Of a stretch of DNA of 64,000 nucleotides, positions 1-64,000 are shown one piece after another; the first letter of the stretch is position 1, and every line of letters begins with the position of its first letter. The DNA comes from Whalleya microplaca (taxonomy: Eukaryota > Ascomycota > Sordariomycetes > Xylariales > Xylariaceae): assembly GCA_022497155.1 (NCBI GenBank), contig MU385740.1, positions 124,001-188,000 of the forward strand, given 5' to 3'. The position numbers were made by a program, and so were the translations under genes. The notes beneath the pieces are model-generated. The model was not told the origin of the DNA and did no database searches. It worked only from the letters and a program-made list of their open reading frames with translations.

Positions 1-227
1 AAAAGACCTCGCCCGCCGACTGGCCGTTCGTCTAGCGCGGTAATTGCCGCCCCAGCCAATCAGACGGCGCATAATCGGCCCCACCACAGGCGTCCAGCTT
101 CCATCCATCTGAATGTATGATCTCAACCTCTCTTGCCTACTTCGTATCGATTAATCCGCCCTAATTCGCCTTCATTCTCGGACCTCAAATCGCACATCTG
201 GATCGGGAGGCCACTCACTAACACACC
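1..227 (+). promoter_or_regulatory. 5' flank of the NDUFS4-like gene
   Basis: Non-coding, fairly GC-rich sequence upstream of the complex I subunit start at 228. A CCAAT box (agCCAATcag) lies near 54-60. No TATA box is evident, as is usual for housekeeping genes. The upstream neighbour lies outside the window. Confidence 0.4.
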
Positions 228-1074
228 ATGGCATCCCTCCGCACACCGACGGCAGCGCGGCTGCTGCAACTGCAACGCACCGCGATCTCGATCCCGAACC
301 GCCAGGCCACAGTGATGACCCAGCGACGGTTCAAATCCGACTCCTCAACCGCAACCGCAACCGCAACCTCGACCTCCGTCGCCGAGACCAAGCCCGCTGC
401 CGCGCCCGCGGTCCGACCGGCCAATTCGCCCGACTGGGGCGCGCACATCGACCGGGCGACATCGTACGTTCCCGTTCCCGCCCTGTTCCCCATCGCTTGT
501 CTTATATCAACTTGTGTTGCATTGGGGGAAATGATCTGGCGCCGCCTGCTGACGGGTAATATATAGCACATTCACGCCCGTGCCGAAGCGCGTAATGGAC
601 GGCAGCGAAGAAGGCGAGGTCCTCCCCGCCGCCGTGCTCTCCGGGGCGCCGATGGAGCTGCAAGCCAGGACGGTCCGGTATGCCTCCCTCCCTCCCTCCC
701 TCCCTATCCACCCTCACACACCCACCGACAACGACAAAACTAATAACCAATCCCCCCCTCACAGCATCTACCAACCAGCCAAGCCCGCAACACAGTCCGG
801 CAACTGGGGCAGCCACCACTGGCGCATGGACTGGGATGTGCTGGGCAAGGGCCACCGGTGGGAGAACCCGCTGATGGGCTGGCAGTCGTCGGGCGACTAC
901 ATGCAGGGCACCAAGATCGAGTTCAAGAGCAAGGAGGACGCCGTCGCCTTCGCCGAGAAGCAAGGGTACGAGTACTTCGTGCAGGAGCCCAAGGAGCGCG
1001 CCTTCACGCCCAAGGCGTACGCTAATAACTTCTTGTACTCGCCTAAGAAATTGAAGCACATCCGGGCGAAATAG
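228..1074 (+). CDS. NADH:ubiquinone oxidoreductase (complex I) NDUFS4/21-kDa subunit
   Basis: Accessory subunit of mitochondrial respiratory complex I, in the peripheral arm near the NADH-oxidising module. Exons 228-463, 567-677 and 765-1074 splice to 218 aa with consistent phases. The N-terminus (first ~35 residues) is rich in Arg and Ser with almost no acidic residues, as in a matrix-targeting presequence. A low-complexity Thr/Ala stretch follows. The core matches the ETC complex I subunit family: [12 protein letters not shown], then [12 protein letters not shown], then [16 protein letters not shown], and a C-terminal FAEKQGYEY...[14 protein letters not shown]. Length fits fungal NUO-21/NDUFS4. 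Both introns have GTA donors and CAG or TAG acceptors; intron 2 carries a (TCCC)n microsatellite at about 683-706. The gene converges on the Gid8 gene downstream. I am confident of the family; the N. crassa nuo-21 name is by analogy. Confidence 0.95.
683..706 (+). repeat. (TCCC)n microsatellite inside intron 2 of the complex I gene
   Basis: About five uninterrupted CTCC/TCCC units just after the 5' splice site of the second intron. A length-variable intronic repeat with no coding effect. Confidence 0.85.
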
Positions 1075-1724
1075 ATGTAGATAGGTAGATGGAGGGAAGG
1101 ATGGACGGATCGGTAGAAGCAAGCATACACAAACAGAGAGCGAGAGATGGATGTGGGGAAAACACATGCATATTCGTGTTGTGTTGTGGCACTGTATATA
1201 TGTATAGGTACTACTCCTAAACAATGGTTGGTATCATCTCGAAGCACACCCCCCTACCGTCCTGCCTGCGCCGTACAAAGTGACTCTGTCCCCCTTGAAT
1301 CACGATCCGGTCCGGTACCTTGACTCTGAACCTGGAGATAAACCATGCCGAGTTCAAGTAAAGGCAATGGTACGTGGCATGGGACATCCCCGGTACTGCC
1401 AGCCTTAGACCTCGCAAACCTCAAACGCCTAGCAGAGCTGCAAAGAATGCTAAGTACCAATGAACTCCTGCCGCCGAACCTTCCTAACCCTTAACACCTA
1501 TCTAACCTGTAAACGCCTAATTTCATGTCCTGATTCCTCCCGTTATTCGGTACATACCACTTTTCGGAGTGAGTATTCATAGTGCCTATGTCCACGTTCT
1601 TGTAATCCTTTGGGCCGTGGACGAGATTGGTAAGGACACTAGTAGCCATCTCACGAATCCGCGTGAGTCTGCAGACCCTTCCCTAGTGTGACTATGAAGG
1701 GAATCGACTGTGTCCCGAATCGCA
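1075..1724. other. Convergent intergenic region
   Basis: 650 bases between the 3' ends of the complex I gene (+) and the Gid8 gene (-). It presumably holds both 3' UTRs. No conserved protein, RNA gene or repeat is visible; open frames here lack codon structure and homology. Confidence 0.6.
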
Positions 1725-2929
1725 TTAAGTTGTTATCATCGGCTCATGGCCATTTTCATGAGAGACCGAGTCGTCGCCATCTAAGCCAAGCTCGATTCTT
1801 GCTGGCAGATCTTTCTTAGTTTCCTTGCGAGCAGTCTCTTCAGTCCAGGCTCTCATTTGAAGTAGCTGGCGAAGGGCCGCATCTATGCGATGTCCCTGGC
1901 GCTCGAGGATCGCCTTGTTGACTTTATCAGCAACCTCTATCCGAAGGCCTGGTTGGAGCAATGCCGCCAGTGAAGGATCGAGGTTATCATGATCGAACAC
2001 GAGCAGCGACATTGTCTTTTCCAGGGCTTCTAGAAATTGCGGCTTCCGAGGAGCCTTCGGGCCCAACTGGGTTTGTGCAAATTCCAGGGCCGGCGAGATG
2101 TCGCCACCTGCTTTCGGATTGCAGGTCCGTATTAACTCTACCAATTGCAGGTTCAGGAGTGCAAAGTGCAGGGTTTCATCCTCGTCCAATATCTTTTAGA
2201 AGAAATTAGCTTACGCAAGGTCATGGCAAAGTGTTACAAGAAAATATCACAGAGTTACGACTGGTCATAAAAAAGTGGTTGTTCCTCATCAAAGGCCCGA
2301 AGACCATATGAGTGGTGCATGTAAACTCGAGTTTTAATCATAGTAGGTTGGGGCTTAGAACTTGGGGGGAAAGAAAAGCGCACATACCGAGGGATCAAGG
2401 TCGTTAATGGCGTGCGTAGCATTCTCAATCTCCCCTCTATGTATGAACCGTTGGATCTGTTGTCTAGCTTGGATAGCAGGGTTGGGTTGTTGAGGATGTA
2501 GATTTGCTTCGGCCGAGAACTTTGCAGCGGCGTTCGGGTAGCCGCCAACAGTCAGATAGTCGAGTACCAAGGCGTTAATATCGCTAGTCACCATGTCAGC
2601 CTAAGCAGCCTAACCAACTAATTTGAGACGGAAAGGGAGACGACGAGAGGCATGGTTCAGAATCTAAAAGATAAAATCGATCTCCGCATGATATACTCAG
2701 AGAGATTCCCATTGATTGTTTGTTACATCATGGAAGGCCACGGGGACGGAAAGCGCTTGGGAGGAAAAAGAGCAATATACACATACCTTTTCGGAGTCTT
2801 CACCTCCTCAACCTGTCGCGTAAAGAGATCCTTAAGCGGCTTCGCCGTTGAGGCTGACGAGCTCTGCACGAAGACCCATCAGAATGATACAACACAGGCA
2901 AACGTTCAGACGGTTGGTCAACGTACCAT
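1725..2929 (-). CDS. GID/CTLH E3 ubiquitin ligase subunit Gid8 (LisH-CTLH-CRA protein)
   Basis: Scaffold subunit of the GID/CTLH ubiquitin ligase, which in yeast degrades gluconeogenic enzymes when glucose returns. Exons on the minus strand: 2929-2927 (the ATG alone), 2863-2787, 2583-2388 and 2192-1725. These give 247 aa, normal for Gid8. The start follows because exon 2 is in frame with the conserved KDLFTRQVEEVKTPK leader but has a stop just upstream and no ATG; an ATG followed directly by GTACGT, with a cag acceptor 60 bases on, supplies it (MSSAS...). The LisH motif SDINALVLDYL...YPNAAAKF starts near residue 28. CTLH follows (IQRFIHRGEIENATHAINDLDPS), then CRA (LHFALLNLQLVELIR). Divergent from the uridine kinase gene. 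Family certain; the 3-nt first coding exon is a well-supported inference. Confidence 0.92.
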
Positions 2930-3756
2930 CTTGCGATCAAGAACTTCCGAAATGTATCTTGCGTGACGAAGTTGATCCTCGAATACACGATCACTTGGCG
3001 AGGACATGCCCTGCCTCACATCGGTGGAAGATATAGCCAAATACTAGGAGACAAAAGGTAATATGGCGAGAGGGAGAAATGCAGACACGGTGAGAATGCG
3101 TAGAGCTCAACTCAAGGCTGATGTTCAGGTTAAGGAAGTGGAGTGGCAGAGTAGCAAAAGCTTCTGCCATTTGGTGCGGACAAGAAAAGAGAGGTAGGGG
3201 GACCTCAAAAAATGTGTGGCTGAAACTGCGCAGCCAGGTACTAACCGGCTAGCGTGGGGGCAGATATGTGGCGCAAGTGGCTTGAATGTGGTCCGTGAAC
3301 CATGGTTGCCTGCTTCTCTATGGTTGCATTTTCGTTAACAACACGCCCCAAGCTCCCACCGACCTTCCTGATTGTATTGGCCCAGTCACTCGCACACAGC
3401 ATTCACCCTCATATTTATTATATTCACTTGGTAATTTTTCTATCTTCCTATTTCCTTGCTTTTTCTTTTTCTTTCCCTGCCTTGAGATCTATGCCAAGAC
3501 ATTTCTAAGATTTTCTTAGTGGGGCTACGCAACTATTCCGTTCTTTGCTGAGGACTTGAGCCGCCTCCAAACCGTCCTCTGCTTATTATTGATCGGTTCT
3601 TCCCGGCGGTGTTCCCCGACAGCCTGTTCACTTACAACCATCTTATAGACACCGCCGCTATTTGCTTGCTTATAGACCTGACATTGTGCTACTACGGTTG
3701 AGCAAGCGGTCACTCATGTCTGTTATATATACTACTCGGGGCTACGACGGGCAGTC
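2930..3756. promoter_or_regulatory. Divergent promoter region, Gid8 gene and uridine kinase gene
   Basis: 827 bases between two divergent starts. It contains a pronounced pyrimidine tract on the plus strand at about 3420-3520 (CT/T-rich), typical of fungal promoters and 5' UTRs, and a TATATA sequence at 3724-3731 close to the uridine kinase ATG. No ORF here has support. Confidence 0.5.
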
Positions 3757-5666
3757 ATGAACACCGGTATTGGGTCGCCCGCCATCGTGGCTGACAATCA
3801 TGCGGATACAATTGCAAAGAGAGCCCATTATAGCCCGCCTTGGGCTGACCTAAGCATTATTGGTATTGCTGGTAGCTCTGGAAGCGGAAAGTCAACTTTG
3901 TCTCATGCCATCGTCAGCAAGTTGAATCTACCATGGGTTGTAATCCTGTCAATGGTGAGCATAATTAAGTATGTAAGGATGCGGAACCATGTCTTACTTG
4001 TCCCAGGATTCGTACTACAAGCCGTTAGACCCCGAAGCTTCCAGGAAAGCTTTCTTGAATGAATATGACTTCGATTCTCCCGAGGTAAGCGCCCTTATCT
4101 GTAACCCCGGCCGCCCCTCAAGTATTAATTCCGGTGATGTAGGCCATAGACTTTGATGCACTAGTAGATACTCTTCGGGACTTGAAAGCAGGGTTAGTAC
4201 ATGTCTGCGTTGTATACACTGTAGTTTCCGTACCTACCTTCTATAACTCCCGACACTAATTTCGTTACACTGTATATAGCAAGCGTACTGAAATACCGGT
4301 ATATTCTTTCGAGAAGCATCAACGTATGAAGAAGACTACGACAATATACTCTCCGCATGTTCTCGTTCTAGAGGGGATCTTTGCCTTGTACGACCAGAGA
4401 GTCATGGATTTGATGGACATGCGGGCAAGTCACCAATATTGGGAATTGCTACGCGATAGTCTGGCTAACTCATGAGTAGATCTACTGCGAGGCAGATGCA
4501 GATACGTGTCTTTCTAGAAGAAGTATAGCTTCACCAGAACGAACTGCCAATAGTCACTAAGATCGTGATTATAGTTCTACGGGATGTGAAAGACCGAGGT
4601 CGCACTGTTGAGGGCTGCGTTAAGCAGTGGTTCAGCTTTGTGAAGCCGAACTTTGAAAAAGTGAGCCGACTCGACTTCTTACAAGGCTCAACTGACTTTT
4701 CTCTTTAGTATGTTCAGCCACAGAGGAATAATGCCGGTACGGAAAAGACTGAGATCTAGCCCCTTTATTTCACTGTAGCAAATGCGACGTCTAGGCTAAC
4801 TGATTTGGTTTAGACATCATCGTACCACGAGGTATAGAGAACCGAGTTGCTATGGGTAAGACATGTCTTCTTCCCCTAAAATCGTATGCTCATTATCATA
4901 GCCATGGTTACCCAGTACATTGAAAGAAAGTTGCTTGAAAAGTCAACACGTCATCGAGCGGCCCTCAAGAGCCTGGAAATTGGCCATGAGAGTGAACCTC
5001 TTTCCGATCGAGTCATAGTTCTCAAGGAAACACCTCAACTCAAGGGCATGAACACCATCATTCAGGATATTGACACCTCGAGCGAGGACTTCATATTTTA
5101 CTTTGATAGGCTTTCTTGTCTCTTGATTGAACAGTAGGTGCGATCTTCTTTTCTTTTGCGACATGATGATTAACCTCTGCAGGGCTTTGAATAATGTCCA
5201 TTTCAAGGAGATGACGGTCGAGACGCCTGCCGGCAAGATATATCACGGACTCACTGCTAAGGGTGAAGTGAGTGCAGTGATCGTTCTTCGTGGGGGCGCA
5301 ACTTTCGAGACTGGCTTGAGAAGAGTAATACCGGATAGCCGAACCGGACGTATGCTCATCCAATCTAACACTCGTACTGGAGAACCGGAGCTTCATTACT
5401 TGAAACTGCCCAAGGATATAAACAACCACGATAGCGTTCTGCTTCTCGACGCCCAAATGTCTAGCGGTGGTTCTGCCCTGATGGCTGTCCAGGTCCTTGT
5501 AGATCACGGTGTTCCGCAAGATCGCATCGTCTTTGCGACATATTCAGCAGGCCACGTAGGTGTCCATCGATTGACCAAAGTCTTTCCAGAAGTCACTGTT
5601 GTTATTGGCAACATGGTCCCTGACTTCGAGGATAGATGGATCGAGAAGAGATACTTCCGCTGCTGA
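3757..5666 (+). CDS. Uridine kinase / uracil phosphoribosyltransferase-like bidomain protein
   Basis: Pyrimidine salvage enzyme of the URK1/UCKL1 type, phosphorylating uridine and cytidine to UMP/CMP. Exons 3757-3954, 4007-4084, 4143-4192, 4280-4424, 4480-4522, 4575-4660, 4709-4736, 4814-4855, 4902-5133 and 5183-5666 give 461 aa. N-terminal kinase: P-loop GSSGSGKST at residues 39-47, then DSYYKPL, YDFDSPEAIDFD, LVLEGIFALYD, CEADADTCLSRR and RDVKDRGRTVEGC. The C-terminal UPRT-like domain has VSAVIVLRGGATFETGLRR and the PRPP-loop region LLDAQMSSGGSALMAVQVL. As in UCKL1-like proteins, this loop departs from the bacterial UPRT consensus, so the second domain may be regulatory. Intron 4 uses a GC donor (CGG|gcaagt). 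No frameshift remains once the nine introns are removed. Confidence 0.93.
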
Positions 5667-6117
5667 TACACAATATTCTACATACATAGGTAAATAGATT
5701 GCCGCGATGCCTTAAGCCTTTTTACTATCACCGCCTTGGGATCATAAAACACTTGCAGGCCTCCTCTTTCTACGACTCCAAAGGTTTGTTCATGAAAGCT
5801 AGTCACCAGGTGATATCTAGACATATACACGAGAATATTGAATCGTTTTCTAAACTAGGAGAAGCATTGTGCAAGGGAAGAATCAGAGTACATTGGAGAC
5901 CTTACTTTTATAATTATATAGGCATTATTTTATATGGTCTTGCCATAATTCTAACTAAATTGAACCCTCTGTTAAGTCCAGCATGCCCGAATAGAGCCGA
6001 TGTATTTCGGACTGTCAGCTGCCACTAAGATTTATGCTCGATGGACCTGACGAAGGTTCCGTCATATTGACGCCCGTAACATTACTTTAAATAACCTCAC
6101 TAGTCATCATCGCTTCA

Positions 6118-6235
6118 TACGAGCTAGCCAATCATCGTGGCCGTTTCCCCTTTTTACGAGCCGACCAATCACAGTTGTTGCTCACCGAACTACTCGGGTA
6201 AGCGTATGGTCATTTACGAACCCGCAAATCATCGA
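6118..6235 (+). promoter_or_regulatory. Triplicated TACGAgc..CCAATCA-type element
   Basis: Three imperfect copies of a block joining TACGAR to a (C)CAATCA/CAAATCA box start at 6118, 6155 and 6215. CCAAT is the target of the fungal HAP complex. They lie roughly 370-470 bases upstream of the hydrolase start. Function is inferred from motif and position only. Confidence 0.35.
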
Positions 6236-6412
6236 TCGACCTTGCTGTCGAGTTATCGACAAGTGACTCGTCCCTATTCGGCGCTCTCTCCTTTTTCTAT
6301 AGGTGAGGATTGCCATGAACGAAGAAATCTCCCCCGAATTTGTCGCAAGCACTTCCCTACATATGTAAGCCGCCACATACGTAAAACAAAAAACTTGACT
6401 TGGAAAACAGGA

Positions 6413-6420
6413 TATATAAA
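6413..6420 (+). promoter_or_regulatory. TATA box (TATATAAA)
   Basis: Consensus TATA element 170 bases upstream of the ATG at 6590, followed by a CT-rich stretch suited to a transcription start. Confidence 0.45.
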
Positions 6421-6589
6421 AGTCGTAGTTCCTCTCCTTCTCCAGACAGTCCGACTCCAACCTATTGGTTTCTTCAGCCGTTATCATCTTGTTCATTGCA
6501 AACTAACTTCTCATTACCATCCTAACCATTCCGAAGCCGACTGGCCCAGACATCTTCCCTATCCTAACTCCCCTAAACAGCGAAGTAGA

Positions 6590-7339
6590 ATGGCGCCGCA
6601 GAAACCAGTCCTCGTCTTCGTTCCCGGAGCCTGGTTCACCCCTGAATACCTACAACCAGTCACCACCATCCTCGAACAAGCCGGTTACGTCACCGACTGT
6701 GTAACACTCCCCTGCGTAGGCCCTGAGCAAGCCAACGCCACAGCACCAATCCCCCAATCCTTCGACCCCGACGTAGCCGCCGTCCGGCGTGTAGTCCTCA
6801 AGCACCTCGACGCGGGCGACGACGTGGTCGTGGTCGCGCACAGCTACGGTGGGGTGGTATCCAGCGAGGCGGTGGTGGGCCTGGACCGGCACACGCGCTC
6901 CGCCTCCGGTGCGAAATCCGCCGTCGTGCACCTGGTGTACGTCGCGGCGTTAGTCATCGACGTCGGCGACCGCGTGTGGCCGACGGGGCAGCCGCCGGTG
7001 CCGGAGGACTACGTCGTGCAAGGCGACCTGGTGTCGCGCGCGCCGGACCCGGCGATGATGAGCCGGTACCCGCCGGCGCAGCTGGATCTGCTGGTGCGCA
7101 GCCTGCATAGCCACGCGTGGAAGGCGTTCACGAGCCCCATCACGCACGCCGCGTGGCGCGTGATCCCGGGAACGTTCGTGCGCGCCAAGGGGGATCCGTA
7201 CGTGGGCTTTAATCCGCCTCAGGGGCATAAGTTCGGGGAGGTCGTGGAGGTCGATGGGGATCATTTCCCGTTTGTGACGGCTACGGAGGAGACTGCTGAG
7301 GCGATTAAGAAGGCCGTGGAGAGTAGCATTGGATCTTAA
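6590..7339 (+). CDS. Alpha/beta hydrolase (salicylate-esterase/hydroxynitrile-lyase-like group)
   Basis: Small soluble intronless hydrolase of 249 aa. The N-terminal strand and oxyanion-hole segment VLVFVPGAWF comes first. The nucleophile elbow VAHSYGG places Ser at about residue 85, and a late DGDH supplies the catalytic His near residue 225. The acid residue cannot be assigned by eye. The start at 6590 was chosen because it sits immediately before the conserved first beta strand and follows the TATA/CCAAT promoter; the in-frame extension upstream has no family signature. Codon third positions are strongly G/C from about 6780 to 7260, unlike the AT-rich flanks, so the gene stands out in base composition. 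Substrate unknown. It is not adjacent to the PKS cluster and I see no operon-like partner. Confidence 0.85.
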   Translation: MAPQKPVLVFVPGAWFTPEYLQPVTTILEQAGYVTDCVTLPCVGPEQANATAPIPQSFDPDVAAVRRVVLKHLDAGDDVVVVAHSYGGVVSSEAVVGLDRHTRSASGAKSAVVHLVYVAALVIDVGDRVWPTGQPPVPEDYVVQGDLVSRAPDPAMMSRYPPAQLDLLVRSLHSHAWKAFTSPITHAAWRVIPGTFVRAKGDPYVGFNPPQGHKFGEVVEVDGDHFPFVTATEETAEAIKKAVESSIGS

Positions 7340-8612
7340 GGCTGGATGGGTTGGTTTCGGTATGAGTTCGTGGTCATCTGCCTAGGTTGTACACATATGG
7401 AAAATTCAAACTCATTTCATCTAAGGCTAAGGTGACAATAAAGAGATAACCTGAGTAAATTATCAAGTATATAGTAATCATTTGAGTCTCATGTCTAGGA
7501 ACTGAAGTACACATTTGAAAACAAACGGAGCATTTGAAGCTAATATCAAACAGTCCATTGAACTCTAGAATATAGGTCTCAAAGACTCACCGAGGATGTC
7601 TGAGTTGGGTTATTTTATTAGAAATTAACATATAGTTCCTTGAGTAAGATATAATGTGATGAGAATCTTCGGCTGTGTATTACCTTATAGTGAAGTTATG
7701 ATAAGGAGGAAGGCCTATGTAACTATATAATTCTCTTGATATAGTTTGGTACACTAATATGACAACTTCACTGAGGCTATCTACTAATCGAGAAGAGACT
7801 CTCTATTTTGACTTACACTTTCACTATCTCATTATCGAAACACAGGTTCAATGAGACTTACTAGTTTCAGGTTCAGCGATTTTAGAAGGATAGCCTACTA
7901 GATACAATGCTTACAAGATGCCTTTACTGTACAAGTCCTTGACCCACAAACTAACACTCCCGCGAGAGTGTAGCCTCGTCAGCTAAACTATCAGATATTT
8001 CGCTGATAGACACCTCACTTTTGCCTTGTGGGTTCTTCTATTAAGGCACTACTTGCTTAATATCTTGTGTATTTGAATCTGTTTAGAACACCCCGCTCTT
8101 TGTCTTCCGGAGTGGCTTACTCCTGTTACTTACATCAATGAATACAATATTAACCTTTGACCTGATACTCAAATCGGACGGAATACTGACATATTTATGC
8201 CCAGTAACTTCTGTTAATAATATTATTGGCCTATATAGAATAAATACAACCTCTCGCCACGTTCGTAGACTTACTATCGATCCATACATAGGCCCTACTA
8301 TCGGTCTCAGAAGCTATACCACGTTACATGACGTTCAATGCAAAGGCCATATTTAAGCAGTCACAATATAGCGCCACTTGCACGCTGTATAAGACCCTAG
8401 GTCTAGATCTAAGCTATTGAGAATGGCGTGGTGCGGCTGAGACTTGGCAACAATACCATGAGGAGCATTTATACCCCGCGACGTCTGGCACATCGAAATA
8501 TCATCTTTGCTCACTGCTTACGACTAGCGTCGAAATTTAATACATGGACTATTCTAGAACTCGATACCTCGAATGAAGTTCTGCCACACCCCCGAGACTA
8601 GGACTACCGGAA
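7340..8612. other. AT-rich intergenic region with a decayed repeat
   Basis: About 1.27 kb with no supportable gene. It contains a diverged copy (about 7833-7956) of the solo-LTR-like sequence found at 40109-40242. The remainder looks like mutated non-coding DNA and the promoter of HET protein 1. Confidence 0.55.
7833..7956 (+). repeat. Diverged copy of the LTR-like dispersed repeat
   Basis: Aligns by eye over about 120 bases with 40109-40242: both carry an ACAGG(T/G)T.AATGAG block, then GGTTCAGC.ATT.TAGA, then ACAATGCT, then TACTGTAC(C)AGTCCTTGACCC in the same order. Many differences are C/T or G/A. The ends are worn and no target duplication is evident. Confidence 0.6.
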
Positions 8613-10938
8613 ATGCCGAGCTTTCTAGGCTCCGCGAAAGACCTCGCGAAAGGAGTGCGCTTAGCAGCTAATACGACAATATGGGCTGGAAATGTCGCCG
8701 CTCGACACTTCAAGGGAAGCAGGAAAAACGTCTGTCTCATTTGCAACAATCTTCAACCTTACGGCCATGAAAACACATTTGGCCGGCCTGAGGCCTTTTG
8801 GAATCAGATTAGCAGCCCGGAGGAAGCTGCGCGGAGAAAGGAGCTCTCTTCAGTACCTACTCTAGTTTTAGAGAATATTTCCACGAAGAAGCTCCTGGAA
8901 ACCCGGGAGATCGATCCGAAAACGGGTGGTCCAAAGAACGACTGTAAGTATTGCCGGCTATTATGCGAGATCTTCGACGCTTTCTTCATCGACGAATGGA
9001 TGAGTTGGATTACGGAGACCAAGAATGGAATGCCAATCAGGGTCGGCCTAATGATACGGGAGGGCTCACCGTTGATTATTAATTGTTGGAACTTCACCTA
9101 CGACAAGTGGTTCCTACAGGCGAGAGTTGATCTTGAGCTTTATTCGGATCCCCCGATGCATTATCCCGTTCCAGGCGCACCGACGATGGGCCCTGTAGGT
9201 CCTCGATCCACAGACGTGAGGTCTCAGGAGTCCATGAACTTCATCAAGCAAAGCGTATCACAATGCTGCAGAGAACACCCTGGATGCATAATACAGTCTG
9301 ATGGGTTCGTCCCGACAAGGCTCATCTATGTAGGAGATGGGAAGGACGCGCTAAGGCTGTGCGATACCGCTTCTTCGGGACAAAGCGTCGCTTGGGCAGC
9401 TCTTAGCCATTGCTGGGGAGGTGGTAAGCCCTTATCTTTAGTTCAGTCAAGGCTTGATATGCTGAAGGAGCACATCGATTTCTCAGAATTGCCTGCCACG
9501 TTCAAAGATGCAATTACTGTAACGCAAGAGCTTGGGGTATTATATGTTTGGATTGACTCACTCTGCATCATTCAGGACAACAAGACAGATTGGGAAGTAG
9601 AAGCCTCTCGAATGGGAGCAGTCTACAGCCAGGCATTCATTGTCATCACCAGTGCATCGTCACCTAATCCCGATACGCCGTTTCTTGGACCTCGAGATGT
9701 AGAATGGTCGCCGAAACGTTTCAACTTGAACATATCCCCTGGTGTAGACATACCGATCATGGTTCGACGACGACATCTCCTAGCGGCACCACTTGATCAG
9801 GGCTTGCTCGAGCCGCCATTTACGAGCTCATGGGCCACGTTGAAGAAAGTTGGACCGCTTTACGCTCGCGGATGGTGCTTCCAAGAATGGTTTCTAGCAA
9901 AACGAATCCTGCACTTTGCCCCCGGTGCTATCATCTTTGAGTGCAAGACTCATCGGCAAAGCGACGATCAATTGCCTCCTTACCCCTCCACAGTTCCAGG
10001 AACGTTAGGAGAGGTCACAACAATGGAACAATGGCACATGATTGTAAAGTCATATACTTCACGCCAATTGACATTTACCATCGACAAACTTCCGGCGATA
10101 GCAGGCGCTGCTACGATCATGCCTCAGGCAAAGACGAGCAGATACCTCGCCGGTCTCTGGAGTGAGACCCTGCTGATGGATCTCTTGTGGCAGGTGATGC
10201 CAGGGCGCGCGCACACGCGGCTCATGACTAAAGAGCACGAAGAAAATGCACCGACGGTGAGTACCTAGCATCCTGAGATAACTCTCCCCTCTCCTGGCTT
10301 CCTTTGGGGGCTCATTTGCTGTGATCGAGAATTCTTTAAAGTCCCAAAACATAACTCGGAAATTTTCAAATATCGCAAAAGTATCCATAGGACGTAGTTA
10401 CTGACTCTAGATATTGTAGTGGTCATGGGCGTCGATGAACTGGGGCGTGACGTGGAACACACTAAAGTCGCCGCAACGCCTCGCCACTGTGATAGACGCC
10501 CAGACCAAAGTCGAAGGTGCTAATCCATACGGGCAAGTCTCGGGAGGCTCGATCACTCTTCGCGGCCGTATCAAGTACTGCCAGCTATCCTCCAACTACC
10601 AGAGGATGGAGCACTGGGTCTACTCCATCAAAGGCGACGGCACTCCCAGTCGGAAGCAGCATTTTCGCACTGATGGCGCTTTGGTATCAGGACCAGTTCC
10701 AGACCAGACCGGCACGGTCGCGCGCCGGATTCGAGATGACTCGTATGTGCAGCAGCTGGAAACGAGCGCTGCATTCTTCTGCATCGCCCGATGTCCCTGG
10801 GCGAATGCCGACCACGTAGGGTTGATCTTGGGCTTATCGCCCAAGGTCCCTGGCTGCATGGAAAGAGTTGGGAATATCACGAATGTGCCAAAAGACTGGT
10901 ACGAAACTGGCCAGGAAGTCACAGTTACGATTGTGTAG
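8613..10938 (+). CDS. HET-domain protein 1
   Basis: Putative heterokaryon-incompatibility protein, a family that triggers cell death on non-self recognition in fungal fusion cells. Exons 8613-10256 and 10420-10938 (intron GTGAGT...GTAG) give 720 aa. The N-terminal third has a cysteine-containing segment (VCLICNNL, CKYCRLLCEIFDAF) seen in many HET proteins. The HET domain covers about residues 262-420: ALSHCWGGG, LPATFKDAI, LGVLYVWIDSLCIIQDN, and RMGAVYSQAFIVITSASS. The intron splits the diagnostic PTWSWAS motif (PT before it, WSWASMNWG after), which confirms the splice. No C-terminal NACHT, WD40 or ankyrin domain is present. Same family and orientation-independent from HET protein 2 at 21920-24103. 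Its partner locus cannot be inferred from this window. Confidence 0.93.
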
Positions 10939-11339
10939 GCAGGGTTAATGTTATTGACGATTATGACGAATTGACGAAGATACCCTACAGGTAATACTGT
11001 AATATCTACTGAATGAGCATGAAACTAGAAGTTTCACGCTGGTTCAGATTCAGCATCTGTATATTTTCTTCCAGGTTATATCTACAGTGCATATTTCCAC
11101 TCAGAAACTGAAATATCGTGTACAGTCCGGGAAGTGTTTTAACGGCTAAGCTCGCAGCGGACCTCTCTAGATATTGAGATGAGGACTCTAGTATGGTGGG
11201 TGGGTAGTGAAGGTTAGCTGTGAGGTATTAAAAATTTAGTATTATTCTATTTGACCTTCCTACTTAAAGGAATGGGATGATAATATTAGCGATCCTTGTG
11301 ATCCGCGCGATGTAATGTACCCGTATTAATATAGATCAT
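10939..11339. other. Convergent intergenic region
   Basis: 400 AT-rich bases between the 3' ends of HET protein 1 (+) and the carboxylesterase (-). No feature recognised. Confidence 0.6.
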
Positions 11340-13396
11340 TCATTGCGGAACCCTTTCCGAAACTGTCCGCCAAAACCCACAGCGATATCCACGACCACCT
11401 TCCCACGAGAAAGCGTCCGCAAGAGAAAAATTGTTCACAATACCTACACCAGACCGAACGAAGTAACTGAGTTCAGGAGTGACAGTCACCTTGGATACAT
11501 TTCCACCCGTAGTATTCAAGTTCATCTGCCACGGCGTCGACAGAGTGAACTCAGGCCAGTCGATGTTACCATACACGCCAACCGGGACCGAGGCATTCGA
11601 GTAGTTCGCCGTAGCATCTGCTAGTGAGATGACAGGGGTATTGTGCATGATAAAATTCCCCCACATCTTTCGCATCGCGCGCTGAAAGTCAGCGTTCGGT
11701 GCCGTTTGGCCAGTAGAGAAGTAGGCATTTAAGTCTGCACCATGAAATGATGGCGTGACCGAGTATTGGTACTTCCAAGCTTGTCGACCGTAAGTGCTAA
11801 ACGCTTCAGCAAGCCACTGCGCAGGGCAATCGAAAGTGGTCTCTGCCGCGATGTTAAATGTTGCTTGTTGTATGCCCGTGGCGAAACTCGACTGGCTTAG
11901 CGCAGTTGGCCCCGAGGAACCCAGCGTGTCAAATAGGATGCCATCATTGTCAGGTAGGGAATCGATCTGATATATGCTGTTGAGCAAGGCGATATCTCCC
12001 GAGTTGAATAACGGGAACGCTGTGGAGATAAAGCTATCATACTCCGCCCTTGTTCTCACTTCTGGATTAGTCAGAGGAGAACCGTCATTTGCATTGTTCT
12101 ATGTTCTGTCAGTAAGATGTTTATGGCCAATACAAGAGATACCTACTCCGACTAGAAGACGTTTGCCGCTCACATCCCCATGTAATGACTGAACTGCCGG
12201 CCTCTCCTGTATATATTCGCCATCAATCACAGGCAAGAAAGCCCAGCTGCCAAAATAGCCTTCAGTTGTAGAGACTGTGCCGCTTGCATTCTGCAGTACC
12301 TCGGTGTCGGCAGCTACCAAACATTCAAAGACCCCTGAATGGGCTTTTATGTTAGACGAGTTTTGGCCACAGCCAACCAACTCAGCGAACTTATTATAAT
12401 GGGAAGTTGGCAAGGGATCGCTGTATCTATATACCGATGGAATGTATGGGCTCGCAGCAATTACCTAGGTGAGAGGCGATGAGTCGACATACATATCTAA
12501 GAGTTCAAGAGGGCCCACTGACATTGTTGAAGAGATCTGACTCTTTGCCGCCGTAGCCTAATACGTGGTAAAACACAGCGCCTGCCCCTGACGATTCACC
12601 TCCGATCGTGACGCGAGATGGATCGCCACCGAATTTAGCGACGTGCTTCTGAACCCATTCGAGGGCGAATCGCTGATCTAAAAGACCGGCATTGAGCTGG
12701 CCGTTTGCCTTGATGTCAGCGGAGGAGAGAAATCCGAACGCGCCCAACCGATACTGTATTTCGACGGTGACGAACCCGTTATCATTGGCCGCCATCCATT
12801 CACTTGGATCATAAATGGCGCCATTGAGATTGTGGCCACCTCCATCTGAGGCTTGCAGTCAGCTTGGATAAGGCCAGTGAAGCTGGGTCAGACCGAAACA
12901 GAAAGAAGGCTTGCATACGAATCCACACTAAGACGGGTAAGCCGGAGGCGTTCTGGGCGGCGTACACGTTCAGGTACAGGCAGTCTTCATCGCCAGGACC
13001 AGAATTGAAACCGTAGACAGAGGGAACGCCAAATGCACCTGTCTGCGGGCAGATTGGGGGTTGATCTACTGCTGGAAGAACCTCCCAGTTGTCCTCAGGA
13101 GGTGCTTGGGGAGCTTGCCATCGCAGCTTTCCGATAGGAGCCGCCGCATAACGAATGCTACAAGAAACGGATGCATATCAGTATTGTTTGACAAGAAAAC
13201 ATCGCGTTGATTTCTTATTAGGATGAATGCCTCACCTTTTCCAAATATTGAGGCCGTACGTGTCATTGTAGGAACCTCGATAAGTTGCGTATCCAAGGTT
13301 GACGTCAGGAGTAGAGACAGAGCTAGAGCTGGCCAAGGCGTATGTTACGTGAGCTATTATGATAGCCAGCAACCAACCTCCGGCTCTGGGTTTCAT
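11340..13396 (-). CDS. Secreted type-B carboxylesterase/lipase
   Basis: Extracellular serine hydrolase of the carboxylesterase type-B family, which cleaves carboxylic esters or lipids. Exons on the minus strand: 13396-13236, 13157-12919, 12845-12523, 12464-12147 and 12098-11340, giving 599 aa. The product begins MKPRAGGWLLAIIIAHVTYALA, a good signal peptide ending near residue 22. Family motifs appear in order: YATYRG, YAAAPIGKLRWQAP, EDCLYLNVY, the oxyanion loop WIHGGGHNLNG, NGFVTVEIQYRLGAFGF, FGGDPSRVTIGGESSGAG with the catalytic Ser, and a late FHGADL with the catalytic His. Length is normal for the family. Exon 1 supplies the start and signal peptide. All four introns are GT-AG and phases agree. 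Convergent with HET protein 1. The natural substrate is unknown. Confidence 0.93.
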
Positions 13397-14802
13397 CGTT
13401 TACACGGCCGCAGGCAAGTACCATACGAGGTCACTTGATCTTTGGTAACTTGAACACAGCTTGTGTATATCTCAGCGATGTCGCATCAGATCCTCTAACC
13501 TTAGGATCTTAGTCCTCTTAGGAAAAAGAAAATCCAAATCAACAAAAGACTGTCTTTGGAGGGGCGCAGGAATGACAGGGATATTCAAATCCTACACATC
13601 TTATCAATCTCAGCTGCTCTAAATTGCATAGCATAAAAAGAGTACCCGAACATAAAAACTGGGAATTTTTCAAAGAATCCTGTCGGTAACAACTAAATTT
13701 AAAAAAGCATGAAATTTACTCTGCCAAATATAAATCACCATACCCTGCGCCATGCGTGGTTTATGGAACATATACATTCTGTCTGAGGGATCTAGTGCCG
13801 ACCTACGCTAGTGTTGGTTGTAAGTATGTAAGTAAGGTGCTTACAAACTAACTTGGTTAGCTGGGTGCTTTGTAGTGGAGTGCGATATATTACTAATTAG
13901 CTTTCTGGAGGTTTACAGAACAGCAACATTCAAGATTAGGGTTCTGTGTTAATTTCTGATCAAATCCATCTACCTAAAAGCTTGAGGACATCATTTATAA
14001 ATATGTCCGTCTTACGGACTGTAATCGGTACGTATATACGGAATTTCGCGCCTCGCTGTCATTGAACCCCTTGCATATTGTATGTATATCTTAAACGGAA
14101 TGGGCGATCTACAGATGTTGGCAGGGATTATTGAGTGGCTCATCTCTCGGTAGGATTTATCTAACCTTAACAACTGCCACTTTTAGTCGCCTACCTATTA
14201 ATCAATTAATATGCGATAGCCTGACGGCTACTGTGATGCGATACTACGCAGTTGATGCCTGAGTGGCTTTCGGCCTCTTCGGTGCATCTAGGTAACGTGA
14301 AGGACAGTCTAGCGCGACCGTAGCTAAGATAGGGCGTACCTTTACTGACCCATCCGTGAACTACAAGTTGAATTACTTGATCGCGAAGGAAGAACGAATA
14401 TGGGTACCATTCAGACTCTCCATCACGTAGAATACTACCTACCCTTCCTACGCGCCGTAGACTAGCTAAGGAGCCCAATAGACAAGCGCAGGACACCATA
14501 AAAGGCAACACCAGATTTTAGCTCTGGAAGATCATTCCCACGCTTACAGTGAGAGTGTGAAACATGCATTCCGGAGTCAGCCAGAGTCGTATTGTGTCGC
14601 AACGATCGCTATCTTGATTGTAAGCATGTATCAATCCCGCGACCCCCAAATATCTTTCGGCCAGCCTTACGAGTAGCTATCACTTGTTAGAGGAGGGGAC
14701 TGCCGATATCAATATGTACCATATATTCGCATGTCCCCACAACCTTAAACTTGTCGACTTTCTTTGTGCGAGTAAAGGAGCTTCAAAGGGGTTCCGAATA
14801 CG
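13397..14802. other. Divergent intergenic region, carboxylesterase and rhodopsin-domain gene
   Basis: 1.4 kb, mostly AT-rich, with no supportable ORF, RNA gene or clear repeat. It must hold both promoters. A weak open frame on the minus strand at 14206-14511 has no start context or homology. Confidence 0.5.
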
Positions 14803-16122
14803 ATGGCGACTCCGACTTATGCTCAGGAATATCTAGCAGAGTCTAGGGTACTCGAGTTGAATATCCTCTACTCTCTACCCATCCCTCTCGAGATTCTAAG
14901 TACAGCATTCAGACTCTGGCTCAAGGCTAAGCCTTCGTCGCAGGGCCATTTGGCATTTGATGACTATCTTATGGTTTGGGCTACGGTAAGTCAATATCGA
15001 GGCGAGAAAGACCCGTTCCCTGTTAGTTTACACAGAGGGCTCAGAATAGCTAACCTGTACTGTTTAGATATCAGCGGTCGCAGTATGTATCGCTGGCTTG
15101 GTCTATGGTGCGTGCGGCTCTTCTATGTAGATAGACTATGGTTTTAACTGTCTCTTGAAGGGCCACCAAAGGGACTCGGACGTCATATACAAGCAGTCCC
15201 AGAAGCAGATGTAGAAGGATTCTTAATGGTAAGACGCAATGTTATTGGAATGCCAATCGATTTTCTAACTAATAACAGGGCGACTATATCTTCAGCCATT
15301 TTTACGATGTTGCAATTGCTAGCACCAAACTCTCTGTCCTGGCGCTCTACTACCGCATCTTCGTGACGAGCAAGTTTCGAATCTTTGTCATCAGTACTGT
15401 TGTTGTTGTACTTGCATGGTTGGCATCGATGGAGATTGTTCTGGGTTTGGGGTGCCGTCCTATTCAAGGTTGGTGGAACGCTGAGGTAGCTGCTTCAGGG
15501 GCTTGTGTCAACAAGGTTGCATTCACATACTCCACCAACATCACGAACCTAATCACCGATGTGTGGATTTTCGTTATGCCGATACCCATCATACTGGGCC
15601 TGCAAGCTAGTATGGACAAGAGAATAGGTCTATGTTTCTTGTTCTCCGTTGGTCTGGGGACCTGTGCCATCAGCGCGGCTCGCCTGTCCGTTGTCGTTTC
15701 GGTAGGCTCCGACGATATAACCTGTAGGCCATTTAGTCCTCCTTACGTCTCTTATTGTTAACTAACTTTATATCAATCTAGGGGATGAAACGCCGTTGGG
15801 GATTCTGTCTGCTTGGGAGCCCTGCGGCGGGATTCTATGCGCAAATCTGCCGCTCATTTATAGAGCTATGCTTCGGGGACTCAGTCAAATTAGGTCGACG
15901 GTCAGAAGTTCACGATCTCGTAGCCACGATGTCAACGGCCAATTATACCCCCATAATTCTTTATACCATGACTGGACTGAACTGAACAACAACACCCCTT
16001 ATACCCCACCAGAAGTTTCGGTTACGAGAGGTTCTCCATGTTTTGCTGAAACAGATGTCTTTGCAGAGACTGGTATTAAGGTAAAACATGGGTTTCGTCA
16101 AGAAGTATATCGTCACGGGTAA
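14803..16122 (+). CDS. PTH11-like rhodopsin-domain integral membrane protein 1
   Basis: Seven-transmembrane protein of the fungal rhodopsin-domain (SAT4/PTH11-related) family; some members act as plasma-membrane sensors, but most are uncharacterised. Exons 14803-14985, 15068-15107, 15161-15228, 15279-15723 and 15782-16122 give 358 aa. Family landmarks: LAFDDYLMVWA at the end of TM2, LGRHIQAVPEAD, IASTKLSVLALYYRIF in the central helix, CRPIQGWWN and CVNKVAF in the extracellular loop, then ITNLITDVWIFVMPIPIILGLQ, and ITWDETPLGILSAWEPCGGILCANLPLIYRA before a polar C-tail. The C-terminal tail is short and lacks the CFEM domain of some relatives. Exon phases 0/1/0/1 agree throughout. A second family member sits at 49887-51287. 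Confidence 0.88.
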
Positions 16123-17056
16123 TAGGTCATGTAAAGTACTTAGTATATAGGAATTATTGCTATCATTATTATGTTGGAAAAGAAAATATTTAGAAATATA
16201 ACCCTATGAACTTTTCCTATAATAGATACTCTGAGTGAAAGCAAGAGATAATTTTTTGACCGGGCATTCTTATTCGAGCAGGTTGTAATAATGGCTATGA
16301 TATAGGGCTTGGAACATATCAATCTGACTAATAATTCTCTAGGGCTTCTGAGGGTGTTTATAGTTCTAAGTTTTAATTTAAGTCTGAAGGTCAGCGACAG
16401 GTTTTATATACCTGATGCCGCAGTACGTATTTCTGGTACGTATCTAATCTGTTGCCGACGTAACCGCCGTCTGGTAATCATACCTTTTGTTAGGTAGTCA
16501 TACATTCCAACAGTATCGAATAACATCCAACAGCACCTAATATATGTACTCGTACAGCATTCCTACATCTCGTATAGCTTCCAACAGGTCTTGGCTCCAA
16601 TAGCCGTGTGACAGTAATCATACCTTTTATTAGGCAGTTATAAGTTCCAACAGTAACGAATAATATTTAATAGCACCTAATGTATGTACTTATGCAGTAT
16701 TCCTGCATCTCGTATAGCTTCTAACAGGTCTTGGCTCCAATTCCCGTATGACACAGGTTGCTTATGTAGAAAGGAGGCCATTGAAATGTACTTTGAAATA
16801 TTGTAGCTGATAGAAAATCAACAATTACATCAATAATTACAATCAACATGTCATCTAATAAGTCCTAAACCAGTTTCTCCTGTATTTTGGCTACTGCATA
16901 ATGAAGCGATAAGCTTCCATTCCTCTTGCCTCAGAATCATACTTCGAAATGCTCCCCCAGTGAATCACCTTTTGCCAAGATTGTTATTTCTCGCACATCA
17001 CGAGATTATTGCCAATCTCAGCTATGGAACTGTATGTGCTTTCCCAGAGCCGTGAT
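16123..17056. other. AT-rich intergenic region holding a tandem repeat
   Basis: 930 bases between the rhodopsin-domain gene and the small secreted protein gene (convergent). The only structure I see is the two-copy tandem repeat at 16466-16745, listed separately. Confidence 0.6.
16466..16745 (+). repeat. Two-copy 140-bp tandem repeat with RIP-like differences
   Basis: Copies begin at about 16466 and 16606 (period 140). Shared blocks include TAATCATACCTTTT, TTCCAACAGTA.CGAATAA, CATCTCGTATAGCTTC, and AACAGGTCTTGGCTCCAAT. Differences are nearly all transitions, for example CATCCAACAGC in copy 1 against TATTTAATAGC in copy 2. That is the pattern expected of repeat-induced point mutation. No coding potential. 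Confidence 0.75.
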
Positions 17057-17537
17057 TTAGCAGTCGAAAGAGCAGTTGATGTCCCTCTTATCTCCAACGT
17101 AGTCTTTCTGCTCGCACTGCTTGCTGTCACTCGCCCACTTCTGCTCCAGATACTGGTATTGGAGGGGTGCGACGTCGTCCTTGTCCTTCTTGGTGATCAG
17201 GAGATAATCGTGGAATCCCCTGACAACCACTGGATAGTCTCCGCCCTTAAACTGAAGACGGTAGGAGCCGACAAAATTTCCAGTGGCATTGTAAGCTTTG
17301 CCAGTGAAATAGGCTGGCTCGCTCTTGGCGTCCTTGAACTGGGTCAAGTTAATCTTGCATTTGCCGCCATCAGCTCGAACACTGAGATCTGCGTCCTGGA
17401 TCTGCTCAGGGGCACGCTGATATGTTATTAGTAGGTCTTGTTGAGATAACAAGAACTGGATATATTGAACTCACCTTAATAGCCGTAGCCGAGACAGTGA
17501 GAGCAAGAGCTAAGGTGGACAGGCTGGAGAACAACAT
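17057..17537 (-). CDS. Small secreted protein with four cysteines (effector-like)
   Basis: Exons on the minus strand 17537-17475 and 17416-17057 encode 140 aa. Exon 1 encodes a 21-residue signal-peptide-like segment (MLFSSLSTLALALTVSATAIK), and the intron (GTGAGT...CAG) falls right at its end. The mature part is about 119 residues, charged and Lys/Asp rich. It has four cysteines (GGKCKI, KQCEQK, INCSF and the final residue), enough for two disulphides. There is one N-glycosylation sequon near INLT and another at YNAT. I recognise no named family. Size, secretion signal and cysteine content are typical of fungal small secreted proteins, some of which act in host or microbe interactions; that role is inference. 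It lies beside decayed repeat DNA, a common setting for such genes. Confidence 0.8.
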
Positions 17538-20535
17538 TTTGTCTGTATTTGTAGATGTTTTCGTCGAGATGTCTGTGTAGTTGAAGAAGAAGGATTACTC
17601 TATGTCGGCTTGCTGGCTAGTTGGATGTGATGAGAAGTGAATGCTCTCATCTCGGGGATGACTGCATGCTTTATACTTGGACATTGAGCTTCGATGGCAT
17701 CTTAGCTTATGAATGCGTTCAGCCTCTAGGAGTAATATGAGTGATTATCACTTCGTGTTACTTTCCCCAGTCTGGGGCAGCTGAAGTTGTAACTATTTCT
17801 GTCTGTGAAGACGGGAGTTCCCATGAAACAAACAGTGATTTATTCTGCTGCCTGCTGTAAAAGTGCCCAAGCTCCTTGGATGCCAATCGGGATAAATACA
17901 TACACACAGCCACATCTTACTGGACCAGGTAATGTATTCTAAGTTCACATCTTGATCGGAAAATCCCGATTGGATCCATAATCCCAGTATATGCATTTAT
18001 CCGATTTTACTTTCAAATTCTATAGACAGGTTGCTTTTGCGAACTTCGCGATAATTACCGGTAGTAGGCAAAAACTAATTGTACACTATGTATTGGTTAA
18101 ATTGACTTCTAGGCAGCAGCCATGTAGTAGGATCATGAAGTTGCAAGCAACTGAAAATATCTCATCAGATTAGACAGGAAATTGTTCAAGTGGCCATAGC
18201 GTGTCGACTGAGCAGTTCTGGGTGTGATTGAATGATGGCGGGCAGGTAATTAAAAAACTTCACATGAACAATCACAGGCTAATTGTGACTAAAATCTCTG
18301 AGAAGTTTATGCAGAATATACTTAATTATTATTTAGCTAGTATGACATACCACGTCGTTTCAATGACTTCAAAGTCTATCAATGTGACACATACCATGCG
18401 TCTATGTGGTAAAACCTCGCCCAAGGTCTCTGGACCTAATAGCTCATAAGGGAATAAGAAGTAGCCTATGTAATAAAGACTTTAATCGTGAGGAGATAAC
18501 GAATACATATTCACCAATATGTATCCCATTAATTTACTGCTGGTGATATTGTACCACAATCAGAGATACGAATAGATATATCAGCTGGAAGAAGTCTCTC
18601 TTCGCGTCACAGAAGTTTATCAGCATTTGAACTATAAGTCAGAGATGACCACCAAGAAACATCGTTAGCACACTATCAATAGGTAACTAAAATTTCGCCC
18701 CACTAGGATCGTATATGTATCATTATTGTATACCGTTGCAGACACTACCGAGGTAGCCTTGGAGTCTAAGGTCATATAGACAAAGGCAACGACACAGATT
18801 TTAAAAATCATATCTGATAGGAGGGCTCGCGTAACTATTCACCAACTAGCGACTTGTGAAATTGAACCTCCACAACATGAAAGAAGTAGTCATTGATATA
18901 GGCGAAAACGTTAAAGTCCTCATCGGCGCTAAAGTCAAAAGAAGACTAACAATGGTTGAAAGCCAGGCAAACCATCTTCACATGAAGACACGAAGGAATC
19001 CGTGAAACAGTCTAGGATTGAATCGGAGAATGAACCAGAGAATTAGAGAGTTAGAATTGAGCTAGGTACTAGATTGGACGCATCAAAGGAGGAAGTAGGC
19101 ACTGTCTAAACAATAGAAGATTGGGATGTGGTCCTAGATGCCGTAGAAAACGAGAATATTAATTATTTGGAGACCACTTCTTGGTGAATGCTTGAGTGAT
19201 GTTATTGTCCCGTTTATAAATCGACGAGAAGTATTTAATCGAATGCGAAAAGCAGTTACTTAGATATTGGACATGCACTAGCTTAGACAGAGCTAATGAT
19301 GGTGTGAGCGCTATCATAGACAAGCTGAACAAGGAGCTTGAAGCGATGGGAGCGGAAGCTTAGACTCATCTTGGAACGCCAGCCAACAGTTTCACACCTG
19401 CATAAGATGTGGGAAGATGGATAGGTATTATTCCCATATTACTGTAGTCAGCACCTGATTTATACTGATAGACTTCATCACCTCTTTATTTCAGAAGGAC
19501 GTAATGGGTATCAGCTCGCCCTAGGGTTTACTGGTAATGTCAGGCATAATCTCGTTTCTTAATGTAAATCTTCAATTCTGGATGCTTAGTCAAAATCTTG
19601 CAGACGTGACATATTCATCTATGACCTGTCATAGTCTTTAGACTGGAAGTCGATTGGTTGTGCAGCTAAGCTCATCGGCGACTCGTGATCCTTGCACGTG
19701 ATCATTTCATGGAGTCTCAACAGGCCGTTGAAGTTAGATTCATAGGGAGTAACCACCATAGAATCCGTACAGCAGCGAATCATAATTCAAGAAAGTTAAG
19801 TATAAAAATTACTCTGTTTTTCAAAGCATCGAGGTTCGCAGTTTGGTGACCAACAGTTGGCCGTCCATTTTTGGCTTCTAAGTCTGAGATGGCTACACTT
19901 ATTTTGGCATAGTTGCTTTTGGTATGATACTCTGATCAAAATCAGAATGACGATGACTTCAACACTGGAAAACAGCATGACCGCTTCACTTTCGTTTGAT
20001 TTGCTACGAAGAGATATACTTGTCCTGCATATGGTGAGATCCCTTATGCCGGCGGCAGCATTCTGATCAAATGAATGGGTTTGTTGTACAGATGCATTAC
20101 ACATGCACAGACTTAGATTCAAGTAAAGTTGTCGGTCGTCTCCTAAACATGAGTCTTAGATGTATGCGTTTTGACTAGCTTGAATTGGGTTCTATTCTTG
20201 ATATCGGCTGCATTTGTTGATTCTTGGCGCATGAGACTATTCCCTATTTCTAGTACCAATGCGATTCTTTCCTGCATATGTGGATCAAACCGGCCAACAT
20301 TCCGTTTCCCGGGCCTGACGGCCTTGATGATTGGCAACGTAGTATTCTAATCTTGTTAACCACATGGTATGACAAAGCAAGGAATTCTGGGAGGGGTTTC
20401 GGACGTCACACGTGTAATGACTACATATATCAGAGAAATTCATAGGTCAGATCTTTGTCCAGCTTCTAGACCATTACACAACATTCTCTCAACGCCATCT
20501 CGAAATATTTCTAAGCCAGTACAGCAGTAACCATC
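17538..20535. other. 3-kb gene-poor AT-rich region
   Basis: No intact gene. Short open frames are interrupted and lack homology. Around 19080-19370 there is weak protein-like composition (a fragment reading IIDKLNKELEAMGAEA) broken by stops, possibly a dead gene. The final 130 bases, with an ACACGTGT palindrome, are the promoter of the RidA-like gene. Confidence 0.5.
20408..20415. promoter_or_regulatory. ACACGTGT palindrome upstream of the RidA-like gene
   Basis: Perfect 8-bp palindrome with a CACGTG E-box core, 121 bases before the RidA-like start. The same octamer occurs twice in the divergent promoter of the cupin and SDR1 genes (35403 and 36009). Binding by a bHLH or bZIP regulator is inference. 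Confidence 0.4.
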
Positions 20536-20988
20536 ATGGGGAACTCAGAATCTCAAGTTTCGAAAACGGTCGTATCGACTATCAACCCACCCGGCATACC
20601 CTCACCAGTGTCAATTTACTCTCAAGTGACCTCGGTGCCCTTATCCCCTTCGACCAAGCTCATCACCATTGCCGGTCAGGTTCCCGTCGCCGAAGATGGG
20701 ACCGTACCTGGCACGCTCGCAGAGCAGATTGACCTCTGCCTATCAAGAGTCGGTATATGCCTTTCAGCAGTTGGAGGAAAGATACCGGATTTGATTCGCC
20801 TGGTGTATTATGTCACCCAGAATGCGCACGATCCGGAAACCACACCCCGGGTATTCATGGACAGGCTGAGTCCATGGCTTGGTGGCCACGGACCAGCGAG
20901 CTGTTACATAGTGGTCGCCGGACTCAGCCATCCAGAGTATATGGTGGAATTTGAAGCATCGGCAGTAGTTGCATCAAAGAACAAATAA
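20536..20988 (+). CDS. RidA/YjgF/YER057c/UK114 superfamily protein
   Basis: Intronless, 150 aa. RidA proteins form trimers and classically deaminate reactive enamine/imine intermediates; many fungal paralogues have unknown or pathway-specific roles. Visible family features: VSIYSQVTSVP, LITIAGQVPVAEDGTVPGTLAEQIDLCLSRV, the IPDLIRLVYYVT segment, and the C-terminal PASCYIVVAGLSHPEYMVEFEASAVV. The arginine that binds the substrate carboxylate in true RidA (normally in a PARxxxxV context) is not present here: the sequence reads PASCYIVV. It therefore belongs to a divergent subgroup and should not be called a 2-iminobutanoate deaminase. The start is the first ATG after a normal promoter, and the next upstream frame is closed. 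It lies 4 kb from the PKS with a HET gene between; cluster membership is possible but unproven. Confidence 0.85.
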   Translation: MGNSESQVSKTVVSTINPPGIPSPVSIYSQVTSVPLSPSTKLITIAGQVPVAEDGTVPGTLAEQIDLCLSRVGICLSAVGGKIPDLIRLVYYVTQNAHDPETTPRVFMDRLSPWLGGHGPASCYIVVAGLSHPEYMVEFEASAVVASKNK

Positions 20989-21731
20989 TGGGGAGACGAA
21001 ATTGCGGGGTTGAAATCCCTGTAAAAAGATCATTTATGCGGCGTTTGGTTCTATTGTATCTGGCGGTGTAAGAAGGCGCTAACTAAGATGCGCTGGCTTT
21101 GCAGCAATAGTCTAACTTCGAAGGACCGTGGGAATCAAGGAGTCTCGATCTCGCAGATCGCACCTGGTTGATTAGACGGATAGATACCCGGCTAGGAAAT
21201 TGCATTGGTTAAGTTTTTAAAACAATAAACTCTTGTTACTTTCAAATGATAATCTTGATATCCACTTGATCGACATGCTAGGAAGTCAAAATGAATGTTC
21301 GTTATAAAGGCCGCCGGAAAGGGAACTCGAATCTTTTCGCAACATAGCTGTGCTGAGATTCGCTCTACTTCTACGATGTTGTGTTAGGTCATGTATGGTC
21401 AATATCAGTACTCATGTGTAATAGTAGATCAGGGATTGCCTCTTCAGTATTTCAAAGTGAGTTTGAATTATCCGAAAGGACTTTACCCTCACTTCGAACC
21501 TGTGGTTAAAGGCCAACTAGGAATTGAGATCATCTAAAACTGTATGTTAAAGCAATATATCAGTTGACTGATTTTAGCATCATCCAACTATGGACATTAT
21601 TCATGCTCTTTGTGCAAATTTAACCTCTTGCTTACCTCTTACTAAGAGTCTTACGTATATTATTTAAGTCCTTGAGCTTGTAATGTTGGTGTCTTTAAGA
21701 TAAGGCGGTGCTAGAGACAATACATAAATGC

Positions 21732-21777
<46 letters not shown>

Positions 21778-21919
21778 GTCAATCAAACCACTAAGACTGT
21801 CGCATCGATCAAGGCTAAAAGGAGAAAGACAGCTCACGGACGTATCGCCAATATATGGTGCAGATATTCCTAGCTTAAAGATTGCGTTCAAATACATAAT
21901 GTTGAATGAGAATCGAGTT
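20989..21919. other. Convergent intergenic region
   Basis: 930 AT-rich bases between the RidA-like gene (+) and HET protein 2 (-). The only feature seen is the TA/TG microsatellite at 21733-21774. Confidence 0.6.
21733..21774 (+). repeat. (TA)n(TG)n microsatellite
   Basis: About five TA units followed by roughly fifteen uninterrupted TG units. Likely length-polymorphic; downstream of the HET protein 2 stop codon. Confidence 0.95.
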
Positions 21920-24103
21920 TCATATAACTTTAACTGATCTTCGTACTCCAAAGTTGGGTTCTGCTCCGTCTACAAGGTCGCCATGATCCCATCTAAAATA
22001 ACCCACCCTCCTAAAAAGACCTTCTGAAACTTCATATACGACAAGTCCAGATGAATACCAGAGACGTAACGGACCCATAAGCTTCAAATCATGGTCCCAG
22101 GCATCTGGCCCAAAGTTCTTCGATAGAAACAGATAATAAACAGTCTTGTCTTTACTCTCCATCTCATCTAATTCAAGATCCATTGCAATACGCACGCTCC
22201 CGGTTGCCATATCCTCCACTACCTCGTGCGGTGAACGCAGCAAGACTTCGCATTCAATCTCAACCATTACGAACTCCGTGTAGCCCAGCTCAGGCAATCT
22301 GGCTGCCTCGGCGCCAACCGAAGGGTACCAATCCTTCCTAACAGAGACAGTGGCATCGTACCTGTCTCCCTCGTCTGAGAAAAAGCGCACAGGACAGTCA
22401 AGGCAAGCCCACGACCAGCTCGGCGCCCTCGTAGATCTCACCCGCTGCTGCACCGCTCGCCCGGGAAGGAAATTACCCTCAGCATCGTACATTTGCACCT
22501 CGACAGGCGGGACATCACTGCGACTCCACAGTAGCAAGCGAGGAAGACAGTGCGTCCAAACACCCGCGACGTAATCCCCGCCGACACCGGCGCCCAGGTG
22601 CTCAGCAATCTCGCTCGCGAGTCCCTGGACCCCGGGCAGGCGGTCGTCGGCGACGGTCAACGCGCGCAGCGTGAACTGCACCACGGCGTTCTCCCAGATT
22701 TCCGCGAGGTACTTTTCGTCCATCCAAGCAGCGCCGTGGTCGCGGCGTGCCTCCTGGATATCGGCGAGGAGACGGAGGTCCGGCGCGTACAGGCGGCCCC
22801 CGGTTATGTGGCGCCTGGGACCACTATTGAGAACCACCCGGTTGCGCCGGTGGCACTCGCAGTAGACCTCGAACTCAGAGAAGGCGATGAGGCGCGGAGA
22901 TAGCACGGCTTCCTGGTACGCCCAGCCCCGCGTGGAGAGGGGTTGGAGCGGCCGTTTGCCTCCTGGCTCCACGGCTATTGTTACTGCCCCTTTTAAATTA
23001 TCTGGGTTCGAAGTCCAGAATGGGATCGTGCATGACGGTGTCTCTGCTAGCTTTAGGTCCGGCTTTAGAAATCCGCCTGAAGCGCTCCCGGAATATGAAG
23101 CGGCGATGGTGGCGGTCGCGTTGCGGTAGATATTTCCCATCCTGCTTATCTCCTTCATCTTGTCCTCGTTGTTATCCTGGATGATGCATATCGCATCAAC
23201 CCATAAGTACCGAAACCCGAGGCGCCGTGTGACCAGTACGGCATCTTGAAGCGTTTGGGGGAGAGCCGACAGCTCTATTCCGTCCATGAGCTGTCGCATG
23301 TTGCCATTGTTTGCTGTGAGGGGTTGCGGGCCGCCCCAGCAGTAACTAAGTGCGACATAATCCTCGGCCATGCCACTTTTGTTCGGATATAGCTTAACTG
23401 TGCCGTCTTGAGATCTGCCGACGTCCAAGACTCGTGTAGGGAGTTCTAGCTTTCCGGTGTACACACAGCCGTCGTGACCGTTTGATGTCATGCAGTCTCG
23501 TAGCCAACTGATGATTCCATCCATGATGTTATCCGCCATTGATATCTCACTAACGGGCCTTCGTGGTAGCAATGATGCAGCTGGATCATCTAAACCCCAC
23601 GATAAGGACTACATACGGAATCCAAGAAGGCTGAGGAGCATACCTTGCGATGTTAGAAGGACAAAGTATAACATCGAGTCAAAGTAGTCGATCTTAGTAT
23701 TGAAATGCCGCCTAGACGTCTTTCCGACCAGCATTTCAGTGCCTTTGATGTTGCGACTGGTAAGTTTGATTTCCCACGGAAGCAGCGATTTCTGACGGTC
23801 TCGATCGTCCGACTCTGCGAAGAAATGGATCCGCGTCGGCTTCTTTATGTCGGCAACTTTGGACTCCGGGCCTCTGAATTTCTTCCACCCGTGTTCGTAT
23901 ATCAAATTGCACAGCTTGCATCCGCGTTCGGAGCTCTGCAGGCACTCGGACTGGTTCAAGTGACGATATCCGTCAGCAGAACAGATTCCCTTGATGCCTT
24001 CTGCTGTTCCGAGCATTGCCGTACACGCGCTGCAATAGCCCGGTTCTGCTATAACTCTTTCCCTGTGGCGCCATAATCCGAATAAGCTGTTGAGCGTGTC
24101 CAT
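21920..24103 (-). CDS. HET-domain protein 2
   Basis: Putative heterokaryon-incompatibility protein. Exons on the minus strand 24103-23644 and 23589-21920 give 709 aa. The intron (GTATGC...TTTAG) was chosen over a nearer AG because only this acceptor keeps the frame (...LTSQ|DDPAASLLPRRP). N-terminal cysteine-rich part: CSACTAMLG and GCKLCNLIYEHGW. The HET domain, about residues 232-385, contains VALSYCWGGPQPL, LPQTLQDAVLVTRRLGFRYL, WVDAICIIQDNNED and RMGNIYRNATATIAAS. Further on are RGWAYQEAVLSPRLIAFS and the RAPSWSWACLDC motif. It is distinct in sequence from HET protein 1. The gene lies immediately beside the 3' end of the PKS gene and probably marks one edge of the biosynthetic cluster. 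Confidence 0.93.
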
Positions 24104-25017
24104 GGCCGCAAAGCAAGGCTACATGGAAGTATCATGTCTTCATCATATACCATACTTGTCAGCCTTTCTTGAGGTCAATCATCAGGTACGGAAATAGCCA
24201 AGACTGCTAAGGATTCTGGGGCTGAAATTGCATGAGAACCAATAGCACGATAGCGTTATATACTTTTAATAAGTATTACCAGGGTAGGCCACCTGGCTCC
24301 TAGGCTGGCGTCATATCATAAGACAACTAGATCTTAAGACAAGGGGATTCCAACTCCAATTCATGCTAGTCAATGCAGGTCACTTCCAACGCTATCAATG
24401 GCTATTTATTTCAATAATAGTTCTATATCGAAAATATTATGTGCTAGTTTGTATAGGCTCTTTGAACGCACTCATAATAGAGTCTAAGAGCATCTCAGTT
24501 TGTGCGTGCTACAGCTTGGGCTCAATGTGACTATGTACACTAGCCCCTATCCTGGTATCCTTCCTTAGGGTCTGGCCCCGGGGTAAAAGCCAGAGTCATT
24601 CGTGACATCGCTGCCGCCACCAATTATTCGCATGCCAGGAATACTGTTCGAGACAATCGGACATGGTTACTGTAAAAGCAGAAGTTTTTTCAATCATGCA
24701 TGGGATAGTTGCTGTCGACTGTAAGGGGTATTGCTACCATCAATTGTGAAGTAAGCGCTACATAGGTTCTTTGGTTACGAAGAAGTAATTGCTGATTATT
24801 GAATAAGTAGAACGTCATAAGCAATGGAAAATGTTGAGACATTGGAGAAAGATAATATATATACTAAGGAACTACTCTGATATGAAATCTATAATCTATG
24901 GTTTATAATAACATCATCGAATGAAACTTTTAACATCCCATCATCCCTTGACTGTCTATTTACTCTTCACCTCTCAGCTGCCCGTTAGTATTTGAACACC
25001 GGACTAGAGAATGTAGT
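24104..25017. other. Intergenic region between HET protein 2 and the PKS 3' end
   Basis: 914 bases containing the HET protein 2 promoter and the PKS terminator. AT-rich, with no ORF or repeat that I can support. Confidence 0.6.
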
Positions 25018-28000
25018 TTACGCAGCAGTCTTGAGGCTGTCCGAAATCAACTCCGAAAGCGACGTGAGAGTTGTCGAGCTCGCTAGCAACGTCAGGAACG
25101 CAACATCGATCTTGAAGACCTGGAAAATCCAGCCTCGGAATTCGGCAGCCAACATGCTGTCCACTCCGATCTCGTTGATGGACTTGAGCACGTCCAGCTT
25201 GTCTGCCTGCACCAGCACCAAGTTGGAGAACTTCTTGGTGACCACCCCCAACACGGCCTCCTGTACGGCGGCACCCTCCTTCACGGCCTGCGCGACCTCA
25301 GCCGGGAGTCCGTTGTCGGAGGCAGCGCTGCCTCCCTGGTCAGCATCGTCGATAGCGGCCGCGAGGAGCGATGCACGAGGATCGCCCATGACCGGACTGG
25401 TCCCTTCGAAGCCCTTGGCTCGCAGCTCCTTCAATCCAAGGGGCTCCAGTCCCGTGAGAATATGGCCCCTCGCGAGCTGGTCGTAGCCACAGGCCGAAGT
25501 AGTGTGTGTGGAGAGAGCGATGTCGATGATCTGCAACATCTCGTCTTCACTGATGGCCTGGATTCCCTTTCGGAGTAGGAGTGCTTCGATCTCGGGGTTC
25601 TCGTGGAGGTAGCCCACCTCGGAAATCATACCCAAGCCGACTGACGTGGCGGGGAGACCCTGGCTGTGCCTGTAGCGAGCGAAAACGTCGAGGAAGTAGT
25701 TAGCACTGCAGTAGTTACTTTCGGTGGCAGTTCCGACACTTCCTGATACCGAGGATGTCATCAGGAAGAAGTCGAGGTCGGCGTCGCGGCCACGGATGGC
25801 GTTGTGGAGGTTCCAAGAACCCCTGATCTTGGGAGCAAGACCTGTGTCCCAGTACTCCTGGGTCATGGTCGTGAAAAGAGCTTCCTAAACGAGGGGTTAG
25901 AGGGAAAAGGTAATCAATAGTGGGGTAAAGACTTACGTTCAAGCCCATAGCAGCCTGGATGACACCACCGATGGTCCCATCAATGGCGTTCACAGCTTTC
26001 TCAACATCGCTGTAGTTGATAACGTCGCCACGCACAACAGTGACCTGTGCACCAGAAAACTCGAGATCCTCGACAAGACGGCGGGCAGGAGCTCGGTCAG
26101 TTCCCGTACGGCCGAGGAACACGAACTTCCGGGCACCCCTGCTCATCATCCACTTGGACATACTTCGACCAAGTCCACCGAGACATCCGATCATGAGATA
26201 AGTCTTCTCAGAGCTGAATTTGCTGCTGTGCTTCAAGGGAAGCAGCTTGATCTTGCGGCTTTCATCTTGGAAGGATACAACCACGGAATCGTTCTTGGTT
26301 TTGGAAGAGATGGCCCTGAAAGCCTCCTTGACTTGAGACGCGTCGAAGGTCTGCAGGCTCTTTTCGACACCTGGAATACCAGCCCGGAAAATTGAAATGG
26401 CTCCTTCTAAGAGCCTGCGGCGGATCTTCTGAGCAGCGGGGGTGTCCAGGCCGGCAAGCAGACCCATGTCCACAGTCGAAACAGCAACGCATTTCTGTGG
26501 CGAAAGATGGTGGGACGTTGAATCGCCTGCCTTGCCTACTTGTACAACTCGGCCAAACTCGGCGCATAGATCCTCGATGTTCTGAACAGGAAGACCACTT
26601 CCAAAGTCCAGGATGACATCGGCGCCATACTCCTGCGATGCAACCGGCTTTGTAGGAGAAATAACACGGACGTGAGCTCCAGCATGTTGAGCTAATAGTA
26701 TAGCCACCTGGCTAGCCAAATCATTGCCAGAGTTGACAAGTACCGACTCGCCCTCTTGAATGCGAGCCTGCTCAACAGCATACAGCGCGGTACCAACTGA
26801 GAAGGGAATGCTTGCGACAAGCTGAAGAAGTATTAGTTACACAAGCAGAACAATAGAGAGAGCCAAATCTCCGGGGATTAAATGAGCCACTTACCTCCAG
26901 ATTTTCGTCTCCCTTCAATTTCAAACACGTCCATGCTGGAACGCGCTCCAAGGTGCTGAAGTGTCCAGGGGCCAGTACAACGACTGAATCCCCAGCCGCA
27001 ATCGACTTGACTGCAGAGCCGACTTTAGCTACGACACCAGTGTACTGAGTAGAGCAAGTCGAGTCTTTGCAGAACACATCGCCGTTAATAGCATTCAAGT
27101 CCTTCATGATGTCAGCATATCATTACAATATTGCAAGGGTTAAACATACTCTCGAAGTCAGTCCAATCGCCTTCACAGACACCTCAACGAAGTCATCAGG
27201 CAGAGGCGTCTCAGCCACCTCCACACTCTTCAGCAGCAGTGAGTCAGGCTGCCCAACGGTCTCGATAGCCAGACGGCAAGGCTTAGCCTCTGAGAGGGGA
27301 ACCATAACGGTGTCGGAGCCCTGCTTTTCACGGAAGATCTGGTTCATGGTCTCATCGGGAACGAAGCGACTGACGTGAAGTGCTCCCGAGTCCGAAACGA
27401 ACTCGAAGTCCGGTACCTTGTCCTCAAGGGCTTGTCGCACGACCTTGACGATATTGAAGGCTGCAGATTCGGACTGCGACTTGACCTTGTCGGCTTCAAC
27501 ATCGACCACGAAAAAGCGTAGCGATGGTTGTTCGAGCATAAGCGCTCTCGAGAGACCGAAGCCCACACCGAACTCGGGCTTAGATCCGGAGAATAAGTTG
27601 CCGCCAGTGACCCAGATGAGGTTAGACACGTTATCTGTGATGGTCTTGACGAGACTCATCTCTTCCGCAGTCATTCTGCTAAGCACGGGGTCTTCCAGCT
27701 CCACCGTAGACACGACTGTGGACTGGGTGCCGAGGATGTCTGGGGTTAGCATGGCGAGTGGGACCCGTCGTACTGGATGCCCGGAGTAGTGGGACAGCAC
27801 GGAAGCCAGGAGGTCGTTGAAAGCTTCGTTGGATTTTCCTTCAACCTGTTTTTCATAGTGTTAGTTCAATTCCAAAATCGTTGCTATAATTAAAGAGTAA
27901 TTTCACTTACCAGGGTGATGTCTTTCACGGGGCTACTGTTCGATTGTTCCTGGTCATTGTTCTGAAGGCGTGCGAGGACTGTACTCTGGCCATTTCCGAT

Positions 28001-31000
28001 TTGCGAGTGTAGCGTAGTGAAGTCAGGATCCTGGAGACTTCCATTTTGCTGTGTGCCCTCGTTGTAAAGCAGGATGCCGCCATCATCTAGGAGACCCTTG
28101 ACGGCTGGGACGATGGAAGTCTGGCGGTTATGATTAGCATCAATAAATCCAATCAGAAATATGATGTCGAGTGTCAACTTACCGTAGATGGAGGCAGAAT
28201 AACGACATCGAACTTCTGATCATCACCTAGGCGTGCGGGTTCTCGCGACTCATCAAAGTCGACCAACTCAATCCCGACAGGCTTTCCACTGCCTAAGTAA
28301 GCGCCGCTGACACAAGACGTGCATCTCTTAAAGGGAGTTGCGATCCGCAGTAACATGACGAGATACTCGTTGATGCTACCCCAGAGGTTCAGGATGCGAA
28401 GTGTTGGCTTCTTGTGGCTTAGGAGGTCGAGAGCAGCTCCAACACCCCCGGCAAGGGGCTCGGCTCCAGGTATCTGGAACGAGGCGGTAAACTTTTCGAT
28501 GTACTCAGAGAGTCTGTCTTCGTCACCTGGCTCGAGAGTGGTGATATCGGGCTTCCAGGAGACACGGAGCATGGGCTGTCGCTCCTCACCGCCGTCTTGT
28601 GCCAGTGAACCGCTTTGGTAGGCGACTGCACGGCAGCGATTCACTTGCAAGAACACTTCTCCTTCGTCATTGTAGAGTTCACCAGAGATCTTAATGGTGC
28701 CAAAGCCTGCTGGGACAGAAATGGCATTGACATTCATTACGGATGACTTAGCCGGGGGAGGTCGAACTGTGATGCTATCAATCAGGACAGGCACCTTGGC
28801 ATTTAGCTCGTTGACGACACCGGAGGTGCTCGCGATGATGCCAGCTTGGAAAAGCGCATCGATTGTGACCGGGTGGACAATGTAGTCTGATTCTGGGTTG
28901 TTAGGAGGATTCTCGTAGTCCAGATTGGTCTTGGCATAGGTGTGCATGAGCTGTCGCTTTCTGTGGCATTGGATCTCAGTAAGAGATTGGAAACGGCCCT
29001 GGAAGTTCAGTCCAGACTTGGCAAATCGGTTGTACCAAGTGCGAAGAGCGAACGGTTCCATCACTTTGACATCGATTGGCAGGTCGGTCTTTGGCGGCGC
29101 ACTAGCCGTCCGCGTGAGCTTGACTAGACCACCGGCATGAGAGGTAGACTGTCCATCGAGGTAGGTGCAGATGTGGTATTTGTACCATGCCGGTCCACTT
29201 GTCACTTTGGACGCCTCGTCAAGTTCCATAGTCGTGAAAAGTTCAACACCTGGGTCGTTCTCCCCTTGTGGTAGCGGGAGAGCCTTCATAATCTTGATAT
29301 CTCGCAGGTCTACTGTGGGATTATCTTCTGCCTTAGTATCAGTTACTTGACAGATAGCTTCGATAGCCATTGCGATGAATCCAGCAGCAGGGAAGACAAT
29401 AGTCTGGTCAAGCTTGTGGCCTTCAACCCAAGCGACGTCCTTGGGTTTAAGGATATTGCGCCATGTAGTTATCAAGCCGTTACCGCCTTGCATCTGAGAG
29501 CCGAGAAGATCGTGTCGCTTGTATTTCCGATTTCTCCACTCTGTGCTGACACGGGGTTCGTTGAAGACTGTATCGTCATGATTCCACCGGTAGTTAGGGA
29601 GATCTACCAGGAGATTTCCTTTATGACTCTTTGTGGCGTTCTTCGAAAGGGGGACGTCGATGGCGTTTACGTCCTCGAACGACACGTCGTGACCGTGGAG
29701 AAAGATTTGGCCCACTAGATGCAAGATTGTTTCGACGGAGTTCTTGCCTCTGGAAATAGCAGTGTTATATCGCACTTTAGTATCGCTGATATTGAGGTGC
29801 GTTCGCGTCTGCTTGATTGGGAGCTCTAGAGCAGAGTGAGGGCCAATCTCGACAAAATGGTAGGTTCCTGACGTGATCATGGCCTCAACCACATTGCTGA
29901 ATAGCACTGGTGATTCCAGATTCGCACGCCAGTAAGCTGGACCGGCACCACCAACCATCTTCTCGCCAGTCACAGAAGATATCCATTCCACACTCGAATT
30001 GGTTAAACGATCGTCGCCAATGCCAGCTAGGCGGAGGTAGTCTTCGTATTCTCTCCCAATAACTGCCATGTGGTGAGAGTGGTAAGCCCTGCCGTCCGTC
30101 TTCAGTTTCCTCGCGAAAACACTCTGTCGGCCGAGTTCTTCCATAAACTGGTCAATTCCTTCGGCATCACCACTAATTGTGACACTTTCCGGTGAGTTCA
30201 CACAAGCCACTCGGATTTGCTTGCTGAGACCAAGTTCAGCAATCTTGGCTTTGGCCGCTTCAGCGCCTAACCCCGCCGCCATCATAGCACCGACCATTGA
30301 CGATCGCGTGACTGTATAGCCACGGTAGTAGGCGATTATTATGGCTTGCTCGGCGGTGATATAACCAGCGGCATATGCGGCAGCGATCTCTCCAGATGAA
30401 TGCCCCAGGACTGCCGTTGGGAGTATTTTCCAGTTAGCGAGCAGCTGAATGACGGCTACTTGTACTGCTGTGCAGACGGGCTGACTGTGGGATGCTTTGT
30501 TTATTTGACTAGTTTTGGCAGCTTCAAGAATAGCACCTAATCTTCTCGTTAGAGTGATAATCTAAGAACAGTCTGATAGTAACTCTTACCTCGCAGTGTC
30601 CAAGTAGGGGGGTGCGGCAGCAATTGTAAAACCTTGTCCATCCTCTCGATAGAGTGCCTGAAAGAGGGGAATTCTTCAATCAGTTCCTTGCCCATTTGAG
30701 GCCATTGAGCTCCTTGACCGGTGAACACGAAGGCCAAGGGGAGCTTAGGATACGGCACCCCTGGCTTCGTAGTGTGAAGTTTGTCCACATCGAGATCTGA
30801 ATGCAGAGTCCGGTGGCCTGCCAAGACATATCCCCGAGTTGACAGATGCGATCGCTTCGCCCCAAGCGTATAGGCAAGGTCTACAATACTGGTAGTGCCC
30901 AGGTCCAGCTGAGCTAAATCGGAAACTCTGCTCGTCAATGACTTAGGATTGCTGGCAGAAAAGGGTAGAAGCACGGTTGGTCGACTAGAGAATATGGGGA

Positions 31001-32910
31001 CCTCGGATGACTGCCGATAGCCAGCAGGGACGTGCATGTCAGCGGCTTCGAGGATCGCATGGGCGTTGGCTCCACCATATCCGAATGAATTGATTCCGGC
31101 TCTTCGGAAAGGACGGCCGGACGGGTGTTGCAGGCCATTTTCTGGCCATGCAGTGCCTTCAGTGACAATCTGCACATTCCATTCATCGGTTTTTATTTTA
31201 GGGTTGATGTTCTTGACCCCGATTGTAGGAGGAATGACACCCTTCTCAAGGGCCAGCGTGACCTTGATGATACTAGATATACCGCTTGCTGCTTCGCTGT
31301 GGCCAAGGTTCGTTTTCACCTAAGGGTATGTCAGCATAGAATCATTTATAGACCTAGATGATTATGGAATACATGGGTCGTATGCGCCAATCAAAATCGA
31401 ATATTGGGTCGATGCGAGAGCCAAGGATGGAAAAGACTTACCGAGCCAATCATCAGCGGCGAACCCTTGGGCTTCTTAAAGACCCTTGAAACCGCCTCAA
31501 CTTCAATTGGATCTCCAACTGCAGTACCTGTTCCGTGACACTCGACATAGTCTGTCTTTTCGAAATCCAGCTTAGCTTGCGCATAAGCCTTGCGGATGAC
31601 GGCTTCTTGTCCGTCGGCGCTTGGGAGCGTGATACCATTCGTCTTTCCATTACTGCATGAATAGTTAGTTTTATTCCCAAATTTAAGGGGCTCATGAGGT
31701 ACCTGTTGATAGCAGTTCCGCGGATGACAGATCGAATAGCATCTCCATCTCGGATTGCATCACTGAGTCTCTTCAAAAGCAAAGCACCAACACCATCTGC
31801 CCTCCCGTAGCCATCAGCAGAAGAGTCGAAAGTGTGACAAGTCGAGGTCTTCGATAGGACACCGGCCTTCATAGTACCCAAGTGTTGGTCTGGGGACTGG
31901 ATTAAGTTCACACCGGCTACGACGGCAGAGTTACACTCGCCAGCTAGCAGGGCTGAGCACGCAACGTGAAGACAATATAAGGATGAGGAGCAGGCAGTAT
32001 CGAGGACAAAACTGTGACCGTCTCAGTTAGCTTGCATTAGACAGTTTTTGTTCATGAATCCGTGATTCATTCAATATTCCATACCTTGGCCCTTTGAAGT
32101 TGAAAACGTGACTGATTCTGTTGGCTAAGATCGTAGTACCTAAACCAGTAGCCGTGTACCGATGAACGTATTCGGGGTCTTTAAGTTGCATGGTAATGAA
32201 GTCTGTTACGAAATTGCCGACGTAGCAGCCAATGTTCGACCCAGAAGCTTCATCTAAAGACACACCAGCATTCTCAAGACATTCGAAAACCACCTCAAGG
32301 AGCTTGCGTTGCTGTGGACTGATAAATAAAGTCAATACTTGTTCATTGTAAGAAATGAAGGGGTAATTGTAAGTTCAAAGGCATATCATGGGTCTCGATA
32401 ACTTCAAGCTATGCCTACAACAGAAATCGGTGCTCTTGAAATATATAAAATGGTTTCATAGTGGCTTACTCCATAAACATTGCCTCTAAGTTGTTAATTC
32501 CGAAGAACGAGTTCTCAAATCCACGAACGTCGCCGTCTATAAAATATCCCCCGGCTGTGTTAATACTGCCTGGACGGTCAACGTTAGGATGATAAAATCC
32601 ATCAATGTTGAATCTGTCGGTGGGCATATCCCGTTGTCCAGACAATCCAGCGATCAGTAGATCCCATAACTTGGCGGCCGAGTTGGCACCTCCAGGGAGT
32701 TGACAACCTTCAGTATAATGTTAGCTTCGGAACTCATAAATGGGGCAACCACATACCAATTCCAATGATTGCAATGGGTTCAGGGGATGCATCGTTTGTA
32801 TAATTATGCGAGTTGATGCCATTAACAAAGCCATTCTGGGTAGAGTTTGTGTGGTGATAACCGTTGGATAACCCATCTGGGGACTCGTCGAGTGTGCTGT
32901 GAGGAGCCAT
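25018..32910 (-). CDS. Highly reducing type I polyketide synthase, KS-AT-DH-(psi-MT)-(psi-ER)-KR-ACP
   Basis: Exons (minus): 32910-32757, 32707-32470, 32318-32085, 32011-31703, 31652-31442, 31319-30590, 30536-28183, 28120-27911, 27845-27150, 27101-26895, 26821-25937, 25884-25018; 2364 aa. KS (about 45-470): Cys216 in DTACSS, His351 in VECHGTGT, His389 in NLGHSE. AT (about 578-890): GQGAQW and GHSSGE with Ser672. DH (about 965-1240): His999, Asp1185, but the HxxxGxxxxP glycine is Gln1003. The methyltransferase region (about 1265-1440) is shortened and has ILNLWGS where the SAM-binding glycines belong. The ER (about 1600-1960) has NSGNDLASQ at 1811-1819 in place of the NADPH-binding glycine loop. 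[11 protein letters not shown] near 1990, Ser2121, Tyr2134. ACP: GVDSM with Ser2319. No thioesterase or reductase domain, so release needs a partner. It adjoins the cupin, SDR, P450 and MFS genes. Confidence 0.96.
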
Positions 32911-33682
32911 CTTTCAAAGCTTGCCCCTATTTGCGCCGTAAACTGGGTATAATGATTGACAGAAGGCAAGAAGGTCTAGTGATGTGCAAAACCGTCCGGA
33001 GTGATCTCGAGTAAAGTGGTTTCCAACGCAGGTATATATAGATATCTATTCGCACACATGTAGCCAGGCCCTCAACCGGCTCGAACTTCAAGATAAGAGC
33101 CACCGTTGATCCTACAGAAGGAGCATCCCCTTGTTACGCCTATATGCGTTAGATACGGCATTAGAACTCCATCTAATGCGGGTGACATGTTTTGTCACCA
33201 GTTCCTTGCCAACCATGAGAAATCTTCTTGGATGTCGATTGGAAGGATACGATGACTACAGGGAAGTGTGCATGGAGGAAGATAAGGGGAATATAATAGC
33301 CCTAGCTAGAAGCTTACAAGAAGCAGTCTAGCGGCGGGATTACGGACTAAATCATACGAGCGAATAGCCTCACGGGTGTATCTAGAGATATCTATTTATG
33401 GAGGGTTACGCAGGCAAAAGCCCAGTACAGAATATCCTAGTCCAAAATAAGATGAAAGAAGACGGGGTTATGAACATGTGCCCTTGTCACGTGTGGCACA
33501 GCTTATTGAATGTATCAGGATATTTCTTAGCCTTGTACGATATCATTCATTGGATATACTAGTGCCAAGAGGCTTAAACACATAAAGTAAGAGTATAGAA
33601 CGGTCCCTGCATCAGGACCTGCAATCGTGCTTACTATCTTGGTACCAAGGGTATAGTACAAGGATTTCTTGCATCCTCCAAC
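32911..33682. promoter_or_regulatory. PKS promoter region
   Basis: 772 bases between the PKS start and the 3' end of the cupin gene, both on the minus strand. A TATATATA element lies at 33033-33040, about 125 bases upstream of the PKS ATG. A CACGTGT motif lies at 33488-33494. No protein-coding signal. Confidence 0.45.
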
Positions 33683-34492
33683 TTAGTTCTTGCCGTTAAC
33701 CGCAGATTTGTCGTACTCTGCGTACTCCTTCATGAGGTATCCCATATCAAAATCTAAAGTCTTGCCGTTGACGACAAGGGGATCGCAGTCAAGTAGTACA
33801 TACAACATCCGGGCAGGCTTATCCTTGGACAAATTTTTCCAACAATGGAAAGCACCACGGTTGATAGAGACATCGCCTGGACGCAAGATGCGTCTCTCAC
33901 CACTATCCACGCTAAGTTCCATCTCTCCCTCGCATACTGTTCCAATACCCACACAAATGGCACGATGAAGGTTCGACTCCACGCCTGGTCCAAAGTCGAT
34001 CATACGCACCACACAACCATTGGGCATGTCTGCGAAATATGGGATTAGAGGATGGGGACATTACTAAGTGGTTTCTCCTGGGAGGGGAGGGGGACGCTAG
34101 AGAAGCAGGGTACTAGATGGATTCAAGAAGTGACTTACGTAGAGAAGGCTAGTTTGCACTAGAGTCAGTTTCACTTCGGATAAAGGGGTGCCCCAGACAT
34201 ACCTTGTGCTTCTTTGCAAATTCGAGATCAACATTCTCGTTCAGGTTGATAGGGTTGCTGTTGCTGCTGTAGAAGATGTTTTGGGCAGCGGCTCCCTCGA
34301 CCATCACAGCTTGATGATCACCATGGTCGGTCTAGAACTAATGATCAGCTATGTAGTGCTGTATGAGAGCGGCTCGGGTTAACAGACCTGCAGAAAGATC
34401 GCTTTCCCTTCGCTGTCATGGCCAGTAATGTAGCGGAACGGGTTTCGAAGCCCTGGGGCAGGGAATTCGGTAATGTTACCAGATGTACTCAT
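33683..34492 (-). CDS. Cupin-fold protein of the polyketide cluster
   Basis: Exons (minus) 34492-34388, 34331-34203, 34148-34139 (10 nt) and 34029-33683 give 196 aa. It starts MSTSGNITEFPAPGLRNPFRYITGH, as many fungal cluster cupins do. The barrel part has HMPNGCVVRMIDFGPG, ESNLHRAICVGIGTVCEGEMEL, then ILRPGDVSINRGAFHCWKN. Cupin motif 1 normally reads HxH then E; here only one His (LHRA) and the Glu remain. Motif 2 keeps its His and Asn. The barrel may therefore bind metal weakly or not at all. The exact microexon CCTTCTCTAC is required to join ...AKKHK to PSLHMPNG in frame. Relatives of this type accompany salicylaldehyde-forming HR-PKSs, where they assist ring formation or release; applying that here is inference. 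Confidence 0.88.
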
Positions 34493-36464
34493 GTTGATGT
34501 GATTGTATAAAATATCCTGATGAAGAACACAGGTTTCTATATTCTCAAGCCGTTTCAACAGGCCCGTTATATAATTGTGCTGATGGTCTAGACCGGAGCA
34601 ATGGTCATTCCGTCTCCGACTTACCCTATATACTAGACAATAAGACTATAATTGCTGTAAAACACATAGACTTTAGAACTTCAAACCCATGACTGTTTAT
34701 GTAAATCTTTTTAAATCTGATGCTATGTAACACTAAATTTTATCGACAATATTACTTTCATCGTTACCTTTGAGGTCTAAGTGTCGTACACTTCTCATCT
34801 TTACTTTGACTCGCTGCATATTATTCCATGAGAATTCATAGGTATGTGAACTTAGCGAGCCCTCTCTATACTTGCCAGTACTTCTGCAGAATCCTTTAAA
34901 AATCCGATCTATGCCAAGTCCTAGCCTCACAGATGAACCAGTAATCCTTCGTGCATGCAATAAGATCAATCCTATCTTTCCAACCGCTGATGAACGTGCG
35001 TTCGCTACCAATGATCATATTCTCGTTTCGTATGCAGCTAGGATATAACCATATCAAGGTTGATCAACATTCTCGGCCCGTTCCTGAAGGAACATGTTAC
35101 CTGATGAGTCAGCTGTAACCGAAAGATGCGTCTTGAAGCTGTTGTGTAATGCTGACTAGGAATGGCGGTATCTTCTTGATTAGATGCAGATGAGTAGGTT
35201 AGAACCTTGAGAAGAACCTCGGACGAATAGGACCCTCGACTAAAATTTACTATGATTCTTGTCCCTGCATCTTACCCTGCATTGGAAGATTTACTACTCA
35301 CACCCAAGGGCGTGTCAAGGAAATACTAGGTCATGACCCAGTTATACTATAAAAATATGGGTAGGAATACGCGTGTGTTTTCGTCCCCACTATCTTCGAT
35401 ACACACGTGTCAGCTGGAGCCTTGTCCAACATTGACAGCTTCAGCTATGAAAATCACTTGCCACGTGATTAGAGTGGTGGCTTTCATATATTATGCCCTA
35501 AGCTTCTAGACGTATGTCCTGGTTGGTCTGGATTCTAAGACGCGTATAATATCCGAATGTGAATCAAGTAAATACATAGGTATTACCTAACGTAGATATA
35601 ATATACTTACTGCCTATCCATTCGTATCTAGCTTTCGCCAACTTCAACAACATATTCTCTTAAGAGCGAGTGGGCTTTATAGAATTGGGAACATAATGTT
35701 CTCTGTTCCAGATAAAAACACTCTGATAATATATTCCAAGGCAGTTCCTCATGCTTGGTATCACCTGGGCATGCCTGTATCACACTTTAGACTTTAGGAT
35801 TTAAGACTAGTCTGGCGGCAGAATCATCAAATCAAACTGCCCATCAACATGCGTTTTGTTAACTAGGATTGCGGGAACATTTATCTTTGTTATCTGCAGC
35901 AAGGACGCCGGAGAGGCCGAGGGACAGTTCAACAGGGAAAAAGCTCCCATCGACAGTAGCTAGGTCTAGCTCGATGCCAAGTTTTATCTGAAGCTCAAGC
36001 TCTTACATACACGTGTAACAAGGGTCATCCTGATCAACCTTTGTGACCTTCCTTTTTCAGACTGTAACACAAACGATCCCCGCCGTTGAGTCGCGGGGAA
36101 GATGACCCCCATTCGGAGACAAGTATGTCCATGAGGCTTGAACTGGTGGCGAAGGTCTAGACTTAAGGTTAAATCCGCTATCGGAACATACCTAGACTAG
36201 GTGATCTCACATGGTACTGTGATAAAATCAGATGGTAGGGTAGTATTGAAGCATGTCTCACTTGTAAGCCGGGACGCCATGTGCGGGTTAGACCCGTGGG
36301 GCGGAACGACTCAGCCTTGTTTTTAGTATCATGCATGCCATGTCAGCTATTTATTCAAGAGACGAAAAGTGGTTGTCAGTACGAGGAATTCGTCTTCCCT
36401 TCATATCTTGCATTTACCGGTCTTCTTGCTTATCTACGCGTTGCTGTATTCCCCTGTCTCAAAG
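34493..36464. promoter_or_regulatory. 2-kb divergent promoter region, cupin and SDR1
   Basis: No gene found in either strand. Regulatory-looking sites: ACACGTGT palindromes at 35403-35410 and 36009-36016, CACGTG at 35462-35467, and a TGAGTCA (Gcn4/CPC1-type) site at 35105-35111. The long gap with repeated E-boxes would suit joint control of flanking cluster genes. I found no transcription-factor gene here. Confidence 0.45.
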
Positions 36465-37409
36465 ATGCTCAGCGGTATTGCACTCGTCACTGGGGGCGGA
36501 AGCGGGATTGGCCGCGACTGTGTCCTCGCATACGCGCACGAAGGTGTTCGAGCTATCGTAATCGCCGATATCAACGAAGAAGCGGCACTCTCCGCCGCCA
36601 ATGCTAGCCGAGAGCTAGCTACCAACACCGACTACGAAGCACTTGCTGTTCGAGTTGATGTTTCTAACGAGGAAAGTGTAAAAAGTTTGGTGGACACGAC
36701 AGTTAAGACATTCGGAAGAATTGATTACCTTGTCAACAGTGCGGGGGTAAGTAGAGCTGGTTACCTTTGTTCTCCGCTGCTGTTTCGTATTAATCCGGAT
36801 CCTGCAGCTAGGAGTGACTCTTCCGGCCGAAATTGGCGATGCCTCAGTTGAGGAATTAGATCGGTTCTTTCATGTCAACGTTCGGGGTACTTTTCTCTGC
36901 ATCCGTGCGGCTACGCAAGCGATGAAACAGCAAGACCCGAGGGTTGTGCAGGGCCGTCTCGGTCCTCGTCCTATCGGTCGCGGAGTTATCATTAACTTGG
37001 CGAGCTGCAATGCTTTCATGGCGACGCCGAACATCACACAATACACCGTGGCTAAGCATGCTGTGCTCGGAATGACTCGGAATGCTGGTATGCCACGCCG
37101 TACACTCACGTTGTTGCAAGGGAATAAACTGACAGACCCATCACCTCTGTAGCGCTTGATAACGCCAAGTACGGCATTCGCGTGGTTGCTGTATGCCCAT
37201 CTTGGGTGGATACGCCCATGGTCGATCGTGCGATGGCAGGGAATCCTGCCCTCAAGCCACTCATTGAAAGTGCTGTTCCCCTGGGTCGCATAGCGAGCGC
37301 AGAGGAGGTATCTGATGTGGTTACGTTCCTCAGCAGCCACAAAGCTAGCTATGTCACAGGGGTAGGATGGATAATTGATGGCGGCGCGACTCTCACCGTG
37401 CATGTGTAG
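36465..37409 (+). CDS. Short-chain dehydrogenase/reductase 1 (classical SDR)
   Basis: NAD(P)-dependent oxidoreductase, probably acting on the polyketide. Exons 36465-36746, 36808-37087 and 37153-37409 give 272 aa. Cofactor motif TGGGSGIG near residues 9-16; VRVDVSNEESV for the adenine-ring Asp; NSAG; the catalytic Ser in IINLASC; the YxxxK pair in QYTVAKH; then VVAVCPSWVDTPM and a standard GWIIDGGAT C-terminus. The ADIN segment (an acidic residue after the second beta strand) suggests NAD(H) preference. The first intron acceptor is fixed by frame (SAG|LGVTLPAE). The start is the ATG right before GIALVTGG. Divergent from the cupin across a shared promoter region. All catalytic residues are present, in contrast to SDR3. 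Confidence 0.93.
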
Positions 37410-38407
37410 TTTGGGAAGGATTTAGATAAAGTTCTAGGCTATAGTTGACAATTAAGATGATATTAAAATATATTGTGCTGCTTATTAACCATTCAAACTT
37501 CCCCGTGCTGACGTATACATGCATGACATAAGATAGCTAACCAATTTTCTTGAACTAATGCTGCACCCTACATGTAGTTGCATCTTGCACGTGTCACAAA
37601 TGTCGCACTGCTGTCGCGTAGAACTAGACCTTTAACAATTCCACCAAGATAGATACGCCGTATGTGTGTCGTCCATATTGAATGATCCGATTTTATTAGT
37701 TTCGGATATAAGACGTGGGACGATCCTTCGAAGGGAGTTATACCTTGCTAGGACCTCAACTTGTAGAGAACTTCCGAACTCCGCTGACTACGCATCTCAC
37801 CTACATATGCATGGATATCGTAAGGTATAGATTCCTACCACTACTTGGATTTTTGATCGTAGCAGGGTCCTTAGCCTCAATTTGATAGAGCACCCCTGCC
37901 TCTAGCACTACTTCGGCAATCTTCTCTCAAGGGTACCTTGTCTCTGCCATTGGCTATACCCTAAAATTGCGGCTCAATCGTAAACAAAGGTTCATGTAGC
38001 ACTATTATGAACATACAGGCGCGGCTGCAAGTGAATTTACCAAGATGAAGGATGGATGACACAGCAAGCGCATCCTCCAATATCCCAGAAGAATTCAGAT
38101 GCGGGAGATAAGTTACAAATATGTCTAGCCTCGCGGATGAATGCGATAGCCTTGAACGGAGTCATTATTATGCCGCTTGCAAGGCCAACATGGGATCCGT
38201 ATCATAGTATCATCTGTAGCCTAGAGCCGCGTATTCGTGGGTGTAAGGGTCTAAATGCGATATTATCATCTCAGTCAACGTTTCTACCAGCCCTCCGCGT
38301 ATGACCTCGCCGTCGATATTGTCATAGTCTGAGGATTCAACAGTAGTCTAAAAGTATACCACAACTCACTAAGTTTCATTCTCTAGTAGAAGGAGCTACC
38401 TGAAGTG
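37410..38407. other. Intergenic region between SDR1 and SDR2
   Basis: About 1 kb, AT-rich, without a supportable gene. A CACGTGT motif occurs at 37588-37594. It must contain the SDR2 promoter. Confidence 0.5.
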
Positions 38408-39707
38408 ATGCTTAAAAAGTTCGCTTTGATCACCGGGTAAGCCCCCTTGACAGTTATGATGCTTCTACTATTCACTAATGAATTGTCTCGACAGCTGTGG
38501 CCAGGGTGGCATAGGTCATGCACTCACAGAGGAATTTGTGCGTCAGGGCTTCACTGTCATTGCTACACTCTTAGAACATGAGAGTGATGAGCACTTGCAA
38601 AGTCCACAAATTCATATGCTGAGGTTGGACGTCACGAAGGAAGCGGATGTAGCATCATTCTACGAAAAGGTTTTCAAAATATGTGAAGGCCGACTAGATG
38701 TTCTAGTTAACAATGCGTATGTAAAAACATATATCTAGACGACCACGATATATTTTAGCATGCTAACTGTGCATAATGTCATTAGTGGCATATGTATGTT
38801 CTACCTTCTCAAAGTCTACAATTATCACTGTTGACACTTTTAAGGCTACACAATGACTGCAGCAGATACGGATGTGCGTTCCGTCGAGAAGATGTTTGCC
38901 GTGAACCTTTTTGGGCCAATGCGCATGGTGCACCATTTTCATAGGATGATTATTGCCGCAAAGGGCATCATCATTAACATCGGCTCAATTGGAGGGATCT
39001 CCCCTTATGTAGTAAGTATTTTGTTCGTACAGATGACAACTAAATTTATTGACTTTGTCTTACATAGTTTGGTGCTTCGTATAATGCATCTAAGGCTGCT
39101 TTGCACCACTGGGGAAATACTGTCCGTGTTGAAATGCAACCTTTTGGGTTAGTAATTCGGGAGTTATCCTAAGCAGCATTTACTCACTAATGATAAATCA
39201 GCGTGAGAGTCATGAACGTTATTTCTGGCGAGGTTTCCACGAACATCTTGAAAAGTGATGTTCATGACGGTCGTCAACTCCCCCCTGGTAAGTATACTAA
39301 AGGATAAGTTGAAGTAATTGAACTAACATCCTATAGACTCAGTCTACCAACCCATCGCAGAAGTCTTCAAGGCTCATATTCACAGAACTCCAAGTATGAA
39401 AAATGATCTTAGCTTATGTGATGAAAATTGCTTATCAGAGCATTAGGTACAATGACGCCTGCTGAGTATGCGAAGGGGGTTGTGGCAAAGTCTACTGCCA
39501 AGTCTCCACCCGCATGGTTTTGGCACGGAAATTCGACTACGATAGTGCGGCTATTAGATGCACTATTCCCACGTACTGTCTTTGTAAGATTTGTTCTCCC
39601 GTGGAATACTAACACACTAGCTAATGCCATTGCTCTAGGATGGCATGTTTTTCAAGTGGTTCAGTCTCGAGAAACTTCAAAACACATTTGTGGCAGATCG
39701 CGGTTAA
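38408..39707 (+). CDS. Short-chain dehydrogenase 2, Ayr1-like (1-acyl-DHAP reductase-like)
   Basis: Nine exons: 38408-38436, 38495-38716, 38786-38793 (8 nt), 38845-39011, 39068-39147, 39202-39287, 39337-39393, 39441-39583 and 39639-39707, giving 286 aa. The raw frames look broken, but splicing restores one continuous SDR. It carries MLKKFALITGCGQGGIG at the cofactor site, RLDVT, VLVNNAGICY, IINIGSIGG with the catalytic Ser, and SYNASKAAL (YxxxK). The C-terminal half, with FPRTVF then DGMFFKWFSLEKL, is the membrane-associating tail usual in Ayr1-like reductases. The 8-nt exon TGGCATAT encodes the GI of NNAGICY and is bounded by ATTAG and GTATGTTC. The protein probably reduces a ketone or aldehyde of the polyketide. 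It sits between SDR1 and the P450 inside the cluster. Confidence 0.88.
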
Positions 39708-40658
39708 ATTCCAGATGTTGTAAATCCTTGTATAGGCAATTTTTACTGTTTACGAGATGTGCGAGACTAGTTGTATCAACCCTGGAAGAGTTCGTTTCAC
39801 TGTATCTGACCTCATTGCAATAGTTACGCAGTGTTCGGAAATGCCCTCGCAATCATCTTGCATTTGATAGATATATTTATCGAATGTAGTGCTACTATGT
39901 TTTCTCACGAGAAGTGCCCATAAACAAATGTGACCAAGCATATAAAGGGATATGACTGACATTATAATAGTCGCATTGCTTTTGCGACAAGTATACTATT
40001 GCAACGACATTATAATGTTATTATAGCGATAGTCATTGGAGAATTTATAAGAAGAGTGCAATATTCAACTAAATATATGAGAAAGATTTATAATGTAGGG
40101 TATCATAGTGTTGAAATACAGGGTTAATGAGGTTTAGATTGACTTGAGGTTCAGCTATTCTAGAGTGGCAGATGGCCTGTTATATACACAATGCTACTAT
40201 TTGTGCCTTGTACTGTACCAGTCCTTGACCCTTAATTCAACACATGGTACGGTTTAGATTTAGGCGATTTATAGTCCGAGCCCCCACCCCGACCCCACCT
40301 CTTCAACTTGTGGAAAACTAGTCCCTGGAGAGCATCAACGGTTGATAATATGCTGGCATTTTTTGTAAGGCAAGGTTTACCAAAAAGAGAGAAAAGAAAA
40401 AGTCACATTTCGTAGTTACTTAAAATTTTACATATAAACAGACCCAAAATGAACTAAAGGTCGATTACATATAAAGATGGATACCAAATCAAGTCAAGGG
40501 TCTCGGAAACAACACGGACGAGAGTGATATATATGAGCCACCGAATGTATACTAATGTGAAAACTCCAGAATATTAACATCTTTTGTCCAAGTGAGGGTC
40601 TTGTTGATTTCCCACAAAGACGTTGCAGAATATGGATCCTTGCTACTTGCATGCACTC
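39708..40658. other. AT-rich intergenic region with a solo LTR
   Basis: 950 bases between SDR2 and the P450 (convergent). It contains the LTR-like repeat at 40109-40242. Just before it (39950-40050) are short palindromic runs built from ACATTATAATGT-like and CGCA..TGCG pieces, possibly part of the same dead element. Confidence 0.55.
40109..40242 (+). mobile_element. Solo LTR-like element with 5-bp target duplication
   Basis: 134 bases starting TGTTGAA and ending TTCAACA, a perfect 7-bp terminal inversion with the TG...CA ends of retrotransposon LTRs. It is flanked by CATAG on the left and CATGG on the right, a 5-bp duplication with one transition. A diverged relative lies at 7833-7956. No internal retrotransposon genes are nearby, so it is a solo LTR or a remnant. 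Confidence 0.7.
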
Positions 40659-42497
40659 CTATGCCTTCTCTCTCCTAGTGACCCGCACCCACATTTTGTT
40701 CTGTAGAAACAAGGTATAGTTCCGACTATCCCACGGCTTATTAGGATGCAATAGGAAGAAATTGAATCTTCGCAGCAGCTATCAGATGGTCAGCAACCCC
40801 AGCGTTCCCGAATGGTGTGGGAAGGGAGTTGGGGTGTACCTCAACAAAGATCTTGTTTAGTTCGGCGCGAACGATGGCTTTTCCAAGACAGGCCCATCGA
40901 CCAGAACCGAAGATAATATCCACAGTCCTCTCCATGTGGCGCTTCCGGTCAGGGTCAGCCTCGAGCCAGCGTTCGGGACGGAAAACTTCGACATCTTCCC
41001 CGAACTCAGGCCCACGCTGCATTCCCCAACCGCAATGGCCCTAGTTCCCAGCGTGAGTTCGTACACAGAGGAGTATTTCAGCATGGATAGAGCAACTTAC
41101 GACACTTGTGCCGCCCGGGACGAAGGTACCCTTGATCACTTCGCCTCCAGGATTGGTCTTTTTCATCAACATCCCGGTAAAGGGAGGCCAAATACGTAGC
41201 CCTTCTTGGATGCAGGCTTGGAGGTATGGAATGTCCTTCGCCTCCTCGTCAGTGATAGGGGATGAAACTCTGCCTTTCTCAATGCCATCATCGATTTCGG
41301 CTAGAAGCCGAGAATGCACTTGCGGGTTGCTGATGATGAACAAGAAAATAGATCGCACTGCTGTAGAAGTAGTGTCGGACCCAGCGAGACTATAATCGGA
41401 TTAGCTTGGAGTCTTGGTAGACTTAACCGAGTGTGATAACTCACATCTGTGTTAAGATTTCCGACTCAGCTTGTCGACGTGACATGCCGTGGCTCAAAAA
41501 AGATCCTAGCATATCCCGAGCTTCTACCTTGTTCGGGCCAAAACGTTGACCCACATATTCTTGAGCTATCCTATTCGTGGCCGTCAGTTACAAGCTTGCG
41601 TATATCCGTGGGCATAGGACATAGGACATAATTACTTACGCCATCAATTTTCCCTGGCCTTTTTCATCTTTTGGGCTAGGACCCACGAGGTTCATCAACC
41701 ATCTTTGGTTCATGATACGACCCAGCGTTGGGGTTGAGGAACACATTGTGACAAAAGGGAGCACCGCATTTATGGTAGAGACATAACCGTGAATATCTTG
41801 GTCCGTAGCTAGGTCCCCAAAGGGTTGTCCGAAGACGAACGACGAGACCACGTCGAGACTGAAGTACTGAGCCACTAGGGCAAAGTCCATAGGGCGAACA
41901 CAGTCGCTAGAGGATATGTATTTGCGCTCTATAAGGTCTATAAAAGAGCTTATAGCAAGGTCAATCTGAGCTCCCAATTGAGGATTCTCTTTCATTTGGA
42001 ACTGTGCCATGTTAGTATCTCTTGACATACCCCCAGTGAGGCTAGAAACTTACGGCAGAGCTTATTTGCCCCCTCAACTTGTCATGCTTGATCGGATCAA
42101 GTTCTGAAAAGATGTTGTCCACATATGGGTCGACCTTCAAACTGGCATACCACCCAGTTTTGGAGTGCTTTAGTCTTGCCGCAGACATATGTCGACCTAC
42201 GTCTGGATCGTCGGAAATGAGTTCATTGGGGCCTATTCGCACAAGGTGCGCAGAGTTGGACGGTCCGTATTTTTTTACAGTGTCCGCTAGACGAAGATGC
42301 ATCTCCCCGGTATATGCTGTTTTGAAGATCCATGACTCTGAAAAAGAGGCAAGTAATGGTCCTTTGAATTTACGTAGTTTGAACCAAGCTTTGACGTAAG
42401 AAGCTACAACAGCAGCTACAACAATGAAGGGGAGATATGGCAGACCACCAGATATGTACTCTCCTGCTCTCGTTGAGGATATTAATGATGTACTCAT
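40659..42497 (-). CDS. Cytochrome P450 monooxygenase of the polyketide cluster
   Basis: Haem-thiolate oxygenase anchored in the ER. Exons (minus) 42497-42054, 42001-41640, 41570-41445, 41389-41101, 41040-40840 and 40778-40659 give 513 aa. An N-terminal hydrophobic anchor (LPYLPFIVVAAVVASYV) lies near residues 18-34. The I-helix is AGSDTTSTAVR, the ExxR motif is EGLR, and the haem loop is FGSGRWACLG. The last exon is easy to miss: reading on from exon 5 gives a false C-terminus, while splicing GAG|gtacac to the next AG restores the usual LLRRFNF...MWVRVTRREKA ending. The overall pattern resembles the pisatin-demethylase/benzoate-hydroxylase-like fungal P450s. The start could also be 42563, 22 codons upstream; I prefer 42497 because it directly precedes the anchor. 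Probable role: hydroxylation of the cluster product. Confidence 0.93.
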
Positions 42498-43485
42498 GAT
42501 GAATAACTTTTCGGGCTTGGCTGTAAGGCTCTTAGCGACAATGAAACTCACTCTATTTGTCATGGCATACTGTAGACTTCAACTATGTCCAAGATTATAT
42601 AGTACGGCGATACTCATCACATCAGTCCATAATGGCTACATCTCTGATCGAAGCATAGAGAGACTAGCTCCTCGAGAGCTTTGAACTGATAACGAGTGCC
42701 TAGCGGATGGGGGTGTCTATAGAGTCTACCCCCAGTTCCATCGTACGAGTGGGATAGAGTTTACCAGGGTATAACGTTTTCCCGAAATGCTTGCAACTTG
42801 TGTGCCGTAGGATTCTAATGTTAGGGATGAGCCTGGCCCAAATGGGGTTCAGCGTGGTGATACGACTCCGAAAGTATCTAATACCCTGGGATAGTACACA
42901 AAAGAAAGTAAGGCTAGCGTGTTCGAGACTTGGACCCTGAACGTCGGCTTTAAGTTGTGGCGCGTGAGAATCCCTGCGCATCCATATGCAAGGCAGCAAA
43001 CGGCCCGCTTAGGATTGGATGATGACTGCAGGGTACGTGGTTGGGGCTAAGATGCATAATGTTGCAGGGGACCAACCATAGCCAGCTGGGCGGGACGCCA
43101 CGAAGTCCGAAGGATTGTAAGATTGCACCGGCCAAATAATCTTGCCGTCTACGGCTCGTGGTGTATGGCCGAATTGAAATATGAGACATATCGCCTGTAA
43201 GAGTTTCTACCAACACAAGCCAAAGGGTCTCCGCGAGAGCCCCCGACCACGGCGAAATGCCTCTCCCTCAGACGGAAAAGTTGCCCACCCGAGTACCACA
43301 GGAAACGCTTCAGATTGAGCCTACTTAATCGTTGCTGTCCTGATGTGAAGTGAAAATATTCTTTGCCAACCTCAAATCAATCAACAGCTTCTGCACTTGG
43401 GTTTTCAAGACCTGCACTATCTGCTTCTTTCTTGATTTCCATTGAACCCGGCCACGAGCAGAGAAGTACGTGTTTTCATTTCGCC
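42498..43485. promoter_or_regulatory. Divergent promoter region, P450 and MFS transporter
   Basis: About 990 bases between two divergent starts, with no gene of its own. A TATATAG sequence at about 42596-42602 would suit P450 transcription, and TACGTG occurs at about 43031 and 43467. The shared promoter suggests that oxidation and export genes are co-expressed. Confidence 0.45.
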
Positions 43486-45197
43486 ATGGAGAACCAAGAC
43501 CCGACCGTTACTCCCGAGGAGAAGGAGATGGATGCGCGCGCGGAGGCACTGCCGGAACCCAAGGAGCCCCAGGAGCCGGCACGCAAGCTGCACGGCATTC
43601 TCTGGGTCATCTGCGTAGCGTCCATCATATCGGCTGTCTTCCTCTTCTCTCTCGACAACACCATTGTCGCCCTTGTCCAACCACAGATCATCGAGAGTTT
43701 CGGCAGCATCGAGAAGCTCCCATGGCTATCTGTCTCGTTCGCTCTGGGAAATGTGGCAGTCAACCTGCCATGGGGTAAGCTTTACGGGCAGTTCAATAAC
43801 AAGATAATGTTCATCATCGCCGTCCTTCTCTTTGAGATTGGCTCTGCCATATGTGGTGCTGCGCCGAACATGGATGCTTTCATCATTGGAAGAGCGATCT
43901 GCGGTGTCGGCGGAGGTGGCATTTACATGGGTTCAATGAATTTACTTTCTGTTACCACCACCAGTCAGGAGCGCCCGCTGTACCTGAGCTACATCGGCCT
44001 CACTTGGGGCACTGGCACCGTGCTTGGACCCATTATCGGCGGTGCATTTGCGATCAGTACAGCGACATGGCGGTGGGCTTTCTACATCAATCTCTGCATC
44101 GGTGCACTGGCTGCACCTGCTTTGATCTTCTTACTCCCTTCGCATAACCCTAGACCAGGTGTTAGTGTAGGGCAGCGAACCCGGGAGCTTGATCTCATTG
44201 GTACGGTACTCGTCATCGGAGGCTTGGTATCCGGCATCATTGCTATCGGCTTCGGTGGTGCTCTGTACCCATGGAACAGCGGCCAAATCATCGGTTCGTT
44301 TGTATGCTCAGGTGTGTTGTGGATACTCTTCATCGTACAGCAGTCCTTCTCCATCTTTACTACGCCTCAACGACGTCTGTTCCCGTGCGACCTGGTAAAG
44401 AACTGGGAGTTGGACATTCTCTTTGCACAAGTAGCCGCTGCGATCTCGTGTGCATTCATCCCCATCTACTTCATCCCGGTAAGTCTTCAGTCGGGAATTA
44501 TGATAGAGATGACTCGCGATTTGCTAACGTCGTTTTCTCGTAGCTGTACTTCCAATTCGTGAAGAACGATGCGGCACTGCAGGCTGGTGTTCGTCTCCTC
44601 CCGTATATCATTCTCATGGTGTTCTCCACCGTTTTAAGCGGTGCTATCGTTAGCAAGACGGGCGTCTACATGCCGTGGTTCTTGGGTGGTAGCATACTAG
44701 CCGTCATCGGTTCAGCCCTGATGTACACTACCACCATTAATACGGATATCGCCAGAATCTATGGCTACACCGTCATTCTAGGTTTCGGTGTAGGGAGCTA
44801 CTCGCAGCTCTCATTCTCGGTTGGACAGGCCAAAGTCGGACTCGAGCGCGTTGCGGATGTCACTGCGTTCATTGGTTTTGGTCAAATGGGCGGGATTGCC
44901 TTGGCGTTGTCTATTGCTAACTCCGTTTTCCTCAACCGGGCGACTATTGGAATCGCCTCGGTTGTCCCGGATGCTCCAGTTTCAGAAATCCAGACAGCCA
45001 TCCAAGGCGCTGGCAACTCGTTCTTTGAGAGTTTGAGCAGCAGCCAGAGAACAGCAGTCTTGGACGCCATTGTGGATAGTATGAATGATGCGTACATCCT
45101 GGTGATGGCAGGCGCTGCCCTTTCGGTTGTCCTTGCTGTCTTCATGAAGAGAGAAAGACTCTTTTTCGCAGATGGAGCCGTTGCAGGGGGTGCTTGA
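43486..45197 (+). CDS. MFS transporter, DHA2 (14-TM drug:H+ antiporter) family
   Basis: Plasma-membrane exporter, likely for the cluster product or self-protection. Exons 43486-44478 and 44544-45197 give 548 aa. After a charged cytosolic N-terminus of about 40 residues come the hydrophobic helices. TM1 ends in LFSLDNTIVALVQPQI, the DHA2 motif D1 equivalent. GRAICGVGGGGIYMGSMNLL and LTWGTGTVLGPIIGGAFA (motif C, antiporter signature) follow, then TWRWAFYINLCIGAL. The single intron (CCG|gtaagt...tcgtag|CTG) joins IYFIP to LYFQFV. The start is the ATG in a CGCCATGG context; a longer in-frame extension to 43363 is less likely because it lies in CT-rich leader sequence. Typical of fungal secondary-metabolite clusters. 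Transcribed divergently from the P450. Confidence 0.94.
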
Positions 45198-45528
45198 ACA
45201 AGAGACTACATTGAAATGATCGACGGAATAGAATGGAATCCCAAGGCAGCTAGCTTTATATGCAGAACAAGATTGTAGTAATTAGTTGAACGTAGATAGC
45301 AGGAATCCCTGCTTATACAGAAAAAGGATGGGATGATTAATGGAGAAGGAGTTGATCAGGGGGCCTACGAAAAGTACTTAAAGGGTAGACACGCCCGCCC
45401 GTAATCCTCTGATATTCTCACACTCTTGTTCTGTCCCATACTCAATCAGTGCTGTCTATCCGTCGCAACGTAGCTGTGAACAAAGTGGTTACTATCATCA
45501 TAATTTGCGAAACACCAACCAGTCAACT
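45198..45528. other. Intergenic region between MFS gene and SDR3
   Basis: 331 bases holding the MFS terminator and the SDR3 promoter. CT-rich close to the SDR3 start. Nothing else seen. Confidence 0.5.
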
Positions 45529-46305
45529 ATGTCTAAACCACAAGCCCAAGGAAAGCTTACAGGGAGCAACGTGCTCATCATTGGCGGATCAAGCGGTATT
45601 GGTTTCGCCGTCGCTAAAGCCAGCTTAGGCGAAGGCGCCAATGTCACTCTAGCCTCCTCACAAGAGTCGCGTCTTACATTTGCAGTCAATCGGCTCAGAG
45701 CTCAGTACCCGACCACACAGGTTGAAGGCAAGATCTGCAACATCGGCAACTCAGACGATCTGGAGAGTAACCTTGCGGCTCTCTTCGCCGGATTTAAGGA
45801 TCCGATCGATCACATCGTCTTCACGGCCGGTGACGCCCTTGCCGTAGGCCCTGTGTCCGAGTTCAGCGCCGCAGCTATCACCCAGGCGGGCGTCGTTCGC
45901 TTCCTAGCGCCGCTGCTCCTGGCCAAATACGCAGCGCGACATCTCCGGCCCGGCCATGTCTCGTCTCTGACTCTGACGGGCGCCACCGTCGCACAAAAGC
46001 CCCAACCGGGCTGGGTCGTCCCGGCTGCCTACGGGGCCGCATTGGAGGGGATTGTGCGTGGCCTAGCCCTGGACCTCAAACCGGCCCGCGTCAATGCCGT
46101 GTGCCCTGGGGCCGTAATGACTGAGCTCTGGAACCCCATGCCGGCTGAGATGCGAAAGCAGACCTGGGAGGCGATTGCGCGGGGTCACACCACAGGTCGT
46201 ATGGGAGAGCCCGAGGATGTCGCCGAAGCGTATGTCTACTTGATGAAGGATCGGAACTGCAGCGGAACTCTAGTCCACACAGATGGGGGGGTATTGGTGA
46301 TGTAA
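45529..46305 (+). CDS. Atypical short-chain dehydrogenase 3 (YxxxK lysine absent)
   Basis: Intronless, 258 aa. Rossmann motif NVLIIGGSSGIG near residues 15-26, then ANVTLASSQESRL; the SSQ after strand two favours NADP(H). IDHIVFTAGD stands in the NAG position. In the catalytic region the sequence reads LTLTGATVAQ...WVVPAAYGAALEGIVRG. The tyrosine is present, but the lysine three residues later is a leucine-flanked position (Y-G-A-A-L), so the normal YxxxK proton relay is missing. The remainder is typical: DLKPARVNAVCPGAVMTELW and GTLVHTDGG. The protein may be a non-canonical reductase, use another residue, or act as a dehydratase- or cyclase-like helper. Similar Lys-less SDRs occur in fungal clusters. 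It is the last gene on this side of the cluster. Confidence 0.9.
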   Translation: MSKPQAQGKLTGSNVLIIGGSSGIGFAVAKASLGEGANVTLASSQESRLTFAVNRLRAQYPTTQVEGKICNIGNSDDLESNLAALFAGFKDPIDHIVFTAGDALAVGPVSEFSAAAITQAGVVRFLAPLLLAKYAARHLRPGHVSSLTLTGATVAQKPQPGWVVPAAYGAALEGIVRGLALDLKPARVNAVCPGAVMTELWNPMPAEMRKQTWEAIARGHTTGRMGEPEDVAEAYVYLMKDRNCSGTLVHTDGGVLVM

Positions 46306-49300
46306 CGCGCTGTGCACCAGCTGAAAGCCATCCTTTGAAAAATCCAAGCTGAATATTTGAGGTGAATTATTAGGAGGTTTTTCGCTGCCACGAATGTATC
46401 CTGTTGAAAGTTGTTCTCATACCCCACCTCAATGGAACATTGCATATAGAACATCACAAGATCGTATAGTTGAATTAACGATGTATTCATCTCATCTGGC
46501 ACATAATTCGAATCCAGAAAATGATTATATGTCTGCCCTGCCTAGATCAAACATGCTCCACGGCAGAAACGGGGCATCATAAGGAGAGACGTTTTGAATG
46601 CTAGGTTTCTAAAAAGCTACAATTCGTATTCTTATATCTATAAAATCGAGGTATCTCGAGAAGCAGTTTTTGGTTCCGGATGGCCAATCAAGCCTCCAAC
46701 GATGGCAATAGATAATCCTTGGCACAATCATCTTGTTCAGATGGTCGCCATATTGAAAGGCCTCGTGAATTATCTCGTAGATACTGTTTTCGCTCCGCAT
46801 TGATCTGAGACGATGGCGTCTAACCAGAGCTTAGTGATATTACAAACCTCAATTGTTTGCAGAAGGATATACTGAAGAGCAAAAATGTCCCCTGCAAGAA
46901 GCAGCTTGCCAACAATCTTTCAGTGGTGACCTGGAGGCCAGGCGAGTTAGTAAAGCTCTTATTCCGAGAATCTCCGGAAAGAACAAAAACTACGATATCA
47001 CGAAAAAAGAAAAAGAATTAGGAACGACCTAACACTTGAGACATGTTCCCATCGGCTAGAATCGAACCCGGACCCTCAAGGTGCAATGTCAAGACGCTAC
47101 ACCATTGAGAATCGAACCCAAACCCTTAAGGTTCGCAGTTGAGTAGGACCCGGAAGCCCCGCTGCTACACCACAAGAGAGTGAATTCTGTTACAGGTACG
47201 GATTTTATTAGGCCTTATAAATTCTACTCCCTGGGTCGGCCCTAAGTCGGCCCTGGTGGTTTATAGCGTTTGCGTCAATTCAATACAAGTTGTTAAGATA
47301 CGCCCTATAGGGCTGAGGATATAGTCCTACGTATGGCCAGCCGCCGATATATGTACGTATGTTCCTGGCTTAGATATGGAAAAGCAAATTCTTCATATCA
47401 AACTCTATTTCACCGAATATAGGTAATACGTACTCGGGTGCGGAGTAATTATATCCTTTGTTGAGTCTATCAAGCTCGTCGGAAGTTTTCCGAAGCTTTC
47501 CAGCAAACACCTTCTCCCCGACCTCTCGACATGCCGGTACTTAATGATTATTGCGGATGCCTTATTAGGATTGCCAATTCCGTGGCGTATCTTGTATTCG
47601 GCTATACGAAAGATGCCGCGAGAAGTAGTGTTGGTGATCTTGGGTTGGCAGTTAATAGAGCGTTGCGTTCAATTCTGCATATGGCGCCCCACTACATGTT
47701 CTCTAACCAATCACTTCCTATGTGCATCGAAATGAATCATCGCCAAAAGTGGCACGTAGCACGGGTAGGATCTCTTCAAGATCCCCTTGTCTTTTACCTA
47801 TTCGAGGAGAAGAGGCACACTGAAACACAATTTGTAATACGAGAAACTACGATGTATATCCAGGTTCCAATAGAAAATTGACAGTCAGCCAAGAAATATG
47901 TAGTTCTGCCGAGTTATGCAAAGAGATATATATAGATGTAATAGTAACTTGATGTTGGGGGAAAGGAGGGGGTGGCGGCTCAGCTGTTCGAACCATGTCT
48001 CTTAAGCTTCTGTATAAGAGACTTCCGATATGGCACTATTGGATTGATCGTTAGGCAAATAGTAGGTGACATAAGGGGCTCTCAATGAAAGCGATTGGTT
48101 ACGCGTATCAATGATAGTCAAGACTGCCATTCAGCTTTAATATAACCATATGTGTGTGATACACCCCTCATAAGCATGTTGTGAATATTTCTCTAGGCTA
48201 ACGTCAAACTCCATAGCAAGTCAACTACATGACGAACATGTCTTATAGTTAGGATAGATCTAACAGCTATGGTAGGCTGACAGAAGATTGAACTGACCGA
48301 ATAAATTAATATTCTAATATTTAGGTTTGAAGATTCAATATTAGCAAAGAAATCGGTATCAAGATCTTGGGTTCTTAGTCTATCTTCTCCAACAATAATT
48401 AACCTTATCATGAATCGTAAATATTGGAGAGTCCACTCCATACTTCTTACATTCGTCAAGGATTGGTCTGCAATGAAGGTATTATTAACTATTATTTTGC
48501 AGGTAATATAGCAATGGAATCCTGTCGCGTCTGTTTTTTGATATATCCGCGATTCTACCTGTCAATTATAGAACATATACTTCCTAGCTTTTTGTATAAG
48601 AACATATCCATGCGTTGCATTAAGTACGCAGTGAACTTATGTCGTGCTAGACGTGTAAGCCTATTTCTAGCGAGATAGGCTATGATCGTATGCAGCCAAT
48701 ATAGAAAATATGATCGGATTGGCTGCCTGTTTCAGGGACCCGAACTTGCCATTCACACGTAATACGCCTAGAGGCGTAGGGAAACCTTATTATTTTAGAG
48801 CGTATGATGTTATGTAGGCGAAACACCAAAGTACATGTAGTCCAGTGTTCGTAAAGGAGGGTTAACTCAGTTATATTACTTGTAAGCACTACAATGTCGC
48901 AAATTCATGGGTTTTGGTTCTATATATTAGAGGAATGTGGCTATGTCCTAAGACGGCATGACACTATTTATACGAAGTTCACGTTAATCAAACCTGCTTA
49001 ATGTGTTGATCTCCTTACTCAGTGCTGATTCACCTTGCAGATCACAGGATGCTTTAGTGCTGTGTAAGATGCCAGTTCCATAGGGTTACTTCGATGCTGT
49101 GTAGCACTCTAAGTAAAATTTTCATTGCACGAATGTGCCCCGTCGCCCTATGTCCCGTCGCCCTGCGCACCTTGGCCCGACGCTAAGATCTTACTGTTGG
49201 ACGGGAATGTGATGATAGGCTCGTATGTGGAGGTGATGTACATGTTATGGTGAGATCGAACCAATCAGCATTCAATGCCCTCCTAATAAACGCCCTATAA

Positions 49301-49886
49301 GCAGCATTCGGCAGATGTCCGCAGCGGAAATAATGTAACCTTGCTCACATGGCTAGAGAGCTGTGCCCGTCAACTGAGTCGTAGCTCCCACGCCGCAATT
49401 GCTATTTCCATGCCGCTACTATCATCAAAGTAGCGTTGAGGTGGAGACGGCATCATAATCTCCAAGCAGAACTTTATTTAAGCCCCTGAGCCCTCGATAA
49501 CACAGATGTGGTAGGGCTGACTTTTTTAACTTCAAAGCGTCATATATAATATAGAGGGTCCCGATCGGTGAAAATACTCACTAAACGCCCTGAACCCCAG
49601 ACCCCATACCCCATACCCCATACTCCATATCTATCAGCCACAGCCACCACAGCACGAATATGTTTCGTTCACAACAATAATCACAACTCTGGATATAGAT
49701 TCAAATTGCTGTAATAAGCCCATATTATCATCCCATCTAGCAATACCAAGCTAAAAGATGCCCCTAGTTGTCCATTCCCTTCTCATGAATTCAAGCTCTA
49801 TCGGGATGCCCCCAACAACAACCGACACCATGCTGAACCGCGAGATATCCCTTTAACCACACGTTGAATCTGCCGTCCCCTGAAGC
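46306..49886. other. 3.6-kb gene-free region right of the cluster
   Basis: No intact gene. The dimeric tRNA-like element (47045-47178) is the clearest structure. A frame at about 47540-47735 looks faintly like one transmembrane segment of a rhodopsin-domain protein but has no continuation. Around 49578-49640 there is a short CCCCATA-type simple repeat. The last few hundred bases are the promoter of rhodopsin-domain protein 2. Confidence 0.5.
47003..47178 (-). ncRNA. Dimeric tRNA-like (SINE-like) Pol III unit
   Basis: On the minus strand, two A-box/B-box pairs lie in tandem. The A-box-like TGGTGTAGCAGC (47172-47161) is followed by B-box GGTTCGATTCT (47118-47108), then TGGTGTAGCGTC (47104-47093) and GGTTCGATTCT (47068-47058). 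A T-rich run on the same strand (plus-strand A tract 47003-47015) follows, as a Pol III terminator would. Neither unit folds into a full cloverleaf by eye: stems are short or mismatched. I read it as a decayed tRNA-derived element, not as a functional tRNA gene. Confidence 0.5.
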
Positions 49887-51287
49887 ATGGCGGCCTACGG
49901 CCCAACTCAAGTCATACCCGTCTATTCCAGCCTCTTAGCTGTCAGTGTAGTGCTCACGGGCCTGCGCCTGTGGGTCCGTATGTGGTATACGCGAAGCGTC
50001 ATCGGCGCCGACGACATCGTTATGGTTGTTGGTATGCTTTTTGTGTCAGCATTAACGTTAGTAGCACCTGCTATCATTTATTGCCCTTTTTGTCCATTTC
50101 TAGGAGCAGTAACCCCCTGTTTAGAATTGTCAGAAGTTCAAACGTTCCGATGACAGGTCTTATAACTCCTGTTAATCCTACCAGCCGTCTAGAAAGAGAA
50201 AATACTGACTCTAGCTGCTGCAGTGGTATGCAAATATGGAACTCATTATATGGTACTGGCGGCAATATAGTTGACCCAAACGATAAGGAGCAGGCCATCA
50301 GATCTATGCATATCGACTGGACGATGCCCCTGCTCGAGCCCATAGCCTTCGGCCTAATCAAACTGTCTCTATTACTCTTTTACCGTCGCATATTCGGTGT
50401 ATGGGAACACTTTCGGCTTGTGAACAGTATATTGATTGGCTTGATAATCGCTTGGGCCGCCTCGTTCTTCATGGCAATGCTTTTCATTTGCCATACCGAC
50501 TTCGAACTTCTGTGGAGGCTAGATCCGCAACCTGCACGGGACCATTGCAACAGGAGGGGGTTGCAGCTATTTGCTTTCGCCATAACGAGCGTCATCACCG
50601 ATATACTAGTCGTTGGGCTGCCGATCTTTTTTATAGGGAGATTGCAAATGCCAAAACGCAAAAAATTCGCAACCGCTGTTGTATTTGCCCTTGGGTTTGC
50701 GTGAGTGCATTATAGAGAACACTAGCAGCTGCAAACTTACTAACATGTGTCATTGTGAATAGATCGACTGGCGCTTGTATCTTAAGGCTTCTGTATGTTA
50801 GTGCAGCATTCTCAGTGGGTCGTCTTGAGTTTGCATTCAAACCAGGGCCAGGAGAAACTAAAGCAGCCTCACGGATCTTCAAAACCTTAAATCCGACCTT
50901 CTTGACAATGGGTACGTGTTCCTCATCCCTTTCTTTCTGTTTTCAACAGTTTTGAGAATTTGAGCTGCCTTTTCGGAAGGGGCATGGACTGACGCTGGAT
51001 CGCGTATAGTGGAATTGTGCCTCGGAACCTGGGGCGCAAATCTCCCGGCTCTTTCTCCGCTCATGCGGAGCGTCCACCCGTTGCATCTAGCAAGCAACGT
51101 ATACAGGATGACTAGATCACGATTGTCCTCAACGACTACAAGGCAGCGCACTCAAGGTACTCAGGCTACTCAAGGTAGCCAGCTACCCGACAGTCACGAT
51201 ACAGCACCTATTATCATGAATCGACTGGACTCGGCTAAATATAGTTCAAATAATACTGCCTCGATAAGCAGCATGTCTGCATGTTAA
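49887..51287 (+). CDS. PTH11-like rhodopsin-domain integral membrane protein 2
   Basis: Seven-helix membrane protein of the same fungal family as the gene at 14803-16122, but not a close copy. Exons 49887-50056, 50224-50700, 50763-50911 and 51010-51287 give 357 aa. Motifs: the first helix with VLTGLRLWVRM, the RSVIGADDIVMVVGM segment, LEPIAFGLIKLSLLLFYRRIFG, CHTDFELLWRLD and DHCNRRGLQLFAFAIT in the loop, ITDILVVGLPIFFIGRLQM, and TFLTMVELCLGTWGANLPALSPLMRS before a Ser/Thr-rich tail. The first intron is longer than average (167 bases) and uses the GTTAGT donor; a nearer GTATGC donor does not give an open frame. The segment between helices 2 and 3 is shorter than usual for the family, so this splice is the least certain part. 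Confidence 0.82.
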
Positions 51288-52869
51288 CGAAAGCCAGTAT
51301 CGCCGGTATCATCGATGGTCATGCCATTTACAAGACGACACCTACTGTCTATCGACTAGGTAAATCGAAAGGGAAACAAAATAGGGGTATATCCCTCCTA
51401 GAGATTACATAATCAGCAGCCGAAATACCACATCCACCAAGGACATTCAAGTTAGCGCTACCTCCTAATGGGAAGCGTGTTGATGTAAGCTAAAAATTTC
51501 TCACCGGATCTCTCTTCCTTGAGCCTCATAGTCCTGAGCAGTCTAAGCAGATGCCGTGGCAGACGCCTTCGTACAGATCCATGATATTCTACAAGAGGAT
51601 TGCATTAAACACTCACACGCCCTCCTACTAAGCCTATTTGATTAATGCTCGGTCTGACATTAATTCGCAGTAGCTTCCTTTGTTCCTTAGATTTAACCCA
51701 TGAGCAACTAGAGATACCTCTACATACTTGGCACGTGCGGCATTGGGGGCTTCGCACATCGCCATCCAAGAATATCGAAAGAATGTGTAGAATACTGCCC
51801 AGGGCTAACATTGGAAAGGATGCTATCGGGGCAACATTGGGCCGGCCATCAAGTACTTATCTACCGCCAGGGCGTGTGTTAGTGAGAAGGTTATCAGGTA
51901 AGCGGATATGAGGCAAATTGCAGTACGGCGTATTAGAGTTGATTTGCAACTAACTATGAGAATATAACTCGGTATGGCTAGGTAGTGAGTACTCGGCCTT
52001 AAACCCAAAGTTCATAGAGACTTCACCCGGAAATACCCAACAACGCGACTGCTTCATGTTTTCCTCTTCTGTAGCATAGCGGTAAAAGTGAAGTTAAATG
52101 CTTTCAAAGCGCTTATTTAGCTGAAGTCATTTTAGGTTGATACTGAACTATTCACTTAACGATGTTCATCAATTGACTTAATTACATAGTAACTGAAATC
52201 GGTTTAATGGAGTACACTGGGATCCGATATTGAGATGTGCAGTAGGATAGCAGGAATGATTCAGGCCAGCTGCTCAGCTCTTGATATTATGTATGTTAGA
52301 GATGCTCCTTGACGAGACTCTGTGGTCTAGACCAATGGTAGAGGGTGAGATGTACGTATATCATACGTAATCATTCACTAGAACGACGGGTTTAAAGCCA
52401 CAACCAAGATTCAAGCCCTATAAGCGGCATACGGGGTTCATTACCTACATAAGCCTGCTATGGGTATAAGGATTATTGCTTCCAAATTGATAGTTTATAA
52501 TAATGACTATATTAATGACTATCGCCGAGGTTTGAACGCAATTAACCAGTGGCTGCTACCTATGCTTTTGATGGACTCGCTGACAATCTCGGATAGCTGT
52601 ACTGCTTTAGGTGGTCATGATGAGTGCTGCTGTTACTGTTAAGAGTTACCACCTTGCGCACTTTGCCCTTAACATTGCCGAACGGGGTCGCAAAACATTG
52701 AAATAAAATTTAGAACAGCTAATATAAATACTTCAAAAGATCGGAATTGAAGTAATTGAAATGGGTTGAAAGAGGGCCAAAAAACATATAACACCAGGGA
52801 TTCGCTGGTCGTCACCGACCCAACTACTAATCCGGCGGTATCTAGCTTATCTAGGGCAGAGCGGACAGG
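51288..52869. other. Gene-free region left of the transposon block
   Basis: About 1.6 kb of AT-leaning sequence with short, unsupported frames. I see no conserved protein, RNA or repeat. Confidence 0.5.
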
Positions 52870-52900
52870 CAGGTGGAGTCAGCAAAAAGCCGCACAGCCA
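52870..52900 (+). repeat. Left 31-bp terminal inverted repeat
   Basis: Perfect reverse complement of 56853-56883. It is GC-richer than the interior it borders. Confidence 0.93.
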
Positions 52901-52919
52901 ATTCAACCCTTACATACTA

Positions 52920-53390
52920 GCCCACCTAAAACTCCCTCCCTTTTTCCCTAAAACTCCCCCCTCTCCACTTAGTATAGCGCCATCATACGCTGGCATAGGT
53001 AACCTCTCAGATTAGTATGTAGATCAGTGTCGATTAGTAAAATTGTAATATACCTAGTTATTTTATATTTTATTCACATTAATTATAATTATAGCTTTTT
53101 TTAACACTCGCTATTTATAATAACTACTTCTTTATATAAATAATTAGCTATTATAGTATTTTTTATATCGACTAATTATATAATTTAACGTTATTTAAAT
53201 ACTGCTAATATAAAAATACCATTAAATAATAATACGCGTTAAATGTTTTTAGCGCGTATAATATTTACATATACGTAATACATTTTATCTATATATAAAT
53301 CTGGAGGGGTACTTATATTAGCGGCATACTTTAATATTAAATAAAAAAGGGGGGAGTTTTAAGAAAAAAGGAAGGGAGTTTTAAGTGGGC
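52920..53390. mobile_element. Nested MITE-like element flanked by TA
   Basis: About 470 bases bounded by inverted repeats of about 43 bases. Left arm 52920-52962 begins GCCCACCTAAAACTCCCTCC and right arm 53348-53390 is its near reverse complement; both are flanked by TA, the target duplication of Tc1/mariner-type elements. The arms differ at about four positions, each C on the left against T when the right arm is read in reverse complement. The interior is AT-rich and non-coding. Confidence 0.7.
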
Positions 53391-54540
53391 TATTATATAT
53401 AACAATTTCGCTTAGTTTTAAAAAGCCGTAATTACGTTATAACGTTAGCAGTTATTAAATTAAAAATTTTAGCAATTAATCTCAGATAGTTATTTTATAT
53501 ATATCTAAATTTTTTAAGTTTAATTACGTTATTTCGTACTATAATTACGTTATAACATTTAATAATAGATTTTTTACATTATAATACCTTTACCCGCGTA
53601 AAAATGCGTGAAATCGTTTAAATAAATAAAGAAAAAAAACTCGGCATAACTAATAAAGAAATTTTTAAATTTTACGGCGTTTTAAATAAGTCCGGTTATG
53701 AAATACTTAAAAATCGGCGCGTTAACGCGATCCTTTTAAATTTAAAAAATTAAGCTACCTCACATTATTTAAATCTTAACTCGCGGACCGTTTATAACGA
53801 CTACCGAGTTACCGATAAACGCGGAATTAAGCGTAAATTTATTAATTATAATAAAAAGCTTATCAAGCATTACTTTTAGTAAAATTTATAAAATACGCGC
53901 CGCGGTAAATAGTATTAAGTGGTTAATAAATTAGGGGTTAATAAAAAACTCTTTATTAATATTATTAAATACTATATAAAGCTATATAATATAAGCAATA
54001 TACGGGTGTATTAAACTAATTTATATTGGGAAAAAAAAAGGAGGGATTTTTCTTAACTAATTATTACTATGTTATATATAGTTAAACTAGCTTATTTTAT
54101 TTTATTTTATTTTACATGGTCCGTGCGCATGTCCCCCGGGGCAACACGCATCACTATATTTCTTTTATTTTAAAGCAAAAAAAATAAAATTAAATGCTTT
54201 AATTACTCGAGCTCGAGTCGATTATATTAAGTATAAAATTTAAAGGAAATAATTTAATAATAAAGCTATACGGCGGAATTATTTCTTTATTAACGAGATT
54301 TATTTCGGCTATTAACTATTATATTGCGGCCGCGTAATTTATAAACTAGTTAAAAAAAACGCCTAGTGAAATGTGAATTTTTAAAAAAAAATTAAAAAAA
54401 TAACGCTAATAAAAAGCTAAAAACCGTAAGGCACGCGGAAAGCAGCTATTAGTTTACGCTATTAAAATTATAAGCTATAATTATAAAAGCCTTTTTTTTA
54501 TAAGATTTTTAATAACGTTATAAAGAAAATAACTTTATAA

Positions 54541-55001
54541 TGTGTTAAAACAAGGTATTAAAGTAAAGCGAAAGTGAGATATTAAGTTAAAAATAAATAT
54601 ATATAGCTATTAAAGCTATTTATGTGTGTAATTATATAACTATTTAGTGATATTTATTATAAAAAAGTGAAGGAGATGTGAGAGAAAAGGTCAGCTAAAT
54701 ATATGTTAGGCTTATAGCTATGCACACTTACACACCCTGTGGCTGCGCCACAGGTGTGTGGCTAAGGAGGTGGCACAGCCACCTCTCTCTATATATATAG
54801 CTATAGCTTCACTTATATATAAATAGCTTAAATTATTAATTATATAAATATAAACCTCACAATATAAGTATGTGATTTATTGTAAATTGCCCTATGGAGT
54901 GCCCTATAAATACCCTGTGGAGTGCTTTATAACGTGGCTTTAGGGGGTTTTTAGTGGCTTTTAAGCTGCTATTAATACCCGTAATCCCTTGCCTTATTAT
55001 A
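54541..55001 (+). repeat. LTR-like direct repeat, copy 1 (with a 160-bp insertion)
   Basis: Matches 56059-56356 over about 300 bases (blocks such as GGTATTAAAGTAAAGC, AGCTATTAAAGCTATTTAT, TATAACGTGGCTTTAGGGGG, and TTAATACCCGTAATCCC). Copy 1 is interrupted at about 54703-54862 by extra sequence with two hairpins. Confidence 0.75.
54703..54862. other. Insertion with two GC-rich hairpins inside the direct repeat
   Basis: Absent from the second copy of the surrounding repeat. It contains two palindromes: CTGTGGCtgcGCCACAG at about 54737-54752 and GAGGTGGCacaGCCACCTC at 54767-54785. These are stem-loops in an otherwise AT-only landscape. It could be a small foldback element; no target duplication is clear. 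Confidence 0.5.
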
Positions 55002-55147
55002 TCCTTCCCTGATTTTTTAGCTAGCGTTTACGTAGCTGAAAAATCAAAAAAAAAAAAATGAAAATACGCCCCACACTTGAATGCCTAACCTTCAGATCTA
55101 AAAAAAAAAAAAAAAAAAAATTTCACCCCAAGGACCTTAGGGTAACA

Positions 55148-55500
55148 GGTCAAATAGCCACAGCTATCAGCAGCAGCAGTAGCAGGTCAGGTTAGGTGGC
55201 CATAGCTTACAGCAGATCAGCAGCAAGTCAGGTGACAGCAGGTGATAATAGGTCAGCTAGCCACAGCTAGCCACAGCTTTCAACAGGTCAGATAGCCACA
55301 GCTATCAGCAGCAGCAGGTTAGGTCAGGTGACCTCCCTATAAGCCTCCCTAGCAGCTGACAGCAGGTGATAACAGGTCAGCAGGTGACAGCAGGTCAGCA
55401 GGTGACAGCAGGTCAGCAGGTGACAGCAGGTCAGCAGGTCAGCAGGTGACAGCAGGTCAGCTAGCCACAGCTATTAGCAGCAGCAGCAGCTGACAGCCTC
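55148..55500 (+). repeat. GC-rich minisatellite, alternating CAGGTGACAG / CAGGTCAG units
   Basis: The core at about 55375-55470 holds roughly five 18-base units of CAGGTGACAG plus CAGGTCAG in tandem. Degenerate CAGCAGCAG, AGCCACAGCTATCAGCAGCAG and CAGGTCAG pieces extend on both sides. It lies between the two LTR-like direct repeats. Unlike everything around it, it keeps its CpA dinucleotides. Confidence 0.85.
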
Positions 55501-56058
55501 CTTTGCTGCTAAAGGCCTCCCTTGCTGCTGAAGGTGGCATTCAAGTAATGAGGTGTATCAGGGTGTGTAAAAAAGTGTCATCCGGTATCGTCGTCTATAT
55601 AAATTGTATACGGGTTAATAGCTGGCTATATCTAGCCATATACCAAGCATAATTAGCTTGTTACTGTTGCCTATATAAAATAGACAGGTTTATATATAAA
55701 AACATACGGTCTGGTGTCTCTGGTGTTATTACGCTCTGTGTTCCTAGTGTATAAAAAGAAAATTCGTAAATCGTAAGTAATAAGTGACGTAAATGTGATA
55801 TAAATAAAGTAGCTAGCTATCGATTATATAGCTTAGTTCGATTTATATAAAAGATAGGTGACTATCGGACGAAATAAAATAAAATGGTTTACGTACGACA
55901 TGTCGGATAAAAATAAAATAAGCTTAATAAAGTAAGATATACTTTAAGTAGCTATTGCTAGTGAATTTTATGCCTCCGTAACGTGTGATATAAAAGGACT
56001 ATTTTGCTCGATTAATTAAAAGGCAAGGAAGTCGAGGCCTGTCCGGGGGTAAGCTAAA

Positions 56059-56356
56059 TGTGTTAGGACAGGGTATTAAAGTAAAGCAAAAGTAAGATAT
56101 TAAGTCAAAAATGAGTGTATATAGCTATTAAAGCTATTTATATATATAATTATATAACTATTTAGTAATATCTATTATAAAAAAGTGAAGAAAATATAAA
56201 AAAAAAGGTTAGCTAAATATAGGTATGTGATTCACTGTAAATTGCCCTGTGAAGTGCTTTATGAATACCCTGTGAAGTGCTTTATAACGTGGCTTTAGGG
56301 GGCTTTTAGTGGCTTTTAAGCTGCTGTTAATACCCGTAATCCCCTGCCCCATTATA
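56059..56356 (+). repeat. LTR-like direct repeat, copy 2
   Basis: Second copy of 54541-55001 without the insertion; starts TGTGTTAGGACAGGG and ends near GCCCCA, compatible with TG...CA LTR ends. It keeps more G and C than copy 1 (GGACAGGG against AAACAAGG). No 5-bp duplication is certain. Confidence 0.7.
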
Positions 56357-56852
56357 ATAAATATATATTTAACTGCTTAAGCTTTTTTTAAAGCATTTTA
56401 AGGATTATTATGGCTATTAAGACTTTGTTTTATGGGAAAATGGTGACTTAAGTTACGGATTTATTAAAAATAACGTGGCTTATAAATAGAAAAAACGGAA
56501 TGGCTATAAATTTATCCGTAACGTTTATAATTTACCTAAAACTAACTGGATCGAGAGTTTTATTAAACGCTTTAAGTCTTATATTTGTAAATATTTTTTT
56601 AATGGAGAGGTATAATTAAAGGAATTGGTTTAAGAATTATAAAACGGGCTAAATTAAAAAAAAATTAACAATAATTTTAATTCTATGCTTTAGCGTTAAC
56701 GGGATATTCTTGACGCTAACGGATAACGTATTAATTACTAAATTAAAGCTGATCTGAAATTTTCAATTAAATAACTGCAATGGCTGATTTATAATGAATT
56801 GTTGAATAGAGGGTGTTGCTGTTGATGGACCTTAGAAATCTGTGGCTTTTGG

Positions 56853-56883
56853 TGGCTGTGCGGCTTTTTGCTGACTCCACCTG
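56853..56883 (-). repeat. Right 31-bp terminal inverted repeat
   Basis: Perfect reverse complement of 52870-52900, closing the 4.0-kb block. Confidence 0.93.
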
Positions 56884-58307
56884 ACGGGATGCCGAGTTTT
56901 CTAGATCCTATGGTCGTATGTGACAGAGTATAGTCAAGTATTGGTATATATTCTTTGTTGGTTACAGGTGCTGGTGACCCCGAAAGATGCCGCCACGATT
57001 TCCAGTTTCTAGTCTCGAGATTTTAGCGAGTGTCATTCATGTGGACGTTTGGCAGCATGGAACCGCTCTGCGACTCACTCCAACAGACAATCTGCCACAA
57101 TCTGCCTGAACTGTAACAGACAGCATTTCTCAGCGGAACTGTCCTCGGGACCATGCAAGTGAAGTTGTAGACTAGCAAAGGGTTTTTTCCTCCGTTGCCT
57201 TTGGTGCGTTTGACGCCAGACAATGTTCTGCACTCCCATTCGAGGTCGGTAATGATTTATCCATATCATTGCTAACCTTCAGACTGTGCGATTCCATTGT
57301 TCGCTGGATGAACCTGGGTCTACAATTGGACATATCTCAGCCGACAGGCAAGCCCGGGGACATGCACCAATATTAGTTTAACCATCAAGTTGAACGTGCA
57401 TCAATTGATTTACTACGCCGACTGTGGTATCCGCCATTTTGTGCATTTGTGACATATGGTGTTTTAACCTTTGTGGCATATAATAGGGCAAGTAGTCTAA
57501 TCCAGGTTGCTCAAGTAATGGCTTAGCTTGTCATGGCTTCAACAATGTTCAACCTATTAACGGCAGACGAATACTTCATGTATATAATGTTTAAACCTGT
57601 CATACCAATGGGAGGTGCATGTCCTTATATATGAGCCTGACCTATATGGCAGGCTGTTGAAATAGATGTACATATTTCCTGTGCTGGGCATTAAATGCTT
57701 ACTTCTCAAGGCATCTCTCAAATTATACTGTAGGTATTGCCGACCTCCTATATTGCTAGCATGTTGCATGTCGTCTCATTTAACCTTTGAGTAGATCCGA
57801 TCCTTGTTTGGAGTACGGTGAAGAGTACGAATCGTCCAGGGATCAAGACTTCTGACTCCTGACATAGGACACTAACATACAGTAGTCATACACGTATACT
57901 ACCTTCAATAAACATGTGACTATGAGAATAGTACCTATATACAGTATCCCTATGCTATAGGATACTTTAAGATCCTGATATTTTGAAGCATGTAAGACCA
58001 GTATTTGTGGATCAGTAGGATATCCATCAATCCAAGATGGAAGTTGATCAACGTAGTGTGCGTTTAAGAAAGTTGTTAATACTATTGTTTCCGAACAAAG
58101 ACATTATTTGAAACAAGAACTTTGTTCCTCTATCATCACTTCGTCCATCATGTCAAAAGAACATATCAGTCGCTTTGCCTGATCGCCAAAAGTCAATAAG
58201 GACTAGCCAACCACTGCAGTATTAATACTTGCTTCCCGCCAACAATAAGTATTCAAACCATATATCATCTTATTGTATTATTCATCAAAGAGTACACTAC
58301 TTCCACC
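56884..58307. other. Intergenic region between the transposon block and the amidoligase gene
   Basis: 1.4 kb of moderate AT content with no recognisable gene or repeat. Base composition returns to normal right after the TIR. The last few hundred bases are the amidoligase promoter. Confidence 0.5.
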
Positions 58308-59828
58308 ATGGCCATGACTTCTAAGAGATGCACTTTCGGTGTCGAGATAGAATGCTTGGTACCATGGCTCTACAATGATCAGTTAGATCCACACAGACAC
58401 GTCAAGGGGCTACCTCCAGTTCTACGATTTAGAAGAGGAAGCATAGATGAAGATGGAGAAGACGAAGTTTACTTTGCCATTGAATCTCTGTTGCACAGAT
58501 ACGGCATCCATGTCCGCGCCTCGCACATAGGCGCTGCCAATAAGGGTATCTATTCAAATTGGATAATCGAGGATGACTCCACCGTTTACGAGCCTTTCTT
58601 ATCGGGTTATCATTGGATACCCGTTGAACTAGTAAGTCCCGTTGAATTCGATATCCCAGTAGCATATGACGCCGTCACCTATGTCTTCTCATTGATAACC
58701 AAGAGAATGCGTGTATTAATAAACCCAAGCTGCGGACTTCATGTCCACGTCGGCCTAGGTCCAGAAATCATGCCACTTGGGAGCTTTAAGCGCGTCGCAG
58801 CGATATGTTGGGCTGCCGAGTCACTACTTCAGACCCTTCACCATCCTTGGCGGAGAGTAGCTTATTGGTGTAGGCCGCAGCGTGTAATGAGCCGCCTGTC
58901 TAGGAGGTCTGACGTCCAGCCAGGCCATATAGTTTGGAACGGTGTGAGTCGCTCCGCTGCCGACTGCGTTCGTTACCTTGCTACCGACGTACGACATGGA
59001 GAGCTTCCGATCTCTTGGCGCGAGCAACATAGGAGCCAAGACGTGATATCTGCGTTCGAAACTACGAGGCAGTCAGGCCATTATGAGCCTTTCAGAGCCC
59101 CGCGTCCTAGTGATGAGCCATACAGTCCAACAAATCCCGGAAACGAGGTTTCGTCCCAAGGTAAAGCCGCCCAGGATGCAGCTGATGCCAATGATACCGA
59201 CAACAAGCCCAAGATAACGAATGCGCCTGTATCGGGCACATCAGATGGACATTTCAGATCCGCCCGAAAACGCAACATTCCCAGAATCGCATTCCCCCAT
59301 TACACAAAAGAGAAGCTTCAACAGTTCAGATACAATCTCACAGAATACGGAGCCGCGAGCCCTGATAACGAATATGAGCAGCAGGGAAATGACCCGGGAG
59401 TATGGGAGGGTGTACGTCAAATCTTCGGTTGCCAGAGCAGTTGTGAAGTGGCACATTTGATGCACACGGGACATCGTGGCTCAAATGTCAACTTCACGCA
59501 TTACTCGTGCGCTGAACTATTGATAAGTGGCCAGAAGCGCACAGTTGAGTTTCGGGGCGCCGAGGGCAGCACCGATCCCCAGTGGGTTGCAACCTGGGCA
59601 AGGATTTGCGTCGGCCTTGTCAAGTTTGCCATCAATGCCCCCGAAAGCGCGTTTCTAGATCTTCTGAGCCACTGTGCTATTGCTGAAACTGAGGATGGAG
59701 TATATGACTGCATAGACCTCCTCGACGAGCTCACTCTCTTTGCAGAAGCGGAGATCGCCGAGAAAAGGCTCAAGCAGCATAAAGAGGAATGGGAACTCGA
59801 GTATGTCAAGGAGGATAAGTCTGGATAA
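58308..59828 (+). CDS. Putative amidoligase-fold enzyme (Amidoligase_2 / glutamine-synthetase-like COOH-NH2 ligase)
   Basis: Intronless, 506 aa. The family adopts the gamma-glutamylcysteine ligase/glutamine synthetase fold and is predicted to form amide bonds from carboxylates with ATP; fungal members have no established substrate. Key signatures: FGVEIEC at residues 10-16 with the metal-binding glutamates, EDDSTV near 90, ELVSPV, SCGLHVHVG near 142-149, and the late KRTVEFRGAEGSTDP near 411-425, which supplies Glu and Arg for nucleotide/metal binding. A polar insert between about residues 255 and 335 (many Pro, Ser, Asp, Asn) splits the catalytic core and is probably disordered. The C-terminus is acidic and helical. 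The start could be Met1 or Met3; Met1 sits in a better CACCATGGCC context. No partner genes such as peptidases or carrier proteins are adjacent. Confidence 0.88.
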   Translation: MAMTSKRCTFGVEIECLVPWLYNDQLDPHRHVKGLPPVLRFRRGSIDEDGEDEVYFAIESLLHRYGIHVRASHIGAANKGIYSNWIIEDDSTVYEPFLSGYHWIPVELVSPVEFDIPVAYDAVTYVFSLITKRMRVLINPSCGLHVHVGLGPEIMPLGSFKRVAAICWAAESLLQTLHHPWRRVAYWCRPQRVMSRLSRRSDVQPGHIVWNGVSRSAADCVRYLATDVRHGELPISWREQHRSQDVISAFETTRQSGHYEPFRAPRPSDEPYSPTNPGNEVSSQGKAAQDAADANDTDNKPKITNAPVSGTSDGHFRSARKRNIPRIAFPHYTKEKLQQFRYNLTEYGAASPDNEYEQQGNDPGVWEGVRQIFGCQSSCEVAHLMHTGHRGSNVNFTHYSCAELLISGQKRTVEFRGAEGSTDPQWVATWARICVGLVKFAINAPESAFLDLLSHCAIAETEDGVYDCIDLLDELTLFAEAEIAEKRLKQHKEEWELEYVKEDKSG

Positions 59829-61459
59829 TTCAACAAACCAAAAAATGGAGCCCTGCGATATTTAGCGAAGCGTCTAGTACTTTGGTATCACCTAAGGGAC
59901 CTGGCTAGTTAGCTGACAGGCGTGTACATGAATATAACTGACACAACATATTTACCACAAGCTTTGGAGTCGATATGTAGTTGACCAATTAAATTTCTTT
60001 GTCCTTCGAGACAATGCTTTGTTGTTAGTAGCTTTCCTAGGAACATAGTCTGGTGGGTGCCAACGTTGAAATAGAAATATTGCATAACCTTGGAGAGCTG
60101 CGAGGCGTCTAGAAGCATGGTGATAGAGTTCCTTGTTCCCTTGTATATATAAAGCCCATTTAAAGAACCTCCTTGAAACTAGATCTTTGTGCAACAACTC
60201 TTTATTTTGTTACCTTATACGCGCGCTCTTCGTGACACATGACTAACAAGTCCACCGTAAGACCTTCTCAATAATATTAGTATAACTACCAGGTGGTGTT
60301 AAACGTATAGACCTAGGACTACTCATCCATGCGTGGCAGAAGATTCACAGCCAGACCAAAGTATGTCCCATCTTGTTTGAGTTGATATGGACTTACGGAC
60401 TTGGTTTAAGTTGGTGTTTCAAGCGGTGAAACCGACTTACCTACGTAGTCCGTACTACCTATGAACTACGTAATCTGCGTGTCTGTTGTACAATAGGGCA
60501 TGATCGTGCTGATCTCGATCTGGACACAGCCACCATAGATAGACAGCCAACAGATCAATTCAGTTCGGTGCAATGTTGTACGTTGTACGTAAACCGTAAG
60601 CAGTAGGGCAGTTGTTAGGTGGCCAGTGCGCCTCTACTCGAGTTCCAGAGATTCAGATTCGTCAATTGGCCCCATTTCTCCATTCAACACCAACGCATTA
60701 CCCAATCATATCACAGTCTAAATATAGAATTAGCAGATCGCTCGGTGGCTCTGCAGTCTCCAGATATCTAGTACTTAACACGGCCTTTCGTGGCTACACA
60801 ACCTCAATTAATAATTGCAAAAACACGTACATAATATCAAAGGACATGAATACCTAGCTTGTTGCTAGCTTGCGAATCTGCAATTACAACTTGTGACAGA
60901 TGGTAGAATATGTTGGAATTGCCCAGTGTAAACTGCATTCTCCAATACGTCTGTGCCTTACGACAGACCCATCCTTCATCAGCACCACGCCGCATATGTA
61001 GAATCCACCAACAGCCGATTCCTGAGAGGTTTACTCCGTACATAACATAGATCTGCTCAAGTACTAGGGGCTCGGACGAGCCTATTTGCGCCTTACGGCC
61101 GAAGGAATGTGCTTGGCCCCGTCATTCTCACATCCACCCAGTCCCTCAGCTTCTTCAGCTTGCTGCGCCTCAACCCACTTCGTCATCCACTGTGTACAGC
61201 GTCTCGCAGATAACTGCCTAATAAATATAAACAACTCGAAATATTTATCTGCAATTGCCCTCGATCTCCTCTCTCTGCAATACTGACTGTCCCTTCTACC
61301 TGGTTCCTATCATCCAGCACCTGCCTGTGTCCGCTCTGAACATAGTAGATATTCCACCAAAACAACACATATATATCCCGCCAACCTCCAACCTCCACCC
61401 ACAAGCTCCTAGATAGTACACAAACCCACCCCACCCAACCCCAAGATACCATCATCAAG
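59829..61459. other. Intergenic region and 5' leader of the GPI protein gene
   Basis: 1.6 kb without a supportable gene. The last about 350 bases turn strongly pyrimidine-rich with many CACC/CCAACC runs on the plus strand, typical of the 5' UTR of a highly expressed fungal gene. Confidence 0.5.
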
Positions 61460-62170
61460 ATGCTCGCCCAAACCTCCCTCGTCCTCAGCCTCGCCACTGC
61501 GGCCTTGGCAACCTACAGCCCACAACACCTGAAGAACATCCGAGCCTTGCACATCTCGCACGACGTCCTCGAAGTCCGGCAAGCCACCGCTGCCCCCTCT
61601 ACCGCAACTGGGACCTCCACAGGCGGTCTCGACGGCCTCGGGTGCCAATTCTCCGCGTACTCGCTCCTGAGCTCGGTCCCCACGCCCACAGGCTCACTAG
61701 AGTCGTACCTCTTGTCCGCCGTGACGCAGGCACCGCCGGCGCCCAGCAGCATCGCCATCCAGAACGCGACGGCGCTCTGCCAGGCCACGGCCTCGCTGCC
61801 GTCGTCGCTGAGAGCCGACTACAGCTCCTACGACGCGGCCGTCAGCAGCTGGTACTCCGCGCACTCGAGCGAGCTGAGCGCGCTCGCGAGCAGCTGCTCG
61901 AACCAACTGCCGGTGGCCCCGGCCACGCTGAGCGCCATTCTGAGCTATGCGACGGCGCCGAACCCATGCTCGGGCATTGCGACGGCTACCGGAAGTGGCA
62001 ACGGCACTGCTTCTCCTACAAGTAGCAATGGCAGTGGCAACGGTAGTGGAGAGAGCGGCAGCAGCCCCAGCTCGTCTGTCTCGGTTGGCGGCGCTGCGCG
62101 ACCTACTGGTGTTGTAGCGGGCGCTGCTGTGGCCGCTGCGGGATTCTTGGGTGCGGCTGTGTTGTTGTAA
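61460..62170 (+). CDS. Secreted, probably GPI-anchored, Ser/Ala-rich surface protein
   Basis: Intronless, 236 aa. The signal peptide is MLAQTSLVLSLATAALA (cleavage near 17). A conserved-looking domain follows at about residues 60-170 with four cysteines (GLGCQF, TALCQA, SSCSNQ, NPCSG) and W/Y-containing helices (DYSSYDAAVSSWYSAHSSEL). A Gly/Ser/Asn-rich linker with several NGS/NGT sequons comes next. The protein ends with a small-residue omega-like site (GGAARPTG) and a hydrophobic tail (VVAGAAVAAAGFLGAAVLL), the layout of a GPI-anchored cell-wall or membrane protein. It resembles fungal proteins annotated as infection-structure-specific, but I am not sure of that. The gene is GC-rich at third positions, unlike its AT-rich flanks, suggesting high expression. 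Confidence 0.85.
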   Translation: MLAQTSLVLSLATAALATYSPQHLKNIRALHISHDVLEVRQATAAPSTATGTSTGGLDGLGCQFSAYSLLSSVPTPTGSLESYLLSAVTQAPPAPSSIAIQNATALCQATASLPSSLRADYSSYDAAVSSWYSAHSSELSALASSCSNQLPVAPATLSAILSYATAPNPCSGIATATGSGNGTASPTSSNGSGNGSGESGSSPSSSVSVGGAARPTGVVAGAAVAAAGFLGAAVLL

Positions 62171-63043
62171 GGATAAGTGTTGTCACGACTTAACCTCTCG
62201 GGGTTAGCTACCTAGACCTTATCCCCATTGCGGGGTCGCTCAACATGTATGTACATAAAGGGGTTCCTAGAACCGCATTCAGCTTAAAAGGAGGTCAGGG
62301 TTTTGTCTTTGTTGTCGGCCTACTAGGTTGGATGCCCTGCTACACCGATAATACCTTGAACTTATTTAGGGGGGTTGTGGTGTGAAGGGAATGGATAGAT
62401 GGCTAGCCATGGGTCGGATATGGTTCATGGATGATGACTTGGTTGCAAATGAGTGTGTAGTCGTACCGTAGAGTACTTCACAGGATTTAATTATACCCGC
62501 TTAACCTATCGTACGCTTCCTCGTTGCTACATAACGTGTCTAAGGTCTTTGATTCTTTATTGGCAGGATCTCGCTTCCATCTACTGATTTCCAGCCTCCT
62601 GCATATTTATAACAACGTTAGTGAACCTTGTTGGTCATGAACGGCATACAAGATTGGCCATGGTACTCTAGATTACCATACTGTATCTCACAATCTTTAC
62701 GTGGCCCTTAGTATAGACGTTCAACTCCAGCACTATGAGGACGAAACGATCTCATTGTAGACAATATACCTATCACGACCTTTTCTGCAGGAGATTTGCG
62801 CTTCCTACAGAGACAGTAGGTAAAACACTGAACTTCTAGTAGGTCTCCACAACTTGAGTAGCAACTACTCAACTTCAGTTCTTTCGTCTTATCATCGCTT
62901 CATGACCCAGAATCCACCCCTATACTTTATACGCTAGCCTGAGGAGATGATGAAGTACCGTCATGTAGTCAGCACCTGATTGATTGGTGCTTGTATATAT
63001 AATATCGGACTTCTTTTTTTTTTTTGGCGGCGGCGTGTAAGGT
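62171..63043. other. Convergent intergenic region
   Basis: 870 bases between the GPI-protein gene (+) and the ankyrin gene (-). It holds their 3' UTRs, and a T tract at about 63011-63024 is followed by GGCGGCGGCG. No gene seen. Confidence 0.55.
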
Positions 63044-64000
63044 TCACAGTCGTGTTCCATCCTCGTTGTAAAAACGACGTCGTGATTGCTGTGCAGTAAG
63101 GCCTGATACCGGCATATCCAGCGTCAATACCATTCCAAGAGAGCCTCTCGTAGGAAAGGGATCGTTATATGGATCATGCAGCCTTGCACGTTTTCTAGAG
63201 TGCAACGTGCCAGCCGGCCCAGTCCTGTCCAGATTCCATATGCGACTCCCGTGGAGTGGATCATAAAGTTGGTGAGGTTGGGCTCCAGCCTTCGTTAAAA
63301 GCTTTACCATTTCCGTGTCTTCTCTGGCATCGCAATAATCCACTGGTGTGGCGCTATCGCTGTCTCTCATATTTACGTTTGCCCCGTGGTCTATGAGTCT
63401 CTGGGCAATTTCCAGACGCTTGTCAAGTGAAGCTCCCCTGTTCCGGCAGAGAACATGCAGTGGACTTTGACTTTCATGATACGCCGGCGACTTGGCGTTT
63501 ACATCTCCCGAGCTGGAAATTAGCAGATCGATAATTTCAGTGCAGGGCCTCTCTGATGCGCATGCGGCGTGCAATGCGGTCCCCACATGCGCTATCACAA
63601 TGTCTAGAGTCAGTAATGGCTATCTTATAACAGTTGTAGGTGCACCAAGTCATCTTTCGGGAGCAATGTGCTCTTACAAAGTCCCAAGTACGTGGTGAAT
63701 GGTCCTTATGGGATAGTGGAAAGGGTAATGAGTAGTTAGATGATTCGGAAATTTACTCACTCGTTTGTTTAGGATCTGCACCATTGTCCAACGCCTTCTG
63801 AACCAGCTCAACTGCCAAATCGCCGATTTTGCAGGCAACAGTTAGAATCATTACGGGGGTACTCCCCCTCGCCTCTAACATATAGAACGAGGCAACCTTA
63901 ATGAGCATTGAGAAAGCGGTCGTTTGAATTTCCGAAGATAGGCCGTGGTCATTGCGATTTCGAAAGACGTATGTCCAAGCATTGAGAATGCGTATTGCCC
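63044..64000 (-). CDS. Ankyrin-repeat protein, 3' part (runs off the window)
   Basis: C-terminal portion of an ankyrin protein on the minus strand. Exon 64000 (edge) to 63761, intron 63760-63604 (GTGAGT...TCTAG), then exon 63603-63044, giving about 266 codons in frame. Ankyrin features: TPVMILTVACKIGDLAVELVQKALDNGADP, GTALHAACASE...EIIDLLISSSGDVNAKS, SPLHVLCRNRG...RLIDHGANVNMRDSDSATPVDYC, and EMVKLLTKAGAQP. At least four repeats precede a non-repeat tail rich in Arg (RKRARLHDPYNDPFP). Such proteins mediate protein contacts; the N-terminal domain that would define its class lies beyond the right edge, so no function can be given. The 157-base intron is longer than most here. Confidence 0.85.

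What the first reader, a model, noticed from the sequence alone, without database searches (positions are those of the whole stretch)
25018..46305. HR-PKS + cupin + three SDRs + P450 + MFS: a candidate salicylaldehyde-type polyketide cluster
Seen: seven intact genes, namely a PKS without a release domain, a one-histidine cupin, a classical SDR, an Ayr1-like SDR, a Lys-less SDR, a P450 and a DHA2 exporter. Known, from memory: flavoglaucin (fog), virensol/trichoxide (vir) and sordarial (srd) clusters combine an HR-PKS with three SDRs, a cupin and a P450, and build alkyl or alkenyl salicylaldehydes without a non-reducing PKS. Inferred: this locus makes such an aromatic aldehyde or alcohol. It lacks the prenyltransferase and flavin oxidase I recall from fog, and no pathway transcription factor is present, so the product may be new.
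Basis: partly seen in the sequence, partly recalled or inferred. Interest (0 to 1): 0.75.

Follow-up and report, generated by a model that had tools for sequence, protein, structure and literature searches.

The report
Sordarial-type aromatic polyketide gene cluster
A fungus (Whalleya) carries an intact seven-gene cluster of a well-known kind that should make a small aromatic alcohol or aldehyde related to sordarial; it is mostly ordinary, but one domain of its main enzyme looks like a dead relic that its closest relatives share.

Summary
The seven genes are real and intact (window 25018-46305). The PKS and cupin models equal public Whalleya microplaca proteins letter for letter. PKS, cupin and two canonical SDRs match the published minimal set for alkyl salicylaldehydes or salicyl alcohols, a kind already counted in at least 493 clusters (PMC11915489). 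Within that kind this is a sordarial/pyriculol-branch member: the nearest Neurospora proteins are 76% (cupin) and 54% (PKS residues 1200-2364), and KS and cupin trees place it with them.

The PKS enoylreductase domain has lost its glycine-rich motif, as have 15 of the 120 listed PKS hits; the 14 of these that entered the KS tree form one group. The side chain should therefore stay unsaturated. The third, Lys-less SDR is of a family that lacks the Lys anyway (0 K of 120) and accompanies only the closest PKS relatives among listed hits.

No SrdI/FogF-type flavin oxidase domain was found in the window, so the end product may be the alcohol. Product and expression are unknown. Mostly ordinary.

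The parts
25018..32910 (-). HR-PKS, 12 exons, 2364 aa: KS-AT-DH-(non-catalytic core)-relict ER-KR-ACP, no release domain found
   Evidence: identical to W. microplaca F5B20DRAFT_548487 (P0100)
26270..27308 (-). relict enoylreductase region of the PKS (residues about 1660-1965, limits chosen by me)
   Evidence: Pfam ADH_N match 23.1 bits, under its 23.5 cut-off; low identity for its branch
26711..26737 (-). place of the ER NADPH motif (residues 1810-1818): no glycine-rich loop is left
33683..34492 (-). cupin, 4 exons (one of 10 nt), 196 aa, SrdD-like by similarity
   Evidence: identical to F5B20DRAFT_548492 (P0001)
36465..37409 (+). SDR1, canonical SDR (YTVAK at residue 173), 3 exons, 272 aa; core SDR
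   Evidence: counterparts in two further clusters of the genome
38408..39707 (+). SDR2, Ayr1-like SDR (YNASK at residue 147), 9 exons (one of 8 nt), 284 aa; core SDR
   Evidence: counterparts in two further clusters of the genome
40659..42497 (-). cytochrome P450, 6 exons, 513 aa
   Evidence: PF00067 145 bits; AGSDTT and EGLR motifs; heme loop reads FGSGRWACLG, which my strict pattern did not match
43486..45197 (+). MFS transporter, 2 exons, 548 aa
45529..46305 (+). SDR3, Lys-less SDR of PF23441, 1 exon, 258 aa

Best explanation
An intact salicylaldehyde/salicyl-alcohol polyketide cluster on the sordarial/pyriculol branch, in Whalleya microplaca. Mechanism: (1) the HR-PKS joins malonate units, reduces with KR and dehydrates with DH, but its ER domain no longer works, so double bonds stay in the chain (domains and motifs shown; activity inferred). 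(2) There is no release domain; the two canonical SDRs and the cupin release and oxidise the chain so that it closes by aldol condensation and becomes an aromatic ring with an alkenyl side chain (inferred from the published roles of SrdC/D/E and of the four-gene sets). (3) The P450 oxidises the side chain or ring, SDR3 performs one further redox step, and the MFS exports the product (inferred from gene families only). (4) With no SrdI/FogF-type oxidase found nearby, the end product may stay at the benzylic alcohol level (inferred, weaker). Chain length and final structure are unknown.
For: Intact genes, two models identical to public proteins. Cupin 76% to N. crassa P0003 and 66% to P. oryzae P0024; PKS residues 1200-2364 54% to N. 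crassa P0103, KS 82%. KS tree group of 14; cupin tree. Published minimal set HR-PKS + two SDRs + cupin (PMC11915489); SrdA releases a chain cyclised by SrdC/D/E (PMC7698770 passage). Same four gene types in two further clusters of this genome. ER motif lost in 15 of 120 listed hits, kept in 103 of the other 105 under a relaxed pattern and 99 of 105 under a strict one. At matched KR identity of 75-80% the ER averages 33% identity in the ER-lost set (50 pairs) and 66% in the rest (165 pairs). KS, AT, DH, KR and ACP motifs intact. The proposed sordarial precursor carries a diene side chain that fits a PKS without ER activity (pathway passage; the link is my inference).
Against: No product, expression or enzyme data. 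The names SrdA and SrdD for P0103 and P0003 are inferred from truncated source names and published locus descriptions; the original sordarial, trichoxide and pyriculol papers were not held. DH and core are also about 10 points less alike in the ER-lost set, so part of the ER drop is general divergence. Among 15 ER-lost PKSs, only 8 have a listed cupin on a contig of the same length, 7 have none, including the closest (P0101); one of the 8 (P0051) falls in the other cupin group, and several contigs are megabases long. P450, MFS and SDR3 membership rests on position; no shared promoter motif was found. One review says the side-chain CYP it discusses is absent from the N. crassa cluster.
Confidence: 0.85

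Rival explanations
1. A flavoglaucin/cytosporin-type (fog/px) cluster that makes a prenylated, saturated-chain product.
For: Shares PKS, cupin, SDRs, a P450 and an MFS with the published fog-like px cluster of Xylaria (PMC11161606 passages).
Against: No DMATS-type prenyltransferase and no FAD_binding_4 domain found in the window; the PKS groups with N. crassa and Pyricularia; the ER motif is lost. The genome holds a better fog/px candidate on C6.
Confidence: 0.04
2. Only the core (PKS, cupin, SDR1, SDR2) is one pathway; P450, MFS and SDR3 are unrelated neighbours or serve another pathway.
For: No shared promoter word or CGG-type site across the five intergenic stretches; no pathway regulator found; in the two sister clusters of the genome no SDR3 match and only a weak P450 match (27%, C6) was seen.
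Against: SDR3's two best listed relatives lie on contigs of the same length as the PKS's relatives P0101 (168,143 bases) and P0102 (3,996,199 bases), and these three PKSs group together (94). Flanking genes are of other kinds (HET, RidA-like, fungal rhodopsin, amidoligase).
Confidence: 0.2
3. A cluster that makes a non-aromatic reduced polyketide (for example a polyene alcohol or lactone).
For: HR-PKSs usually make non-aromatic chains; the trees are anchored by few characterised enzymes.
Against: The specific cupin plus the two SDRs are the published aromatising set, and the cupin is 76% identical to the N. crassa one.
Confidence: 0.05

Closest known systems
Sordarial cluster (srd), Neurospora crassa
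   Same: Cupin 76%, PKS residues 1200-2364 54%, same KS group, ER motif also lost in the N. crassa PKS P0103, SDR/cupin/SDR cyclisation set.
   Different: Published srd has the flavin oxidase SrdI and a PYC7-type reductase homolog; neither an FAD_binding_4 domain nor an EHN epoxide-hydrolase domain was found in this window. No Neurospora-named protein is among the 120 listed SDR3 hits of 1600 (many rows are unnamed). A review says the side-chain CYP it discusses is absent from the N. crassa cluster.
Pyriculol cluster (MoPKS19/PYC1), Pyricularia oryzae
   Same: P. oryzae cupin 66%; Pyricularia PKSs (42% over residues 1200-2364) share the KS group and the lost ER motif. That P0136 is MoPKS19 is inferred.
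   Different: The oxidase PYC10 interconverts alcohol and aldehyde forms with PYC7; no FAD_binding_4 domain was found in this window. PYC7 was not compared.
Flavoglaucin (fog) and xylasporin (px) clusters
   Same: HR-PKS, cupin, SDRs, P450.
   Different: Prenyltransferase and flavin oxidase in fog/px, none found here; the genome's own px-like PKS (P0210, on C6) keeps the ER motif and lies outside the group.
Annullatin (anu) and roquesalin (rus) clusters, Penicillium roqueforti
   Same: The same four-gene core.
   Different: P. roqueforti cupins P0053, P0054 and P0057 (53%) fall in the other cupin group; P. roqueforti PKS P0140 keeps the ER motif. Which of anu or rus these are was not determined.
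Solved SDRs 6nkk, 6nkm, 6nkh (PhqE and MalC, names recalled)
   Same: Closest solved relatives of SDR3 (about 202 and 185 bits); the Arg recalled as catalytic (R131) aligns with R124.
   Different: The Asp recalled as needed for Diels-Alder catalysis (D166) aligns with Q159 (alignment; roles recalled).

Membership tests
Alkyl salicylaldehyde/salicyl-alcohol HR-PKS clusters | HR-PKS without release domain, one cupin and two canonical SDRs side by side | tested here: met
Alkyl salicylaldehyde/salicyl-alcohol HR-PKS clusters | Cupin of the family, with conserved His/His/Glu | tested here: met
Alkyl salicylaldehyde/salicyl-alcohol HR-PKS clusters | Makes an aromatic aldehyde or alcohol | not testable with these tools
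   no metabolite data
Sordarial/pyriculol branch | KS groups with N. crassa and Pyricularia PKSs | tested here: met
   110 of 120 rows, SH-aLRT 97; anchor names inferred
Sordarial/pyriculol branch | Flavin oxidase of SrdI/PYC10 type in the cluster | tested here: not met
   no PF01565 match in the window (92 of 92 candidates scored)
Sordarial/pyriculol branch | PYC7-type reductase | not tested
   no PYC7 sequence obtained
fog/px prenylated salicylaldehyde clusters | DMATS-type prenyltransferase | tested here: not met
   no PF11991 match on this contig (8 of 8 candidates scored)
PhqE/MalC reductase-Diels-Alderases (for SDR3) | Catalytic Arg and Asp (recalled) | tested here: not met
   Arg present, Asp replaced by Gln in the alignment; roles recalled

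The most novel reading that the evidence does not exclude
A single ancient loss of enoylreduction defines the sordarial/pyriculol lineage of HR-PKSs and fixes its chemistry (alkenyl side chains that P450s and other oxidases then decorate). Inside it, a Xylariales sub-branch (Whalleya, Xylariaceae sp. FL0662B, Truncatella) gained a non-canonical Lys-less SDR and, in Whalleya at least, has no SrdI-type oxidase nearby, giving a variant that ends in benzylic alcohols or their cyclised forms.
Probability: 0.3. Interest if true: 0.45.

Novelty: new member of a known kind. Interest (0 to 1): 0.3.

Why it matters
It links a named fungus to a defined branch of a large pathway family. It also makes a testable rule: a PKS's ER motif may predict saturated versus unsaturated side chains across these clusters. 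I did not find that rule in the papers I could read, but the primary sordarial, trichoxide and pyriculol papers were not held, so it may already be in print.

Tried and rejected
Considered and rejected: SDR2 as a pseudogene. One intron did not keep phase until an 8-nt exon was recognised. The cupin needed a 10-nt exon, which the public protein confirms. The P450 C-terminus was first read through an intron and then corrected.

Led nowhere: shared promoter motifs (9 seven-base words in at least 4 of 5 stretches against 6.04 in shuffles, none of 8 or more bases); the paper behind solved cupin 8x0u (no paper); papers naming PhqE and MalC together (none); papers joining salicylaldehyde, enoyl reductase, polyketide synthase and short-chain dehydrogenase (none); Kuhnert 2021 on Hypoxylaceae holds none of my six terms. 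The 30-paper listing for 'Whalleya' was seen as a listing only; no title in it concerned this cluster.

Limits: the absence of FAD_binding_3 (PF01494) was poorly tested (19 of 140 candidates scored), as was Zn_clus (150 of 199). Fungal genomes other than this one could not be searched for gene order. The three protein searches went to cupin, PKS and SDR3, so P450, SDR1, SDR2 and MFS relatives outside this genome were not examined. PKS identities refer to residues 1200-2364 only. Of 120 PKS rows, 10 (one of them ER-lost, P0106) were dropped from the KS tree for short KS regions; of 99 cupin hits, 73 entered the tree. The ER-lost label was set by eye and recounted; P0167 (cut short) and P0193 (changed, outside the group) are the two of 105 others that miss the relaxed motif. 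A first recount used a faulty pattern and is not used.

Full report
What is there. One search listed open frames; a small Viterbi gene finder and hand inspection of splice sites gave seven intact genes: PKS (-, 25018-32910), cupin (-, 33683-34492), SDR1 (+, 36465-37409), SDR2 (+, 38408-39707), P450 (-, 40659-42497), MFS (+, 43486-45197) and SDR3 (+, 45529-46305). The PKS and cupin equal public Whalleya microplaca proteins letter for letter, which also names the organism. The genome held is 48.1 Mb in 114 contigs.

Anatomy. Pfam finds KS, AT, DH, KR and ACP in the PKS, a weak NAD-binding core, an ADH_N match just under its cut-off and no release domain. KS, AT, DH, KR and ACP motifs are intact. 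Where the ER's NADPH loop should be (residues 1810-1818) there is VNSGNDLAS. The two canonical SDRs keep YxxxK; SDR3 does not, but in its family no K is found at that column in 120 hits. The cupin keeps H103, E115 and H143, and its closest solved relative is 8x0u (E 1.5e-58).

Which kind. A 2025 paper (first third of the text seen) says that HR-PKS, two SDRs and one cupin are usually necessary for alkyl salicylaldehyde derivatives and counts at least 493 homologous clusters in 401 strains. Window cupin to N. crassa P0003 is 76%, to P. oryzae P0024 66%, to P. roqueforti P0053 53%. In the cupin tree (73 of 99 hits) the window cupin and its Truncatella relative stand at the base of a 47-row group with P0003 and P0024 (89/94, not strong), inside a 50-row side (98/86), apart from the P. 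roqueforti group (99/97). PKS residues 1200-2364 are 86% identical to Xylariaceae sp. FL0662B P0101 and 54% to N. crassa P0103. That P0003 and P0103 are SrdD and SrdA is inferred: the source names are cut off in the listing, and the published locus lies around NCU02918-NCU02930 (passages).

The relict ER. Of the 120 listed PKS hits (of 750), 15 lack the glycine-rich ER motif; of the other 105, 99 keep it under a strict pattern and 103 under a relaxed one. In a KS tree of 110 of the 120 rows the 14 ER-lost rows present are one side of one branch (SH-aLRT 97), which fits one ancestral loss. At KR identity 75-80% the ER averages 33% in ER-lost pairs (n=50) and 66% in the others (n=165); DH (45 against 55) and core (37 against 47) also drop, but by far less. 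The proposed sordarial route goes through an aldol-closed salicylaldehyde whose side-chain double bond is epoxidised and opened (PMC9860963 passage), which needs no enoylreduction; that link is my inference. So the Whalleya product should carry an unsaturated side chain or something made from one.

The extra SDR. SDR3 belongs to PF23441; its closest solved relatives are 6nkk, 6nkm and 6nkh, which I recall as PhqE and MalC. The Asp I recall as needed for their Diels-Alder reaction is a Gln here, so that reaction is not suggested. Its best public hits are in FL0662B (81%, contig of 168,143 bases, the same length as that of PKS P0101) and Truncatella angustata (58%, contig of 3,996,199 bases, the same as PKS P0102 and cupin P0002). 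No row named Neurospora is among the 120 listed of 1600, though many rows are unnamed. P0100, P0101 and P0102 group together in the KS tree (94). SDR3's only other match in this genome at E below 1e-15 is on C19 (45%). Hence SDR3 looks like a sub-branch addition. Contig-length matching is a weak test: 8 of 15 ER-lost PKSs have a listed cupin on a same-length contig, 7 do not, and P0101 is among the 7.

What is missing. No FAD_binding_4 (92 of 92 candidates scored), EHN (8 of 8), DMATS (8 of 8) or Zn_clus (150 of 199) match lies in the window; FAD_binding_3 was poorly tested (19 of 140). In pyriculol biosynthesis the alcohol form is reported to come first and PYC10 to oxidise it to the aldehyde (PMC8788799 passages); SrdI, FogF and VirF are the AnuG-type flavin oxidases (PMC11375781 passage). 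Without one nearby, an alcohol end product is plausible, unless an oxidase elsewhere in the genome acts. Pestalotiopsis heterocornols and Sordaria sordariols are known alcohol-type products of this chemistry.

Borders. Left: a HET gene (21920-23539). Right: a fungal-rhodopsin gene near 50 kb. No shared promoter motif was found.

Verdict. A sound and mostly ordinary find: an intact new member of a known pathway family, placed on the sordarial branch, with a clade-wide relict ER and a sub-branch SDR as the points worth a specialist's note.

Noticed in passing
G000:C66, about 231.7-244.1 kb (L013, L014): A second salicylaldehyde-type core in the same genome near a contig end: HR-PKS, SDR1-like, SDR2-like and cupin (55-57%); its ER loop reads AGAGAFG, close to the intact form.
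   Followed up: partly
G000:C6, about 1109-1142 kb (L015-L017): A third, fog/px-like region: PKS (98-100% to P0210 over most of its length, ER motif intact), cupin, both SDR types, P450, FAD monooxygenase-like frame, Zn2Cys6 regulator, and further on a DMATS and an FAD_binding_4 match.
   Followed up: partly
G000:C9:350576-350683 (L018): An isolated match to the first 36 residues of the cupin (61%), with no further cupin match listed on C9; possibly a remnant.
   Followed up: no
window:38786-38793 and window:34139-34148: Micro-exons of 8 and 10 nt in SDR2 and the cupin; the second is confirmed by the public protein.
   Followed up: yes
window:8613-10268 and window:21920-23539: Two HET-domain (heterokaryon incompatibility) genes left of the cluster.
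   Followed up: no
window:58308-59828: Amidoligase_2-domain protein, 506 aa.
   Followed up: no
window:20536-20988: Small RidA-like (Endoribonuclease L-PSP) protein between the HET gene and a long gene-poor stretch.
   Followed up: no
P0094, Fusarium acutatum: A public protein model that runs from this cupin's N-terminal half into a PKS ER segment with an intact glycine loop; perhaps an annotation fusion of neighbouring genes.
   Followed up: no
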